Shown here piece by piece: positions 1 to 64,000 of a DNA stretch of 64,000 bases (positions are counted from its first letter, which is position 1; the number at the start of each line of letters is the position of its first letter). Position numbers and translations under genes: made by a program. The notes beneath the pieces are model-generated. The model ran no database searches. It was not told the origin of the DNA and saw only the letters and a list, made by a program, of their open reading frames with translations. Origin of the DNA: Apostichopus japonicus (lineage: Eukaryota > Echinodermata > Holothuroidea > Aspidochirotida > Stichopodidae); the NCBI RefSeq assembly GCF_037975245.1, contig NC_092578.1:248001-312000 (forward strand), in the 5' to 3' direction.

Positions 1-1928
1 GTATGAACACTCCCGATTTTGCAATTTCCCAAGATCAGGCCCCGAAAAATTCCAAGAAATCCCAAAGACACTGTACTGTATGGATATCTAGCAATAATTA
101 TAGGGATGAAAATCCCAAGATCTTCCCTAAACTGAAGGCAAATAGAGAATCGAAGCCTTCAGTGTGTAATGAACTTAAAACCTTGCGTCTTTCGAAATGA
201 AAATAATGTGGAGCATTGCCAATAAACAGATAAAAGTTATTTATTTCAGTCTTATTTCAATTATTCGAATTTGTAAAGCAAACAGCAGATATCACATCCT
301 ATCAGTGAGCATAAAAATGGCGTTCCAACATGGACAGTCTCCAAACTGTCTATGTGTGTATAGTGTTCGGTTACTTAAATATCTGGTATATTTTTTCATT
401 CCTTCAACGAAGTTTTATAGTAGCCGTTATAAGAGGTTTTAATATTTTTGCACCAATATATTGGCGCAGATCCCCACCAACTTTATCAGTGGCGTGGATA
501 TGATATACCGTGTCCCCCCCCCCCACCACGTTGTCTTGACCAAATGTTGCATTTAAACCTCCCCTGTATTGACCTTTGGCGCAGTTTGATGCAGCATTGT
601 GCAAATGAGGAGGTGGGGGGGGGGGGAGGGGCTGCAGCCCCTCCAACCAAATACTTTATTCCTGAAAATTAGGGCAATATACTGTGAATTTTTCGGGCAC
701 CTACTCAAAGAAAAATAAATTGCAATGATGTAGCTAAAGGAAATGAATATTTTATAAAATATCTCCTTGATAATTAGAATAAAGTTCTAAGCTTGGCCGA
801 CTAATTCGTCATTACAAATGTAAAAGAGAATTTGACATAATTGGACCTCCATGCTTTTTCTCCATCTACATAAGACATTTCGTTGTTTACATTAACATCC
901 CGCGGTATACTGCGCAACTTCCACGGACCGTTCGGTACACGATGGCATGCGATGTAATAACCGATGCTTGCTTACATGATATTGAAAAATCTAGGTTATA
1001 TTTTTCGGGCAAGTCGTTACAGCCCCCCAAATCAAAATTTGGCTCCTACGCCTTTGACTATACACACATCGACAGTTTCGTGGCTGTTCAGGAGCCGCCA
1101 TTTCCATGCTGCACTGATATGATGTGATATCTGCTGTTTGCTATACAAATTCGAACAGGCGCGTAGCGAAGAATTTGCCAAGGGAGGGGCGAAGCCTGTA
1201 GGCAAACTATCTAAGCGTAGCGCCACCATAAGTTGGCGTGAAGCGTACAAGAAAATTTTGGCTGAAAATGCCTTCCAGATCGCTGGAAATGGCACTACCC
1301 AGGCCTTGTTAGTTGCATCTAAGCATTTTCTATTTTGAAATTACTAGCGATATCATAAAAAATAATATGCCCGGGGACGATCTCCCCCTTCCCGAAATGC
1401 GTCATGTTCCCCGACGACATAGCACAATTGTTTAAGGCGTCCATACACACACACACGCGTTATGATAGACCATATAGTATACATATAGATACATTAGTGA
1501 GAGAGGAAAAATGGAAACGTAAAAAATGGAGTTGTCGGTGTATGGGGTAGGCCGGGTGAGGCGCACGCCCCTTCCGAAATCCTCGATCCGTCACTGGATA
1601 CCCGGCCATGTGTATATAATAGGGATCAGCGCTGTAATGATGTCACTGTTCTTCTTTCTCTTCCCAGTGTCTTGGCGTTTTTCTTCTGTTCCCTCCTTTT
1701 TCTCTCTTTCTTCTTTTTCTTTTCCCTTCCTTCCTCTCCTCTTCCTTTTTCCCCCTCTTTTTCCCTTTTTTCTTCTCTTTTTTTCTCTCCTCTTTTCCTT
1801 ACCCGGGGGCGCGCGCACACAACGCCCCCCTCCTGGATACGCGCCTGCCTTACATTCATATTTAACGTCCATGATTATGAATTGTTAATTGCCAACAACT
1901 CTGTACCTGGACGACACACATTAATCCG
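1..1928. other. Intergenic, repeat-rich, no gene recognised
   Basis: No open frame here resembles a known protein. There are C- and G-runs near 507-520 and 616-628 and a pyrimidine-rich tract at about 1670-1800. Around 1200-1262 the sequence closely matches 36198-36260: both contain GAAGCGTACAAGAAAATTTT preceded by a similar ACCATA-GTTGGCG block, so this is a diverged copy of an interspersed repeat. Fragments such as CAGTGGCG at 487 and CCTACGCC near 1050 resemble the hAT-type ends seen elsewhere in the window, but I could not pair them with a target duplication. Confidence 0.5.
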
Positions 1929-1994
1929 GGAGTGACTCGAACCGGGGACCTAATGATTGAAAGGCACCGGCGTTAACCACTGAGTTAACACTCC
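1929..1994 (-). repeat. tRNA-derived SINE head or tRNA pseudogene
   Basis: Read on the minus strand, this has a Pol III B box (GGTTCGAGTCA, 1933-1943) and an A-box-like TAACTCAGTGG (1978-1988) about 35 bases upstream. The outermost bases GGAGTG and CACTCC can pair like an acceptor stem. The T stem does not pair properly and no clean anticodon arm is visible, so this is a SINE head or a decayed tRNA rather than a working tRNA gene. Confidence 0.6.
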
Positions 1995-3144
1995 AAGGAG
2001 CTAACACTACAACGTTTATAGGTAAAGACGGTTTAATTTGTTGTTTCAAACCAATTTCTCGTGCAATACGATTTCTTAAGAATTTTTGCAGCAAGAATAA
2101 AACAAAGTTACTTTATAAAAACATTTTCTTGTCAGTCGTCTGCGACGTCTTGACTTCCACAGTGTTTAAATTCAAATTGACAGATTTTTGTCACCAAGGA
2201 ACGACGAAGTTGGATATATATGTTAGAGTGCTTTAAAAGTTCCTGTACCCTGGCATGACCAACTTTCCTTGTTGAAGTGTAGAGTATTAACTCGAAAGTC
2301 TAATGAAACTCACCAGAGACCCCAAAAGAGGTCATATAGTAAGGTGTGTTTTTCATCCAAGAGCAATCTACGGTTTCCCATCTGAAATGACTTTCTAAAT
2401 TTTGAAAAGATTCCAAATTTGAGTTAAAATGTTGAATTGGAAGCCACCCGATGTGTAAGTTGTAATCCATAAGCCCTTGCGGGTTCTCCTATTGTGGTCG
2501 CTAATTAAGCGTCGCAAAGATAACAACTGATTATATTATTATTCAGTCTACGAAAGTCTTGTGACTGCCAAGATACGGTCCTTGCGTGGTAACTCAGATC
2601 TTTACATCATTCTGCTGATTGTTATTCCACGCAGACTGGAGACCCCCACCGTTGGGGCACACGAACCGACTTTCCTCTTCTTCGAGTCTTTGGTGCCGCT
2701 CAATTACTTTTTTATATTTTGATACGTAATTTAGGCTAGTCTGGGCTGTTTTGTATTTTATGTTTTACGTTGTTTTATATGTTTAGTAGATTTATATATA
2801 CCTGTTTTATGTCTTCCATCTGTATTTTTTCATATTAATTTTTTACTCCGTTAATTTTACCGCAAACGTGCAATATTCTGCTTGGGAATTAAATGCAGCA
2901 CGACTTTAGTATTTTAATATTTTTGCTTTTGGTGACCTTAAATTTCTTTTGACTTCGACCAAAAACAATATTAGTTTAGTTTAGAGACCCAAGGATCAGG
3001 AAGCCTTACAGTATAGCTTATTTGAGACCCTATCCGTGTTAGATATCCGTGCTTCTTTTACCAGGGGGGGGCATTCCACCCCCCATTCTACCCCTCCACC
3101 GACTAATTTAGGTAGGAGCATGAACCTTTAATGAAGGGCTATAT
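1995..3144. other. Intergenic, nothing recognised
   Basis: AT-rich sequence with frequent stops in all frames. A G-run and a C-run lie near 3062-3090. I see no exon, RNA gene or structured repeat here. Confidence 0.4.
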
Positions 3145-4440
3145 TTTAAGTGAAAGTCATCCTGTATCCCCACCCCATGTCATAACTGTATATGATAAGT
3201 GAAATTCATCCTGTAAACTACACCCCATGTCATAACTGTATAAGTTAAGTGAAAGTCATCCTGTATCCCCACCCCATGTCATAACTGTATATGATAAGTG
3301 AAAGTCATCCTGTATCCCCACCCAATGTCATAACTGTATATGATAAGTGAAATTCATCCTGTAAACTACACCCCATGTCATAACTGTATATGATAAGTGA
3401 AAGTCATCCTGTAAACTACACCCCATGCCATAACTGTATATGTTAAGTGAAAGTCATCCTGGAATCCCCACCCCATGTCATAACTGTATATGTTAAGTGA
3501 AAGTCATCCTGGAATCCCCACCCCATGTCATAACTGTATATGATAAGTGAAAGTCATCCTGTAAACTACACCCCATGTCATAACTGTATATGTTAAGTGA
3601 AAGTCATCCTGTAAACTACACCCCATGCCATAACTGTATATGTTAAGTGAAAGTCATCCTGGAATCTCCACCCCATGTCATAACTGTATATGTTAAGTGA
3701 AAGTCATCCTGGAATCCCCACCCCATGTCATAACTGTATATGATAAGTGAAAGTCATCCTGTAAACTACACCCCGTGTCATAACTGTATATGTTAAGTGA
3801 AAGTCATCCTGTAAACTACACCCCATGTCTTAACTGTATATGTTAAGTGAAAGTCATCCTGTAAACTACACCCCATGTCTTAACTGTATATGTTAAGTGA
3901 AAGTCATCCTGTAAACTACACCCCATGTCATAACTGTATATGTTAAGTGAAAGTCATCCTGTAAACTACACCCCATGTCTTAACTGTATATGTTAAGTGA
4001 AAGTCATCCTGTAAACTACACCCCATGTCATAACTGTATATGATAAGTGAAAGTCATCCTGTAAACTACACCCCATGTCATAACTGTATATGTTAAGTGA
4101 AAGTCATCCTGTAAACTACACCCCATGCCATAACTGTATATGTTAAGTGAAAGTCATCCTGTAAACTACACCCCATGTCTTAACTGTATATGTTAAGTGA
4201 AAGTCATCCTGTAAACTACACCCCATGTCTTAACTGTATATGTTAAGTGAAAGTCATCCTGTATCCCCACCCCATGTCATGACTGTATATATGTAGTGAA
4301 AGTCATCCTGTAATCCCCACCCCATGTCATAACTGTATACGTTAAAATGAAAGTCATCCTGTACCCCACCCATGTCACAATGATGTATATGTTAAATGAA
4401 AGTCATACTGTACCCCCTTCCCAACATGTATAGACCAAGT
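3145..4440. repeat. 50-bp minisatellite, about 26 copies
   Basis: The repeating unit contains AAGTGAAAGTCATCCTGTA followed by CCCCATGTCATAACTGTATA, with an exact 50-base period over most of the array. Two main variants alternate, one with AAACTACA and one with TCCCCA after CCTGTA or CCTGGA. Copies drift in length and sequence at the right end (4260-4440). Confidence 0.95.
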
Positions 4441-5426
4441 GAAATTAATTCTGTATCTGGAGGGCTCGAAACATTAAGAGTTTAAGAGCTGAAATACTAC
4501 TGTTCAATGATGAATTTTGTCCATATGCAAGCCGATGTGAAGTGTCCAATGTAGTGCCCGGATAAACGGTACAAGTCATAATCAAAGGGCTACATTTGTT
4601 GCACTTTGCAACTTCATCCGGGTATAAATACGCCTCAGATTGCAGTCTGAAAGTGTTTTGGGGAGAATGTTCCTGGACATTTTTTACCATCTGACCATGG
4701 GGTTTCGGCTTCAACAACTTATTCGTACACCAAATCCTAGATCCGCCCTGTAAATAATATATAGTATTATGAAATTCATGCATCTTTGGCAATTTATTGA
4801 AACGTGTTGTGTCATAACTGTTTCGACAACTTACTGTACCTCCAACTGTAAACATTCTGAAAAAGCACTGCATCACGGAATTCCTAGCATGAACAACGAA
4901 GAAACCGTGGAAATGATTGTCATGCTCATGCGCAAGTCTACCGTGGCTAGACGGGGTGAAGGAAATTTCCCTATAGTAGACTACATAAAAAGTGCACGCA
5001 AACAAAACAGATAAGATATTTATCGAAGACTATTTACTTGTAGCAGATAAATACAAACATTGTTCAGTGTCAAGGCACTTGCTTCATTTCATTATCACTG
5101 ATTAGAGCGTCGCTATCATTTTAGATGGATGATGAATCACCGTTTAATGATTGCCTACTTACTATTCATGCCATATGAATATTCAGGCAAGGTCTTCAAG
5201 CGGCCGGGTTTATGTTCACTAGGATCACTGGGACGGAATTTTCCTAATCGAGGGCAGACAGATTTATCTACGTAGCCTGCAACGTTATGTTTGGCCCGTA
5301 CCAATGAATGATCGAATTAGGTTTATGACAAACCACATTCACAAAATGCTGTATCATGGAGGTAGTAACGAAATAGCTCCATAGAGCTATTCGTTAATAT
5401 CTCCATGGCTGTATTTACCCCAACTA
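4441..5426. other. Intergenic, no gene supported
   Basis: A minus-strand open frame (4445-5005, 186 codons) exists but shows no recognisable domain or splice context. A short imperfect hairpin made of CGAAATAGCTC and GAGCTATTCG lies near 5370-5395. Confidence 0.35.
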
Positions 5427-5732
5427 GTGCACACTATCATGGAAAAGTTTCTTGAGATTACGTAATCGACCTGCCTAGGTCGTAAAATGACCTCTTCTAC
5501 TAATTAGTCTGGAACGCCTGCCACATACATTTTCTTGTATATGAGGGTCTTTGTGTGAACGCTGTATGATTAACCACACTGTAGACATGAACACATTTCC
5601 ACACAGTGTTTTCACGAAGAGCTTAATGGGGTTAAGAAGCTATGCATGCTAATCTAATAGCCTGTGGTGGATTTACACGACCCTGGCAGGTCGATTACGT
5701 AATTACAAAACTTTGCTAGCTATATTGTGCTG
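5427..5732. mobile_element. MITE with ~40-bp terminal inverted repeats, TA-flanked (Tc1/mariner-like)
   Basis: An 18-base perfect inverted pair (TTACGTAATCGACCTGCC near 5458 and its reverse complement near 5684) lies in longer imperfect inverted arms that extend outward through AAAGTTT to GTGCACACTAT on the left and, inverted, CAGCACAATAT on the right. Both ends abut a TA dinucleotide, as expected for Tc1/mariner insertion. At about 306 bp with no coding capacity it would be non-autonomous. The outer few bases match imperfectly, so the exact ends are uncertain. Confidence 0.6.
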
Positions 5733-5966
5733 TAAAACATATCTTTAATACGGTCAGAAACGGGGCTCAGACATCTTGTTATTTGTTTCCTTCTGTCTCT
5801 GTCACGTTACTTTAACGTGAGAGTAGCAGCTCCCTGCGTTACGGAATCGGTTCCGTACGTGGTTCGTTCGCGGGCCCTTCTAATTACTATAGGTTGCTAA
5901 AAAATGCAGATATCATTTTGGCAATCATGGCAGACAGAAATGGCAACACAAGTTCATCGGCATGAT
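5733..5966. other. Short unique spacer with left target site of the next MITE
   Basis: Includes a small hairpin (CACGTTACTTTAACGTG near 5804-5820) and the 8-base GGCATGAT at 5959-5966, which is repeated directly after the MITE. Confidence 0.5.
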
Positions 5967-6339
5967 CAGTGGCGTAGGAAGGTACTTTTGAGTGGGGGGG
6001 GGGGGCTGAAGACTGATGGCCGGCCTGGGGGAGGGTCTAAGGGGAGGGGGTGTCCCCCTCCTCTTTGGATATTTTTGCATTTCCAGGTGGCCTCAGATGC
6101 AATTTGGTGCAATATAGCACACTTCAACACCCACTCCATTTTGTAAACTTAATTTTGTATTTTCACCTGGCCTTAGATGCAATTTGGTGCTCCAAATGAG
6201 ATTTTTTTCTCATTTAGAAATGAAAAAGGGGTTTTCTGACTTGCGAACCGGGGGGGGGGGCGGAATGATACTTCCGCCCCTCCACATTTTTCACTGGGGG
6301 GCTGGCGCCCCCAGCCCCCCCCCGGTTCCTACGCCCTTG
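5967..6339. mobile_element. hAT-type MITE, 373 bp, 8-bp target duplication
   Basis: The left end CAGTGGCGTAGGAA and the right end TTCCTACGCCCTTG are near-perfect inverted repeats. The element is flanked by GGCATGAT on both sides (5959-5966 and 6340-6347), an 8-bp duplication typical of hAT transposition. The interior has long G- and C-runs and two copies of a motif containing AGATGCAATTTGGTGC. The same motif in reverse orientation lies inside the element at 47044-48040, so the two are related. No transposase is encoded. Confidence 0.85.
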
Positions 6340-6347
6340 GGCATGAT

Positions 6348-7239
6348 TACATACAGTGGCATTGCCGGACATTTGGAAGGGGGGCAGGAAAGATGCGGTT
6401 AATGTAAGCTGACACCGCGGCACTAGGGGCGCCGGTGCGACCGCGATGGAAAGTAGGCTTATGGTGCAGCGGCTAGCCATGCAGGTACTGGTCTGGAGGG
6501 TGTGGGGGGGGGGGCGTGAGGTGAAACTTTTAGGTTTCATCATTTCCAAACTATTATCAGCTTCAAATCGGTAGCATTTTTAAGCAAACGTCAGAAAATT
6601 GTCAGTAGATGTCGATCTTGCTGTGTATCTTTCTGCCTTAAGTTGTTGCCCCCCCCCCCCCAGGCTCCTGAAGGCGCTGCTAAAATTCTGTGGTTCCGGT
6701 TCAGGTATAGGATTATGCTGTATACAGTAAGTTATATATATTGTACTGTTCCTGTGTTTGATAATTCTGATTACATAGATAATATCAACATGTTTACGCA
6801 CTGACACATAGGCATGCACGCATACAAAAATCCCTTCCCCTTACTTTCTCCCCTGTACCCTCTCCTTTCTCTTCCTTTCCTTCACCCTTCTCTCCTTTTG
6901 AAATGATCAATTGCAGCAAAATAGCAGAAAAAAATCTTTGGTTCAGTACCTTTACGGTTCTATATCTATCATCTAATTGTTCTTCGTTACTTTTGTATTG
7001 CATTAATGTAAAATAACACCGTTTACCTCATGAATAGACGAAGTTTATGTTTCCACAAAGGACTCACTGGTAATACACGGCAGATCAGTGAAAGTACTTC
7101 TCATTACGTCATACCACAACCTTTATCGCGAGTACCCGTGTTTTTGACACGGAATCGTTGTCGTCTGCAACGGTTCATCTATCCAGTCTGCATGTGGATC
7201 ACATGTAACACAGCTGACTTGATCTAAATTTTTCCATTC
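6348..7239. other. Intergenic, G/C runs, no gene recognised
   Basis: G-run near 6506-6516 and C-run near 6650-6661. The rest is unremarkable AT-rich sequence without a supportable exon. Confidence 0.4.
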
Positions 7240-7403
7240 ACCGACAGCGGCCACTAGTACAGTACGTGTACTTATCGATGTATACGACGAGGTACACTGC
7301 AGGACAGGCGCGGCAGTTTCGAGCAAGAGACCGCAGAGAACAGAGCATTCACTGAGCATTTTGCAGCAGACTATAGTCGACAACATTCCTGCCGAAGAAC
7401 AAG
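7240..7403 (+). promoter_or_regulatory. Possible 5' untranslated exon/promoter of the PHOSPHO gene
   Basis: This stretch is richer in CpG than its surroundings and ends in a good splice donor (GAACAAG followed by GTAATA near 7403). The next strong acceptor on this strand is TTTCCTCCAG at about 9989-9998, ten bases upstream of the PHOSPHO start codon. A non-coding first exon here would fit, but nothing in the sequence proves transcription. Confidence 0.25.
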
Positions 7404-9997
7404 GTAATAAAGAAAATAAACAGTTTTTGAGAAAGTTCAGGAACGTTGGCTGGATTTTGCATACTGTCGTTGATTTCTTCTTATGCTTCTCGAGTCGGAA
7501 GTGCAGTAGCTCTCCAAGTACATACAGAAATAAGTCTGTCACAACTCACAATTAAAAGTATTGTGACTTGATTTTTGCACAAATATATATATATATATAT
7601 AATATATATATCTGTATATAGTCGAGGCCTAACTTTGACACTAGCAAGGTTCATGAGAAAAAATATTAGTTAGTGTACTGGATATACAATATTAAACCAA
7701 TCATGCCTACTTTACATTTGGTAATGATGATTTAACTAAGGTCTAGCCTACTGTATGTTGGTTGACATTTCAATTGCCAGCTTTTGTAATAACTAATGGT
7801 ATTATTAAGTTAGAGCCTAGACCCAAGTAATGTTACTCACGCAAACTGATGTCTGTAAAATGCGCAACTTCGTAAGAGAAATTATTTGGGAAGTGAGAAA
7901 GTTTCGTATCCTACCAGTGCAACTGTGGAGGCTTACTACGTATCTCTACAACTGCCTAGGCTACAAGCCTTGAAGTTGTGCAATGATCTATTGAATGAAA
8001 ACATTTGATAAGACCTTGGCCCTGGACCATTACAGTATGATGATTCAAAAAAGTCAGAAGGGGAGGGTTTTCCATGATGTACTACAATCAGCTTTTGGAG
8101 ACGGGTATCAATTTCATCAGTCTCCCACCTGGGTACTCAAAGGTTGTGGGGAAAGATATATATACTATTTGAAATGAATTAATTACAATTCTTGGGTATT
8201 TAGCAGCTGCTTACAAATTGCTCTTACTATTTGATAAAAAATTGTAGCATGTTCCAATGTTGTACAGACGTACATAAGGCCCTTTACTAGATGCATAGGG
8301 CACAAACCCTAAACGTGGTCTATATCGTTCACCATGCTAACTTTGATTAGACCTGGGGTTGCAGGAGTTGGAGGGGCATCTACAATTTATGGAGTAACAC
8401 CATTATTGAAGGGAGGGGCACAATACTCATGGGCTGTTACTTGTTCACTTGATGGCAGGACACTTAAGGGTGTGGGATGGAGAACACTAGTCTGAAAGTG
8501 GAGGGGTATGCCCCTGGTCCCAGTTTGGCTACTGGACTACTGAGGAGGGGTTCATACTCAAATGGAGTTGTATAGCCACCTTAGACAAATGCTCAATGAA
8601 TGATAAGGACTAACATACACTGACTTTTGACTGATGATGCAGGTGCTTGGAAAATAGGTCAACACACAAAACGATTTTGGATAGAGCTTCACAAAATGTA
8701 TTTCTCTGTATACTTTCTGACTATGTACAATGGCTGTATCAGATAGTCCAAGTAGAAAATGGTACAGTATATATATACTTACTTGCAAAATAAAAGTCAA
8801 CATGGAAGAAAAAAAAGATAACCTCTCTAAAAATATGAAACTGCCCCCCCCCCCCTCCAAATAAAATGGTTATAGACTTTTTTAAAACATGTCAATTAAC
8901 AATGATTGACATGCTGTTTCTAATGTTTGGTTCCTTGCTGAAAGCAAAGGAACCTTTATAGTTAGGTCGGCCTTGTGTGTATGTTTGTGACACTTTAGTT
9001 TGTATGCACTATAACTCAACAAGGGAATGATTGATCAATGCTATACTTAGTGGGTTGGTGGTCCATAATGAGTTGATGAACCCTATTGATTTTGGTGCTC
9101 ATGTAATAAATATGAATGAGGTCACAGAGTCAAACGTCAAAACCGTCAAATTGAAATAACTTGGCAACCACAAGTTGGATTTTCTTCAAATTTGGTATGG
9201 TGATATTGGAATACCACCTATACATGCTGAGGTGTCTTGCAATTGATATCATGCATATTTATGAGGAGGCGGGCCGAGCATTATTCTTGTAACAGAAGTT
9301 TGCATGCACAATAACTAGACAAGGGAATGATTGATCAATAACATACTTGGTGGGTGGGTGGTCCATAATGAAGATAAACTATATTGATTTTGGTGCTCAT
9401 TTAATAAATATTAATGAGGTCACAGCATCAAACGTCAAAATCTTCTAAAATTTTGCAACATTAATTCAATTTATGGCATATATGCAGTATTTTCTATACT
9501 GGATAACATTAAATGTAATAGTAGCCAAATCATGGTGGTAACTACATAGATTTTGTTTTGATGAAGGGATATCAAGTTATGGGCAAATATTGCATGGCTT
9601 GGTTAAAATGGTGCCATCTTTACAAACCAACAAAAAAAGTATTCACAAATGTATTATATTAATGCATAATGGCATTAACATTGGAAAGGTTTGCCTTCTA
9701 AACATACATTCATGTTGAACTGAAGCTACATGATATGTTGTAGTATTACAAGAAACTAACCCTAACCAGTTTTGGTCATAAATTGCACTAATGCAAGAAT
9801 ATTTTGGAACCTCTGGTTAATGAGACATGTAACCTAATATAAAATTTGTAAACAACGATTTTTGGCTGTACTCACAATTTTTTAATGTCTTGTAAGATGT
9901 TGACTTCCTTAAAATTGCTGGAAGAACTTTTAATTAATGAAAAAGGTTTAAAACTGATGATGAAACTTATTGGTTTTACTTTTCTTTATTTCCTCCA
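7404..9997. other. Gene-free stretch (possible intron): AT repeat, hairpin and two diverged repeat copies
   Basis: Contains an (AT)n tract at 7583-7611 and a hairpin at 8929-8954 (GGTTCCTTGCT pairing with AGCAAAGGAACC). Two diverged copies of a ~150-bp repeat lie at about 8990-9145 and 9295-9445, sharing AAGGGAATGATTGATCAA and ATTGATTTTGGTGCTCAT. No exon is recognised. Confidence 0.5.
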
Positions 9998-10007
9998 GCA
10001 AACAATC

Positions 10008-10790
10008 ATGGCAAACTCATTGAAAGAGAAGAATCAGAAGCCACGGTTTTTATTTGTGGTAGACTGTGATGAAACCATCACTGCCAAAGATACAGGTACT
10101 TCAATGTTTAACTTATTCAAAACCAAACAGACCAAAGAGAAAATCTGGGACCGATATAACATGCATCAAGACTGGCCTCAACTGATGCAAGAAGGTTTTG
10201 ATGCTTTGTGCAAGGAAGGTGTCCTCCCAGAAGAAATTATGAAAGGTCAAAGAGAAATTCCAGTCATAAAAGGCATGGTCAAGTTTTTGAGAACCGTTGG
10301 TAACCGTGGTGACTGTCAGGTGGTCATTTCTTCAGACTCGAATATTATGTTCATTAATAGCATTCTTCAGAAACACAAACTTGAGAAGTGTGTGTCAACT
10401 ATATACAGTAACCCAGTGGAGAGGGACCCACAGAACAATGGCCGCCTAGTGTATCAACCACATCACAAGAGCCATCCATGTCAAACATGCCCCAAGAATA
10501 TGTGCAAACGAGAAGTTCTTCGCAAGCTGCTGGACACACAGACTACTAAGGGCATCACCTATGACAGGATATTTGTGGTAGGAGATGGGGAAAATGACCA
10601 CTGCCAGTGTGTGCTACTGAGGTCACAAGATTATATCATGCCTAGAGTTGGATTTCCTCTGCATGATATTGTCAGTGAGATGAAGAAGGTGAAAAATAGT
10701 CCATCACCAGGGGTGTTACCATGGATAGATGGGGATCAAACACTCTCCTTGGCACTTAATGCCATCAATGAAACAGCAGGCAGTATTTAA
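10008..10790 (+). CDS. PHOSPHO2: PHOSPHO1/PHOSPHO2-family HAD phosphatase
   Basis: Encodes 260 residues of the small HAD phosphatase family that includes phosphoethanolamine/phosphocholine phosphatase PHOSPHO1 and pyridoxal-phosphate phosphatase PHOSPHO2, both cytosolic and Mg-dependent. HAD motif I is FVVDCDET, with the nucleophile Asp19 and acid/base Asp21. Motif II is VVISSDSN, the family signature CPKNMCK follows, and motif IV is VGDGEND (Asp193, Asp197). Length compares well with the human proteins (241 and 267 residues). The open frame extends upstream to 9885, but TTTCCTCCAG just before CAAACAATCATGG looks like a splice acceptor, so ATG 10008 is preferred. The whole coding region is one exon. 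Family membership is firm; the choice between PHOSPHO1 and PHOSPHO2 is not, and the substrate is inferred. Confidence 0.9.
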   Translation: MANSLKEKNQKPRFLFVVDCDETITAKDTGTSMFNLFKTKQTKEKIWDRYNMHQDWPQLMQEGFDALCKEGVLPEEIMKGQREIPVIKGMVKFLRTVGNRGDCQVVISSDSNIMFINSILQKHKLEKCVSTIYSNPVERDPQNNGRLVYQPHHKSHPCQTCPKNMCKREVLRKLLDTQTTKGITYDRIFVVGDGENDHCQCVLLRSQDYIMPRVGFPLHDIVSEMKKVKNSPSPGVLPWIDGDQTLSLALNAINETAGSI

Positions 10791-12134
10791 ATCAATGTGA
10801 TTTCTCATATTCTAAGTGTCTTTGGTCTTGGTATTGAAAGTGAAACAAACTGAAGTAGGATGTGGCTGACTGAATCTGCACTAATAGAGTTATTTTCATT
10901 TTTGATATTGATTATGCATGTGTGTTCTACAAATAAGAATTAAACCTCCTAGGCTGGCAGATTGGCAGTAGTATTCATTAGGTTTTTGACCGTAAACTGT
11001 TTATTGTACTGACTTGTATTCATTGACACAGTACGTTCAGGCTTTTTTGATTGACATGTCTTATCTTCAAGTTAGGGTTGTTAATGTATTTGTTGTTCTT
11101 CTCTATCATGAGTGCTCATATTGAAGACACTAGAAGGATCACAGGTTTGGCAGTGCCAAGGTTGCCGATCTATCTTAAAGTGAAGTGTAACCAGCTATCC
11201 AGATGAATTAGGCAAACACAACCGTGTTGTACAAAGTCTGTCCAATATTCTATATTAACATTCCAGAAATTCCCCCAGGATTTCTGAACTTCCTAAAATT
11301 TTCATAGGATCACAGTTACCAATTATTCATTTGAAATCAGTTCAGAATCACAGCTTTTACATTGCAACGTATTCAAAGTTGTACATTTCAGTTCTTACAT
11401 TAAGGACTGGTAACAGTTTGGATCTTCTACATCTTCTAAAACTAGCAGGCGACATTAGGCATGGTCTAGTAAAGCCCACTTGGTTTTTGATGAGACAAAA
11501 TTGGCCTTATTGTGGGGTCAACCTTGCTGCAAGGTGCAGCTTCCACAACCCACTATTAACAGGTATGTCATTTGTCAACCAGCTATTTTCATTAATTGAC
11601 AACCATCCTAGATCAGTGCAGGATAATCATTGCATGACATCAGAAATGGTCACATTTCTTTACCACTGCCAACAGCTGTTTCAGTGCAATGCTTTACATG
11701 CAGTTAACCCCATATACCATACCATTGTGTTGACTTTTCTCTGGCATAAAGGGTATTAGTTCTATGTTGCATAATAGGAAAGTACTGTAATAAGAGTTGT
11801 TTTAACAAGGTTGGTTATAATGTAGCAAAGTGTGCACATGTTGCATGAGAAAATTGCTGTTATATTATAACCTATAACCTTGCTATAGAGAGGGAAGAGA
11901 TTGTGTGCTACAATCCATATATTTCAAAATAAAGCTGCATTGTTTCAATCATGTATGCTTGGTCACAATCATGCATTCAGTCAAGTAAAAGACTCTTATA
12001 TGATTATTAAAGTTAAATCTTAAAAGTGAAGACATTTATCAAAATCCAGTGATTTGTATGCTATGTTGCATTGTGAGCAGTAATTGCCAATTTTCTTTCT
12101 TATTTACTGTTCAAACCATACAACGACAATATTA
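10791..12134. other. 3' untranslated/intergenic region after PHOSPHO
   Basis: No further coding exon is seen. A canonical AATAAA at 11928-11933 could end a long 3' UTR. A 142-codon open frame at 11331-11759 has no recognisable features and is probably chance. Confidence 0.4.
11928..11933 (+). terminator. Possible polyadenylation signal of the PHOSPHO gene
   Basis: AATAAA about 1.1 kb after the PHOSPHO stop codon, on the same strand. No cleavage-site evidence is available. Confidence 0.3.
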
Positions 12135-12932
12135 ATGATATACCTGGAATGTTATATATACAGCTACTATCTATATGATGATATACTTTGGGTGGTATGT
12201 TATATGATGTACCTGTAGTGGTATGTTATCTATAGCTACCAGCTATATGATGATATACTTGAAGTGGTATGTGATATAAAGCTACTATCTATGTGATGAT
12301 ATACCTGTAGTGGTATGTTATCTATAGCTACCAGCTATATGATGATATACTTGGAGTGGTATGTGATATAAAGCTACTATCTATGTGATGATATACATGT
12401 AGTGGTATGTTATCTATAGCTACCAGCTATATGATGATATACTTGGAGTGGTATGTTATATATACAGCTACTATCTATGTGATGATATACCTGTAGTGGT
12501 ATGTTATCTATAGCTACCAGCTATATGATGATATACTTGGAGTGGTATGTTATATATACAGCTACTATCTATGTGATGATATACATGTAGTGGTATGTTA
12601 TCTATAGCTACCAGCTATATGATGATATACTTGGAGTGGTATGTTATATATAAAGCTACTATCTATGTGATGATATACCTGTAGTGGTATGTTATCTATA
12701 GCTACCAGCTATATGATGATATACTTGGAGTGGTATGTTATATATAAAGCTACTATCTATGTGATGATATACATGTAGTGGTATGTTATCTATAGCTACC
12801 AGCTATATGATGATATACTTGGAGTGGTATGTTATATATAAAGTTACTATCTATGTGATGATATACCTGTAGTGGTATGTTATCTATAGCTACCAGCTAT
12901 ATGATGATATACCTGGTTTGTTATATATAACT
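12135..12932. repeat. ~90-bp tandem array built from two ~45-bp half units
   Basis: Alternating half units contain GTAGTGGTATGTTATCTATA and GGAGTGGTATGTTATATATA, each with GATGATATAC. The higher-order period is about 90 bases, repeated roughly eight times, with decay at both ends. Confidence 0.9.
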
Positions 12933-14764
12933 AGTGGGACATGTTAATTGAGCTGTAGAGCAAATCACAAAATTACCTTTAAAAATTGGATCCTTTGGGC
13001 ATTCTATCAGAAATTCCAATAATTGAAATGTTGGTCAATAAAAGTGCAATTCTTAAATATTAAAAGAGTTCTTTATGAGGGTACAATTGAGAAGTTTTCT
13101 ACCGAGGAGGGGGGGGGGGGGAGGTTGCCTTACGGCCCTTTAACTGTTGCACTGAAACATGATTTTACTGTCATATTACAGATTTATGTTAAGTTTCTGT
13201 TGGTCTGTTTATGTAGCACCATTAAAAGACAACTTTGCTAATTTGATTCAGCTGTTTAAATGTCTAGTTTAGTTTGGATGTGTGTTTGTAGTTGATGTAA
13301 GGATGGAGTTGGAAAAGACTTTTATTTACTTTATGATAACTAGAATGTCCTTTTTAAATCCAAGGTACATGCATGGTCAGCCAGTAAGCAAGTCTGTATT
13401 ATAGACTTGATCAATACAGTTTATTAGTCTTATAGACTATTTCCCGTCCTTTAAAACTTTGAACAATAAATATATGGCGTCACTAATTCTGCATTTTTTA
13501 GTTCTTTTTTTTTTTTTTTTTTGATAGTTCTTTTAAAAGTTCTTGCAATGCAAGTTTCAGCACAAACAGGTGAGTTATTGCCACGACAATGTGTGTAACT
13601 GTCTGTCCATTTGTCAAGAATGATTTAAATGATCCCAGAAAATATATATGGAAATTGCATTCAACAACCCCACACCCCTCTGATATATTGTTTTAACTCG
13701 CCCTATAGCCCGTCAAAGAAGGTTCATGGCCCTATGAAAATCAGTCGGTGAAAAATTTCTTTTGAAATCTTGTGCACGTCACTGCAAGTGGTGGTCATGT
13801 GGTGTTCGTTCGCTCAGGGCATGTATCACAAACCACCAAATCAGAAAATTTGTACACCAAATCTGTACCATATGTACTATACCATATGTAAGAAGTACAA
13901 ATTGGTCCAAAGAGTGCACACAACCAAGAGAAGTGTCCACATGACAATTACGGTTTGGGAGCCCATTAGTATCAGTCATTCGTACTAAATCATTCTTACG
14001 AAGTGCTACTACTTAGATACGATTCGTCCATTAATTAAAGGAGGCAAACCCAACTACCATTATTATAATGGTCTTGAAAAAAATCCCCTTCAAGCTAAGA
14101 AATATCTTGTTCCATTTGGGAGATATCACAGATTTAATGTTCATTCCCAAGTCTAAATATGACATCAAGCCACATGTGCTTAAATTTTAAGTTTGCTCTA
14201 TTTATTTCTGTAATGCGGATTCTAAAATATTGAACCTCATAACATAAACATAACGTAATGATAGCACTGTCTTTCAGTGTCAACACTTCTAACATTCCCA
14301 TCTTGAAAATAACAAAGGTAAAATAAACAAAGGTAAAATAAATAAGGATGACTATGACATCTCAGATTCACCAAATGACAGGTATGTCCCAGAGATGACT
14401 TTTAAGCTAGGTTAAGTTCCAAACTGATCAAGATCCCCCACCCTCTCCCAACATAAACTGGCTTACAGATCCTCTAGAATTTTAGACTTGTTAAATAAGT
14501 AATCGTTTTTTTCTTCACACTAGTAGCTTTAACTAGAATATCCAGGACACAATTTTACTCATTGTAGTTTAGTAGGTTGCGCCATCTCATTGGCTTTGTC
14601 CCCGTTCTATATTACTGTCTGGTGATTACTATATCGTCTGCTATGATGATAACCTATTGCAACCTCCGGCTATTAGACTATAATTGCCAGTATAATCGCG
14701 TTTCCAATGAAGGGAATGGGTGATGCGTTTACTGTTTGGAAGACCATCTCAGATGGGTAATGCC
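12933..14764. other. Intergenic, no gene recognised
   Basis: Contains a G-run near 13109-13121 and a T-run near 13505-13522. Short overlapping open frames at 13762-13988 on both strands have no domain support. Confidence 0.4.
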
Positions 14765-14850
14765 TTTGGCCAGCTAGGGATCAAACCCAGGACCTCTTAT
14801 AGATATGGCAGGTTTCATTTCTTCTAACACTACCACAAATTTTCACTCCA
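14765..14850 (-). repeat. tRNA-derived SINE-like fragment
   Basis: On the minus strand there is a B box, GGTTTGATCCC (14777-14787), inside a tRNA-like T-arm context. A weak A-box-like TAGTGTTAGAAG lies about 45 bases upstream. The rest of a tRNA fold is not clear. Confidence 0.4.
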
Positions 14851-14863
14851 CCATAGCACAATT

Positions 14864-15018
14864 TGAAGCTGGCCGCATATCCACCCCCACCCTCAATTCA
14901 GACGCACAGAGACCCACCCCCTTCAGACGCACATTCAGCTGCAGTTTCAGCCGCGCATTCAGACGCACTTTCGGCCAATGTGCGGCTAAATGTGAGGCTG
15001 AAACTGCGGCCAGCTTCA
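14864..15018. repeat. 155-bp stem-loop element with perfect 14-bp ends
   Basis: TGAAGCTGGCCGCA at the left end is matched by its exact reverse complement at the right end. Inside, GCAGTTTCAGCC and GGCTGAAACTGC form a second inverted pair. It could be a small foldback MITE; no clear target duplication is seen. A 12-base palindrome, GATTGCGCAATC, lies just outside at 15036-15047. Confidence 0.55.
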
Positions 15019-15309
15019 GTTTGGTTTCAGTTCATGATTGCGCAATCACCTAACAATGGAACATGAAACTGAGTGAAAGATACAATGCCATTGCCCGTTA
15101 CTGAAATACAAACCAAGAACATCTCAGATTACTGAACTGCGTGGGCGTTACCGAAATAATGATTGTAAAGATCAGCGATATCACAGCCTCTTTCACAGGA
15201 ACTAGTCAGCAACGGCTATTCCGTACATTATAGGCATTACTAGGCTAATGACTTTACACAGTTAGGCCAAGGCTAGGCTTACATTACAAATTTACAATTA
15301 AGTCTATTA

Positions 15310-16055
15310 TAATTAAGCCCAAAACACGCTATGAGAAAGTTAATTTTCCATTGCTTGCAAGTGAAGTTTTCTTCTTGTCGCTACAAAATGCAGACAGTAA
15401 TGAAATGTGATACCTTGTTATCTTTGATCTAGACCTGAGCTGTCCATTGCTGCTATGTACACTGTGTTGTTGGTATTGACCGTAGCTGTATGTATTGACT
15501 GTACACTAGCGTCCAATTACCAACGGTAGCAAGCTGTGTGTGTATTTTCTGGGATCAATGGTGGTGTCTTACACTTCTGTTACACCTCATTCGAAACTAG
15601 GTCAGATTACTGGCATCAGACGTTTCTTTGTGCGCGAGTCTTCACACCCTTTAAACGTAGCCTTGGCTAGGGCTGTTATAAATTCCTTTGAAGGCATTGA
15701 AGACTCGCCCAAAACCGCGTGCCGCGCTCTGAGAAAGTTAATTTTCCATTGCTTGCAAGTGAAGTTTTTTTTCGTGTCGCTAAAAAATGCAGACAGTAAT
15801 GAAACTTGATACCTTGTTATCTTTTATCTAGACCTGAAATGTCCATCGCTGCTATGTGCACTGTGTTGTAGGTATCCACCGTAGCTGCATGTATTGACTA
15901 TGCACTAGTGTCTAATTACAGACGGTAGCAAGCTGTGTGTGTACTTTCTAGGATCGATGGTGGTGTCTAACACTTCTGTTACACCTCATTCGAAACTTGG
16001 TCAGATTACCGGCATGAGACGTTTCTTAGTGCGCGAGTTCACTCCATTTAACTAA
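15310..16055. repeat. Tandem duplication of a ~350-bp segment, offset 399 bp
   Basis: Sequence from about 15310-15655 recurs at about 15710-16055. Both copies share AGAAAGTTAATTTTCCATTG, CACTTCTGTTACACCTCATT and GCAGACAGTAATGAAA with scattered substitutions, indicating an older local duplication. Neither copy has a convincing coding frame. Confidence 0.85.
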
Positions 16056-17600
16056 GGAGTAAGGTATGATAGAGAAATTCGTTTAAAATAAGTTTAGGCT
16101 ATGCATGAGCAGGCAGAAGGCATAAGTCCTATCTAGTGTTTTACCCATAATCAGCAAGAGACAGAGTCCGAATCAGCCCATTTTTTAAGATAATGGGTAT
16201 AGGGCCTAAGCCTAGATGGGCTTTGATCTAAGCTCAAGAAATACTCGGAACCTATTCTGTTGATATTTTACTGTAAAGATAATGTCACTCAGAAAGAAAA
16301 AGAACAGTATCTTGACAACTCCTTATATTACTTAGTGTTATTATTATAACTCAAAATACTGATTCAATGAGCTTCAGTATTGGGTTGTCAAATCGACTTA
16401 GATGATAGTTTTAGGCTCACTAAATTGCACAACTGTCAAAGGTTTTGTGATTTAATACACCATTCTTTTCTCCAAGATAAAACTACTTGAATAATATGTT
16501 CTTGTTAAGGTATGAACGATCATAACTAGCACTTTCTCGAATGAACAAACAAGATAGTACAGACGGCCTCTTTATATAGGATATTGTTTTCCTGCAACAT
16601 GTTTGTTTTCACCAAGATGAGGTGAGACGTGAACAGAGTGAAAATAATAGCATGAAATCATGCCAATATCATAACTTATAGACCAGAAATTCCAAGTTAA
16701 GGCAACTTAAAATTCATAACTCAGTGACACAACAGTCTTTTGGAGCTGATTTGATAGAAATCAAATCACCATTTTCACAATTATTTCTGAGATAAGATTT
16801 CTGTCACAAAACGTAATTGCTGAGATGGTTAGACTTGCTTGTGTTACACCTTAGCTCAGTATAATAATATGTATTTCTTAACTCTTAACAATAGTGTATT
16901 GTGTGTTGCCAATAATTGGGAATCAGTAATCTGTGTTGGTCTGATTCTGAGATGAAAGGAAAGGGAATCGTTTTAAAGTTTTTGTGAGAATCAGTAAAAC
17001 AATAGTCATAACAGTACTTTCTGTTGACAGTTGGGCATGCATAGGAACTTTCAACTAAAGTTTGGTAGAGAAACTATGGACAAGCGTGCTTCCTCTGCAA
17101 GTTTTGGTTATGCCTAAGTAAACAGTAGTTCCTTTAGCCAGATCATGGAAATATTTGACCTAGGCCATAAGCGGTGGCCACAATTTGTACAATATGACAC
17201 TTTGCCATTCCTCACAATATAAAGAAATGTGTGATAAATGAATTTGTATAGCAAAGAAGATCACAGTGATCATTTACTTATTACAGTTCTTCCATTTGTT
17301 AATATTATAAATTTCAACACTTGTTATCAAAACAATTTAATGGCATAAATAATTGATGTGGTTATCAGGAAGTATTTCATTTTGAGAATCATAATTTTGG
17401 AGCAATATAAAATGTGAAGTTTTCCTAGTCTAAAGCACATATTTAGGTCCGAAGACCCAACGATTGTAGAAAAAATTTGCTGTGTGAAATGTGATTAATT
17501 TCATTGAGGCAATTGCATGTCCAGCACAGTTGGGCTAGAGTCTATAGGTTTGGGACATTATATGGTGCCGAACATGCAGTACTGTACACTGTGGAAATTT
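16056..17600. other. Upstream region of GTDC1, nothing recognised
   Basis: AT-rich sequence with stops in all frames. No CpG-rich promoter or 5' exon stands out. Confidence 0.4.
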
Positions 17601-17750
17601 CATGATGTTATTTTTCTCAGAGACATGTTCTTTGATGTTATTTGTCTCAGAGACCTGTTCTTTGATGTTATTTGTCTAAGAGACCTGTTCTTTGACGTTA
17701 TTTGTCTCAGAGACCTTTTCTTTGATGTTATTTATCTCAGAGACCTGCAC
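17601..17750. repeat. 30-bp minisatellite, five copies, just upstream of the GTDC1 start
   Basis: Five exact-length units of the type TTTGATGTTATTTGTCTCAG plus AGACCTGTTC end 14 bases before the GTDC1 ATG. Because 30 is a multiple of three, an 88-codon open frame (17517-17783) runs through the array and past the GTDC1 ATG in another frame. Each unit carries TTTGTCTCAG, which resembles a splice acceptor. Confidence 0.9.
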
Positions 17751-17764
17751 TTTGATAGGTTGCA

Positions 17765-17949
17765 ATGGAGAAGGTGCTGGTGATAGAACCATTCAGTGTT
17801 GATTCTCACAAGTTGCTTGTGGACTTCCTTGAGGGCAAATTTGAGACTGTTATCTTTGCCCTTCCTGCCCAGAAATGGCACTGGAAAGCAAGGACAGCTG
17901 CTCTATACTTTGCTCAGATGATTCCAAGCAATCAAGAATTGCAATGCAG
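17765..17949 (+). CDS. GTDC1: GTDC1 coding exon 1
   Basis: Starts at ATG in TTGCAATGGAGAAGG and encodes the N-terminal Rossmann strand (VLVIEPF), SHKLLVDFL and [17 protein letters not shown]. Ends CAG|GTAAAA, phase 2. The Arg codon is completed by the first base of exon 2. Confidence 0.9.
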
Positions 17950-20900
17950 GTAAAATCAACGGCTATTATTACATGGTACCTCTGCTATCCTCAGACTTGC
18001 AACTTTGACTTCCAAATAACAATTACTGTACTAAAAAGTCATAATATATGACTAAACACATTGATATGTCATTTAAAATCAGATCTTATAAGTGTAAGTA
18101 AATGATCCAAACATTTGTGTTACGATAGAATAAAGATAACACATGTTATTTCAAGCATGCAGGATTTTATGTTGTAATGAAATTAATTGAGTATTGAAAA
18201 GTGTTTTCCAAACTTGTTATCCTTGTACCTGATTAGTAGGTTACAATTCCATTTTATCTAACATTAGCAAAGATTCTGCTATGTAAGTTCTAAAGCCTGT
18301 GTGCATTATAGCTGAACCAGAAAAATCGCACGTAGGGAGTGATTGAAACTATACTAGTTCATTTTCAACCTCATTTAAGTCTGTGTTGAGATGTATAGAT
18401 ACTTCAACATATTTTGAACTAGGTTTATTTGTTGGGAAAATTTCTGCACATTGTCCTTTTTCAATGCTAGTTATATTGTTATATATTGCACATATATTGA
18501 AATATATTGCACATATATCCCAGTCTATCAATACTTCCCTATCTGTGAATAAACGCCTGTCTATGAGTACACCCATGTTTATCTTGAGTATGAGCATATA
18601 TTCCTGTCTATGACTTTATCTCTGAGTATGAGCACATTCCTGTCTATGAGTATATCCCTGTCTATAAGTATATCCCTCTCTATGAGTATATCCCTATCTA
18701 TGAGTTTATTTCTGACTGTGATCATATCCCTCTCTATAAGTATATCCCTATCTATGAGTATATCTCTATCTATGAGTTTATTTCTGACTGTGAGCATATC
18801 CCTCTTTATAAGTAAATCCCTATCTATGAGTATATATCTCTATCTATGAGTTTATCTAAATGACGATGAGCACATCCCTGTCTTGGAAAATATCCCTGCC
18901 ATGAGTTTATTTCTGTCTGTGAGCGTATCCTTGTCTATCTGTGAGTATATCCCTATCTATGAGTATATCCCTATCTATGAGTTTATTCCTGACTGTGAGC
19001 ATATCCCTGTCTATCTGTGAGTATATCCCTATCTATGAGTATATCCCTATCTATGAGTTTATTTCTGACTGTGAGCATATCCCTGTCTATCTGTGAGTAT
19101 ATCCCTATCTATGAGTTTATTTCTGACTGTGAGTATACCCCTATCTATTATTATATCTCTCTATCTATGAATATCCCTATCTATGAGTATATAATCCCTG
19201 TCTATGAGTATATCCCAGTCTATGAGTTAATCCCAGTCTATGAGTTTATCACTGTCTATGAGTTTATTTCTGACTATGAGTATATCCCAGTCTATGAGTT
19301 TATCTCTATGAGCACATCCCTATTTGTGAGTATATCCCTATCTATTGTATATCTCTCTATCTATGAATATATCCCTATCTTTGCGTCTATGAGTAACTAT
19401 GTTTCAGTATCTCTTTGTTAACATACCAGACATGGTATGATTTGTACAGTAGTGATTGAGAGCAGGCTATCCCTGTAGATATTTGGCAACCTTAAGACCT
19501 ATTTTTTTCTTTGCATCATTATTGAAAGAGTCTGTTTTCTAAGTGGTTGTGAAATCATTTTTAATTTTATCTTTGTTTTGTAGAACACTATTTGCTAGTT
19601 CAGTTCTAAACTTAGCTGAATTGGTAGCCATGAGACCTGACCTTGCAGGAATGAAGAAGGTATTGTACTTCCATGAAAATCAACTGGTTTATCCAGTGAG
19701 GAAACAACAAGAACGGGACTTTCAGTATGGTTACAATCAGATCATATCCAGGTAAGATAGCAGTTAGATCAAATCTGATTAAGGCTAATTCCGATCTTGT
19801 CATATCAAGGTATGCCAACTTTAATTAGGTCATATCCATGTAACACTACTTGCAATCAGGTCATATCTAAGTGAGAGTAATTGCAATCAGGTCACATCCA
19901 GGTAAGACTAGTTGTAATCAGGTTACATTCAGGTAAGACTTTGCAATCAGGTTACATTCAGGTAAGACTTTGCAATCAGGTGATATTATTCAGGTAAGAC
20001 TTTGCATTCAGGTTATATTATTCAGGTAAGACTAGATGCAATCAGGTTATATTATTCAGGTAAGACTAGATGCAATCAGGTTATATTATTCAGGTAAGAC
20101 TAGATGCAATCAGGTTATATTCAGGTAAGACTTTGCAATCAGGTGATATTATTCGGGTAAGACTTTGCATTCAGGTTATATTATTCAGGTAAGACTAGAT
20201 GCAATCAGGTTATATTATTCAGGTAAGACTAGATGCAATCAGGTTATATTATTCAGGTAAGACTAGATGCAATCAGGTTATATTCAGGTAAGACTAGATG
20301 CTATCAGGTTATATTCAGGTAAGACTACATGCTATCAGGTTATATTATTCAGGTAAGACTAGATGCAATCAGGTTATATTCAGGTAAAACTAGTTGCAAT
20401 CAGGTTATATTCAGGTAAAACTATAGTTGCAGTCAGGTTATATTCAGGTAAGACTAGATGCAATCAGGTTATATTCAGGTAAGACTAGATGCAATCAGGT
20501 TATATTCAGGTAAAACTAAAGTTGCAATCAGGTTATAATCAGGTAAGACTAGATGCAATCAGGTTATATTCAGGTAAGACTAGATGCAATCAGGTTATAT
20601 TCAGGTAAGACTAGATGCAATCAGGTTATATTCAGGTAAGACTAGATGCAATCAGGTTATATTCAGATAAAACTATAGTTGCAATCAGGTTATATTCAGG
20701 TAAGACTAGATGCAATCAGGTTATATTCAGGTAAGACTAGATGCAATCAGGTTATATTCAGGTAAGACTAGTTGCAATCAGGTTATATTCAGGTAAGACT
20801 AGTTGCAATCAGGTTATATTCAGGTAAGACTAGATGCAATCAGGTTATATTCAGGTAAGACTAGTTGCAATCAGGTTATATTCAGGTAAGACTAGTTGCA

Positions 20901-23900
20901 ATCAGGTTATATCCAGGTAAGACTAGATGCAGTTAGGTTATATTCAGGTAAGACTAGTTGCAATCAGGTTATATTCAGGTAAGACTAGTTGCAATCAGGT
21001 TATATCCAGGTAAGACTAGATGCAATCAGGTTATATTCAGGTAAGACTAGATGCAATCAGGTTATATTCAGGTAAGACTAGATGCATTCAGGTTATATTC
21101 AGGTAAAACTAGTTGCAATCAGGTTATATTCAGGTAAGACTAGTTGCAATCAGGTTATATCCAGGTAAGACTAGATGCATTCAGGTTATATTCAGGTAAG
21201 ACTAGTTGCAATCAGGTTATATTCAAGTAAGACTAGATGGAATTAGGTTATATTCAGGTAAGACTAGATGCAATCAGGTTATATTCAGGTAAGACTAGAT
21301 GCATTCAGGTTATATTCAGGTAAAACTAGTTGCAATCAGGTTATATTCAGGTAAGACTAGTTGCAATCAGGTTATATCCAGGTAAGACTAGATGCATTCA
21401 GGTTATATTCAGGTAAGACTAGTTGCAATCAGGTTATATTCAGGTAAGACTAGTTGCAATCAGGTTATATTCAGGTAAGACTAGTTGCAATCAGGTTATA
21501 TCCAGGTAAGACTAGTTGCAATCAGGTTATATTCAGGTAAGACTAGATGCAATCAGGTTATATTCAGGTAAGACTAGTTGCAATCAGGTTATATTCAGGT
21601 AAGACTATTTGTAATCATGTCATATCCAAGTAAGGCTAGCTGCAAGCATATCATATTCAGGTAAGACTAGATGGAATTAGGTTATAATCAGGTAAGACTA
21701 GATGCAATCAGGTTATATTCAGGTAAGACTAGTTGCAATCAGGTTATATTCAGGTAAGACTAGATGCAATCAGGTTATATTCAGGTAAGACTAGTTGCAA
21801 TCAGGTTATATTCAGGTAAGACTATTTGTAATCATGTCATATCCAAGTAAGGCTAGCTGCAAGCATATCATATTCAGGTAAGACTAGATGGAATAAGGTT
21901 ATAATCAGGTAAGACTAGATGCAATCAGGTTATATTCAGGTAAGACTAGTTGCAATCAGGTTATATTCTGGTAAGACTAGATGCAATCAGGTTATATTCA
22001 GGTAAGACTAGTTGCAATAAGGTTATATTCAGGTAAGACTATTTGTAATCATGTCATATCCAAGTAAGGCTAGCTGCAAGCATATCATATTCAGGTAAGA
22101 CTAGATGGAATTAGGTTATAATCAGGTAAGACTAGATGCAATCAGGTTATATTCAGGTAAGACTAGTTGCAATCAGGTTATATTCAGGTAAGACTATTTG
22201 TAATCATGTCATATCCAAGTAAGGCTAGCTGCAAGCATATCATATTCAGGTAAGACTAGATGGAATTAGGTTATAATCAGGTAAGACTAGATGCAATCAG
22301 GTTATATTCAGGTAAGACTAGTTGCAATCAGGTTATATTCAGGTAAGACTAGATGCAATCAGGTTATATTCAGGTAAGACTAGTTGCAATCAGGTTATAT
22401 TCAGGTAAGACTATTTGTTATCATGTCATATCCAAGTAAGGCTAGCTGCAAGCATATCATATTCAGGTAAGACTAGATGGAATTAGGTTATAATCAGGTA
22501 AGACTAGATGCAATCAGGTTATATTCAGGTAAGACTAGTTGCAATCAGGTTATATTCAGGTAAGACTAGTTGCAATCAGGTTATATTCAGGTAAGACTAT
22601 TTGTAATCATGTCATATCCAAGTAAGGCTAGCTGCAAGCATATCATATTCAGGTAAGACTATATGGAATTAGGTTATAATCAGGTAAGACTAGATGCAAT
22701 CAGGTTATATTCAGGTAAGACTAGTTGCAATCAGGTTATATTCAGGTAAGACTAGATGCAATCAGGTTATATTCAGGTAAGACTAGTTGCAATCAGGTTA
22801 TATTCAGGTAAGACTAGATGCAATCAGGTTATATTCAGGTAAGACTAGATGCAATTAGGTTATAATCAGGTAAGACTAGTTGCAATCAGGTTATATTCAG
22901 GTAAGACTAGATGCAATCAGGTTATATTCAGGTAAGACTAGTTGCAATCAGGTTATATTCAGGTAAGACTAGATGCAATCAGGTTATATTCAGGTAAGAC
23001 TAGATGCAATTAGGTTATAATCAGGTAAGACTAGATGGAATTAGGTTATATTCAGGTAAGACTAGATGCAATCAGGGTATATTCAGGTAAGACTAGTTGC
23101 AATCAGGTTATATTCAGGTAAGACTAGATGCAATCAGGTTATATTCAGGTAAGACTAGTTGCAATCAGGTTATATTCAGGTAAGACTAGTTGCAATCAGG
23201 TTATATTCAGGTAAGACTAGTTGCAATCATGTCATATCCAAATAAGGCTAGCTGCAAGCATATCATATTCAGGTAAGACTAGATGGAATAAGGTTATAAT
23301 CAGGTAAGACTAGTTGCAATCAGGTTATATTCAGGTAAGACTAGTTGCAATCAGGTTATATTCAGGTAAGACTAGTTGCAATCATGTCATATCCAAATAA
23401 GGCTAGCTGCAAGCATATCATATTCAGGTAAGACTAGATGGAATTAGGTTATATTCAGGTAAGACTAGATGCAATCAGGTTATATTCAGGTAAGACTAGT
23501 TGCAATCAGGTTATATTCAGGTAAGACTAGTTGCAATCAGGTTATATTCAGGTAAGACTAGTTGCAATCAGGTTATATTCAGGTAATACTAGTTGCAATC
23601 ATGTCATATCCAAATAAGGCTAGCTGCAAGCATATCATATTCAGGTAAGACTAGATGCAAGCATATCATATTTAGGTAATTTGACTAGAATGCAGTTAGG
23701 TTATATCCAAGTTAGACTAGTTGCAATCATGTCTTTTCAAGTTATCGCTAGTTGCAATCATGTCATATCAAGGTAAAACTGTGATGGAAGATAATCTTCT
23801 AGCTAGCTAAAAGTCCATATGTCTATTCCACTATTTACAGAATGTTCCACAGGTGTCTTATTGTTGGTAAATAACCTGGTAAAACAAGCAACACTTTTCC

Positions 23901-26900
23901 AAAGCAAATACATATCTGATTCATATTGAGAGCAAATGACATTTCAAACATACCATAAGCCTACAAACTTTGAAACAGTTTGAACACGGATGTGATATCA
24001 CAGATTCATTTTGTCCAGACTGCCAAATTGTTCCTAGGCGCCTCTGTTGCTGGGTCCTGTTTTTAAAAGAAACATAATGATCCATGACAGTGGTAACAAT
24101 TTGTTAGACTATTTATCTACATCAATGCAGTGTCACTAAAAAAGTATTATGTGATTTATAACAGGGTGCTAAAAGCCAGAAAGTAATCAATAAGCAAACT
24201 CTTCATCAAAGTGCTTTGAAATGATTTGGCAGATAGGCATCTTGTCTCTATGGGGTATGTGGTCCACCTAGATATATGGACACAGATTGAATCTGTCACT
24301 TTAAAACTATATTTGTACCACTATTTAAACATGCACTGAAAAATTTATATTGTCATTCACCTCAAAGGTTCCTAGTAACTCTATATATGAATTTGACAGG
24401 AAATTAAAGGAAAATTAGATCACATATTCCTCCATCCTCTGCAATTTCCCCAGTTCTAACATTTCCTTCTATTTGCAGACTGAACTGTTGTACACATGCC
24501 AGAGCACTGTCTTGTCTTGTCTTGTCTTTTGTATGTATGATGTAAAAAATGGTATGTGAAAAGTATGAGTCACCAGTTGTGATGATCTTGTAAGATGTGT
24601 CAAAGTCAGTTTGAGATTTGTCAGTATCCTTGAATTATTTTTTAAATTTATTTCAGTCTGGTAGCTGATGTTGTCATCTTCAATTCCAGCTACAACATGT
24701 CGTCATTCCTTTCATCAATCCCATCGTTCCTCAACTTGATTCCCGACCACAGACCTCAGAACATTCCCCAGCAAATAACACCAAAGTGTCACGTCATCTA
24801 CCTCCCATTGCCTATCATTAGTTTCCCACATGATGCTATCTGCTCGTTGAAGAAAGTACCAACATATAAGGCTCAACTGCAAGAAGAGCAAGGGAAAAGT
24901 AGCCAAAGAGGAGTTAGTTCCAAGGGTGACAGTTACAGCCCAGTCAAGAGCAAAACTATAGAAACATCATCAGTAACAATAAAGCCTTCACATACCAAGG
25001 ATGATTCTTTGAAGCTAGCTGATGTAGATTTCATTTCAAATATGCAAAAGGCTAATAGTGTAAACCTTCATCAAGAGAGAGAAAGTTGTGAGAATGAAAA
25101 CCATCAAGCCTTCTTGAATCCTGAAGAGATTTTCCTGAAAGATAAAACTGTTGGTGGTCACATATGCAGTGATGTTTCCTCAACACATTCATCGCTCAGG
25201 GAAGGAAAAAGAAGTCAGTTTCTGCACATTGTCTGGCCTCATCGATGGTAAAACTTGACTTGATTATAAAAAAGAATATTCATCTAAGTGTTAGCTGTTA
25301 CCTTTTAAGAGCATTTTAATATCATTCACAAGGTTGGTATTTTGATGGTTTGATATAAGGAAAGCAGTCATTTGTAATTATGTTCTTTAATACACTAAAG
25401 AACATAAGAAAGAAACATTTCCAGGCAATACTTTATCTGTGGAACTAATGGACAAGCATGAAAAACTGAACATGATTTCATGTTTCTTATGTGTGTATGT
25501 TTAGAGTGTTCTAGGACAATCTTCTGCTGTAGAGTTTCTGATTCCACTACTATTACCTCTTATTATGTTTTAGTCTTAAAGTTGAATTGCATTTGAACAA
25601 AGATGCATTTACATGACTGCATTCTGGAATTCCTTAATTTGTCTTGTAGTGATTATGATACAGGATGGTGACTAAAACAAATGGTTTACTAATTGGGACA
25701 TTTGATTATGATAATCCATTCCATCTAAAACAAATGGTTTACTAATTGGTGCATTTGATTATGATACAGGATGGTGTCTAAAAAAATGGTTCACTTATTG
25801 GTGCATTTGATTATTATACTTCATGCTATCTAAAACAATTGGTGTACTAAGTTTTGCATTTCATTATTCAATGAAATCTATACTTCTGCAGGGAACACGA
25901 CAAGAACCCAGAGATGTTCTTTTCTGTTCTTCTCCAACTTCAAGAAGAAGGTTATGACTTCAGACTTTCAGTACTTGGTGGCCAATTTTCCAAAGTACCA
26001 GGTAATTCTATCAGATAGATTTCTGTGTAATATTGCTTCTTTCTTTGTTCCATATAAATTCAGGCATTTGTTTCTTGAGCTTTAGGAAGCAATTTCTAAC
26101 CACTCAGTTTCCCTAGCATGTATTTAAGAAGCAATATAATCATGCCATCCTTAAAGTTTGATACTACGGTTCAAATTTAGTGCATTAATTTAGTGCAAGA
26201 GAACCAGATTATGTTGAAGCAATGGGTTTCTTTGTGGAGCAGCTTTAAGACAAATGGTTAATAAGCTTTGAATGGGTCAGCAGTCGTTACAGTTGCTTGG
26301 AATTTAATTTTGATGGTTGGAGTTGATTGGTGACATGTGACAAATATTTCTTGACAATATGGCTGCACAGCTGTGTAGAGAGAACACAAAACCCAAAGTA
26401 GCACATGTGATCTGAGAATGTGCCATGTACTACACTCAGTATCACATGTGATCTGAGAATCTGCCATGTACTACACTCAGTATCACATGTTATCTGAGAA
26501 TAGGCCATGTGCTACACTCAGTATCACATGTGATCTGAGAATCTGCCATGTACTACACTCAGTATCACATGTGATCTGAGAATGTGCCATGTACTACACT
26601 CAGTATCACATGTTATCTGAGGATCTGCTATGTGCAACACTCAGATGTTATCTGAGAATCTGCCATGTACTACACTCAGTATCACATGTGATCTGAGAAT
26701 AGGCCATGTACTACACTCAGTATCACATGTTATCTGAGAATTTGCCATGTGTTACACTCAGATGTGATCTGAGAATCTGCCATGTACTACACTCAGTATC
26801 ACATGTTATCTGAGAATCTGCCATGTGTTACACTCAGTATCACATGTGATCTGAGGATCTGCTATGTGCAACACTCAGATGTTATCTGAGAATCTGTCAT

Positions 26901-29900
26901 GTACTACACTCAGTATCACATGTGATCTGAGAATCTGCCATGTGTTACACTCAGTATCACATGTGATCTGAGGATCTGCTATGTGCAACACTCAGATGTT
27001 ATCTGAGAATCTGTCATGTACTACACTCAGTATCACTTGTGATCTGAGAATCTGCCATGTGTTACACTCAGTATCACATGTGATCTGAGGATCTGCTATG
27101 TGCAACACTCAGATGTTATCTGAGAATCTGTCATGTACTACACTCAGTATCACATGTGATCTGAGAATCTGCCATGTGTTACACTCAGTATCACATGTGA
27201 TCTGAGGATCTGCTATGTGCAACACTCAGATGTTATCTGAGAATATGTCATGTACTACACTCAGTATCACATGTTATCTGAGAATAGGCCATGTGTTACA
27301 CTCAGTATCACATGTGATCTGAGGATCTGCTATGTGCAACACTCAGATGTTATCTGAGAATCTGCCATGTGCAACACTCAGTATCACATGTGATCTGAGA
27401 ATAGGCCATGTGCAACACTCAGTATCACATGTGATCTGAGAATGTGCCATGTACTACACTCAGTATCACATGTGATCTGAGAATCTGCCATGTACTACAC
27501 TCAGTATCACATGTGATCTGAGAATCTGCCATGTACTACACTCAGATGTGATCTGAGAATCTGCCATGTGCTACACTCAGTATCACATGTTATCTGAGAA
27601 TGTGCCATGTGCTACACTCAGTAGCACATGTGATCTGAGAATCTGCCATGTGCTACACTCAGTAGCACATGGATCTGAGAATCTGCCATGTGTTACACTC
27701 AGATGTGATCTGAGAATCTGCCATGTGCTACACTCAGTATTTAAAACAAGATACAGTATTTAATTAAGATGTCCCATCAATATTGTAGTAGCACATTTAA
27801 CACATTTGTTCTGAAGAATTGTTCCCATTTTATTTTATCATGCATTATCACATGTAGCAATCTCATCACTGATTTTCCTTTCCGATTCCTATTTATTGTC
27901 TTTACTTGAAAGCCATTTTTGCTGATGCTAAGAGGCAGCTAGCATCAAAGATAGCAGACTGGGGTTACCAACCGTCTAAGGACTGCTATTATTCTATCTT
28001 GAGGGAATCAGATGTCGTCGTTTCTACTGCTTACCATGAGTTCCTTGGATTAGCCATGTAAGTCTCACTCATCCCATAGCCAAATCTGGTGAGGATAACT
28101 TACATTCTTACTGGTAAATTTAGAGCTGTAATTAATCACTGCTAGGTGAAGACCATTGCTCCTGTCCTCCCCCATGTAGTTACCACCCTACTTCATGCCA
28201 TCCCATCACTTAATGGTGGCGTTCTAGCTGGATACACTGCTTTCATTCTAGCAGACACTAAACTGAAACACACCTCAACAAGGGTGTTCAAAGTAAAATT
28301 GGATTGTTGCAGTTTGAAGTACTTTTACTGTTCATACCTAGTTGTTCTAGTCAATTTATTAACTCTGCACTAGAGCTTGGGAATATGCCAGTAAGTATAC
28401 ATGCAAATTGGAACATAGTAATGACTGATAAGTTGTGGAAAATACATATTTTCTTTTCTGGTTTAAACCATGGGATTGAGATAATAACTGACACAAAATA
28501 GAAGGAGATATATATGATCTAGTGAACATAGAAATCATAACAAGCGAGCTTGATAGCAGTAGGGAACAAAGAAGCAGAAACATGAATTATTCATTTCTGA
28601 GTTGAGACCATGTCAAGTAAGGGTCCCTATATTAAATATAAGCCTGTTTGCAGCAACATGATGCTGGGAATTAAAGCCCTGACAAGGAATGGTTGCAGTA
28701 GCAGTGTATTTACTTAAATTACAAAGGGAGGAGGATTAAATGAGAGGAAGCAGTTACATTTGCATATATGTTAATATGCACTTTTTTGTTTTCTTTTCAT
28801 TGAAGTTTGCTCTTTAATATTCAGATGAGCTTACACTGTCCTTAGATTTCATGATGAAAAGCTTTAACTGGTTTAAAATAGAATTGAAAAAAGAAGAATA
28901 TTGAACCAAAAAGGGGAAATAGCAGACACGTATGTATCATATAGAAAGGTTTGAACATCAATATGAATTATGCTTAGAGCTAAAGTGAAAGAGGAAATAC
29001 ATGATGGACTAACCATTCTTGGAAATCACTTTACATGCATAAAACTAAATTGCCTGGTACTTGTACCATAGTGTTGTTTCAATAGTTGCTGATATGTTTC
29101 ACTTTTGTTGTGGTTACAAAACTTGAAATGTTACTAAGCTTTGATGCACATATGTTTCCCTTCAGCCTGTTAACATTAACCTTTTTGGCTAAGATAATGT
29201 GTTAGAATCTATTTCCTGTCCAAGGGACTCATTATACTGAGGATGTAACATATTCATGATCACACAGTCACCATCTCCACGCAAGGGGACCTGTGTTAAG
29301 AGTGCATCAGTCATTTGGTTTTCATGCCCAGTCTCTATCTTGGGTGATACCTTTTATACTTCATACATGTTATACTTCATACCTGTTATACTTCATACCT
29401 GTTATACTTCATACCTGTTTTACTTGATACAAAGAGATCTGCCATATGATATTCAGAGATATCTGTTATTCTTAATACCTGTTATACTTAATACCTCTTC
29501 TAATTTATACAAAGAGTCCTGTAATACTTCATAGCTACCTGCTATACTTCATACTTTTTTTTGGCAGACTTCATTTGCATACATAATACATCTGTCATTT
29601 GTTCCATGTATTTCTGTGAAATGAAGATGTTCACTTATATATATTTCAATAAATGTTCATTCTTTCATTTTAGGTTGGAAGCTGCCTTTCTTGGTTGTCA
29701 CCCCCTTTGCCCAAACCGTCTTGTATATCCCGAAATCTTTCCAAGTAAGCCCATACCTTTTCACCAAACTGTTAATTTATATTTCATATTGACATTGACA
29801 GGCAATTTAACATGACAAGGAGAACTTTGTAATTTAGGGAATTGTTATCAGATTCTGTTTCACTTTTGTTTTATTATTTCCAGATTCCTGCCTTTACAAC

Positions 29901-32900
29901 ACACAACAGCAGCTCTTCAAGAAACTACGAGAATTCTGTAGAAGACCCTGGTTAGCCAAGGCAAAATTCCCAAATGTAAAAACAGCTTTGTTTGAAGTAT
30001 TATAGTACTGTATTACAGTATTATTATTAACAGTATTATTATTAACAGTATTATTATTAACTGTGTTAAGTATGATTTACAGTATTACAGTATTTACAGT
30101 ATTAGTATTAACAGTATGATTAACAGTATTATAAACAGTAGTAAGTATGATTAACAGTATTACAGTATTTACAGTATCATTATTAACAGTACTGAGTATG
30201 ATTAACAGTATTACAGTATTATTATCATAAACAGTATTAAGTATGATTAACAGTATTACAGTATTTACAGTATCATTATTAACAGTACTGAGTATGATTA
30301 ACAGTATTACAGTATTATTATCATAAACAGTATTAAGTATGATTAACAGTATTACAGTATTATTATCATAAACAGTATTTAGTATGATTAACAGTATTTA
30401 CAGTATTATTATTAACAGTACTAAGTATGAGTAACAGTATTACAGTATTATTATCATAAACAGTATTAATTATGATTAACAGTATTACAGTATTATTATC
30501 ATAAACAGTATTTAGTATGATTAACAGTATTTACAGTATTATTATTAACAGTACTAAGTATGAGTAACAGTATTACAGTATTATTATCATAAACAGTATT
30601 AATTATGATTAACAGTTTAACAGTATTTTCAGTAATATTATTAACATTACTCAGTATGATTAACAGTATAACAGTATTATTATCATAAACAGTATTACAG
30701 TATTATTCATAACAGTATTACAGTGTTTACAGTATTATTATTAACATTACTAAGTATGATTAACAGTATTACAGTATTATTATCATAAACAGTATTAAGT
30801 ATGATTAACAGTATTACAGTGTTTACAGTATTATTATTAACATTACTAAGTATGATTAACAGTATTACAGTATTATTATCATAAACAGTATTAAGTATGA
30901 TTAACAGTATTTACAGTATTGTTATTAACATTACTAAGTATGATTAACAGTATTACAGTATTATTCATAACAGTATTACAGTGTTTACAGTAGTGCAGAT
31001 AGTTGTAATCGATTAATCGCCAGTAGTTGCGATTACACTTTGGAAGTTTGATTAATCGCCCTCAAAACCTAAGTTGCAATTACTCAACTACAAGCTAGCA
31101 CTACACATAATCTGCTTTTGAAAAATAGCCTTAGCTATCAAAAACATCATAAAGCAGTTTTGTCAGCAAATATTGCAATAAGTATACAGTTCTCACAATG
31201 CTACACTAACACTGTGCTGTGTTAAAAATTGGCAAGCACCTGCTCCGGCTAGATTCATGCGTTTGCTTGTCAGTAATATAATTGTTCTGAAATGCAACAT
31301 TCAGTCCTAGCAATGTTTAATCAATGCACATAACCCCAAGTTCGTAACGTATTAATCTTTTACGATTGCCAAAGTATTTGTCATTTCTTCAGACATGTTT
31401 ACAATTACTTCATTACTGGCCTGGTTCGTATTTATCGGATGTCTGATAGAGTGTGTCGATTGCAGTGTAGTGTCATTTCAATGTGAAATATATGTGCCTG
31501 CTATTGCGCTAGGCTCCAGCCTAGCCTAGAATGTTGAACGTCCTTCTACAGAAAACTCTTGTATACTTATCATCACACCACTGCAAAGTGTTACATCTAT
31601 TCATTGTGTGCATGTTTACTTTTGTTAGTGCTAGTAGTTTGTAGTAGCCTCGTAGATTCATTCAAAAGTTTTTGATTTACTGTGGAAGATTTAAGAAACA
31701 TAGATTGAAACTTGTTCACAGTTTTTGGTTGGTAGATGTTTAAACATGATTTAGACACCACGCGTTAAGACACGAAAGAACAAATAAGGACAGTGTACCA
31801 TGGAGAAAGATTTCTTTTGACTATATCTGCAATGTAAAATGACAGTAATGAGGTCATATCTATAACCAAGTAATCGCAGTAATCGCGAGAGGAGCTATGC
31901 AATTAATCGACTTTAAAAGAAAGAGTTGACTATCAGCACTAATTTACAGTATTATTAACAGCATTAAGTATGATTGAAAGTATTTACGATATTATTATTA
32001 ACAGTATTAAGTATGATAAACAGTATTCACAGTATTATTATTACAGTACTACAGTATTATTTTTAACAGAATTACATTATTATTAGTAGTATTACAGTAT
32101 TATTATTAGTACAGTATTATTATTGATAGCATTACAATATTATTGTTAACAAATTACATTATTATTTTTAACAGTTTGACAGTATTATTATTAACAGTAT
32201 TATTACTAAAGTATTACAGTATTATTACTAACAGAATTACAGTATGATTATTACTAACAGTATTACAGTATTATTACCAGTTTTTGGTATGATTAACAGT
32301 ATTACATTATTACAGTAGTATTATTATCAAACAGTATGTCAATATTATTTGTAGTATTATAGTATTATTTCTTACATTATTACAGTATTATCACTACCAG
32401 AATTAAGTATGATTAACAGTATCACAATATTATTACTAGCAATATCACATATTATTATTATTAACAGTATTATCATATTTTGCTAACAGTATCATAGTAT
32501 TATCATTAGTAACAGTATTACAGTCTTATTATTACTAACAGTATTACAGTATTATTATTACTAACATTATATTATGGACTATGTGACAAAAGTCTTGTAT
32601 TTAAGCAGTGAACATTACATTGTTTATCCTTTATCCTGTGTGGGCTTGTTTTATTGTCATTGCTGAAGGAACAGCTTCCAACTTTACAAAAAAAAATTCC
32701 CAATGTCAAGACGCAATAAGTACACCCCTTCTCCCCCTCCCCCACTCCCACCACAAAGAAAACATGGTTTGATATTCTACCTGTAGCTCTGTAATAAAAA
32801 ATGTCTTACAAAACTTCTTTGTTGAAATTGCATTTCAGATCGACTTTAGCAGATTCAGCCAAGATTGTCTTCTTCCGAAGTATGAAGCAATTTTGAAGCC

Positions 32901-32916
32901 ATCAAATACTAATTAG
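17765..32916 (+). CDS. GTDC1: GTDC1/QTMAN, tRNA-queuosine alpha-mannosyltransferase, complete gene of 8 exons
   Basis: Coding join: 17765-17949, 19584-19751, 24657-25247, 25892-26001, 27913-28057, 29674-29744, 29884-29975, 32839-32916 (1440 nt, 479 residues; human GTDC1 is about 458). All introns are GT-AG and phases agree across every junction. GTDC1 is a GT4-type glycosyltransferase known to attach mannose to queuosine at the wobble base of tRNA-Asp. Family blocks appear in order: [132 protein letters not shown]. The segment between IYLPLPII and LHIVWPHRW is a poorly conserved, charged linker. Introns 1, 2, 4 and 7 hold different minisatellites. Start Met 17765 matches the family N-terminus. 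Identification is by recalled family sequence. Confidence 0.93.
17950..19583 (+). other. GTDC1: GTDC1 intron 1
   Basis: Donor GTAAAA and acceptor TTTTGTAG. Its central part is the 18-bp minisatellite at 18500-19410; the flanks are unremarkable AT-rich sequence. Confidence 0.85.
18500..19410. repeat. 18-bp based minisatellite in GTDC1 intron 1
   Basis: Basic unit is close to TATGAGTATATCCCTATC, with longer variants such as TTTATTTCTGACTGTGAGCA inserted at intervals. Since 18 is a multiple of three, repetitive open frames appear on both strands (Ser-Ile-Ser-Leu-Ser or Asp-Arg-Asp-Ile-Leu-Ile periods). These are products of the repeat, not genes. Confidence 0.9.
19584..19751 (+). CDS. GTDC1: GTDC1 coding exon 2
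   Basis: Encodes [32 protein letters not shown] and DFQYGYNQI, the most conserved part of the N-terminal domain. Acceptor TTTTGTAG, donor ATCCAG|GTAAGA. This exon end with its donor is the apparent source of the adjoining 31-bp minisatellite. Confidence 0.93.
19853..23780 (+). repeat. 31-bp minisatellite carrying a splice donor in every unit (GTDC1 intron 2)
   Basis: The unit reads CAATCAGGTTATATTCAG then GTAAGACTAG plus three bases (ATG or TTG). It is repeated for about 3.9 kb, on the order of 125 units by length. It resembles the exon-2 end (CAATCAGATCATATCCAG followed by GTAAGA), and intermediate copies lie in 19752-19860. Higher-order blocks with variant units (ATTTGTAATCATGTCATATC, AAGGCTAGCTGCAAGCATAT) recur at multiples of about 31 bp, for example near 21605, 21827, 22043, 22193, 22409 and 22587. 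Almost every unit preserves CAG|GTAAGA. Confidence 0.95.
23781..24656 (+). other. GTDC1: 3' part of GTDC1 intron 2
   Basis: Single-copy AT-rich sequence between the minisatellite and the TTTATTTCAG acceptor of exon 3. A short CTTGT microsatellite lies near 24512-24528. Confidence 0.6.
24657..25247 (+). CDS. GTDC1: GTDC1 coding exon 3
   Basis: Encodes [24 protein letters not shown] and a [11 protein letters not shown] strand. A long charged low-conservation linker (about residues 160-300) follows, and the exon ends in LHIVWPHRW. Acceptor TTTATTTCAG; donor CGATG|GTAAAA, phase 2, with Trp completed by exon 4. The longest exon, 591 nt. Confidence 0.92.
25248..25891 (+). other. GTDC1: GTDC1 intron 3 with a ~64-bp three-copy repeat
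   Basis: Around 25660-25860 three diverged units share ACAAATGGTTTACTAATTGG and CATTTGATTATGATA. The remainder is unremarkable. Confidence 0.7.
25892..26001 (+). CDS. GTDC1: GTDC1 coding exon 4
   Basis: Encodes [20 protein letters not shown] and [13 protein letters not shown], the start of the C-terminal nucleotide-sugar domain. Acceptor TTCTGCAG; donor CCAG|GTAATT, phase 1. Confidence 0.9.
26385..27745. repeat. 41-bp minisatellite with palindromic E-box core (GTDC1 intron 4)
   Basis: Unit is TATCACATGTGATCTGAGAA followed by TCTGCCATGTACTACACTCAG, 41 bases, with a ~32-base variant lacking the palindrome half; roughly 34 copies by length. Most units contain the 12-base palindrome ATCACATGTGAT, and flanking CTCAG and CTGAG almost extend it into a longer hairpin. 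Confidence 0.95.
27913..28057 (+). CDS. GTDC1: GTDC1 coding exon 5
   Basis: Encodes [29 protein letters not shown] and [15 protein letters not shown], the conserved GT4-like C-terminal block (family equivalent STAKHEFFGVAM). Donor GCCAT|GTAAGT, phase 2. The acceptor is AAAG with only a weak pyrimidine tract. Confidence 0.9.
28058..29673 (+). other. GTDC1: GTDC1 intron 5
   Basis: Mostly single-copy AT-rich sequence. A degenerate 16-bp repeat (TTATACTTCATACCTG) occupies about 29347-29555. Confidence 0.7.
29347..29555. repeat. 16-bp degenerate minisatellite
   Basis: Four good copies of TTATACTTCATACCTG at the left, then decayed copies interrupted by ACAAAGAG-containing spacers. Confidence 0.75.
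29674..29744 (+). CDS. GTDC1: GTDC1 coding exon 6
   Basis: Encodes [20 protein letters not shown] and IFP, matching the family block LEAVYCGCYPLCP. Acceptor CATTTTAG, donor CCAA|GTAAGC, phase 1. Confidence 0.92.
29884..29975 (+). CDS. GTDC1: GTDC1 coding exon 7
   Basis: Encodes [20 protein letters not shown] and [10 protein letters not shown]. Acceptor TTATTTCCAG, donor CCAAAT|GTAAAA, phase 0. Confidence 0.88.
29995..30990. repeat. ACAGTATTATTATTA-type array, left part (GTDC1 intron 7)
   Basis: Highly AT-rich repeat of units such as TTAACAGTATTACAGTATTA and AAGTATGATTAACAGTA, with irregular higher-order blocks. It continues at 31942-32570 on the far side of an inserted MITE. Confidence 0.9.
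30991..31941. mobile_element. hAT-like non-autonomous element (951 bp) inside the intron-7 array
   Basis: Ends are inverted: TAGTGCAGATAGT on the left, and GCACTA preceded by ACTATCA on the right. Subterminal copies of TCGATTAATCGC (left) and its variant (right, inverted) fit the GATTAATCG ends common in some animal hAT families. Flanks are GTTTACAG and ATTTACAG, 7 of 8 identical, but TTTACAG is also the repeat's own motif, so the duplication is suggestive only. No transposase frame. Confidence 0.7.
31942..32570. repeat. ACAGTATTATTATTA-type array, right part (GTDC1 intron 7)
   Basis: Same repeat family as 29995-30990 but more diverged, with TATTATTATTA runs and imperfect AACAGTATTACAG units. 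Confidence 0.85.
32839..32916 (+). CDS. GTDC1: GTDC1 coding exon 8 (stop)
   Basis: Acceptor GCATTTCAG, then 25 codons ([20 protein letters not shown] and five more) and TAG. It follows exon 7 in phase 0 and corresponds to the divergent family C-terminus. Confidence 0.82.
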   Translation: MDFSRFSQDCLLPKYEAILKPSNTN

Positions 32917-34929
32917 AAGATAACTTTGCTTCATTTGGAAAAGTAATGGATTTGCTGAATTGTCAGGTAATGCAAGTAAGTACAAATAATTAGTATTCTT
33001 AGAAGAGAAATCTACTGCCAGCCCAGCCCAGCTGTTTGAGGCTGATAGACTCATGCAAACTTTAATAACTTCTCGAAGTACTGATCAAACATTCTTCCTT
33101 GACAGAAATTCAATTCAAGTTTTCAATTTCCTTTATTCAATTATAAATTATAAAAAAATAATAAATAGGGTCAATTATACATAAAAATTATATTATAAAA
33201 ATTATATGAAAAAAAATAAGTAAAGTGATTAGAACAGAGACAGATTAAGAGAAAATCAAAGATATAAGAAGGTATGAATAGTAAAATACTTCAGAGGATT
33301 ATAACTAGACTTATTATAACAAAGGATTCAAATCTCTATTTTGAGTTAAAAGTGCAGCCCTATAAATAATTTTTAGAAAGCATGATTGTAAAACTTGGAG
33401 TGATTACAGGATGTCATAAAATTTAGTTTGTCTTCTTGCGAAGGGAAGTCTGTTCAAGATGTAGAGGATGATCTTTATAGGCAAGTATATTTTCAAGAAT
33501 TATGATCTAAGCAAGATATATTTGCACAATGTTTTAGGAAACTCTTTTTGTCGTTAACATGTATAAAGTGATACCAAACTGAGACTGCTAAGATAGATAA
33601 TATACGGTAGGATTGATGCATTGAAAACCTTCAAAGTGGGGGGCAATATAGGTTACTGTGGAAACAATGTATTATCATTTAACTAATACCTTTGAAATAT
33701 TGTTAGTAAATGTTAACTTATCATTTATGCAGAACCCTAAGTACATCAAAACATGAACTGTGAATCATTGTTGTCTCCTCTTTTGTTTCTATTAAACCTT
33801 TATGTTTATTGTCAGTATTTTGAAATATCAGTTCTTTCGTAATAAAATCTTATTAATCGTATTGATTTTGGCGAAGTTTAAGTTTGGAGATATTACAAGA
33901 TAAAGCAGTGTATTCAGCATATTTAACAACGGGAAAGCCGGACATCATACACAGAATTTTGCTATATAAATGGTGACTGATAAATGTGTGGGTGCCTTTT
34001 GTATACATGTACCTGGTTGTCTGTACTGATATAGAATGTAGAGTTGTTGTGTATGTTTTGTGATATATAATTACTTCCTAACGTAATACATGGTCATATC
34101 CCCAGTGTAGCATTCATTTGTTAACACACACAAAATTTGAGCCAGACGGAGACTCTTCCTGAAACGTAGATGTTATTGTAATGCCCCCTCCCGAGAAAAT
34201 ACGATCAATTTCTCTACCCCCAATCCAAGCTATGAAGCCAATTGTTATTATTCCAGAGAGAGGTAGGTATACAGTGTAGCTGGGTGGAAAACATTACAGA
34301 TTCATAGGCTTGAGAAAAGTGTTGCGTGATGAACCAATTTTTATTTTCTTGACTAGGAAGTTTAGTTGCTACCTGCACATTGTACATTAATAATGTTAAA
34401 AGACCCAGCCCACTAGGGAGTTTAGTTGCTACCCTGCACATTGTACATTAATAATGTTAAAAGACCCAGCCACTAAGGTTCCAAAGGGCAAGAAACCCAA
34501 AGAATACACTGAGGACAGAGTAGAAAGCACTTTGTCAGTGTAATTGGAAATGAAATTAAAGCTCACTCGCTTCAAGCAAAGCAAAGTTACAATAGCAACA
34601 AAATGAAATAAACTTACATTACTTAAGAAAAGGGCCTTCCTCGCACCCAGGCAGCCAGGACAGATCTGACTAACAGCTACTAGTTCAGTCCTGACCACCA
34701 AGGAGTAAACGATGGAGCAGCAGTGTAATGGAATGTTGATGTATGAAGGTGAATTGTTAGTAAAATGTGGTGAGCATGGTATGAAGGTTACTGGCATGCC
34801 TTAGATAGAATGAATGGATGGAATGAGATGGAATGGTTTAAGGAATGTCTGAATGAGTTAGTAACAATAACAATACATGTATGCATGTTTGTCTAGCACT
34901 AATTTTCTGCAGTTTCTATTAGCGATGCT
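32917..34929. other. GTDC1 3' region and intergenic DNA
   Basis: No coding exon seen. AATAAA at 33841-33846 is one possible polyadenylation signal. A ~62-bp segment containing AGTTTAGTTGCTACC and CACATTGTACATTAATAATG is duplicated in tandem at about 34360-34470. Confidence 0.5.
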
Positions 34930-35797
34930 GTTGTGTGCATTATGTGATATAGAATGTAATGGTTGTGTGCAGTGTGTGATATAGCATGTAATGGTTGTGT
35001 GCAGTGTGTGATATAGAATGTAATGGTTGTGTGCAGTTAGTGATATAGAATGTAATGGTTGTGTGCAGTGTGTTATATAGAATGTAATGGTTGTGTGCAG
35101 TGTGTTATATAGAATGTAATGGTTGTGTGCAGTGTGTGATATAGAATGTAATGGTTGTGTGCAGTGTGTTATATAGAATGTAATGGTTGTGTGCAGTGTG
35201 TTATATAGAATGTAATGGTTGTGTGCAGTGTGTGATATAGAATGTAATGGTTGTGTGCAGTGTGTGATATAGAATGTAATGGTTGTATGCAGTGTGTGAT
35301 ATAGAATGTAATGGTTGTATGCAGCATGTGATATAGAATGTAATGGTTGTATGCAGTGTGTGATATAGAATGTAATGATTGTGTGCAGTGTGTGATATAG
35401 AATGTAATGGTTGTGTGCAGTGTGTGATATAGAATGTAATGGTTGTGTGCAGCATGTGATATAGAATGTAATGGCTGTGTGCAGTGTGCGATACAGAATG
35501 TAATGGTTGTGTGCAGTGTGTGATATAGAATGTAATGGTTGTATGCAGCATGTGATATAGAATGTAATGGTTGTGTGCAGTGTGTGATATAGAAGGTAAT
35601 GGTTATGTGCAGTGTGTGATATAGAATGTAATGGTTGTGTGCAGTGTGTGATATAGAATGTAATGGTTGTGTGCAGTGTGTGATATAGAATGTAAGTGTT
35701 TTGTGCAGTGTGTGATATAGAATGTAATGGTTGTGTGCAGTGTGTGATTTAGCATGTAATGGTTGTGTGCAGTTTGTGATATAGAATGTAATGGTTG
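34930..35797. repeat. 32-bp satellite, left block
   Basis: Unit is TGTGTGATATAGAATGTAAT followed by GGTTGTGTGCAG, about 27 copies. The minus-strand reading lacks stop codons in all three frames, giving long artificial open frames. Confidence 0.95.
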
Positions 35798-36437
35798 CAA
35801 GGGCGGGGGAAGCACTTTTAATCTGGGGGGGCACCGACATCAAAGGGCACTTTGCAGAAATTCGATTGGACTGATGCAGCCTTATATCTAGTACCCTTTA
35901 TAACTCTTATTGTATTATCTTATTTGCGTATACACATCAGTCCATCAACGCCCCCCCCCCCCTGAAGGAAAATATGCATACTAGCACTGCAATGTGCAAA
36001 TTGGGAAACAAGGAACAAGTTTTCTTTTTAGACAAAATGAGGTGAAATCATGCAAGTTGCTAATGTAGGAATCTTCCGAATTAGAGTTTATTTCTTGTTA
36101 ATATCTTAACAATTTTCTCCATTCGAAATAGCTTTGAGTTTGACCCACAGAAACTCATTAAAAAGTCAGGGGCGTAGCCAGGATTTGCACAGTTGTATGC
36201 ACGACTATCTGAGTGGAGCACCACCATAGGTTGGCGCGAAGCGTACAAGAAAATTTTTGGTTTTACAAACCCCTCAGATGGCCGGAAACGGCCCTTCCCG
36301 AGTGTTCATTCTGGTTCCCTGGCCTCTTGCTAACTTGAGACACCTCAATTTTTATGTAGAAAAAAGGGCACATTTTTAACCTGAGGAAAAGTGGGGGGGC
36401 ACGTGCCCCCTGTGCCCCCCCGGTTCCGCCGCCCTTG
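35798..36437. mobile_element. hAT-type MITE (640 bp) inserted in the 32-bp satellite
   Basis: Left end CAAGGGCGGGGGAA and right end TTCCGCCGCCCTTG are inverted repeats, flanked by AATGGTTG on both sides (35790-35797 and 36438-36445). The 8-bp duplication matches the repeat phase, as expected for insertion into the array. Inside, CAGGGGCGTAGCCAGGATT at 36168 looks like another hAT end, so the element may be composite. The 36198-36260 part is shared with 1200-1262. G/C runs lie near both ends. Confidence 0.8.
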
Positions 36438-37190
36438 AATGGTTGTGTGCAGTGTGTGATATAGAATGAAATGGTTGTGTGCAGTATGTGATATAGAATG
36501 TAATGGTTGTGTGCAGTGTGTGATATAGAATGTAGTGGTTGTGTGCAGTGTGTGATACAGAATGTAATGGCTGTGTGCAGTGTGCGATACAGAATGTAAT
36601 GGTTGTGTGCAGTGTGTGATATAGAATGTAATGGTTGTATGCAGCATGTGATATAGAATGTAATGGTTGTGTGCAGTGTGTGATATAGAATGTAGTGGTT
36701 GTGTGCAGTGTGTGATATAGAATGTAAGTGTTTTGTGCCGTGTGTGATATAGAATGTAATGGTTGTGTGCAGTGTGTGATTTAGCATGTAATGGTTATGT
36801 GCTGTGTGTGGTTCAGCATGTAGTGGTTGTGTGCAGTGTGTGATATAGAATGTAATGGTTGTGTGCAGTGTGTGATTTAGCATGTAGTGGTTATGTGCAT
36901 TGTGTGATTTAGCATGTAGTGGTTGTGTGCAGTGTGTGATATAGAATGTAATGGTTATGTGCAGTGTGTGATTCAGCATGTAGTGGTTATGTGCAGTGTG
37001 TGATTTAGGATGTAGTGGTTGTGTGCAGTGTGTGATATAGAATGTAATGGTTATGTGCACTGTGTGATTCAGCATATAATGGTTATATGCAGTGTGTGAT
37101 TCAGCATGTAGTGGTTGTGTGCAGTGTGTGATATATAATGTAAAGGTTGTGTATGATGTGTGGTATAGAATGTAATTGTTGTGTGAATTC
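36438..37190. repeat. 32-bp satellite, right block
   Basis: Continues the 34930-35797 array with more variants (GATTTAGCATGTAGTGG, GGTTATGTGCAG). Decays near 37140-37190. Confidence 0.92.
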
Positions 37191-38512
37191 TGAGATGGAA
37201 AGTACATTCTTACTTCAAAATTTGATCTGTTTCTACTTAGGAAATGTTTTCTGTTCTTAGCACACCCCCTAACTCCCCTATTCAGCCCTCATACCCCAGT
37301 AATATTAACCCATGATGTCATTTACACCCATTGGAACTCTGCCCTCCCCATTATGCCATCCACCATTCAGCCCACTCCCATCCAGCCCTCCCCACCCCCC
37401 CCCCCCAATTTGTTATGATCCCAGTCCTGTTATGTATTTAGCATTATGCAGTGTAGATTCCAAATACAGCATTGCAGCCTAAGGCTAGTTGCAAAGAGTT
37501 ACGAAAACATACAGTCCACAAGTTTCTATTGCACTATATAACTGCCACACAGGAACAGTACCCAGGCCTAGACACTACAAAAAGGTTTCCGACCTAATAG
37601 AAAATATGGTCAACATTATGAAAACTAACCTTTTCAAATTTAAGAAATTGTTTCATGATTACAAGAACTATGGGGACAACTTTTCATACCTTGAGCAGAT
37701 CTTCAAAACTCTGAGAATCTGTAATATTAATAACTAGTTTCATGTTTATTGTTATTTTCACAAATAATGATTTTCATGGATTACTGATGGCCTTATTGCC
37801 AATGAGTTAACAAGGATATAAAGTGGTTTCTCAGGACTGAAAGATCATGTCAGTGGCTTGATAAAAAAAAGTAAATTACAGGAAATATCTTACACAATTG
37901 AGAGGGGTTGATGGGAGGAAAACTTAACATACAAAGCATATAAACAGCAGTATAGTTCCCTGAAAGGACTCAAGAATGTACTGCAGACAATAAAAAAAGT
38001 CTGATAAGAACAAAAGTCTAATTAGCCAAAGTTCACCTCCTTGCAGTCACTAGTTCATCATTTTTCAGTTTATTTAGTTGAGGAATGCAGATTGTTCCAT
38101 GCTATATCTTTGAGCAGCGAGAGAGAGAGGTATGTGTGTTCTACAAAGATGCCCCCCCCCCCCCTCAGTATTGTAATACCTGTATGTATTTTGCACATAT
38201 GAGGTGTTTTACTACCTTCCACTTCACCTTTTGTTCATCTGTAAAATCATTGTAAATTCAAGAGTCTGCTTCATATTTTCCCAAGTGAAGCTAGTATTAA
38301 GATTGCCCAAAATGGAATATGCAATTCATAATGGGCAGGGGATCCACAATGGAATCCACAACACTTTATGATGTACCTAACCTGTGACAGAAATGGACAC
38401 CTGGCATTAAACGAGAAATAAAAGATGAAAGTGCTTCATGTTGTTCAGCTATCACAAGTTGGGGCAAGTCTTCCTTTGCCATAGACAGGTATTTACTTCG
38501 CTCCTCCCTTAC
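37191..38512. other. Intergenic, C-runs, no gene recognised
   Basis: C-runs at about 37396-37407 and 38152-38164. An 82-codon open frame at 37489-37737 has no recognisable features. Confidence 0.4.
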
Positions 38513-38659
38513 CTGTCTCCCACTCCACATCTGCACTTTCCCATCTACCTTTAACGTTTTAGGACTGCGCAAGCACTGAAAGAGTTTAAAAGCCGCCTTG
38601 CGGGTCACAGAAAACATGCTTACGAGCCGCATGCGTCCTGTTGGCCGAACTTTACCCAC
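38513..38659 (-). other. Weak candidate first coding exon, minus strand
   Basis: Begins with ATG and encodes a basic, amphipathic-looking stretch including MFSVTRKAAFKLFQCLRS. It ends at a good donor (GACAG|GTAAGG), and the upstream side is richer in CpG. This could be a first exon with a mitochondrial presequence-like N-terminus, but no partner exon was found and no family is recognised. Confidence 0.18.
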
Positions 38660-40279
38660 CAGTGAAGGAAATGTTAGAGCCCAAACTCATTGCCACCCTT
38701 GCATGTTGCCGCCACTGTGGCCTACCCTTAGCAAACTAACAAACACAGTTTTGGAATCTGAAACAAAGGGAAACCGTCGGGTAGTCAGTACAAAAAGCAG
38801 CGGTCCTTGCATGCTGTAAGATTTTTTTAAGCCAGTCATTGATGCAACCAACACTAAACCCCATAAGGACCGTGACACAGAACATGTGCAAGGGTTATAA
38901 TTGCCAGGGTGCGATTTTTTTTGTATACGGACCCCAGCCAATGGGAGCGAGGTATGCAAACCTTTGCCTTTATCGCGCTGGGGAAAAAAGGCTGTCGGGG
39001 TGGCTGCGTGATTGGAGTAGTCCTGAACACAGTAGATCGCATTGTCCCTGTATTAATAACGATCTCTGATTCATACATTTGTCACCCAAAAAATAACTTC
39101 CGTTTTACAAGTTTTGCTCACATTACACGGCTTCCGTTATTAGTTCTTACTTTCAGTCTTTGGCAGCAGCACAGTATATCAGTTTGTAAATTGTAGGTAA
39201 CGGCTGAAAAAAAGGTGTTTATAATGAGTGGTAAGTGAATTACTTTATGTAGTGTTCTATATTAGAAGGTTTGTTGCGACCGTGAAAACGGTGTTTATAA
39301 TGACAGGTAAGTGAATTACGTTATATTTAGTGTTCATATTATTAGGTTTGTTGCGACCGTGAATTGTAGTATGCTAGACCGTCATGGTGTTGCCTGTCCG
39401 TGTGAGCAGACAGCCTTCGTCATGTGTGGCGGGATTTTTCCCTCCATTTTAAGAGTATTGGAATTAGTGAACGCTTGTTTTTATATGATATCCCATGACA
39501 CCATATCGGCTCTACGCTCAGTTACGAATTCTAAGTCTGTGGGGGGGGGGGGCACAATTTCTTTTGCAGACGTCCGTTCATGAGAAGGGTCTAAGGATGG
39601 AACCCCTCCCCCTACGAAAATATCTAGTTTTGATCCTTTGATGAAAATTGTTTCTGTCACCACTCATGGATTGTAAATTCACACGTATATTGTTATGACA
39701 TTCCATGATACCATAAAGGCTCTACCCACATACGAATTCGAAAATTAGGGCGAGGATTTGTCAACGGGGTGATGGCTAAGGGTGACAGATGGCACCTCCC
39801 TTTTGAGAACACTTAGTTTCGTGAGGAGTGCTTATATGCAAAATGGTGCTATCACTTCCATCATGTAAAGTACACTTGTATATACGACGTTGAGTGCGTG
39901 TATTATCAAGTGTAAGCTATTTTGTACTAACTAGAGATATACTCAACGTTGTTAGTGGATCCATTGCTAACTAAGAAGTCTCCCGCTTGAAACTATACAA
40001 TGCAGAACAAGCCGAATAAGAAACACGTTGGTACAACTTCTGTCTTAATAGCTTGCTTCTTTATTGCGAGGGCAACACATAGAACAGATCTTCATTGATT
40101 TAATCAGGAATCCTCCAATGAAGTTTCCTATTTCAGTGTTATAGAAAACAAAGTTATTGTTGAGGTAATTCCATGTAGAACCTACCACATCACAAATTGT
40201 ATCTATGTATGTTAATATACAGAAAGTAACACGCCCTATCAATAGGCTATGCCAGTTACACACGCTGTGATATATACTT
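38660..40279. other. Intergenic with two local tandem duplications
   Basis: Two ~80-bp copies sharing GGTGTTTATAATGA, GGTAAGTGAATTAC and GGTTTGTTGCGACCGTGAA lie at about 39210-39365. Two diverged ~210-bp copies lie at about 39485-39690 and 39698-39905, sharing ATGACACCATATCGGCTCTA-like and ACGAATTC blocks. A G-run sits at 39541-39552. No gene. Confidence 0.5.
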
Positions 40280-40287
40280 GTTAATGT

Positions 40288-41148
40288 GGTGACATCCCTA
40301 TGTTCCGACGTCTCTATGTTCCGACGTCTCTATGTTCCGACGTCTCTATGTTCCGACGTCTCTATGTTCCGACGTCTCTATGTTCCGACAAATTGTTTGG
40401 ACTCTAATTTTTTTTGACCAAATTTTATTCTGACCCCATTTGTGACCCAATTTGTCTTCGGACCCCATTTTTTTTGTACCAAAATTTTTTTGGACCCAAT
40501 TTTTCTTTGGACCAAAATTTTTTGGGACCCAATTTTTTTTCGGACCCTATTTTTTTGACCCAATATCTTTTCGGACACCATTTTTTGGACCTAATATCTT
40601 TTTGGACCAAATTTTTTTTGGACCCAATATTTTTAGGGTACCCAATTCTTTTGGACCAAATTTTTTTTGGACCCCAATATCTTTTTGGACCAAAACTTTT
40701 TGGGACCCAACTTTTTTCGGACCCCATTCTTTTGTAACCCAAAATTAGGTCCCAAAAAATAAGGTCCGATAAAAAAATGGGTCCCCAAAAATCGGGTCCA
40801 AAAAATTTAGGTCCAAAAAAATTGGGTCCATAAAAAAATTGGGTTGAACAAAAATTGGGCCCGAAAAAAAATTGGGTCCGAAAAAATGTTGGTCCAAAAA
40901 AATTGGGTCCAAAAAGAATGGGGTCCGAAAAAAATTGGGTCACAAAAAAATGGGTCCGAAAAAATTTTGGTCAAAAAAAATTAGAGTCCAAACAATTTGT
41001 CGGAACATAGAGACGTCGGAACATAGAGACGTCGGAACATAGAGACGTCGGAACATAGAGTCGTCGGAATATAGAGACGTCGGAACATAGAGACGTCGGA
41101 ACATAGAGACGTCGGAATATAGAGACGTCGGAACATAGAGATGTAACC
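40288..41148. mobile_element. Foldback (TU/FB-like) element, 861 bp, 8-bp target duplication
   Basis: Nearly the whole element is one inverted repeat. The outer left arm is six 16-bp direct repeats (CTCTATGTTCCGACGT) and the outer right arm about nine inverted copies. Inner arms are T-rich on the left (GGACCAAATTTTTTT-type units) and complementary A-rich on the right, meeting near 40740. The termini GGTGACATC and, inverted, GGTTACATC are flanked by GTTAATGT on both sides (40280-40287 and 41149-41156). Arms made of short direct repeats are the hallmark of foldback transposons such as Drosophila FB and sea urchin TU. No transposase is encoded; open frames inside are low-complexity by-products. 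Confidence 0.85.
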
Positions 41149-41156
41149 GTTAATGT

Positions 41157-42884
41157 AAAAGCATACTACTGGATATCCATGTAAGCCGGCACCGTAGATT
41201 GCTGCGAAAGTTAACATACGATATTAGTTGCATTTGAGGTACAGTATTGAGTGTTGGGAAGTTCAAATACAATATTAAGTGCTGGGAAGTTGAAATGTAA
41301 TAGTGTGTGTTGAAACGTTACACAAAGCTATTAGGCGTTAGGAAGTTGAAATGCAATGTTATGTGCCGTGAAGCATTAATAAATAATGGAAGATTAAAGG
41401 TTCTTTCCGCCCTGCAAAACTGTTAATATTCTTTCACATAATAAAGGAACCGCGATGCCAACTGACTAGATTATTTGGTTGTTACACAGTTCCATTGACA
41501 CCATATCGAAGAAATGACAAATTTTATTTAATAGGTAAAGTCTATTCATATAGGAGATTGTCAAGATCATAAAGTTGACAATGCTTCTGCAAATACGAGT
41601 AAGTCATTAACCTGCTGACAATCAATGATGGGTGTTAATGTGTAACACTAAGAGCTACTTAAGCACAGAAAGTATACAAGTTTTTGGGTGCGAATTGATC
41701 AAAGAACACGTTGACTGATATATGTAGGCTACTTCGTATGATGTTACACTAGCTGTTTACAGTTAAGACAAATTCACAAACGTGACTCTTTTCTTGCATT
41801 GGAACGAAGGCATCTTCAAGATTTTTTCTTGAAACTACTTGGAATTTTGAATCCAAACCTCCTTTCCTGACGTTGAACAAAGAGTCATCATCGGTGACAT
41901 GATTGGAATAGCAGCATTACCCGGAAACAATTTATTTAATCATTCAATGTTTAATCATTCAATTTTTGTAATTTCATGCTCCTAAAGGCTTGTTTTTATG
42001 AGGAAGTTTGAGTGTATTGCCCAATACCCGTGTACCATGCTATTGAAATACTGTACTGGAGGAATCAGGTGTATACAGGAGGAGTATTGGACGAATCGTT
42101 CTTACACACAGGGTGGTAGAGGAATACTGTATGTTTCTCAGTGTATTCGTCACAGTGATACTAACATGCCAGCACAAGCAAGGTTGGTTAAAACATAAAT
42201 GTCCATTTGGACAGCCTTAAAGTGGGAATGGGGTTTGGCCATAGACTTACAGGCCTCTTTTTGGGGGGGGGGGGGGGTTGGTGGGCGGGGTGCGTAGTTT
42301 GTCCGACAATTATGCAGTCATCTGTGTGGGGTTAGGGTGAGGGTATTCCTGAACGGTTTACCATACGATTGTTGTTGTGCCGATTTTGCGATGAAATAGA
42401 TTGTCCTATGGGCAAGCTAAATTGTCCCAATTTTTCTTTGTGACGTTCAAAATATCCCAAACTATATGAAGTACATTCTATAGGAGAACGTTTCGGAAGC
42501 ATGCATATTCACCTTTGGCCTTGAAATTGTGGTAAAAATTATTTTTTTACACCACTTAACTGGTGTATAAAGCTGTACATATGCAAACCAGTTGGTACAA
42601 AGCACTCTTTAAAAATCGAACTTTTTCCTTGAAAGTGGACGGGATACCCTCCACCCTTGGACCCTCCCCCAGGCCTCGGTGTCCCACCTTTCAACAAAAA
42701 ATATATGGTAAGCCTAGGTTTTGTATATTTCTTAACATTAATCCAATCGATTTATTACTAGTAATTTTACCTATCAGTGGCGAGGAGCAGTCCTCGCTGT
42801 AGGAAAACTGAGATAGAACTGGCAAAGACAACCATATTCAAAGTACCTGTATCTTAAACGAATTTCTGAATTCATGTATGTCAG
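41157..42884. other. Intergenic, G-run, no gene recognised
   Basis: G-run at about 42265-42279. CAGTGGCGAGGAG near 42775 resembles a hAT end but no partner was found. Confidence 0.4.
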
Positions 42885-44320
42885 ATCATGTCACCTTGTT
42901 GGACTTTAAGCTTGGACTTTAAACCATGTCTCCTAGTTGGACTTTAATCTTGGATGTTAAACCATTTCCCCTTGTTGCACTATCATCTTGGGATGTCAGA
43001 CCATGTCCCCTTGTTGCACTGTCATCTTTGGTGGTCAGACCATGTCCCTTTGTTGCACTGTCATCTTGGATGTTAGAACATGTCCCCTTGTTACACTGTC
43101 ATCTTGGATGTTAAACCATGTGCCCTTGTTGCACTATCATCTTGGGATGTCAGATCATATCCCCTTGTTGCACTATCATCTTGGGATGTTAGGCCATGTC
43201 CCCTTGTTGCACTGTCATCTTGGGATGTTAGACAATGTCCCCTTGTTGCACTGTCTTTGGATGTTAAACCATGTCTCTTTGTTGCACTGTCATCTTGGAT
43301 GTTAAACCATGTCCCCTTGTTGCACTGTCATCTTGGGATGTTAGGCCATGTCCCCTTGTTGCACTGTCATCTTGGATGTTAAACCATGTCCCTTTGTTGC
43401 ACTGTCATCTTGGATGTTAAACCATGTCCCTTTGTTGCACTGTCATCTTGGATGTTAAACCATGTCCCCTTGTTGCACTGTCATCTTGGGATGTTAGGCC
43501 ATGTCCCCTTGTTGCACTGTCATCTTGGATGTTAAACCATGTCCCCTTGTTGCACTGTCATCTTGGGATGTTAGACAATGTCCCCTTGTTGCACTATCAT
43601 CTTGGGATGTTAAACCATGTCCCCTTGTTGCACTGTCGTTAAACCATGTCTCCTTGTTAGACATTAATCTTGGACGTAAATGATGTCCTTGCTTGTTGGA
43701 CTGTAATCTTGGATGTTAGACCATATCCTCTTGTTGCACTGTCATCTTGGATGTTAAACCGTGTCCTTGTTTGACTGTAATTTTGGTATGTTAGACCATG
43801 TCCTTGATGGATTTTAATCATAAATGTTAAATCATGCCTCCTTGTTGGACATTAATCTTGGACGTAAACGATGTCATTGTTTGACTGTAATCTTGGATGT
43901 TAGACCATATCACTTTGTTGGACTGTACAATCTTGGATGTTAAACCATGTCCTTGTTGAACTTTAATCTTGATCAAGATCATGTCCCCTTCTTGGAATTT
44001 AATCTTTGATGTTCGACCATGTCCTCTTGTTGGACTGTAATCTTGGACGTTAAACCATATCCTTGTTGAACTTTAATCTTGGCTGTTAAACCATGTCCTC
44101 AAATTGGACTGTAATCTTTGTATGTTATGTCCCTTGTTGGTACGTAATCTTTAGATGTCCGGCCATGCCCCCATGTTGAACCTGCATCATTGTATGCTAG
44201 ACTATGTCCTCTTGTCGGACTTTATTCTTTGTATGTTAGACAATGTCCTCTTGTTGGACTTAAATTATGGATATTAAACCATGTGCCCTTGTTGGAACGC
44301 AATCTTAGGATGTTAGTGTA
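42885..44320. repeat. ~39-bp minisatellite, about 35 copies
   Basis: Unit is CCATGTCCCCTTGTTGCACT followed by GTCATCTTGGATGTTAAA, 38-39 bases. It is homogeneous at 42960-43640 and increasingly diverged to the right. Because 39 is divisible by three, repetitive open frames occur; they are not genes. Confidence 0.93.
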
Positions 44321-47035
44321 TTAGGGCTTAGGCTCATTTGCCGTGTTGTCTAAGAATTGCCAGCCTATCCACAGCGGATAGGACTATGCAATAATACTAG
44401 ATGTAAGTATCGTATTGCTGTTTAACTTCAAGTATGATAACATAACGAACAATTTGGGAAACCCCTACACTCACCCTGAAAGTGTATCTGCTCGAAATTA
44501 TTCATATGGTTGCTCTCGGGATTTGTGACTTGTGGAACCGTTCTGGGTATACGTCTCGTTATCCGATTTGGGCTGATTTGACTGCTGAAATATAATCCCC
44601 TTTTATGTTTTACCATTACCAATGAGGTCACATACTATCTTAAAGATAATAGTATTTGTATATCTGTTAAGTTTATAAACAACACCCAGATATGTCAATA
44701 TTGCAAGAAGATGTGTTTGTATTCTGGCTGCAGATAAATGACCTTTATCCCCCATATTTACTGAGTGGGTTTGGAGTACATAATGGTAATCCATCAAATA
44801 GTTTTTATAACAGGATATGGTACTACATGAGTGGTTATAGTGCTTTATGACCGATAGAGGTATAATAATGAGAATAAATATAGGCATAGTAGGAGTTTTA
44901 TGTACACTGTCTGAGACAAATCTTCTTCTTTTTCTTAAAATATGAACATAATACTTTAGGTGACCTTTGAGACTATTTGTTGTTGATAATACTGATCGGT
45001 ATAAGAACAAGTTCCAAAGCGCATCAAAGGCGAGGGCTCTAGCACCAATTCTGGTATGTACCATTGATAGAAAAAGTATGAGGAGCAGAATTATGAGCAC
45101 ATGTGTGGTCAAACAGGAACTTCTAAACAGTTATATACACAAATGTCAAATCACCATGTTGATGTGTCAGATATACTGAACCAGGGTTTGATATAACGTG
45201 ACCATTACGCAATATGTATACAGCAGCTTATTATTATGCTATCTTGATGACCATTTTAACCTCAGAGCACCGATTGATCACTGTGTCCATCGCTGTGCCA
45301 TGTTGACTTAGGACATGCCCATTTAATCCTCACAGAGAGAGAGCGCAATGATCATGCGATTGTCTTGAACTTCCTTCTGTTAACGAGGACGATCCTCACA
45401 AACACTTCCTCGTTGTTCCATTGGATGTGTGTCAAATGTGTACATTATTTTTATTTGAGAAGCATCTCTCAATTTGTGTGCTCATTTGATGTAATGAGCT
45501 TTTCTTGAATGACTGCGGTTTTTTCATGTCAAGGGGATCTATAGAGTGTTGATATCATTCACACACAAAGCTGAGACATTCACGATGGTTCTTAGGTTAA
45601 CAGTTCTGTGTGATCCTCAATCAATGGATTTCGACGTCAGCTCAAGAGAGGTAACCTAATTGAAAGTGCGATGCAAGTAAGTGTGTATTGGCTGTTTGAA
45701 ATGACGCCCTGTCAGTAAGTTCTCCCTGTTTATTGATGATGCTGATCATGGTGCAGTTTGGTTGTCGTTGTATCAGAGTAACCCTATGTGACAGAGTAAC
45801 TGTGTGAAACAGAGTGACAAAGTAACGTATGTGACACTAACACGTGAAAATGACGTATGAGACATGCATCTTCGACTAGGGGCAAATAGGGCAATCAAAT
45901 TATTCAGCATTCTATGTTATCAAATCAGGGTGCTAGCTAGTAGAAAACGATCCGTATGGTATGAATCATCGTACGTTCGGTCGAATAAAAAAAGCATCCT
46001 ATCGTTTGACGAAACACGTATAGTTATTGCAAAACAAACATAATTTAGGATTCATAAATAGGCATAGCAGGATTTTTTCCTTTGTATCTCTTTACGTGTG
46101 TGTGTGTGTTTGTTTACTATGCGTGTCATAGCATGAGCCTTGTGAGTCTTTGTTCCTCCATAATGATCACCTCTGAGATATTCATCGGAAAGCATTATGA
46201 TAGAGTTCGGAGGTGCAAAAATAACAAAGTAAATTCTTGACTTATTCGGGAACCTGGTTGTATCGGTCTAAATGACAGCCCCTCTGGTACTGACCCGCTG
46301 TATACGATCAGATTATACTTCCTCTTTTCTAGTGGTTGCAAACATGATCCTGTTGCCGTCTGTTTTGTATGATAGTCATTTCAGTAAACTCACCACGTAC
46401 CCTCATATGTTGCACTCATGGTGTGTCACTGTCGCACATAGATTCATACAACATTCAAAGTCACTCATAGATCACATTATCTAACTATAGCACAAGTCAT
46501 TTGTAGCACACTGACATAAATACAAAAGGCCTATACATATAGGTACAGCTATATCACATGTATAATTAGCTTACAAAGTACACACCTAATCCACTAACAG
46601 ACCCCTCATGTGTACCCCGTAGGGACACATATAACCCACCCCGTGCATTTGCTAATCGTACGGTATGTCAGTATAATGTATGCCTGATGTATACTTTACA
46701 ACTTGTACAAGGGAACCAAAGGATGTGGCGGCGCAAACGCGAGTAAATTGTATACATTTATACATAGGCTATCGTGCCTGAACTACGAGGCAGAACACGT
46801 CATTTGACCCAATTACCTCACCCAATCGCTGCCCAGTCTAGATTGTGATGGTAAAATCTCTATTTAAATGGTCCTTTTTGCAAAACTAGATTCACAAAAA
46901 CTCGAGAGTAGCCTACTGCACTACAGAAGTCCACGCTGCAGTAATCACCGTATGATTCTCTAGTACAATATAGGAAGCCTCTTTATATACAGTGAAACAG
47001 AAAGGCGTCAGATGGTCACAGTAAACATGGTTCGT
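44321..47035. other. Intergenic, no gene supported
   Basis: A 169-codon minus-strand open frame (44603-45112) with a hydrophobic start is the longest; I recognise no family and see no splice support. A short (GT)n tract lies near 46095. Confidence 0.35.
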
Positions 47036-47043
47036 GCTAAGAG

Positions 47044-48040
47044 CACTGGCGGATCCAAGGGGGGGCCAAGGGGGGCCATGGCCCCCCCCCCCAAAGGTGA
47101 GCCAAAAAGTGTTTCCGAACATCCGCTAAATCATATGATTGGAAATTAAAAAAATCGAGAGGAATGGCAGTGGTAGACTAGTCTTAACCTTTTCGTTTTC
47201 TGGTGTAAAATTAAATGCAGAGCTCCCAACTGACCCGCAATTCGCGGGAATTAGACCCGCATTCTAACACCCAAACCCGCTGACCCGCACAAGCGTCCGA
47301 AAAAACCGCATTGTAATTGTCAAGTATACATAAAAAATTTGCATCAATTTTTGACTTAGCAACCATCATTTCTTTAGCATTTAGCATAATAGAGTATAAA
47401 ACCTCCTTTGCAGCATCATTTGAACCTCAAATTAGCCTATATTTCTTTTCATTGGGGCGAGCAGCGAACATTTTCATGCCACGGGAAAGAATGAATTATC
47501 ACCTACTATTCAATTTATTGATGTTACACACAAAAAAAATGCATATTTCTCAGAAAATTTTGGGTGACAAAAGCCTTTCTAAGTGCCACCATTTTACATG
47601 TAGGCATCACCAGGATTCCCTCCCCCAGGACGGCGATTCGTGGCATGGACCAGCATTTGCCTTCTCAAGAGTTGGGAGCTATGTAAATGTATGAGCATGA
47701 GGATTTACAGTTTAACACCATTTTGCAGTTACAGGCTGGTTGTAAGAAATTTATAACCTATGAGAAATAAAATTTCTTGAGAAAGATGATCCCAACTTTG
47801 TTTTATAAATATTTTAGAAAATTACACCTGGGAAACATTTTTTTTAGAAGTAAATTAACATCACCATTGTACACTTTTGTCGCACCAAATTGCATCTGAG
47901 GGCATTCAGCAATAGAAAATTTTCCAAAGGGGAGGGGGCACCCCCTCCCCTTAGTGCCCCCCTCCCCTTAGACCCCTCCCCCATATGTACTCTAATGCCA
48001 CTTTCGCCCCTCCCAAACAAAGGCCCTGGATCCGCCAGTG
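47044..48040. mobile_element. hAT-type element (997 bp) with 8-bp target duplication
   Basis: Left end CACTGGCGGATCCAAGG and right end CCTGGATCCGCCAGTG are inverted repeats. GCTAAGAG flanks the element exactly on both sides (47036-47043 and 48041-48048). G/C runs follow each end. The right part contains CACCAAATTGCATCTGAGG, which also occurs inverted in the MITE at 5967-6339. It lacks a transposase and carries a second element inside. Confidence 0.88.
47218..47683. mobile_element. Nested element (466 bp) inside the hAT-type element
   Basis: Inverted ends CAGAGCTCCCAACT (left) and AGTTGGGAGCTATG (right), flanked by TAAATG on both sides. Proline- and arginine-type GACCCGC repeats follow the left end. 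A 125-codon open frame (47317-47694) overlaps it, but no protein family is recognised. Superfamily unknown; a 6-bp duplication is unusual, so the true ends may lie a few bases away. Confidence 0.55.
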
Positions 48041-48048
48041 GCTAAGAG

Positions 48049-49993
48049 AGTGTAATAAATTGTCAGATATTACCTTAATTGGTGCCGATTAAATTTAGTT
48101 AAATTTAGTGAATGGTTGCTATGATATGGATATATGTATGATAAGGCAGACTACGGCTTCCAAGTTTGTTTTTGACGCTTTCCCACCTGTAATGATATCC
48201 ATAAACTCCATATTGTTTTGTTGTTGTTACGTGTGATCGTTTAGGTTCGGTGGCCTGGTCGCGACATAAATCTTCAGAGGTATTCGTATTAATTTCTTGT
48301 CAAAGAGATCAGATCTCTTTGCAAACGGTAGGGTGTAAGCTTTGATATATATAAAAACAAACACACACGCATGCGGACATTATATAATCAAAGCAATGGA
48401 CATCCACCAACCTCCCCCAATTCCGATTAATAAATATATATTTTGTAATGCAAACTTTGCAATTATCATGAAAATAGAACATGCTGTCGTGATACATTTT
48501 AAAAGTTAGGTCAATTAAATGAATTTATTTTGTTAATGTTCTTTATCTTCACACTAATCGGTATTCCAGCTGAAGGGATGTTTCAAAGAAAGGAGTGTTC
48601 AGCAGGTTTTTTAATACCAGACCGTATTTAGGGAAGGGTGGCACGAGCCACCGCTTCTAATGCTATTGGACTCTTCGTTTTTCCCCCGCTGATATGAATC
48701 AGGTTCACACAAGTGGTGACTGTGGTGTACGTACCTAGTTATTCAACAGTATTAAACACACTATAGCACATGTAGTAAAGTTGAAGGAACTATACACATA
48801 TGGAAGTTTTAGGATTAGGTTTAAACATTTGTCGCTATTGGGAAATATGCTTTTCTTTCATAACAGTTTCGCATTGCAACACAGCCCTTTTGCAGTTCCT
48901 GTTTCCGAAACTATTTTCGACGTGTTGATCTTATCCGTTGTGTATGCCTCATTGGTTCACTTGATTTCGCTTCCTTGTAAACGATAACGAATCGAGTGTA
49001 AGGTGAAGATTGTGTCACAGTTTATATTAACGTCTAACCAGACATACGCCATGTCTTGTATTGTGGACAATTGTAAATATTTCACACGTGGAACACCGCT
49101 AACTGACTCGATAGCAGCGCCTGGTTTTGAACAGGAACTTATGACAAACTTACTTGATTGTGAGTAAATATACACCGTTAATTGATGGATATGCACCATT
49201 CTCATAGATTGCACCGTTTCCGTAATATTACATATACTGTTGCAATTATTTAGTACTCGCACATTCTGTAATGTGTTGCACCTTTAATTTTACTGTTATG
49301 CCATCTTAAAAGATTAGGGGTTTCAATGAACTTTTACTATTACATCTTCCAATGATAATATGGAAATGCACATTTTATACCATTGTTATAGTTTGTTGCG
49401 TATACCGTTAATTCAAATTGCATCTGTTGTATGGATTACACCATTATGTTTTGTTAACACGTTGTCAAAGATTGGATTTTTCACTTATACTGTTTTACCG
49501 CAGTTATCAATTAATCGTACTGTTGTAATATTACACTATATACTCTCACAACATTGCTGAATATAACACTTTACCTTTGCTGGTTATAGGAACTACTATT
49601 TATAAACTTTTCACCATTATAATAGATTTTACCGTTCTGCTATATTGTTACATTGTTGTTGGTTATGGTTGTACCTTACCATGTAGTTTATTGTCTTTTG
49701 TTACATATTACATTATTATACTCTTGCACTGTGGTTAAAACATAACTATACTATATATTCTCCATGTAGTTACAGTGTCAGTGTTAACGATGCCACGTTA
49801 CAGAGTTTTTTTTTTATTGTGTAGATTCCATGGAAGTTCTATATACTCTTAAATCACCGTCGTTAATTCTCAAATGCTGCTCGAAACTGACATATTTATG
49901 TGACGTCATTATAGGCTGCAGAAGAACAAGAAATATGTAGTTGTCTTGTTGATAAGTAGGTGGTGTTGTATTATTATGCCTAGTATAGCATAC
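48049..49993. other. Upstream region of the TPR-TIR gene
   Basis: No exon recognised before 49994. From about 49150 to 49740 the plus strand recurrently shows TTACACC-, TACTGTT- and TTACATT-like motifs, perhaps an old decayed repeat. A near-palindrome, AAAGAGATCAGATCTCTTT, lies at about 48302-48320. Confidence 0.4.
49901..49908. promoter_or_regulatory. CRE/ATF-type palindrome TGACGTCA
   Basis: A perfect cAMP-response element consensus 86 bases upstream of the proposed first ATG of the TPR-TIR gene. An 8-base motif can occur by chance, so a promoter role is only suggested. Confidence 0.3.
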
Positions 49994-50018
49994 ATGCCAG
50001 GATATTCAGTAGAAAGAG
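49994..50018 (+). CDS. Possible 25-nt first coding exon of the TPR-TIR gene
   Basis: ATG followed by seven codons (MPGYSVER) and one base, ending AGAG|GTATGG. Its phase (1) fits the 2-base remainder after the TTTCATTTTAG acceptor at 50440, making an Asp codon. The long exon lacks an obvious ATG at its start, so some upstream exon is needed; this is the nearest that fits, but it is not proven. Confidence 0.35.
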
Positions 50019-50440
50019 GTATGGTATTGTTGCGTGACTGGGTGCGTGTGTGAAACTTGATCAATCATCTGACCACAGCAGAATGAATTCAATGGAGATC
50101 TTCCGTATATTCAGAGTACACTAACAGATAAGGTGTCTGATGGGTCGCTTCCAAGAAGAGAAATATACAATGACATACAACAATTTTAGTGGACTGAAGG
50201 AAGAGTGTCAGAACGGTTCTTGTCATTACATGTTGAGTTTTAGTGTATAAAGTGGTTTCATTCCTTGCCTAAGAAATCTACAGTACGTGGCCGTTTTGAA
50301 TGTGTACATGTGTGTTTATTGATTTTATACTTCGGCTTGCAAACACTAAAATTCATAAAATAAATACCTAACATGAATTTAGGGAAACACAATTCACGAA
50401 GGAAATCCTCATTACGTTATTCGCTTTTCTTTCATTTTAG

Positions 50441-52320
50441 ATGATGCAGAGTGCGTGGCGCTCCTCGAAATTATGGAAATTGGTGCTGACGTCATCGGAG
50501 AGCAAGGATGCCACCTAACATGGGCGGAACTGCGCAATCTGTCTAAAGAGAATCTCAGCTTGAGTTGGACAGTGATTAAAGACAGGGTCGTAGACTACAC
50601 AGAGTTGCCAAGCTACTATTGTGCACTGCTTAATCTCAAGGGATTTGTCCGCTATATGCTAGAGGACGAATCTACGGCAGAAACCATATTTAGAGGCCTT
50701 TTAGAGATAGACAGCGAAAACATTTGTACTCTAGGAAACCTAGCCGTTCTCTGTTATCGGCAGTCTCGACTTGCTGAACACAGAGAATATGAATGTCGCC
50801 TAAGAAAAGTTGTGAAGAGGAAAAGTCCGTTGCTCCGTGCGCGTGCGTATTTCGATCGTGCCCACAGTATTCGACACTTTGAACAAGATAAGCGTAAATT
50901 CACGTACATTCCGTTCATTAAGAAAGCCGTTGAAATAGCAAAGGATGTAGAAGAAAGAGAAAAGAGTGAGTGGCTGTTTGATTTCGGATTAGCTCTTTAT
51001 AGAAAGGACTGTCAGTTAATTGTGGGGCATGGTGCCGAAGCAGCTCTAGAAGCAGGCTTTCGTGAAGCGGCTCGCTGTTTCTATGCAGTCATCCAAACGA
51101 ACAGTTCCTTTCCCGGTAATACGGCCTTAGCTTGGGTTTTTCTTGGAATATTACTGCAGAATCAACGAAGTCGAAAGTTTGAGGTTTCGCTCACAGAAGA
51201 AACACAGTTACACTACTTAAATGCATTGGATTGCTTCAACAAAGCTCTCAGTCTTCAGCCAACTCATCCAATAGTGCTTCGTCGTGTCGGGGCGGAAATG
51301 GTCAAATTGAAGGAATTTGAAAGAGCGAGGACGTTGCTGGACGCCTCTCTTAAACAAGAGAAATCTTGGTTTGCGTACAGACATCGAGGCCTCCTAAACC
51401 TTGCTGTATACGAGGATGGTATCAGAACCAAGGAAAGACATGATAGTTACCTTGTAGAAGCACAGCAAGACTTCGAATCTGCAATCCAAGTTAAACAAGT
51501 GCACGCAGACTTTTCTGATTTAGGTTATGTTTTGTACTTGCGAGGTAATTACCACGCAGCTCTCCATCAGTTCAGTCGTGCAGCAAGATCAGCCTCTGAC
51601 GATAACTTCAACCCTGCAGTAACCCATCGTAGGTGGGCACTTTGTCTGAGAGCCATTCATGAACCCACTGGAGCTTCAAAGCAAGAGGAAAAGGCCAGGG
51701 AAGTTGAAATACACCTTAGCAGACACGCGAATGCAATTGAAGAGGCTTTTCACGGGCATGGTATCAATTGTCAGGGATTTGAATGTGACTTGGAAAGATT
51801 CAACTACTCTGGGGAAGAGAGGCTTGGATTCGTTAATATATTATCTGAAGAGCGCCACCCACTATCACCGATAGGTCATCCCTACATGTCTCTTCCCAAT
51901 CACCATTCAGTCTACAAATATGACTTTTTTGTCAGCTTTTCGCACATTGACCACAAATGGACACTTTTTTTCTTTCGTAAATTAGAAAGAGAACTTGAGC
52001 TCAAAGGCTGCATCCGATATCGCGACTATGAATGTGGAAAGGCTATAGCTGCAAACATTAGCACATCAATCCGAAAATCAGCTAAAATATTAGTCATTAT
52101 CAGCCCAGATTCTCTCAACGACCCTTGGTGTAAGTTTGAAGTGCAAAAATCACACGCTGAGAGTTTAACACGTAACCACGTGAGCTTGATCCCGATTATG
52201 TTACGAATGTGTAAAATACCGGAGGAGTTTGAATTGACCACGTACATAAAATGTCAGGATGGTCAATTCTCTGTGGATGATTGGCACAGACTGAGCAAAA
52301 GTCTGCTTAAGAAAGTCTAG
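50441..52320 (+). CDS. TPR-TIR protein (TTC22/IFIT-like repeats with C-terminal TIR domain)
   Basis: One uninterrupted exon of about 625 codons preceded by acceptor TTTCATTTTAG; ATG 50473 is the first internal Met. Residue numbers below count from the GTG at 50455. Residues ~50-420 form tetratricopeptide-type helical pairs, for example ALDCFNKALSLQPTHPIVL and DLGYVLYLRGNYHAALHQFS, resembling TTC22 or IFIT proteins. Residues ~486-615 are a TIR domain: box 1 YDFFVSFSHIDHKW, BB-loop region RDYECGKAIAANI (RDxxPG with Pro replaced by Cys527), and SLNDPWCKFEV, where Glu562 sits at the position used as catalytic Glu in NAD-cleaving TIRs and also conserved in signalling TIRs. No signal peptide or membrane segment, so it should be intracellular. 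Likely an innate-immune adaptor or effector; whether it signals or cleaves NAD is unknown. Confidence 0.88.
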
Positions 52321-53039
52321 GTCTTGAACAACAAGTATACTTTAGAACATTAGTTAAATAGTTATTGGTATGGGGGCTGGGGATGGGAGGCAGCATTAGA
52401 AAACAAACAACGTTGTCAAAATATATGCAGCGATAAGCCGCAATTTAAGTATATCTGCTGAATTATATATGAAACATAATGTAAATATCTCCCGGAAAAT
52501 CTTTCCATGAAAAATTTAAAAAAAGAAGAAAAGCGAGCTATGAATAACAGGAATGAATTGCCAAATGAGCATTGTTGATTTATATTGAATTACATTTTTA
52601 TTTATTTATTTATTTATTGGGAATCGATGAGCTTTATCAGATATCTGAGTACAGAAGAGATAATTCATCCAAAATCATATCATGATTTCCTGGGTTTATG
52701 AATGCCAAACTTATCTGGTGATATCCAGAATTGATTTGAAGGTAACCTCTCATTTCATATAACTCATTTTGAGAAAGTCACAATTTATTCTGCAACATTT
52801 AAAATTGAATGAAATATATTCAAATTTGATGTACCCAAAATGGGTCAATAGTAGTTTGATATATCTAGGGATATCCAAATTACAATTATAATTTAGAGAT
52901 CAGTTCAGTCTTTGGAAGCTTGCAGGTTTATGGCCTTTTTGTGCAAATAAAACAGAACTTAGAATCTATAACCAAAATTTGGGTTTACAAAATTTGTATT
53001 GTGGTCAGCAAATGCCATCCCTGATACCTGTCACTGTTA
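52321..53039. other. 3' region of the TPR-TIR gene
   Basis: AATAAA at 52946-52951 may be its polyadenylation signal. A short TATT repeat lies near 52598-52617. No further coding sequence. Confidence 0.5.
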
Positions 53040-53131
53040 AGACCTTGGTAAGTGTATTTTAAGTTTGGATATTCTAGATATAACTCCACAAATATTGCAG
53101 ATCTTGGTAAGTGTATCTTAATTTGGATATT
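53040..53131. repeat. ~60-bp tandem duplication, second copy split by the LINE
   Basis: The first unit (about 53040-53099) runs from ACCTTGGTAAGTGTATTTTA through TCTAGATATAACTCCACAAA. The second unit starts at 53100 with ATCTTGGTAAGTGTATCTTA and stops at GGATATT (53131). Its missing second half, CTAGATATAACTCCACAAAT, resumes at 56341 on the other side of the LINE. Confidence 0.85.
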
Positions 53132-56100
53132 TCGTTTCGTTTATTTCACTTTTTTTCTTTTTTTACAATTACATTCACAATAATGTATAATACCAATGTC
53201 AAAGAAAGAAAAAAAGCATGGAAAATCTGAAAAAGCTACGCTTATACACTCATAAAGTGCAGATTCACCATGAACAAATTATATACAATACGCTAACTAC
53301 CCCCCCCCCCCTCCCCCACTTCCCAAACGGGAAGCATAAGTAGCATTATTAAATGTGATAACTTTAACGCATATATTACAAATCATTGTTTAACAAATAT
53401 AGCTTCAGTTGCTTTATGAATATTGATAAGGTTGGTGATTTTTTAAGTTTGGGTTCGAGAGTATTCCAAAATGTGGCACCAGTAAATCTTACAGACTTAG
53501 TATTTAAAACTAATCGTGGGTAATCCAAATGAATGGCAGTTGAGTGTCTAGTGTTATAACTATGGAGTTGATTATTTAAATTAAAAAAAGACTTAAACGG
53601 AGGTGGAAGTAAATCATGAAGATATTTGAAAACAAAGCTTCCAAGTTGGAGTTGATATATGTCAAAAACTGTTAAGATACTTAAATTCTTAAAAATAGGA
53701 GTAGTATGACTAAGATAATCTGATTTGCTAATCAGTCGTATCAACTTCTTTTGGAGCACAAATAGTCTATTCAGATGAACAGTATGCGCATTGCCCCAGA
53801 GAATATTACAGTACGAAAGATGAGGATAAACCAATGTATAATAAAGGGATAACAATACCTGATGAGGAACCTGAAACCTAATTTTATAAAGAATGCCAAT
53901 CGTCTTAGACACTTTAGTACAAATATAATCAATGTGGGTTTTCCAGCTTAAGAGTGGGTCAAGTTGAACTCCAAGGAACTTAACGTTTTCTGTTTCATAT
54001 ATAATTGTATTGTTCAAGATAAGTTTTAGTTTGGGTTTGGTGGAATGGTAAGTGTGAAAAACTATAAAGTTAGTTTTATTGACATTAAGAGACAACTTAT
54101 TAGCACAAAACCAATCTGCAATAGCAGAAAGTTCATTATTTAAAATACGATTATATGCATTCAAATCATTATTCTTAAATAGTATGCTAGTGTCATCAGC
54201 AAAAAGACAAAATTTAAGAATACTTGAACAATTAGGGAGATCATTGATATAAATGAGAAAAAGGAGCGGTCCTAGAATAGATCCCTGAGGAACACCACAA
54301 GTTATATTACAATAAGCTGAAACGTGTTCACCAATAATAACACTCTGTTTACGATCTGATAGGTAATTTCGAAACAACTGTAACGCAAGTCCCCTAATCC
54401 CATAATGACTTAGTTTGTTTAATAATATATCATGATTGACCGTATCAAAAGCTTTTGATAGGTCTATAAATATTCCAAGGGTAGACTGCTTATTATTAAA
54501 ACCAGTAGTAATAAAATCAATGACGTCAAGGCCAGCCATACTAGTTGAACGATTTTGACGAAAACCATACTGATTATCGGAAATTATGTTGTTGCTATTT
54601 AGAAAAGTTATAGTTCTGGAGTAGATAATTTTCTCAATTATTTTAGATAGAGAAGTGAGTACTGAAATTGGTCTATAATTTGACAATTCATCAGTTTTAC
54701 CTGTCTTAAATATAGGTGTTACTCTAGCAAGTTTGGCAGAATTTGGGAATATACCAGTTGATAGTGAAATATTAAAAATATGAGATAATGGCCGGGCAAT
54801 AACATGTGAAATAGATTGTAGAATGCGTACTGATATACCGTCAAACCCAGATGCAGAATTCCTCTTAAGTTTACTGATAATATTGATAATTTCTGAAGGA
54901 TTACTAGGAGACAAAAATAAAGAATTTGTACAAGAGCCTCTTAGGAAATCATTAAACACCGCATTACAAGTAGGAATTTTCTCAGCCAGGGAAGGACCAA
55001 TTAGTGTAAAGAAATCGTTAAATGCGTTTGCAATATCATTGTCATTAGTCAAAACGCTTCCATTGTGATTAATCTTTGAAATTTTGTGTAACTTAGAATT
55101 GTCTGTAATTAGTTTATTAATTATTTTCCATGTTTTATTCAAATTGTTTTTATTATTCTCAAACATATTAAGGTAATATAATTCTTTAGCCTTCCTGGTA
55201 ACACTGGTTGTTTGATTTCTGTAGACTGAATATTTGACTTTATTTTCAGGAGTAGGATTTTTTATATAATTCTTAAATAAATTATTCTTATGTCGAATAG
55301 ATTTCAAAACACCTCTTGTTAGCCACGGTGATGAAAGTCGTCTATTCTTAGAAGTAACTTTTTGTAAAGGGCAGTGCTTATTATAAATAAGTAAGAATGT
55401 ATTGATAAAACCATCATAAGATATGTCAACATCGTTTGTTGAATATAGCCATTCCCAATCTAGACAATCAAGTTCTGCAACTAGGTTAAACAAACTTGTA
55501 GGTGTAATTTTCCTTTTATAAAATACAGAATGGTTATTGCCAGAGTTAGTAGGTTGATTTAAACTTTGAATGTAATAGACTGGTAAATGATCACTTATGT
55601 CAGAAAGTAAAATACCCGAAGTAAATGAACCGATTAAATTATTGCAAAAAATATTATCCAGCAAAGTTGCAGAATTTTCAATAATGCGAGTGGGTTTTGT
55701 AATCAATGGTAAAAAAGAAGATGAGTACAATATATCTAGGAAATTCGTTGTAGTATTGTCGGTACCATACTTTAATAAATCTATATTAAAATCACCCAGT
55801 AGGATTATGTTTTTATTCGTGTTATTAATAGTATCTAATAAAGGAGATAGGTCCTCGATGAAAGTCGGTATTGAGTTTGCTGGGGGACGATAAACTACAC
55901 CAACAATAGTATTTTTACTCTTATTTGAGATTATTTCAACAAACATTGATTCAAAATTATTAGAATTGTGCATTAGGTCATCCCGAATAATATAATTAAT
56001 ATGGCTTGCAATATAAAATCCAACACCACCACCTCTTTTGTTAGGTCTATCACGATTAATGAAGTTATAATTAGGAATGGACAACATTTGTACTGGTGTA

Positions 56101-56335
56101 TTAGGCTCTAACCAAGTTTCAGTTATAGCTACAATATCAAATGGACACTGTGAAAGTAATTGACTTATATGATCATGGTTTTTCCATAAACTGCGGCTAT
56201 TTATGTGAATAAAGCTAATTGTGGCAGAATTACATAATTTAGTGGAGAGATCTGTAATTGCAATATATTGTGAATTTGGAGATCCATTGTCGGTTAAATT
56301 TAAGTTATCATTATTATCACTTAAAGTATTATATT
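53132..56335 (-). mobile_element. 5'-truncated CR1/L2-like non-LTR retrotransposon (LINE)
   Basis: The element lies on the minus strand between two halves of a host duplication. ATATT occurs on both sides (53127-53131 and 56336-56340) and may be a short target duplication. The 3' end after the stop codon (53132-53375) carries G/C and A-rich tracts and ends in a GAAATAAACGAAACGAA-like tail rather than poly-A, as in CR1-group LINEs. The 5' end is cut within or just before the endonuclease; no ORF1 is present. Confidence 0.9.
53376..56333 (-). CDS. LINE ORF2: AP-type endonuclease and reverse transcriptase
   Basis: A stop-free frame of 985 codons from the truncation point to TAA at 53376; the first Met in frame is at 56087, but coding similarity begins upstream (FIHINSRSLW, VAITETWLEP). 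Endonuclease motifs: ITETWL, VYRPP, LLGDFNIDLL and DISDHLPVYY. Reverse transcriptase motifs: RPISVLTSLSKIIEKII, GFRQNRST, FIDLSKAFDTVNHDILL (motif A Asp), GVPQGSILGPLLFLIYINDL (motif B), CLFADDTSILF (catalytic FADD), NVNKTNFIVFH and VKFLGVQLDPLLSWKTHI. All catalytic Asp residues are present and no frame breaks are seen, suggesting a young insertion. The element is probably not autonomous because its 5' end is missing. Clade assignment within the CR1/L2/Daphne/Crack group is uncertain. Confidence 0.93.
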   Translation of the reverse strand, partial: YNTLSDNNDNLNLTDNGSPNSQYIAITDLSTKLCNSATISFIHINSRSLWKNHDHISQLLSQCPFDIVAITETWLEPNTPVQMLSIPNYNFINRDRPNKRGGGVGFYIASHINYIIRDDLMHNSNNFESMFVEIISNKSKNTIVGVVYRPPANSIPTFIEDLSPLLDTINNTNKNIILLGDFNIDLLKYGTDNTTTNFLDILYSSSFLPLITKPTRIIENSATLLDNIFCNNLIGSFTSGILLSDISDHLPVYYIQSLNQPTNSGNNHSVFYKRKITPTSLFNLVAELDCLDWEWLYSTNDVDISYDGFINTFLLIYNKHCPLQKVTSKNRRLSSPWLTRGVLKSIRHKNNLFKNYIKNPTPENKVKYSVYRNQTTSVTRKAKELYYLNMFENNKNNLNKTWKIINKLITDNSKLHKISKINHNGSVLTNDNDIANAFNDFFTLIGPSLAEKIPTCNAVFNDFLRGSCTNSLFLSPSNPSEIINIISKLKRNSASGFDGISVRILQSISHVIARPLSHIFNISLSTGIFPNSAKLARVTPIFKTGKTDELSNYRPISVLTSLSKIIEKIIYSRTITFLNSNNIISDNQYGFRQNRSTSMAGLDVIDFITTGFNNKQSTLGIFIDLSKAFDTVNHDILLNKLSHYGIRGLALQLFRNYLSDRKQSVIIGEHVSAYCNITCGVPQGSILGPLLFLIYINDLPNCSSILKFCLFADDTSILFKNNDLNAYNRILNNELSAIADWFCANKLSLNVNKTNFIVFHTYHSTKPKLKLILNNTIIYETENVKFLGVQLDPLLSWKTHIDYICTKVSKTIGILYKIRFQVPHQVLLSLYYTLVYPHLSYCNILWGNAHTVHLNRLFVLQKKLIRLISKSDYLSHTTPIFKNLSILTVFDIYQLQLGSFVFKYLHDLLPPPFKSFFNLNNQLHSYNTRHSTAIHLDYPRLVLNTKSVRFTGATFWNTLEPKLKKSPTLSIFIKQLKLYLLNNDL

Positions 56336-56829
56336 ATATTCTAGATATAACTCCACAAATATTGTAGTTTTGTCATTTTGTCAAGAAAAGAATAAGTCTG
56401 AATTTTTGTCAAGATGTAGGTACACAGAAATCATGTTTTTAACATGGTGTTTTGTGCAGCGCAGCGGCTTGTTGGACTAACGCCATTAGCCTACAATTCA
56501 CTTGTCATCCACTTTTCTGGTAATATCTTGTCAGTAGACATTTTGTCAGATTTGCTAAAGCTGATAATTTTATCAATATGTGGCCAGTCCAACTGCTTCT
56601 TCTCCAAACAATTATAATACAATTTATGTTGTATTATAGCGTTTTACTATTTATTAAGGCTTGAAAAGGTATGAAAATGCGTGTTTCGAATACATTTTAA
56701 GCATTCCAGTTGAAGTTTCCCCAACCTACCTAACTTTATATAATGTATGACAACTTTATTTTGTGGCTAGAATCACAAAATCATGTGTAGGTGGAAGTTA
56801 GCAGTTGTGGCTACTTTCTCTGATGTATG

Positions 56830-57340
56830 TTTGTATCATGTATGTTTGTATGTGTTTGGGAATGTATGAGTTAGTATGATGTACCAGGAAGTATGAGTTT
56901 GTATGATATACAAGTTTGTATCATTTTTGTTGTGTTTGAATGATGTAGGAGTTTGTATGAGCAGTTGTGGCTGCTTTCTCTGATGTATGAGTTTGTATGA
57001 TGTATGTTTGTATGTATGAGTTTGTATGATGTACCAGGATGTGTGAGTTTGTATAATTTACAAGTTTGTATGTGTTTGTATGATGTATGAGTATGTATGA
57101 TTTTGTATATATTTTTTGATGATGGATGTTTGTTTGTACATTTGTAAGATGTATGAGTTTGTATGGTATGATGTATGAAGATGTGTGAGTTTGTCTGATG
57201 TATGTTTGTATGTATGAGTTTGTATGATGTGTTTGTATGGTATGAGGATTTAATTTTGTATGGTATGATGTATGAAGATGTGTGAGTTTGTAAGTGTGTT
57301 TGTAAGATGAATGAGGATGTATGATGTATAAGTGTCTGTT
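56830..57340. repeat. Degenerate GTTTGTATGATGTATGA minisatellite
   Basis: Irregular repetition of GTTTGTATGATGTATGAG-like units with variable spacing. A minus-strand repetitive open frame through it is a by-product. Confidence 0.85.
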
Positions 57341-57679
57341 TCAGTATACAGTTCATGCAAGTTATGGGTGGTGGAAGTGTTAGCTTTCTCAACTTCTATC
57401 ATCAAGGTAATGCACGGTCAGAGACACAAAATAGTATCAAATAAAACAAGGTAACAGATTCGTATTGATATTCTAGAATTTATTCATTCAATGAATTGAA
57501 AAATGACAATTGCACATTTAACATAAGGAAGGGTGATCCCACCGGCCTTAATGTTACCAATTTTAAATCCGTCACAAGTAATGAGATTTTCAAAGTAATT
57601 TAACAAAGCCCTAAAACAGATTCCATTATGTATATATTATATCCATCAATGAAAACCAGGATAACCTTGATCTGAAAAA

Positions 57680-57832
57680 GCCATCATATTCCAGAAACCT
57701 GGATAGTCTGATGCCTGGTGGATGATTAGGTAACAGTCTGAAACCTGGATAGTTTGATGCCTGGTGGATGATTAGGTAACAGTCTGAAACCTGGATAGTC
57801 TGATGCCTGGTGGCTGATTAGGTAACAGTCAC
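57680..57832. repeat. ~53-bp repeat, three copies
   Basis: Three near-identical units containing AACCTGGATAGTCTGATGCC and TGGTGGATGATTAGGTAACA. Confidence 0.85.
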
Positions 57833-58026
57833 ACAAGTTTGTCTAATACAGAATAATTATACATGGTTATACTTCCATCCTGGAATGGTATGACAATTTC
57901 AAAAATGAAACTAAAAACTATTACTGATACTCTTAAATTACCTACTGGTATTATTTAATCCACAGAATTACAGAGAACAATATAGATGACAGAAAAGGAG
58001 CAATTAGGCTCACAAGATGTAGTATC

Positions 58027-58350
58027 AAAATTAAGTAAACTATATTTAAATAGTCTCACACCAGACTGTCCCTTCTTACCGTTAAGCTGAATGAAACTCA
58101 ACAATTTTACTGGATTAGGCATTTCTTACTATAGAAGGTGCAACGATTAATTGAGGGAGTTTATGATTGCCTCTGGAATGAATACTATAAAATTAAGTAA
58201 AGTATATTTAAATAGTCTCACACCAGACTGTCCCTTCTTACCGTTAAGCTGAAGGAAACTCAACAATTTTACTGGATTAGGCATTTCTTAATATAGAAGG
58301 TGCAACGATTAATTGAGGGAGTTTATGATTGCCTCTGGAATGAATACTGT
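58027..58350. repeat. 162-bp tandem duplication, two copies
   Basis: Copy 1 at 58027-58188 and copy 2 at 58189-58350 differ at only a few positions; both contain AGTCTCACACCAGACTGTCC and GGTGCAACGATTAATTGAGG. Confidence 0.92.
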
Positions 58351-58739
58351 AACGTTAGAGGAATAGCTAAGAAAAAGCAGTTTTGTTGAGGAATGTTACT
58401 TTGTAACTATCAGTTGCTATAACAATAAAACTAAACAAATTGTGAAGGTACTGTACCTGTAGCAACATCATACTAGCATTGCAAAGTATGTCCTAAGATT
58501 CACCTTCTTTTATACTTTTAAAAACAATGAAAGAGTATTCAACTGATTGAAATAAGTGTGATTAAACTGTGATCATTTGTACAATTGTAGGACCATCAAC
58601 GGAAGAGGTACCTAAGATTCTCGCCCCCCCCCTCCACCCCTTACCACCTTACAAACCCGAACAAACAAAGCTAAACTGACTGCTTCAATAACAGTCATAT
58701 GTACTGATAGCAGTGAACAGAAATAATGTTTTTCATGTA

Positions 58740-58831
58740 TCATGCATTGTACTCTGGAAGGATGTAAGAAATATCATCCCACGGATGGCGGTACAGACCC
58801 TGCTTCAGTCTTCTTTGGTCTAAATAATGAC
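58740..58831 (-). CDS. ACLY: ACLY last coding exon
   Basis: Acceptor TTTCCTAG, then [29 protein letters not shown] and TGA. Two leading bases complete a Gly codon with the previous exon. The human protein ends similarly, LPEHMSM. Confidence 0.93.
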
Positions 58832-61800
58832 CTAGGAAAGTGAGTAAACGATAGATGTAATAATGTGATAGTTGTAACAATATGATAGTTGTGACAATAT
58901 GATAGTTGTAACAATATGATAGACAGACAGACAGACAATTATAGATAGTTGTAGATAGATAGATAGTTATAGATAGATATAGATAGTTATAGATAGATAG
59001 TTATAGATAGATAGTTGTAGATAGATTTAGATAGTAGTAGATAGTTGTAGATAGATAGATAGTTGTAGATAGATTTAGATAGTTGTAGATAGATATAGAT
59101 AGTTGTAGATAGATAGATAGTTGTAGATAGATATAGATAGTTGTAGATAGATAGTTAGTTGTAGATAGATATAGATAGTTGTAGATAGATAGTTGTAGAT
59201 AGATATAGATAGTTGTAGATAGATGGATAGTTGTAGAGAGATAGTTGTAAATTGACAGACAAAGAGACAGATACATAGGCTTACCAATGAAACCCATACT
59301 CCTCCCAAGCACAAAGAGGGCATTCAGTGTTCCCATCTCCACATACTCTGCTGCTTCTTCACTGTAAGAAATAAAAGATCAATATTTTCACACCTGTCTT
59401 CCAGCCTTTCTCAATATCTTCCACAGAACCTCAGATCATATTTAGTAATCAGATAACTCCTATGAAGATTATGATGTGAATATAGTAATTTGTTCACAAT
59501 TACCTTGTGAAAGCTCCACAGTTCCTCAGCAAGTCTACCATGGCAGCTCCAATGACACCATCCACATTTAATATCAAGTTTGGTTTCTATTCAAGACAGA
59601 AAGTAAAACAAGTATGCTTTCAGTTTTGTTTATGCAGCATCAAAACAACCCATAATGCTGTTAATTTCATCACACAGGCTTTAACTACCCAAACATTTCA
59701 TGCATACTACAATGTTTTACATAGGGTACCATATGTAATAATTGATTTAAATAACAGGAATCAGCAGCATATGCACTCTTTGGTGTTTGTTGTATTAAAT
59801 CTATCAGCAAAGTATTGAACACTAAATTAAGTACTGCTCTCAACAAGCAGAACTCATAAAACCTCTCCAGTGACTCATTATTTAAACTAACAACTATACT
59901 AACACAGAGTAATAAACCTTCACCATGCTTAGCAATGTATATAGCATAAACACCATTCTATAATGTAGATATGCACCTTAACATACTCATAGGTATAGGC
60001 TTTGAGATATTTACCTTAGCTGTTGTGATTTTCTCCACTTTAAGAGCCCAATCTAGCAATGGAGTTGCTGGAAAGTTAGCTTGAGCATACTCCTTCAGAA
60101 TCACCACACGTTTGTCTGGATTGTTCAGCTAGTAGAAGTGAAAACAATAGCGATGATTATGCAATGAATGTTCAGTTGTTTTTGTGCACTGCATAAAATT
60201 AACCATCTTCACTTTTTCAGTGTCTTTGCAATGTTAACAATTCCTTTGAAATATTGTGGAGGAATACTGATAACAAAGAAAGGGAGAAATATCATTAATG
60301 CTGTAGAGTGCATTTAATGAGTAACTACATCCCAGAAAAGTAACATTCATTTAAATTTAAATACTGTATTTACTCCACATTCTTGTGCAATATGAGTGTT
60401 CATATTTATACTTACAGATTTAACTCTATGACCAATTCCCATGATAAGCTTGTGTTCAGCTCTCATCTTATTGACAAATTCCATTGGAATAAGCCCACTG
60501 TCATAAGCCTCTGTGTACTGTTTAGCAGCTCCATCTAATGCCCCTCCAAATCTTTCTCCCTGGAAGAAAATCATTCAATTCCACTCAACTACAATGACAA
60601 TCAACAAAGAAACCAACAAATGCAGGCTCAGCAACAAAATGGAATCAACCAGAAGTGTGTATACATAATATCTGGCAGTGGGAGAAGGGTACCAGCATGC
60701 TGACCTAGCCAAGATATCAGTAGTAGTTAAAACATCAATCTCTAATGGCGTTATTCATTGCAATGACAAAAAAGTCAGCTTTATAAACTTAATGTGATCA
60801 GAACGAACCCACCAAGGTTACAGTCTTGATGCAAGGGGACTTGAGATGGAGAGTGTTTCTGCCCAAGCTCTATTGTGGGTGATGTATACACCCAGACATG
60901 GATAGTATCCAATACTAAATCATTCAGTACTCTTTGTTGAACAAATGTCAACTTACAATAGTCAAGAGTCCTGAACACAAGGATGAGATAAGATCCTTGC
61001 CTGCCCGGGCCGTTACGATGCAGTTGTGGGCCCCAGACACTGCTGGACCATGGTCAGCTGATATGATCAGACACATCTCAAGGAATTTAGTAGCATAGGG
61101 AGGCAATCTGATGGAACAAACATAAGAGTATTCAGGATTACCAGTGATTGGGGGATATAAGAAATTACAATATACAACCCTCTGCTTTATAACAATCCTT
61201 ATTACAACTACCACAGCTAAAATATTCTAAACTCCCTGGGCTAGTTTGACAGTATCTGCAAGCTGGTTCTTAGAGGTACACATAGGACGCCACATAAACC
61301 AGGAGGCCAGAGTTACCTATTATTCATCATTTGTACCATTCTAACTGATTTCAAAATGCACTAATGATCTCCATCTGTAAGCAGAGTCCAATATGCTGAA
61401 ACAGACTTCAATAACAATAATTAACCATCTGTCTGCTTAGTCAGATGTCCACAATAAGAACCAAGCTGGCCACTAAAATAGAAGAACAGACAAAACCATC
61501 ATAGTGAATAAGTGGTACTAATATAACCTACAAAGGCAGGATAATGAGAGGAATAGTCTTATCTCCTCCCCCACCCCCACCACACCCCCCTCCCCCATCC
61601 CAATCCTTCACAGAAAAAATTTAACTCACTGACCCAAGTTAACACAAATTCATAGAAACTGACAAACTGCATTTACAGTAACTGAACAGATAATAAATAC
61701 ATTTCTCTCATTACATGACACTGTTTGTTTGCACTTCTAATATAATATTGTTCTATAAATGAATCAAGCTGAAAACCAACCTTCTCTGGAACCAAAGGAG

Positions 61801-63568
61801 AGACAAGGTACCTCCAATCCCAACATTTTTCTCAAACACATCTGAAATGGGCATACCTCCATAGAGGAGTTCCTGGCCTCTCTCATCCACAATACTTGTC
61901 ATAAATGATGCAGGTTTACGAATTAAGCCAAGTTCCTAACAAGAAGTAAAATATAAAATGGATTATCACTCTCATGACCAGCATAAACAGGTTTAATCAT
62001 TAGCATGTTCAAAGACTACTCTGGACATGAGATGAAGTATACACCTGTAATCTAAGACTTGTTGAAGTATGCTCTGGCCAACTTAAGACAATGAAAAATG
62101 TACTTTACAGGCTGATCTGTGAAAGGAAATCGTTTGCTAACCAGAAAGCATAAATATAGTTAATGCTTTATTGGTAATAAGTTCAAACTGCAAGAAATTA
62201 TAATCTTGTAAATACCTACAATGAAATTTCTACTAGAAACCATAATCTCACATCCCAGTCAGCTTCAAAATGTGGTCTCAAAGTATGCAAATATCCTGTG
62301 CAATCCACACAGTCAAGACAAAAGTACTGTATCAACTGCTATAAGTTGCTTAATGTAGACAGAGTATAGAGGGAGAACTATGGATATAATTAGGATATAC
62401 TGACTTACTATTGCCAAGTTGAAGTCCATTGGTACTGTAGGTGGACTAGAGAGGGAGAACTATGGATATATTGAGGATATATAGACTTACTCTTGCCCAG
62501 TTGAAGTCCATTGGTACTGTAGGTGGACTAGAGAGGGAGAACTATGGATATATTGAGGATATATAGACTTACTATTGCCCAGTTGGAGTCCATTGGTACT
62601 GCAGGTGGACTAGAGAGGGAGAACTATGGATATAATTAGGATATACTGACTTACTATTGCCCAGTTGAAGTCCATTGGTACTGTAGGTGGACTAGAGAGG
62701 GAGAACTATGGATATATTGAGGATATATAGACTTACTCTTGCCCAGTTGAAGTCCATTGGTATTGTAGGTGGACTAGAGAGGGAGAACTATGGATATATT
62801 GAGGATATATAGACTTACTCTTGCCCAGTTGAAGTCCATTGGTACTGTAGGTGGACTAGAGAGGGAGATTTATGGATAAATTGAGGATATATAGACTTAC
62901 TCTTGCCCAGTTGAAGTCCATTGGTACTGTAGGTGGACTAGAGAGGGAGAACTATGGATATAATTATGATATACTGACTTAATCTTACCCAGTTGTAGTC
63001 CATTGGCACTGTAGGTGGACTAGAGAGGGAGAACTATGGATATAATTAGGATATACTGACTTACTATTGCCCAGTTGAAGTCCATTGGTACTGTAGGTGG
63101 ACTAGAGAGGGAGAACTATGGATATAATTAGGATATACTGACTTACTCTTGCCCAGTTGTAGTCCATTGGTACTGTAGGTGGACTAGAGAGGGAGAACTA
63201 TGGATATAATTAGGATATACAGACTTACTCTTGCCCAGTTGAAGTCCATTGGTACTGTAGATGGACTAGAGAGGGAGAACTATGGATACAATAAGGATAT
63301 ACTGACTTAATCTTGCCCAGTTGTAGTCCATTGGTACTGTAGGTGGACTAGAGAGGGAGAACTATGGATATAATTAGGATATACTGACTTACTATTGCCC
63401 AGTTGAAGTCCATTGGTACTGTAGGTGGACTAGAGAGGGAGAACTATGGATATAATTAGGATATACTGACTTACTCTTGCCCAGTTGAAGTCCATTGGTA
63501 CTGTAGGTGGAGGTACCTCAGGCTGAGGGACAATCTTTCCTTCTTCAACAAGCTGATTATAAACCTCA
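58740..63568 (-). CDS. ACLY: ATP-citrate lyase (ACLY), C-terminal eight exons, gene continues off the right edge
   Basis: Coding exons in transcript order: 63568-63475, 61935-61781, 61107-60957, 60559-60416, 60128-60015, 59586-59504, 59361-59285, 58831-58740 (910 nt, about 302 residues). All junctions are GT-AG and phases agree. ACLY is the cytosolic enzyme that makes acetyl-CoA and oxaloacetate from citrate, CoA and ATP. This part is the citrate-synthase-homology (citryl-CoA lyase) domain. Its catalytic residues are present: [13 protein letters not shown] (human His900), [10 protein letters not shown] (His975) and LNVDGVIG (Asp1026). The C-terminus [20 protein letters not shown] and SYILPE ends close to the human one. 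The intron between the first two exons contains an array derived from the first exon's end. The N-terminal ~800 residues are outside the window. Confidence 0.95.
58860..59270. repeat. GATA/GTAGATA microsatellite array in the last ACLY intron
   Basis: Irregular repeats of GATAGTTGTAGATAGATA fill almost all of the intron between 58832 and 59284, beginning shortly after the splice donor of the preceding exon. Confidence 0.93.
59285..59361 (-). CDS. ACLY: ACLY exon (penultimate)
   Basis: Encodes [26 protein letters not shown]. Acceptor TTCTTACAG, donor CATTG|GTAAGC, phase 1. Confidence 0.93.
59504..59586 (-). CDS. ACLY: ACLY exon with catalytic Asp
   Basis: Encodes [20 protein letters not shown] and RNCGAFT; the Asp of NVDG corresponds to human Asp1026. 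Acceptor TTGAATAG, donor CAAG|GTAATT, phase 2. Confidence 0.93.
60015..60128 (-). CDS. ACLY: ACLY exon
   Basis: 38 codons including [38 protein letters not shown]. Acceptor TTCTACTAG, donor TAAG|GTAAAT, phase 0 at both ends. Confidence 0.92.
60416..60559 (-). CDS. ACLY: ACLY exon with catalytic His (GIGHR)
   Basis: 48 codons, [20 protein letters not shown] through [10 protein letters not shown]; its His matches human His975. Acceptor TTTTCTTCCAG, donor AAATCT|GTAAGT. Confidence 0.94.
60957..61107 (-). CDS. ACLY: ACLY exon with catalytic His (ADHG)
   Basis: Encodes [39 protein letters not shown] and [10 protein letters not shown]; the ADHG His matches human His900. Acceptor TTCCATCAG, donor CTATT|GTAAGT. 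Confidence 0.94.
61108..61780 (-). other. ACLY: ACLY intron, nothing notable
   Basis: Single-copy AT-rich intron with a C-rich tract near 61564-61600. Confidence 0.6.
61781..61935 (-). CDS. ACLY: ACLY exon
   Basis: Encodes [39 protein letters not shown] and SLLWFQR. Acceptor TTCTTGTTAG; donor GAAG|GTTGGT is a GT donor with a weak consensus. Phase 2 at the end. Confidence 0.93.
62395..63474 (-). repeat. 82-bp minisatellite derived from the ACLY exon end and splice donor
   Basis: About 13 units. On the minus strand each contains TTCTCCCTCTCTAG, then a 37-nt piece ending with the real exon's last 36 bases (TACAGTACCAATGGACTTCA, ACTGGGCAAGA), then GTAAG. Thus each unit has a pyrimidine-AG acceptor-like site, an exon fragment ([11 protein letters not shown] in frame) and a donor. 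The array abuts the true exon at 63475 with its own donor in the same register, so it arose by tandem duplication of that junction. Some units have GTAAG with one change (AATAGTAAG, AAGATTAAG). Confidence 0.95.
63475..63568 (-). CDS. ACLY: ACLY first exon in the window
   Basis: Encodes [20 protein letters not shown] and [11 protein letters not shown], matching the human region [19 protein letters not shown] that links the CoA-ligase part to the citrate-synthase-homology domain. Acceptor TTATTTCCATTAG, donor GCAAGA|GTAAG, phase 0. Upstream exons are beyond the window. Confidence 0.94.
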
Positions 63569-64000
63569 CTAATGGAAATAACAAAATTTACAACATACAA
63601 ATTTAATTAATGAGGCAAACTGAATTGGTACCAATCTCAGTCCCAAGCACAACCATTGGAGAACGCATTAGAATGCTTGGCAGAATTTGCACTATAAAAA
63701 TGTATTTATAAATATTATTATTATTATTTCTAGGACATAGAAACCCTTCAAGTGATGGACAAGGAAGCCATTAGCTGATCTCAATGTTTTTAAATTTAAC
63801 ATCCATTAATGTCGCAATGAGATATCGGAGGAAACATTAAACAATAGCCAATCTCTTTGACTATGCATTTTATATATCTCCTTTATAGAAGGCATCAACT
63901 CAACACAGCTAACATATTTAGCACAACACAAAGCAGTGTCAAAGGTCTTTACGACAGTCTAATCATGACACCTTATGTTGTAGCATGTTTTACAATGTCA
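63569..64000 (-). other. ACLY: ACLY intron at the window edge
   Basis: No exon matching the preceding ACLY segment is seen before position 64000. A TTATTA microsatellite lies near 63715-63730. Confidence 0.6.

Follow-up and report, generated by a model that had tools for sequence, protein, structure and literature searches.

A 31-bp minisatellite in intron 2 of sea cucumber GTDC1, derived from the exon 2 donor boundary and probably tolerated by splicing

The window analysed here is a 64,000-nucleotide stretch of the Apostichopus japonicus genome (NCBI RefSeq assembly GCF_037975245.1, contig NC_092578.1, positions 248,001 to 312,000 of the forward strand). It contains exons of GTDC1 (QTMAN) and of ACLY, together with tandem arrays at both genes (Table 1). 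In tblastn searches with a human GTDC1 query, exon 1 aligns at 53% identity (residues 3-57) and exon 2 at 80% identity (residues 60-115); the best protein hit overall is from A. japonicus (97%). Intron 2 is 4,905 nt in length, and 81% of it is occupied by an array for which TRF reports 126.8 copies of a 31-bp unit with 88% matches. The tandem array of about 125 units that the initial annotation had placed downstream of a GTDC1 exon is thus real, with a copy number of approximately 127; that annotation set the start at 19584, where exon 2 begins. The 3' half of the array has higher-order periods of 217 bp and 155 bp (the lag identities single out 217, 372, and 155). A two-unit probe has 76 matches in the genome, a lower bound since very common words were skipped, and all 76 lie within this array, giving no evidence that the unit belongs to a dispersed repeat family.

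Table 1. Features of the GTDC1 and ACLY loci (positions are those of the window).
Feature	Position	Strand	Support
GTDC1 exon 1, from its start codon to its donor	17765..17949	+	tblastn; exon model; A. japonicus protein P0004 agrees
GTDC1 exon 2, from which the repeat unit derives	19584..19751	+	QTMAN_N Pfam E 3.2e-22; exon model
Founder stretch: 22 nt from the 3' end of exon 2 and the first 9 nt of intron 2	19730..19760	+	25/31 match to array
Array 5' edge, degenerate; damaged units from 19779, 19810, 19840, and 19871	19761..19901	+	wraparound alignment
31-bp array in GTDC1/QTMAN intron 2	19823..23780	+	TRF; unit table; donor count; lag identities
GTDC1 exon 3, next acceptor	24657..25247	+	QTMAN_N E 8.3e-16; exon model
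Second donor-boundary array (ACLY), 14 units of 82 bp with the original counted	62368..63511	-	TRF; reading frames
ACLY exon with 3' boundary repeated in the second array	63475..63568	-	protein support; exon-end matches

The real exon 2 donor, CAG/GTAAGA at 19749-19757, lies inside the founder stretch, and this 31-mer and the array agree at 25 of 31 positions. None of 91,684 control 31-mers (overlapping, non-repeat, and taken from both strands of the window) does as well, the best reaching 23. The resemblance of the unit to the end of exon 2 plus its donor, as initially annotated, is therefore confirmed, and chance is ruled out as its source. At two columns of the unit, an exon-like C is present in 6 of the 8 edge units each, while the core mostly has T (C in 19/121 and 14/121 units). 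Judged from this retention of the exon-like base at the edges, the polarity is from exon to array, and the array consists of tandem copies of the exon 2 end and donor.

With the full units aligned, GT is present at the donor position in 123 of 129. The window has 103 occurrences of CAGGTAAGA, both strands counted, and all of them lie within 19748-23799; 102 of these are perfect CAG/GTAAGA copies that follow the real donor at 19749. The description of nearly every unit as keeping this donor thus amounts to about 80% of the units.

A further proposal was that the donor stays conserved as the remaining bases change. Raw frequencies in the array core agree with this: 33 of 1089 donor cells (3.0%) are off consensus vs 210 of 2662 (7.9%) in the other columns, or 5.7% in the latter when a T/A column is left out, and of 31 windows of 9 columns the one at the donor ranks fourth lowest in variation. 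Counts that are closer to independent events than these raw frequencies do not. Distinct variant types number 8 in the 9 donor columns vs 21 in the 22 others (two of the latter being gaps), and substitution types alone number 8 vs 19 (Fisher P 1.0). Changed cells in the edge units are equally common in donor (18/72) and other (43/176) columns (P 1.0), and four of six unique variants fall in the donor. The proposal of a specially conserved donor thus fails, and none of these three counts gives a sign of selection on the donor columns, although the raw core frequencies lean the opposite way. Similar substitution at donor and other positions is the first of the two outcomes that the initial annotation had itself named as contrary to its reading. 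The uniformity of the units is attributable to the 217- and 155-bp higher-order amplification. From the similar mutation spectra, we infer that the array donors are passengers descended from the real donor; a striking motif repeated throughout a tandem array can be the product of inheritance alone.

Every exon extension that would result from an internal donor opens with an in-frame TAA, so that all extensions lead to one truncated product of 118 residues. Lengthening of the exon in 31-nt steps, as suggested in the initial annotation, is possible, but it would yield this one product at every step. No sign of the truncated form was found among the 120 of 255 protein matches listed (candidates of approximately 65-206 aa), a weak negative: the top identity at ≥97% coverage among these was 68%, so none of them is the truncated product. 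The A. japonicus and Holothuria proteins P0004 and P0005, which are database gene models and not cDNA, are continuous over the exon 2/3 junction. The first donor is probably the one used, because each internal donor brings an immediate in-frame stop.

Exon-boundary duplication is also found at ACLY. Each 82-bp unit of the ACLY array consists of the 3' end of an ACLY exon (an 18-residue peptide or a variant of it) plus intron, and the end of this exon has 13 further places with at least 18/21 matches. Another ACLY exon end, just beyond the window, has a single copy 51 nt away (20/21). Together with GTDC1, three protein-supported exons within one 74-kb stretch therefore have duplicated boundaries. 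A symmetric 30-mer boundary scan picked up the ACLY array alone, GTDC1 escaping it at 21/30, so exon-end 21-mers were used instead. With these, three of the 20 exon 3' ends have a copy downstream, compared to upstream copies for 0 of 21 exon 5' ends and copies for 0 of 17 exon middles; the sample is small, and the test was designed after all three duplicated ends were known and includes the starting finding. The background is 45/4000 for non-array 21-mers and 895/4000 for all 21-mers. Against the former, 3/20 gives P 0.0014 (2/19 and P 0.019 without GTDC1 itself), and the comparison of 3' with 5' ends gives P 0.11.

No exon-end copies were found at 12 kinesin exon loci, where exon ends were approximated by extending the Pfam match by 100 nt per side, bringing the combined tally to 3/32 exons. 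Two of these loci, L031 and L032, gave off-diagonal BLAST matches that are microsatellites of the TA and CA types, and there is no array at the one myosin and one kinesin exon for which long open frames were listed. Locus L008 (8081-8763) is probably a further donor-boundary array. L035 was rejected as a donor array since it is antisense to a kinesin gene; L010 (acceptor-like) and L014 were weighed, and we make no claim that either is a boundary array.

Minisatellites abound in this genome, making up 26.4% of the window and 13.0% of a 210-kb genome sample (8.6% without one 10-kb satellite piece). The 53 arrays of the sample and the window were scored by donor frequencies. At 8 bits, donor motifs are present in 5 of them, where random draws of non-repeat sequence average 3.84; at 11 bits they are present in 2, the GTDC1 array and L008, vs 0.42 (8/100 draws as high). 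Genome-wide, AGGTAAG triplets number 1558 vs 1252 reversed controls and CAGGTAAGT triplets 29 vs 28, these being counts of overlapping matches and not of arrays, with the array in the window contributing approximately 67 of 966 forward matches. A general enrichment of donor motifs in arrays was thus discarded: there is no clear excess among the 53 arrays, and the genome-wide triplet excess is mild or absent.

The best reading of the sequence, and a very likely one, is that the GTDC1 array is a boundary minisatellite that carries its donors as passengers and is tolerated by splicing, and not a device maintained by the cell. Its birth in a 31-bp tandem duplication over the exon-2/intron-2 boundary is shown by the exon/unit match, and its growth by repeated local and multi-unit duplication by the higher-order periods. 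Splicing from the first donor would remove the entire array with intron 2, and the array may persist because, after a donor-spanning duplication, the exon and its donor are still intact ahead of every copy. Use of an internal donor would bring the immediate stop and, probably, mRNA decay; selection would therefore act on the choice of the first donor and not on the copies.

Alternatively, the array donors could be functional decoys. Binding U1 snRNP and being used unproductively, they would damp or tune the splicing of GTDC1, and the output would depend on how long the array is. The supply of perfect donors beyond the real one, the same truncated frame reached from every one of them, and the smaller raw variation of the donor columns within the core would all suit such a role; none of the three counts above nevertheless shows selection on those columns, and the missing truncated product counts weakly against it, making the idea quite unlikely. 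Its specific form as a rheostat, in which a hundred or so identical donors compete with the real one for U1 and GTDC1 output drops as the array lengthens, is very unlikely; if true, it would provide natural between-animal variation in tRNA queuosine mannosylation. The many potential U1 sites could also be taken as a telescripting shield against premature polyadenylation in a long intron, as initially annotated, but there is little to guard: intron 2 has no AATAAA and one ATTAAA, the array has neither, and the array itself makes up most of the intron. We consider this role barely credible.

A true duplication hotspot at exon 3' ends (for example, one coupled to transcription or splicing), at which donor arrays arise more often, is unlikely. 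The excess of duplicated 3' ends over the non-array background favours it, but 3/20 is not above the ambient 895/4000 (P 0.31), so tolerance at donors and purging inside exons would explain the exon-end pattern; neither the 3' vs 5' comparison nor the donor-motif counts above help the hotspot. Tandem arrays are difficult to assemble, and copy number could have been inflated by an assembly artefact. This is highly improbable: the A. japonicus assembly is based on PacBio HiFi and Hi-C, reads can be placed because the units differ from one another and follow a higher-order block structure, and the array ends are degenerate like those of true minisatellites.

GTDC1 also puts the choice of 5' splice sites to an extreme test set by nature, in which one real donor is followed by 102 identical decoys and any wrong choice leads to a stop codon. 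Should splicing indeed take the first donor, what guides it must be order, exon definition, or timing, since the donor sequence would not tell the sites apart.

Ordinary intronic minisatellites of the window have periods similar to that of the GTDC1 array, and some have higher-order periods, but for most of them no exon end was found in the unit (3 of the 20 exon 3' ends examined being duplicated). Tandem duplication of AG/GT proto-splice sites, described as a source of intron gain (PMC2891723), likewise involves a splice-signal-bearing duplication within a gene; according to that source, it creates a new intron inside an exon, whereas the GTDC1 intron was pre-existing and would only have been enlarged. 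The array would behave most like the amphioxus 'mirage' minisatellites of Adh3, the globins BflGb6 and BflGb9, TnC, and PGBD5, which are described as tandem duplications spanning exon/intron boundaries, with AG/GT signals in many units and reportedly normal splicing (PMC3087553, PMC3902484). The GTDC1 unit also spans a boundary (22 exonic and 9 intronic nt), its splice signals are kept in most units, there is recurrence at several genes (here GTDC1 and two ACLY exons), and the unit range of 10-72 bp given for amphioxus Adh3 covers 31 bp (PMC3087553, PMC3902484). Tandem donor arrays outside amphioxus were not seen among the literature matches listed, mostly judged by title. The accounts of the mirages also cover splicing and somatic instability, and the GTDC1 array is described here from one genome assembly. 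The mirages were described in cephalochordates, which concerns the place of their discovery and not their mechanism, and the BflGb6 haplotypes reported have 6 and 3 units (PMC3087553, PMC3902484), compared to approximately 125 units and 102 perfect donors in a sea cucumber; the GTDC1 array would thus extend exon-boundary minisatellites of the amphioxus type to an echinoderm.

GTDC1 (QTMAN, tRNA-queuosine alpha-mannosyltransferase) is modelled with seven exons encoding 463 residues, and exons 2 and 3 are matched by the Pfam family QTMAN_N. In a search with the spliced product, the top match came from A. japonicus (97% identity across 59% of the query). The predicted exon 2/exon 3 junction is crossed directly by two database gene models, one from A. 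japonicus (P0004, spanning exons 1 to 3) and one from Holothuria leucospilota (P0005). Transcript support is reported for 92.73% of gene models overall in the 2017 A. japonicus genome (PMC5638244), and the published chromosome-level assembly is described as 671.60 Mb in 23 chromosomes and 34 scaffolds, from PacBio HiFi and Hi-C data (PMC10344927).

Coordinates of the GTDC1 exons, of a further exon-end array and of a probable one (window positions unless a sample piece is named)
Feature	Position	Strand	Description
GTDC1 exon 1	17765-17949		
GTDC1 exon 2	19584-19751		
GTDC1 exon 3	24657-25247		
GTDC1 exon 4	25892-26001		
GTDC1 exon 5	27913-28057		
GTDC1 exon 6	29674-29744		
GTDC1 exon 7	29884 to stop near 30006		
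ACLY exon-end array	62368-63511	minus	82 bp x 14 (original unit counted)
Probable exon-boundary array, sample piece L008	8081-8763		94 bp x 7; ACTGTAG followed by GTAAGT in each unit

Intron 2 carries a tandem array of 31 bp x 126.8 copies (19823-23780, by TRF), and the resemblance of its units to the end of exon 2 plus the donor, proposed in the initial annotation, is borne out: of the 31 nt at 19730-19760, 25 are identical to the array, a score reached by none of 91,684 overlapping non-repeat 31-mers from both strands (best 23). Each unit comprises 22 nt of exon 2 and 9 nt of intron 2; the exonic 22 nt alone match at 19/22 (best of 92,238 controls, 18). Wraparound alignment from 19752 gives 130 units, 129 of them complete, classed as 121 core and 8 degenerate edge units. 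Copying went from exon to array. The exon is the older of the two, since it codes for GYNQIIS, with GYNQILS as the Holothuria counterpart; the exon's C at two columns is found in 6/8 edge units, and in 19/121 and 14/121 core units. The 3' half of the array repeats at lags of 217, 372 and 155 bp with 86-88% identity, reflecting amplification of seven-unit and five-unit blocks.

The earlier statement that nearly every unit keeps the donor holds for the GT, which 123 of the 129 complete units have at the donor position; the perfect CAGGTAAGA is present in 102 copies after the real donor (103 occurrences with that at 19749) and nowhere else in the window. The further claim, that the donor is more conserved than the other bases, agrees with raw core frequencies (33/1089 donor cells off consensus vs 210/2662 others), but these cells are not independent events because the units are copies of one another; a single T/A column accounts for 65 of the 210, and the donor is the fourth lowest of 31 circular 9-column windows for core variation. 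The claim fails when distinct variants are counted: 8 types fall in the nine donor columns and 21 (two of them gaps) in the 22 others, with no difference for substitution types only (8 vs 19, P 1.0). Nor do the two sets of columns differ in the edge units, which are spared homogenisation (changed cells 18/72 in the donor vs 43/176 elsewhere, P 1.0). Four of the six variants seen once lie in the donor, and seven non-donor columns (6, 7, 11, 12, 18, 23 and 25) are free of substitutions in the core. The uniformity of the array is attributed to recent amplification.

Beyond the first donor the extension reads TCC AGG TAA, so use of any internal donor would give one identical protein ending at residue 118. 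Among the 120 listed of 255 matches to this truncated protein, none was near-identical over its length, a weak negative because GTDC1 transcripts may be absent from the collection. AATAAA is absent from intron 2 and ATTAAA occurs once. Splicing probably uses the first donor; misspliced RNA would probably decay, and the array copies are probably neutral.

Exon ends are duplicated at other sites. The units of the minus-strand ACLY array contain an ACLY exon end (18 residues), with some variants. A second ACLY exon end, GGCAATGATCTATCCATTCGT followed by GTAGGT in the adjoining 10 kb, has one copy 51 nt downstream (20/21) that has lost the GT. In a 210-kb genome sample taken at round positions on eight chromosomes, an open frame runs into the first copies of the L008 array; no Pfam family matched this frame, and the array is therefore only probably an exon-boundary array. 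No exon-end copies were found at twelve kinesin exon loci.

Recurrence was scored for the last 21 exon nt at GTDC1 and ACLY donors (n=20; at least 18/21 matching, within 5 kb downstream), in a test devised once three duplicated exon ends were already known. Exon 3' ends recurred downstream in 3/20 cases, 5' ends upstream in 0/21, and none of 17 exon middles recurred on either side. Random 21-mers recurred downstream in 895/4000 cases, and in 45/4000 outside arrays. The 3/20 exceeds the non-array background (P 0.0014; 2/19, P 0.019, leaving out the GTDC1 array already given) but is unremarkable against the ambient rate (P 0.31), and the comparison of 3' with 5' ends gives P 0.11. We read the duplicated donor ends as tolerance: duplications within exons would be removed by selection, and those across a donor would be kept because the upstream copy stays intact.

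The genome is rich in tandem repeats, which make up 26.4% of the window and 13.0% of the genome sample; the latter figure falls to 8.6% when L009, a 10-kb piece consisting from 1 to 10000 of a 461-bp satellite with 97% matches, is left out. General donor-motif enrichment was not found in 53 arrays. AGGTAAG triplets numbered 966+592 vs 619+633 in the reversed control, the GTDC1 array supplying about 67; CAGGTAAGT triplets numbered 24+5 vs 10+18, at five places. A 45-bp array (G000:C9:2047752-2049917) has the full consensus donor CAGGTAAGT in many units and supplies 24 of the 29 matches.

Other repeats and genes lie nearby. The last ACLY intron (58850-59273) is almost all tandem repeat of CTATCTACAACTATC type, beginning about 11 nt past the donor and stopping about 20 nt short of the last exon. 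The ACLY intron after the exon end AAGATCAA and its donor GTGAGT (C18:312001-322000) is mostly array, with units of about 36-50 bp and longer periods; by TRF it starts about 33 nt past the donor and does not extend into the exon. Two separate arrays of one 32-bp unit (34930-35797 and 36438-37185, about 640 bp apart) contain long minus-strand open frames. At 40298-41141 the 16-bp repeat CTATGTTCCGACGTCT on the left faces its reverse complement on the right, with TTTGGACCCAATTT-type repeats and the complement of these in between; this large inverted structure resembles a foldback element whose ends are tandem repeats. One open frame at 50383-52317 encodes TPR repeats and a C-terminal TIR domain, and a 985-aa minus-strand frame (53379-56333) is a non-LTR retrotransposon with endonuclease and reverse transcriptase (Pfam).

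In anatomy the GTDC1 array is a boundary minisatellite of the kind termed 'mirage' at exon/intron boundaries of amphioxus genes (PMC3087553, PMC3902484), and it probably works like one. Normal splicing and instability are further traits reported for mirages in those amphioxus accounts. The GTDC1 array, known here from its sequence, is alike in anatomy, and it differs from the mirages described there in its host, an echinoderm, and in its scale.

Follow-up and report, generated by a model that had tools for sequence, protein, structure and literature searches.

The 64,000-nt stretch of the Apostichopus japonicus genome analyzed here (the window) carries on its minus strand the C-terminal exons of the gene for ATP-citrate synthase (ACLY), and one of the introns between them contains a long array of 82-bp repeats. 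The initial annotation had named the gene correctly: the 82 aa encoded by the two exons that flank this intron match residues 800-880 of the human enzyme (E 1.4e-36). In a tblastn search of the window and the 10 kb that follow it on the contig, with a human ACLY query, exons for residues 498-1098 follow one another in order from 69954, within those 10 kb, down to 58749, and the N-terminal part lies beyond that DNA. Only one ACLY locus was found when the genome (671,581,487 bases in 35 contigs) was searched with the C-terminal 300 aa. The gene therefore presumably works despite the array, and a duplicate locus that could relieve it of constraint was discarded on the same search. The array matches the genome at one place, itself, in a search that skipped very common words. 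No part of the window matched an Rfam structured RNA at gathering thresholds.

A separate observation from the same assembly concerns its mitochondrial contig (C35), which starts with COX1, followed by genes that we take to be ND4L and COX2. At sites such as STNHKD, the COX1 translation has Asn if AAA is read as Asn (code 9) and lysine under code 5, the former being the echinoderm code. Pieces of COX1 are also found on another contig (C29:14745-16086 and 30842-31219), which may be rearranged or nuclear mitochondrial DNA.

Anatomy of the ACLY array

Tandem Repeats Finder, run on the window, describes the array as 14.0 copies of an 82-bp unit with 94% matches, 0% indels and a score of 1985 (62368-63511). 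Read on the gene's strand, the unit consists of the terminal 37 nt of the ACLY exon that ends at 63475 (one T followed by 12 codons) and the first 45 nt of the adjoining intron, which we call the mini-intron. The array thus repeats an exon end together with its donor into the intron, as had been proposed, although the exon fragment had been put at 36 bases. Fourteen copies can be laid out in phase, comprising the authentic exon end with its 45 nt of intron (copy 0) and 13 decoys (copies 1-13); the earlier count of about 13 holds for the decoys, with the authentic copy coming on top. The features of the locus are collected in Table 1.

Table 1. Features of the ACLY locus (window coordinates) and exon-end duplications of a CCT gene on contig C21
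Feature	Position	Strand	Remarks
Authentic ACLY exon	63475..63568	-	94 nt by nearest AG; copy 0 spans its final 37 nt (63511-63475)
Authentic donor GTAAGT and first 45 nt of intron	63430..63474	-	mini-intron half of copy 0, ends CTCTAG
13 decoy units of 82 bp	62364..63429	-	37-nt piece and 45-nt mini-intron each
Unrepeated rest of 1539-nt intron	61936..62363	-	reaches authentic acceptor TTGTTAG
Next ACLY exon	61777..61935	-	match limits; phase-0 junction after R (AGA/GAA)
Remaining C-terminal ACLY exons	58749..61109	-	matches 61109-60957, 60559-60410, 60128-60015, 59586-59503, 59360-59283, ~58840-58749
C21 CCT gene duplications			121 bp x 7.1; 46 bp x 11.8; single extra copy with donor lost

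The initial annotation held that every unit carries CTCCCTCTCTAG before the exon fragment, and this is so for all 13 decoy pieces, each directly preceded by CTCTAG; the authentic copy lacks it. Its description of each unit as acceptor, exon piece and donor fits 11 of the 13 decoys when the donor GT is used as the criterion (12 of 14 copies with the authentic one), while copies 2 and 6 read TTAAGT. Copy 6 also has a C-to-T change that creates a new GG/GTAAGA inside its exon piece, and the last unit ends in CTCTatac in place of CTCTAG. Nonsynonymous differences are present between the copies. The array qualifies as a minisatellite (tandem units of ~10-100 bp in several copies) and as an exon-boundary internal duplication (a unit that combines exon sequence with the neighboring splice site, here 37 nt and GTAAGT).

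Copies 2, 4 and 6 (63347-63266, 63183-63102 and 63019-62938) read TAC (Tyr) at a position where the authentic exon reads TTC (Phe). Human ACLY has Tyr at this position, so that an earlier form of the coding sequence may be preserved in the array, or the agreement may be due to chance.

The window was also scanned for microexon-like pairs, defined as an acceptor scoring at least 3.6 and a donor scoring at least 3.27 at a distance of 25-60 nt. All 11 such pairs on the strand of ACLY lie inside the array, the remaining 62.8 kb of that strand being free of them, and five occur on the opposite strand at the same thresholds. The number of pairs in the array is more than chance.

The stretches of this genome that we read are rich in minisatellites, some of which span exon borders. 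Within the window, a 31-bp unit with CAGGTAAG, which resembles a strong donor on the plus strand, is repeated about 127 times at 19823-23780, and one 32-bp unit forms two arrays ~640 bp apart (34930-35797 and 36438-37185). Two mutually reverse-complementary minisatellite blocks at 40298-41141 form a large foldback-like palindrome, with CTATGTTCCGACGTCT (5.8 copies) and GTCGGAACATAGAGAC (8.9 copies) on the outside and TTTGGACCCAATTTTT-type repeats and their complement on the inside. A further ACLY intron holds an array of 11.6 copies of a 60-bp unit (L006:5072-5762, corresponding to G000:C18:317072-317762), with GGGTAAGT on the strand opposite ACLY.

Decoy splice sites and the transcripts they would allow

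The splice sites of the decoys are comparable in quality to those of the gene itself. Scores were computed with weight tables and ranked against 65 introns from the control stretches described below. By this measure six decoys out of 13 share the sequence of the authentic donor (26th percentile) and five donors score slightly higher (28th percentile), the other two being those without GT. Twelve of the 13 decoy acceptors score 3.61 (18th percentile) and the remaining one 1.87, compared with 3.91 (22nd percentile) for the acceptor of the array-bearing exon itself and 6.09 (65th percentile) for that of the next exon.

The geometry of the units is less favorable. The 65 sampled introns measure 129-3797 nt, none being near 45 nt, in a sample biased against very short introns, across which HMM hits would merge. 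The shortest (129 nt) separates a pair of kinesin matches in L025 that both lie in 263-aa frames, and this gap is possibly not a true intron; after it comes one of 183 nt. Gaps between neighboring exon hits are similar, with a shortest value of 132 among 62 gaps and of 180 among a further 24. Splicing ahead to copy 2 or beyond would give introns of at least 127 nt, so that intron length bars splicing between adjacent copies only. The exon piece is itself short: in PMC4317164, exons of at most 51 nt are described as tending toward skipping, possibly by crowding, and the 37-nt decoy exon is under that size.

Inclusion of one decoy would bring in a stop in 13/13 cases, and inclusion of two in all 78 pairs, while three decoys would leave the frame open in 251 of the 286 triples and add 37 aa. 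The frame arithmetic of the initial annotation, in which one or two copies shift the frame and three keep it, is thus upheld. Two further outcomes were absent from it. Use of a downstream donor in place of the authentic one would lengthen the exon and run, at the 15th codon, into the in-frame TAG where two units join, and an ATAG lying 14 nt before the junction AG could serve as an alternative acceptor, giving a 51-nt in-frame exon.

The second of these outcomes would make each unit an in-frame module that adds 17 aa per copy with no frameshift. The upstream AG is present before 12 of the 13 pieces and the 51-nt stretches are open through the junction in 13/13, but wherever the AG is kept (12 copies) the ATAG acceptor reaches only the 0th-8th percentile, and the in-frame phase has a one-in-three chance of arising anyway. 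We consider this reading exceedingly unlikely.

Low, unregulated use of the decoys is another possibility, in which frameshifted or extended transcripts would be destroyed and the rate of mis-splicing would rise with copy number. Such splicing noise agrees with decoy sites that score near the gene's own, with the in-frame TAG at the 15th codon behind a downstream donor, and with the stops that always follow single or double inclusion. Strong noise in a gene for which a single locus was found should however be selected against, and yet 13 decoys are present. We regard this explanation as unlikely, although it is one to be kept in mind.

The initial annotation had suggested that the array could act as a copy-number-variable splicing switch, with three copies adding an insert of 37 aa, while one or two would give unproductive transcripts that lower ACLY. 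Both splice sites are intact in 11/13 decoys, and the frame arithmetic is compatible with such a role (251/286 triples stay open). The insert would fall at the R/E junction, a few residues before the start of a separately solved 270-aa ATP-citrate synthase chain (6hxk_A), and might therefore be tolerated. Against a switch stand the two dead donors, the nonsynonymous differences between copies, the short exon piece, and mini-introns of 45 nt that are shorter than any sampled intron. The exon pieces moreover have no excess conservation, and arrays of the same type occur in unrelated genes, as detailed in the next section. Taken together, these points make a regulated switch very unlikely.

Boundary duplications in other genes and tests for constraint

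The frequency of similar arrays was estimated from exon hits to three protein families of this one genome, with hit ends that only approximate exon ends. The first control set comprised 100 exon hits (20 myosin and 80 kinesin) in 32 stretches totalling 114.2 kb, which were picked for dense hits and not at random. From two lists of kinesin and myosin matches, 69 of 70 rows of one and 101 of 126 rows of the other were taken, the 100 hits being those inside the 32 stretches; rows left out include C18:971555-972109, with nine internal stops, and C18:428674-428757. A second set took in 24 stretches (55.3 kb) with 53 exon hits to CCT, from 53 of 57 rows, the other four lying in two apparently intronless frames. 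Protein-kinase exons were dropped as a control, many of their matches being in long single frames or near-identical families.

As a side observation, about ten kinase matches on contigs C1, C7, C21 and C22, covering model positions ~25-257 in frames of 249-273 aa, resemble a dispersed intronless family.

Tandem repeats cover 7.3% of the kinesin/myosin stretches and 13.3% of the CCT stretches. Among the 100 kinesin/myosin hits, eight are overlapped by a tandem repeat over at least 10 nt, compared with 12.2 (sd 2.4) when the repeats are shifted randomly, and 6.1% of 2000 random shifts gave eight or fewer overlapped hits. There is consequently no enrichment at exons to explain. Seven of the eight overlapping repeats are duplications of an exon border that include the splice site (twice in L010, and in L021, L029, L032, L038 and L040); a weak interior repeat (L021:3375-3431) was not taken as a border case. 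The CCT set contains three border duplications (two in L047 and one in L056).

A search for copies of exon ends, in which the terminal 30 nt were compared with the adjoining 700 nt, gave scores of at least 22/30 for 11 of 306 ends and for none of the controls. It added a case in L046 and also flagged L058, which is one of the 11 and was not counted since the hit over-runs the exon and the array is intronic. Altogether, an exon end of at least 20 nt is duplicated with its splice site at nine of the 153 kinesin, myosin and CCT hits, seven on the donor side and two on the acceptor side. In two further hits (L021:2196-2404 and L056) the copied exon sequence is only ~9-10 nt long, and these were tallied separately. 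Loss of the decoy donor is seen in L046 and in the donor-side duplication of L010. The ACLY array is therefore not unique, boundary duplications being present at 9 to 11 of the 153 sampled exon hits.

One CCT gene, which we take to be CCT8 (L045-L047, L068 and L069; G000:C21:16408560-16420413), has three exon-end duplications (Table 1). As in ACLY, its two arrays (L047; 46 bp x 11.8 and 121 bp x 7.1) repeat an exon end and donor into the intron. The 46-bp array also resembles the ACLY array in carrying both donor and acceptor signals, with TTTCAG before the 30-nt piece in most units. It differs in that only ~16 nt separate the donor from the next acceptor, and this acceptor lies at the 0th-2nd percentile of those sampled.

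Five arrays were compared for differential constraint by wrap-around alignment of their copies, with the same treatment for all. In a regulated cassette or tandem alternative exon, the exon copies would be expected to be constrained relative to the intron. Among the ACLY decoys (authentic copy left out), 8/37 exon columns and 11/45 intron columns are variable (Fisher p 0.80), the copies differ pairwise by 0.052 on average in the exon part and by 0.073 in the intron part, and the donor is lost in 2/13. There is no differential constraint in the ACLY array. In the array CCT8a the exon part is less variable (2/62 vs 9/59, p 0.027), as it is in MYO_C4 (3/89 vs 10/71, p 0.019), where the intron part is microsatellite-rich. 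In CCT8b the exon part is the more variable (11/30 vs 2/16, p 0.10), and in KIN_C16 the counts are 5/33 and 22/108 (p 0.62). The donor GT is kept in 39/41 decoys of the five arrays.

With the five arrays pooled, exon parts vary less than intron parts (29/251 vs 54/299 variable columns, p 0.042), a signal that is carried by CCT8a and MYO_C4; leaving out MYO_C4 gives 26/162 vs 44/228 (p 0.43). The arrays together thus have at most weak and inconsistent constraint, which gene conversion or faster mutation of the intron part could also produce. The pooled difference may point to some constraint, or to gene conversion, in arrays other than ACLY. An earlier divergence test that located copies by fuzzy anchors on the exon piece was rejected, as it caught only 5/14 ACLY copies and selected them by exon similarity.

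Interpretation and comparison with known systems

The explanation that we favor, and consider probable, is that the array is a minisatellite spanning the ACLY exon boundary, that the splice signals of its units are passengers, and that the whole array is most likely removed by splicing from 63475 to 61935. It would have started with a tandem duplication across the exon-intron border. Where the 45-nt intron of one unit meets the next copy, the junction reads as a pyrimidine-rich AG; ACLY is the array whose unit junction adds a usable acceptor. The first donor adjoins the full 94-nt exon. Each decoy would in comparison be a 37-nt exon between 45-nt introns, and would be poorly defined because both the exon piece and its flanking introns are too short. 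Exon definition should thus favor the copy contiguous with the whole exon, decoys being without a partner site or too short, and the decoys are most likely skipped for the greater part. If this advantage is retained, boundary arrays would be nearly neutral and could persist. The ACLY array resembles a side effect of the genome's richness in repeats more than it does a switch.

Several observations sit less comfortably with silent passengers. The decoy acceptors are not weak (12/13 are near the score of the exon's own), introns of at least 127 nt are within reach via copy 2 or later, the donor GT has survived in 39/41 decoys of the five arrays, and the exon parts vary less in the pooled test of these arrays.

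An origin of the unit as an introner-like mobile intron was also considered. In favor of it, the 45 nt of the mini-intron include a donor, a CTAAT resembling a branch site, and a pyrimidine-rich AG. The unit nevertheless contains ACLY's own exon end, and the near-identical copies dispersed over many intron positions that mark an introner were not found in the genome search that skipped very common words, the array being the sole match. This origin is accordingly rejected as vanishingly improbable.

A broader possibility concerns the class of arrays. Several per cent of coding exons in A. japonicus may have tandem copies of their ends, splice site included, in the neighboring intron, in which case thousands of exons would face decoys that hardly differ from the real site; at ACLY, where both signals are present in most decoys, a measurable share of transcripts that depends on copy number would use them, and exon-boundary minisatellites would be a widespread cause of heritable splicing variation in this lineage. 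We put this forward as a speculation that is unlikely in its full form.

While the single ACLY locus is a curiosity, the class of boundary arrays is useful. Local site strength is nearly constant within such arrays while the distance to the partner site, piece length and copy number vary, and the arrays therefore offer a natural experiment on exon definition, testing how real sites are chosen over decoys. If the spliceosome always takes the copy contiguous with the whole exon, the arrays measure the strength of that rule; if it does not always do so, heritable variation in splicing, as well as new exons and introns, can arise from them. Gene predictors applied to genomes rich in minisatellites could also be misled by such arrays. 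In the literature searched (titles and abstract openings, with few subscription papers covered), no report of exon-boundary arrays in sea cucumbers or of the ACLY array was found, and what is possibly new is the apparent frequency of boundary arrays in the A. japonicus genome.

Minisatellites that touch splice sites have precedents. In a case attributed to Turri (1995), a minisatellite with short units reportedly multiplies donors in an interferon-induced transcript of the 6-16 (IFI6) gene. The likeness to ACLY lies in the multiplied donor; the units of that minisatellite are said to carry donors only, whereas those of ACLY add an acceptor and so make up a whole decoy microexon.

In human genes of segmental duplications, minisatellites (30-bp units with four repeats on average) are located at exon-intron boundaries and are said, in PMC2812944, to cause alternative splicing by way of novel introns. 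The position at an exon-intron boundary is shared with the ACLY array. The human repeats were compared with transcripts and belong to recently duplicated genes, whereas the ACLY array lies in an enzyme gene for which one locus was found and has a donor and an acceptor in 11/13 decoys.

A second relative is intron gain by tandem duplication, for which PMC4974935 cites Rogers 1989 and Gao & Lynch 2009 and describes a fission-yeast case of a 24-bp AGGT segment that underwent repeated duplication and is removed by splicing as an intron. Both that process and the ACLY array involve tandem duplication across splice signals within a gene; in the former a new intron is made and spliced, whereas in ACLY an existing intron is lengthened.
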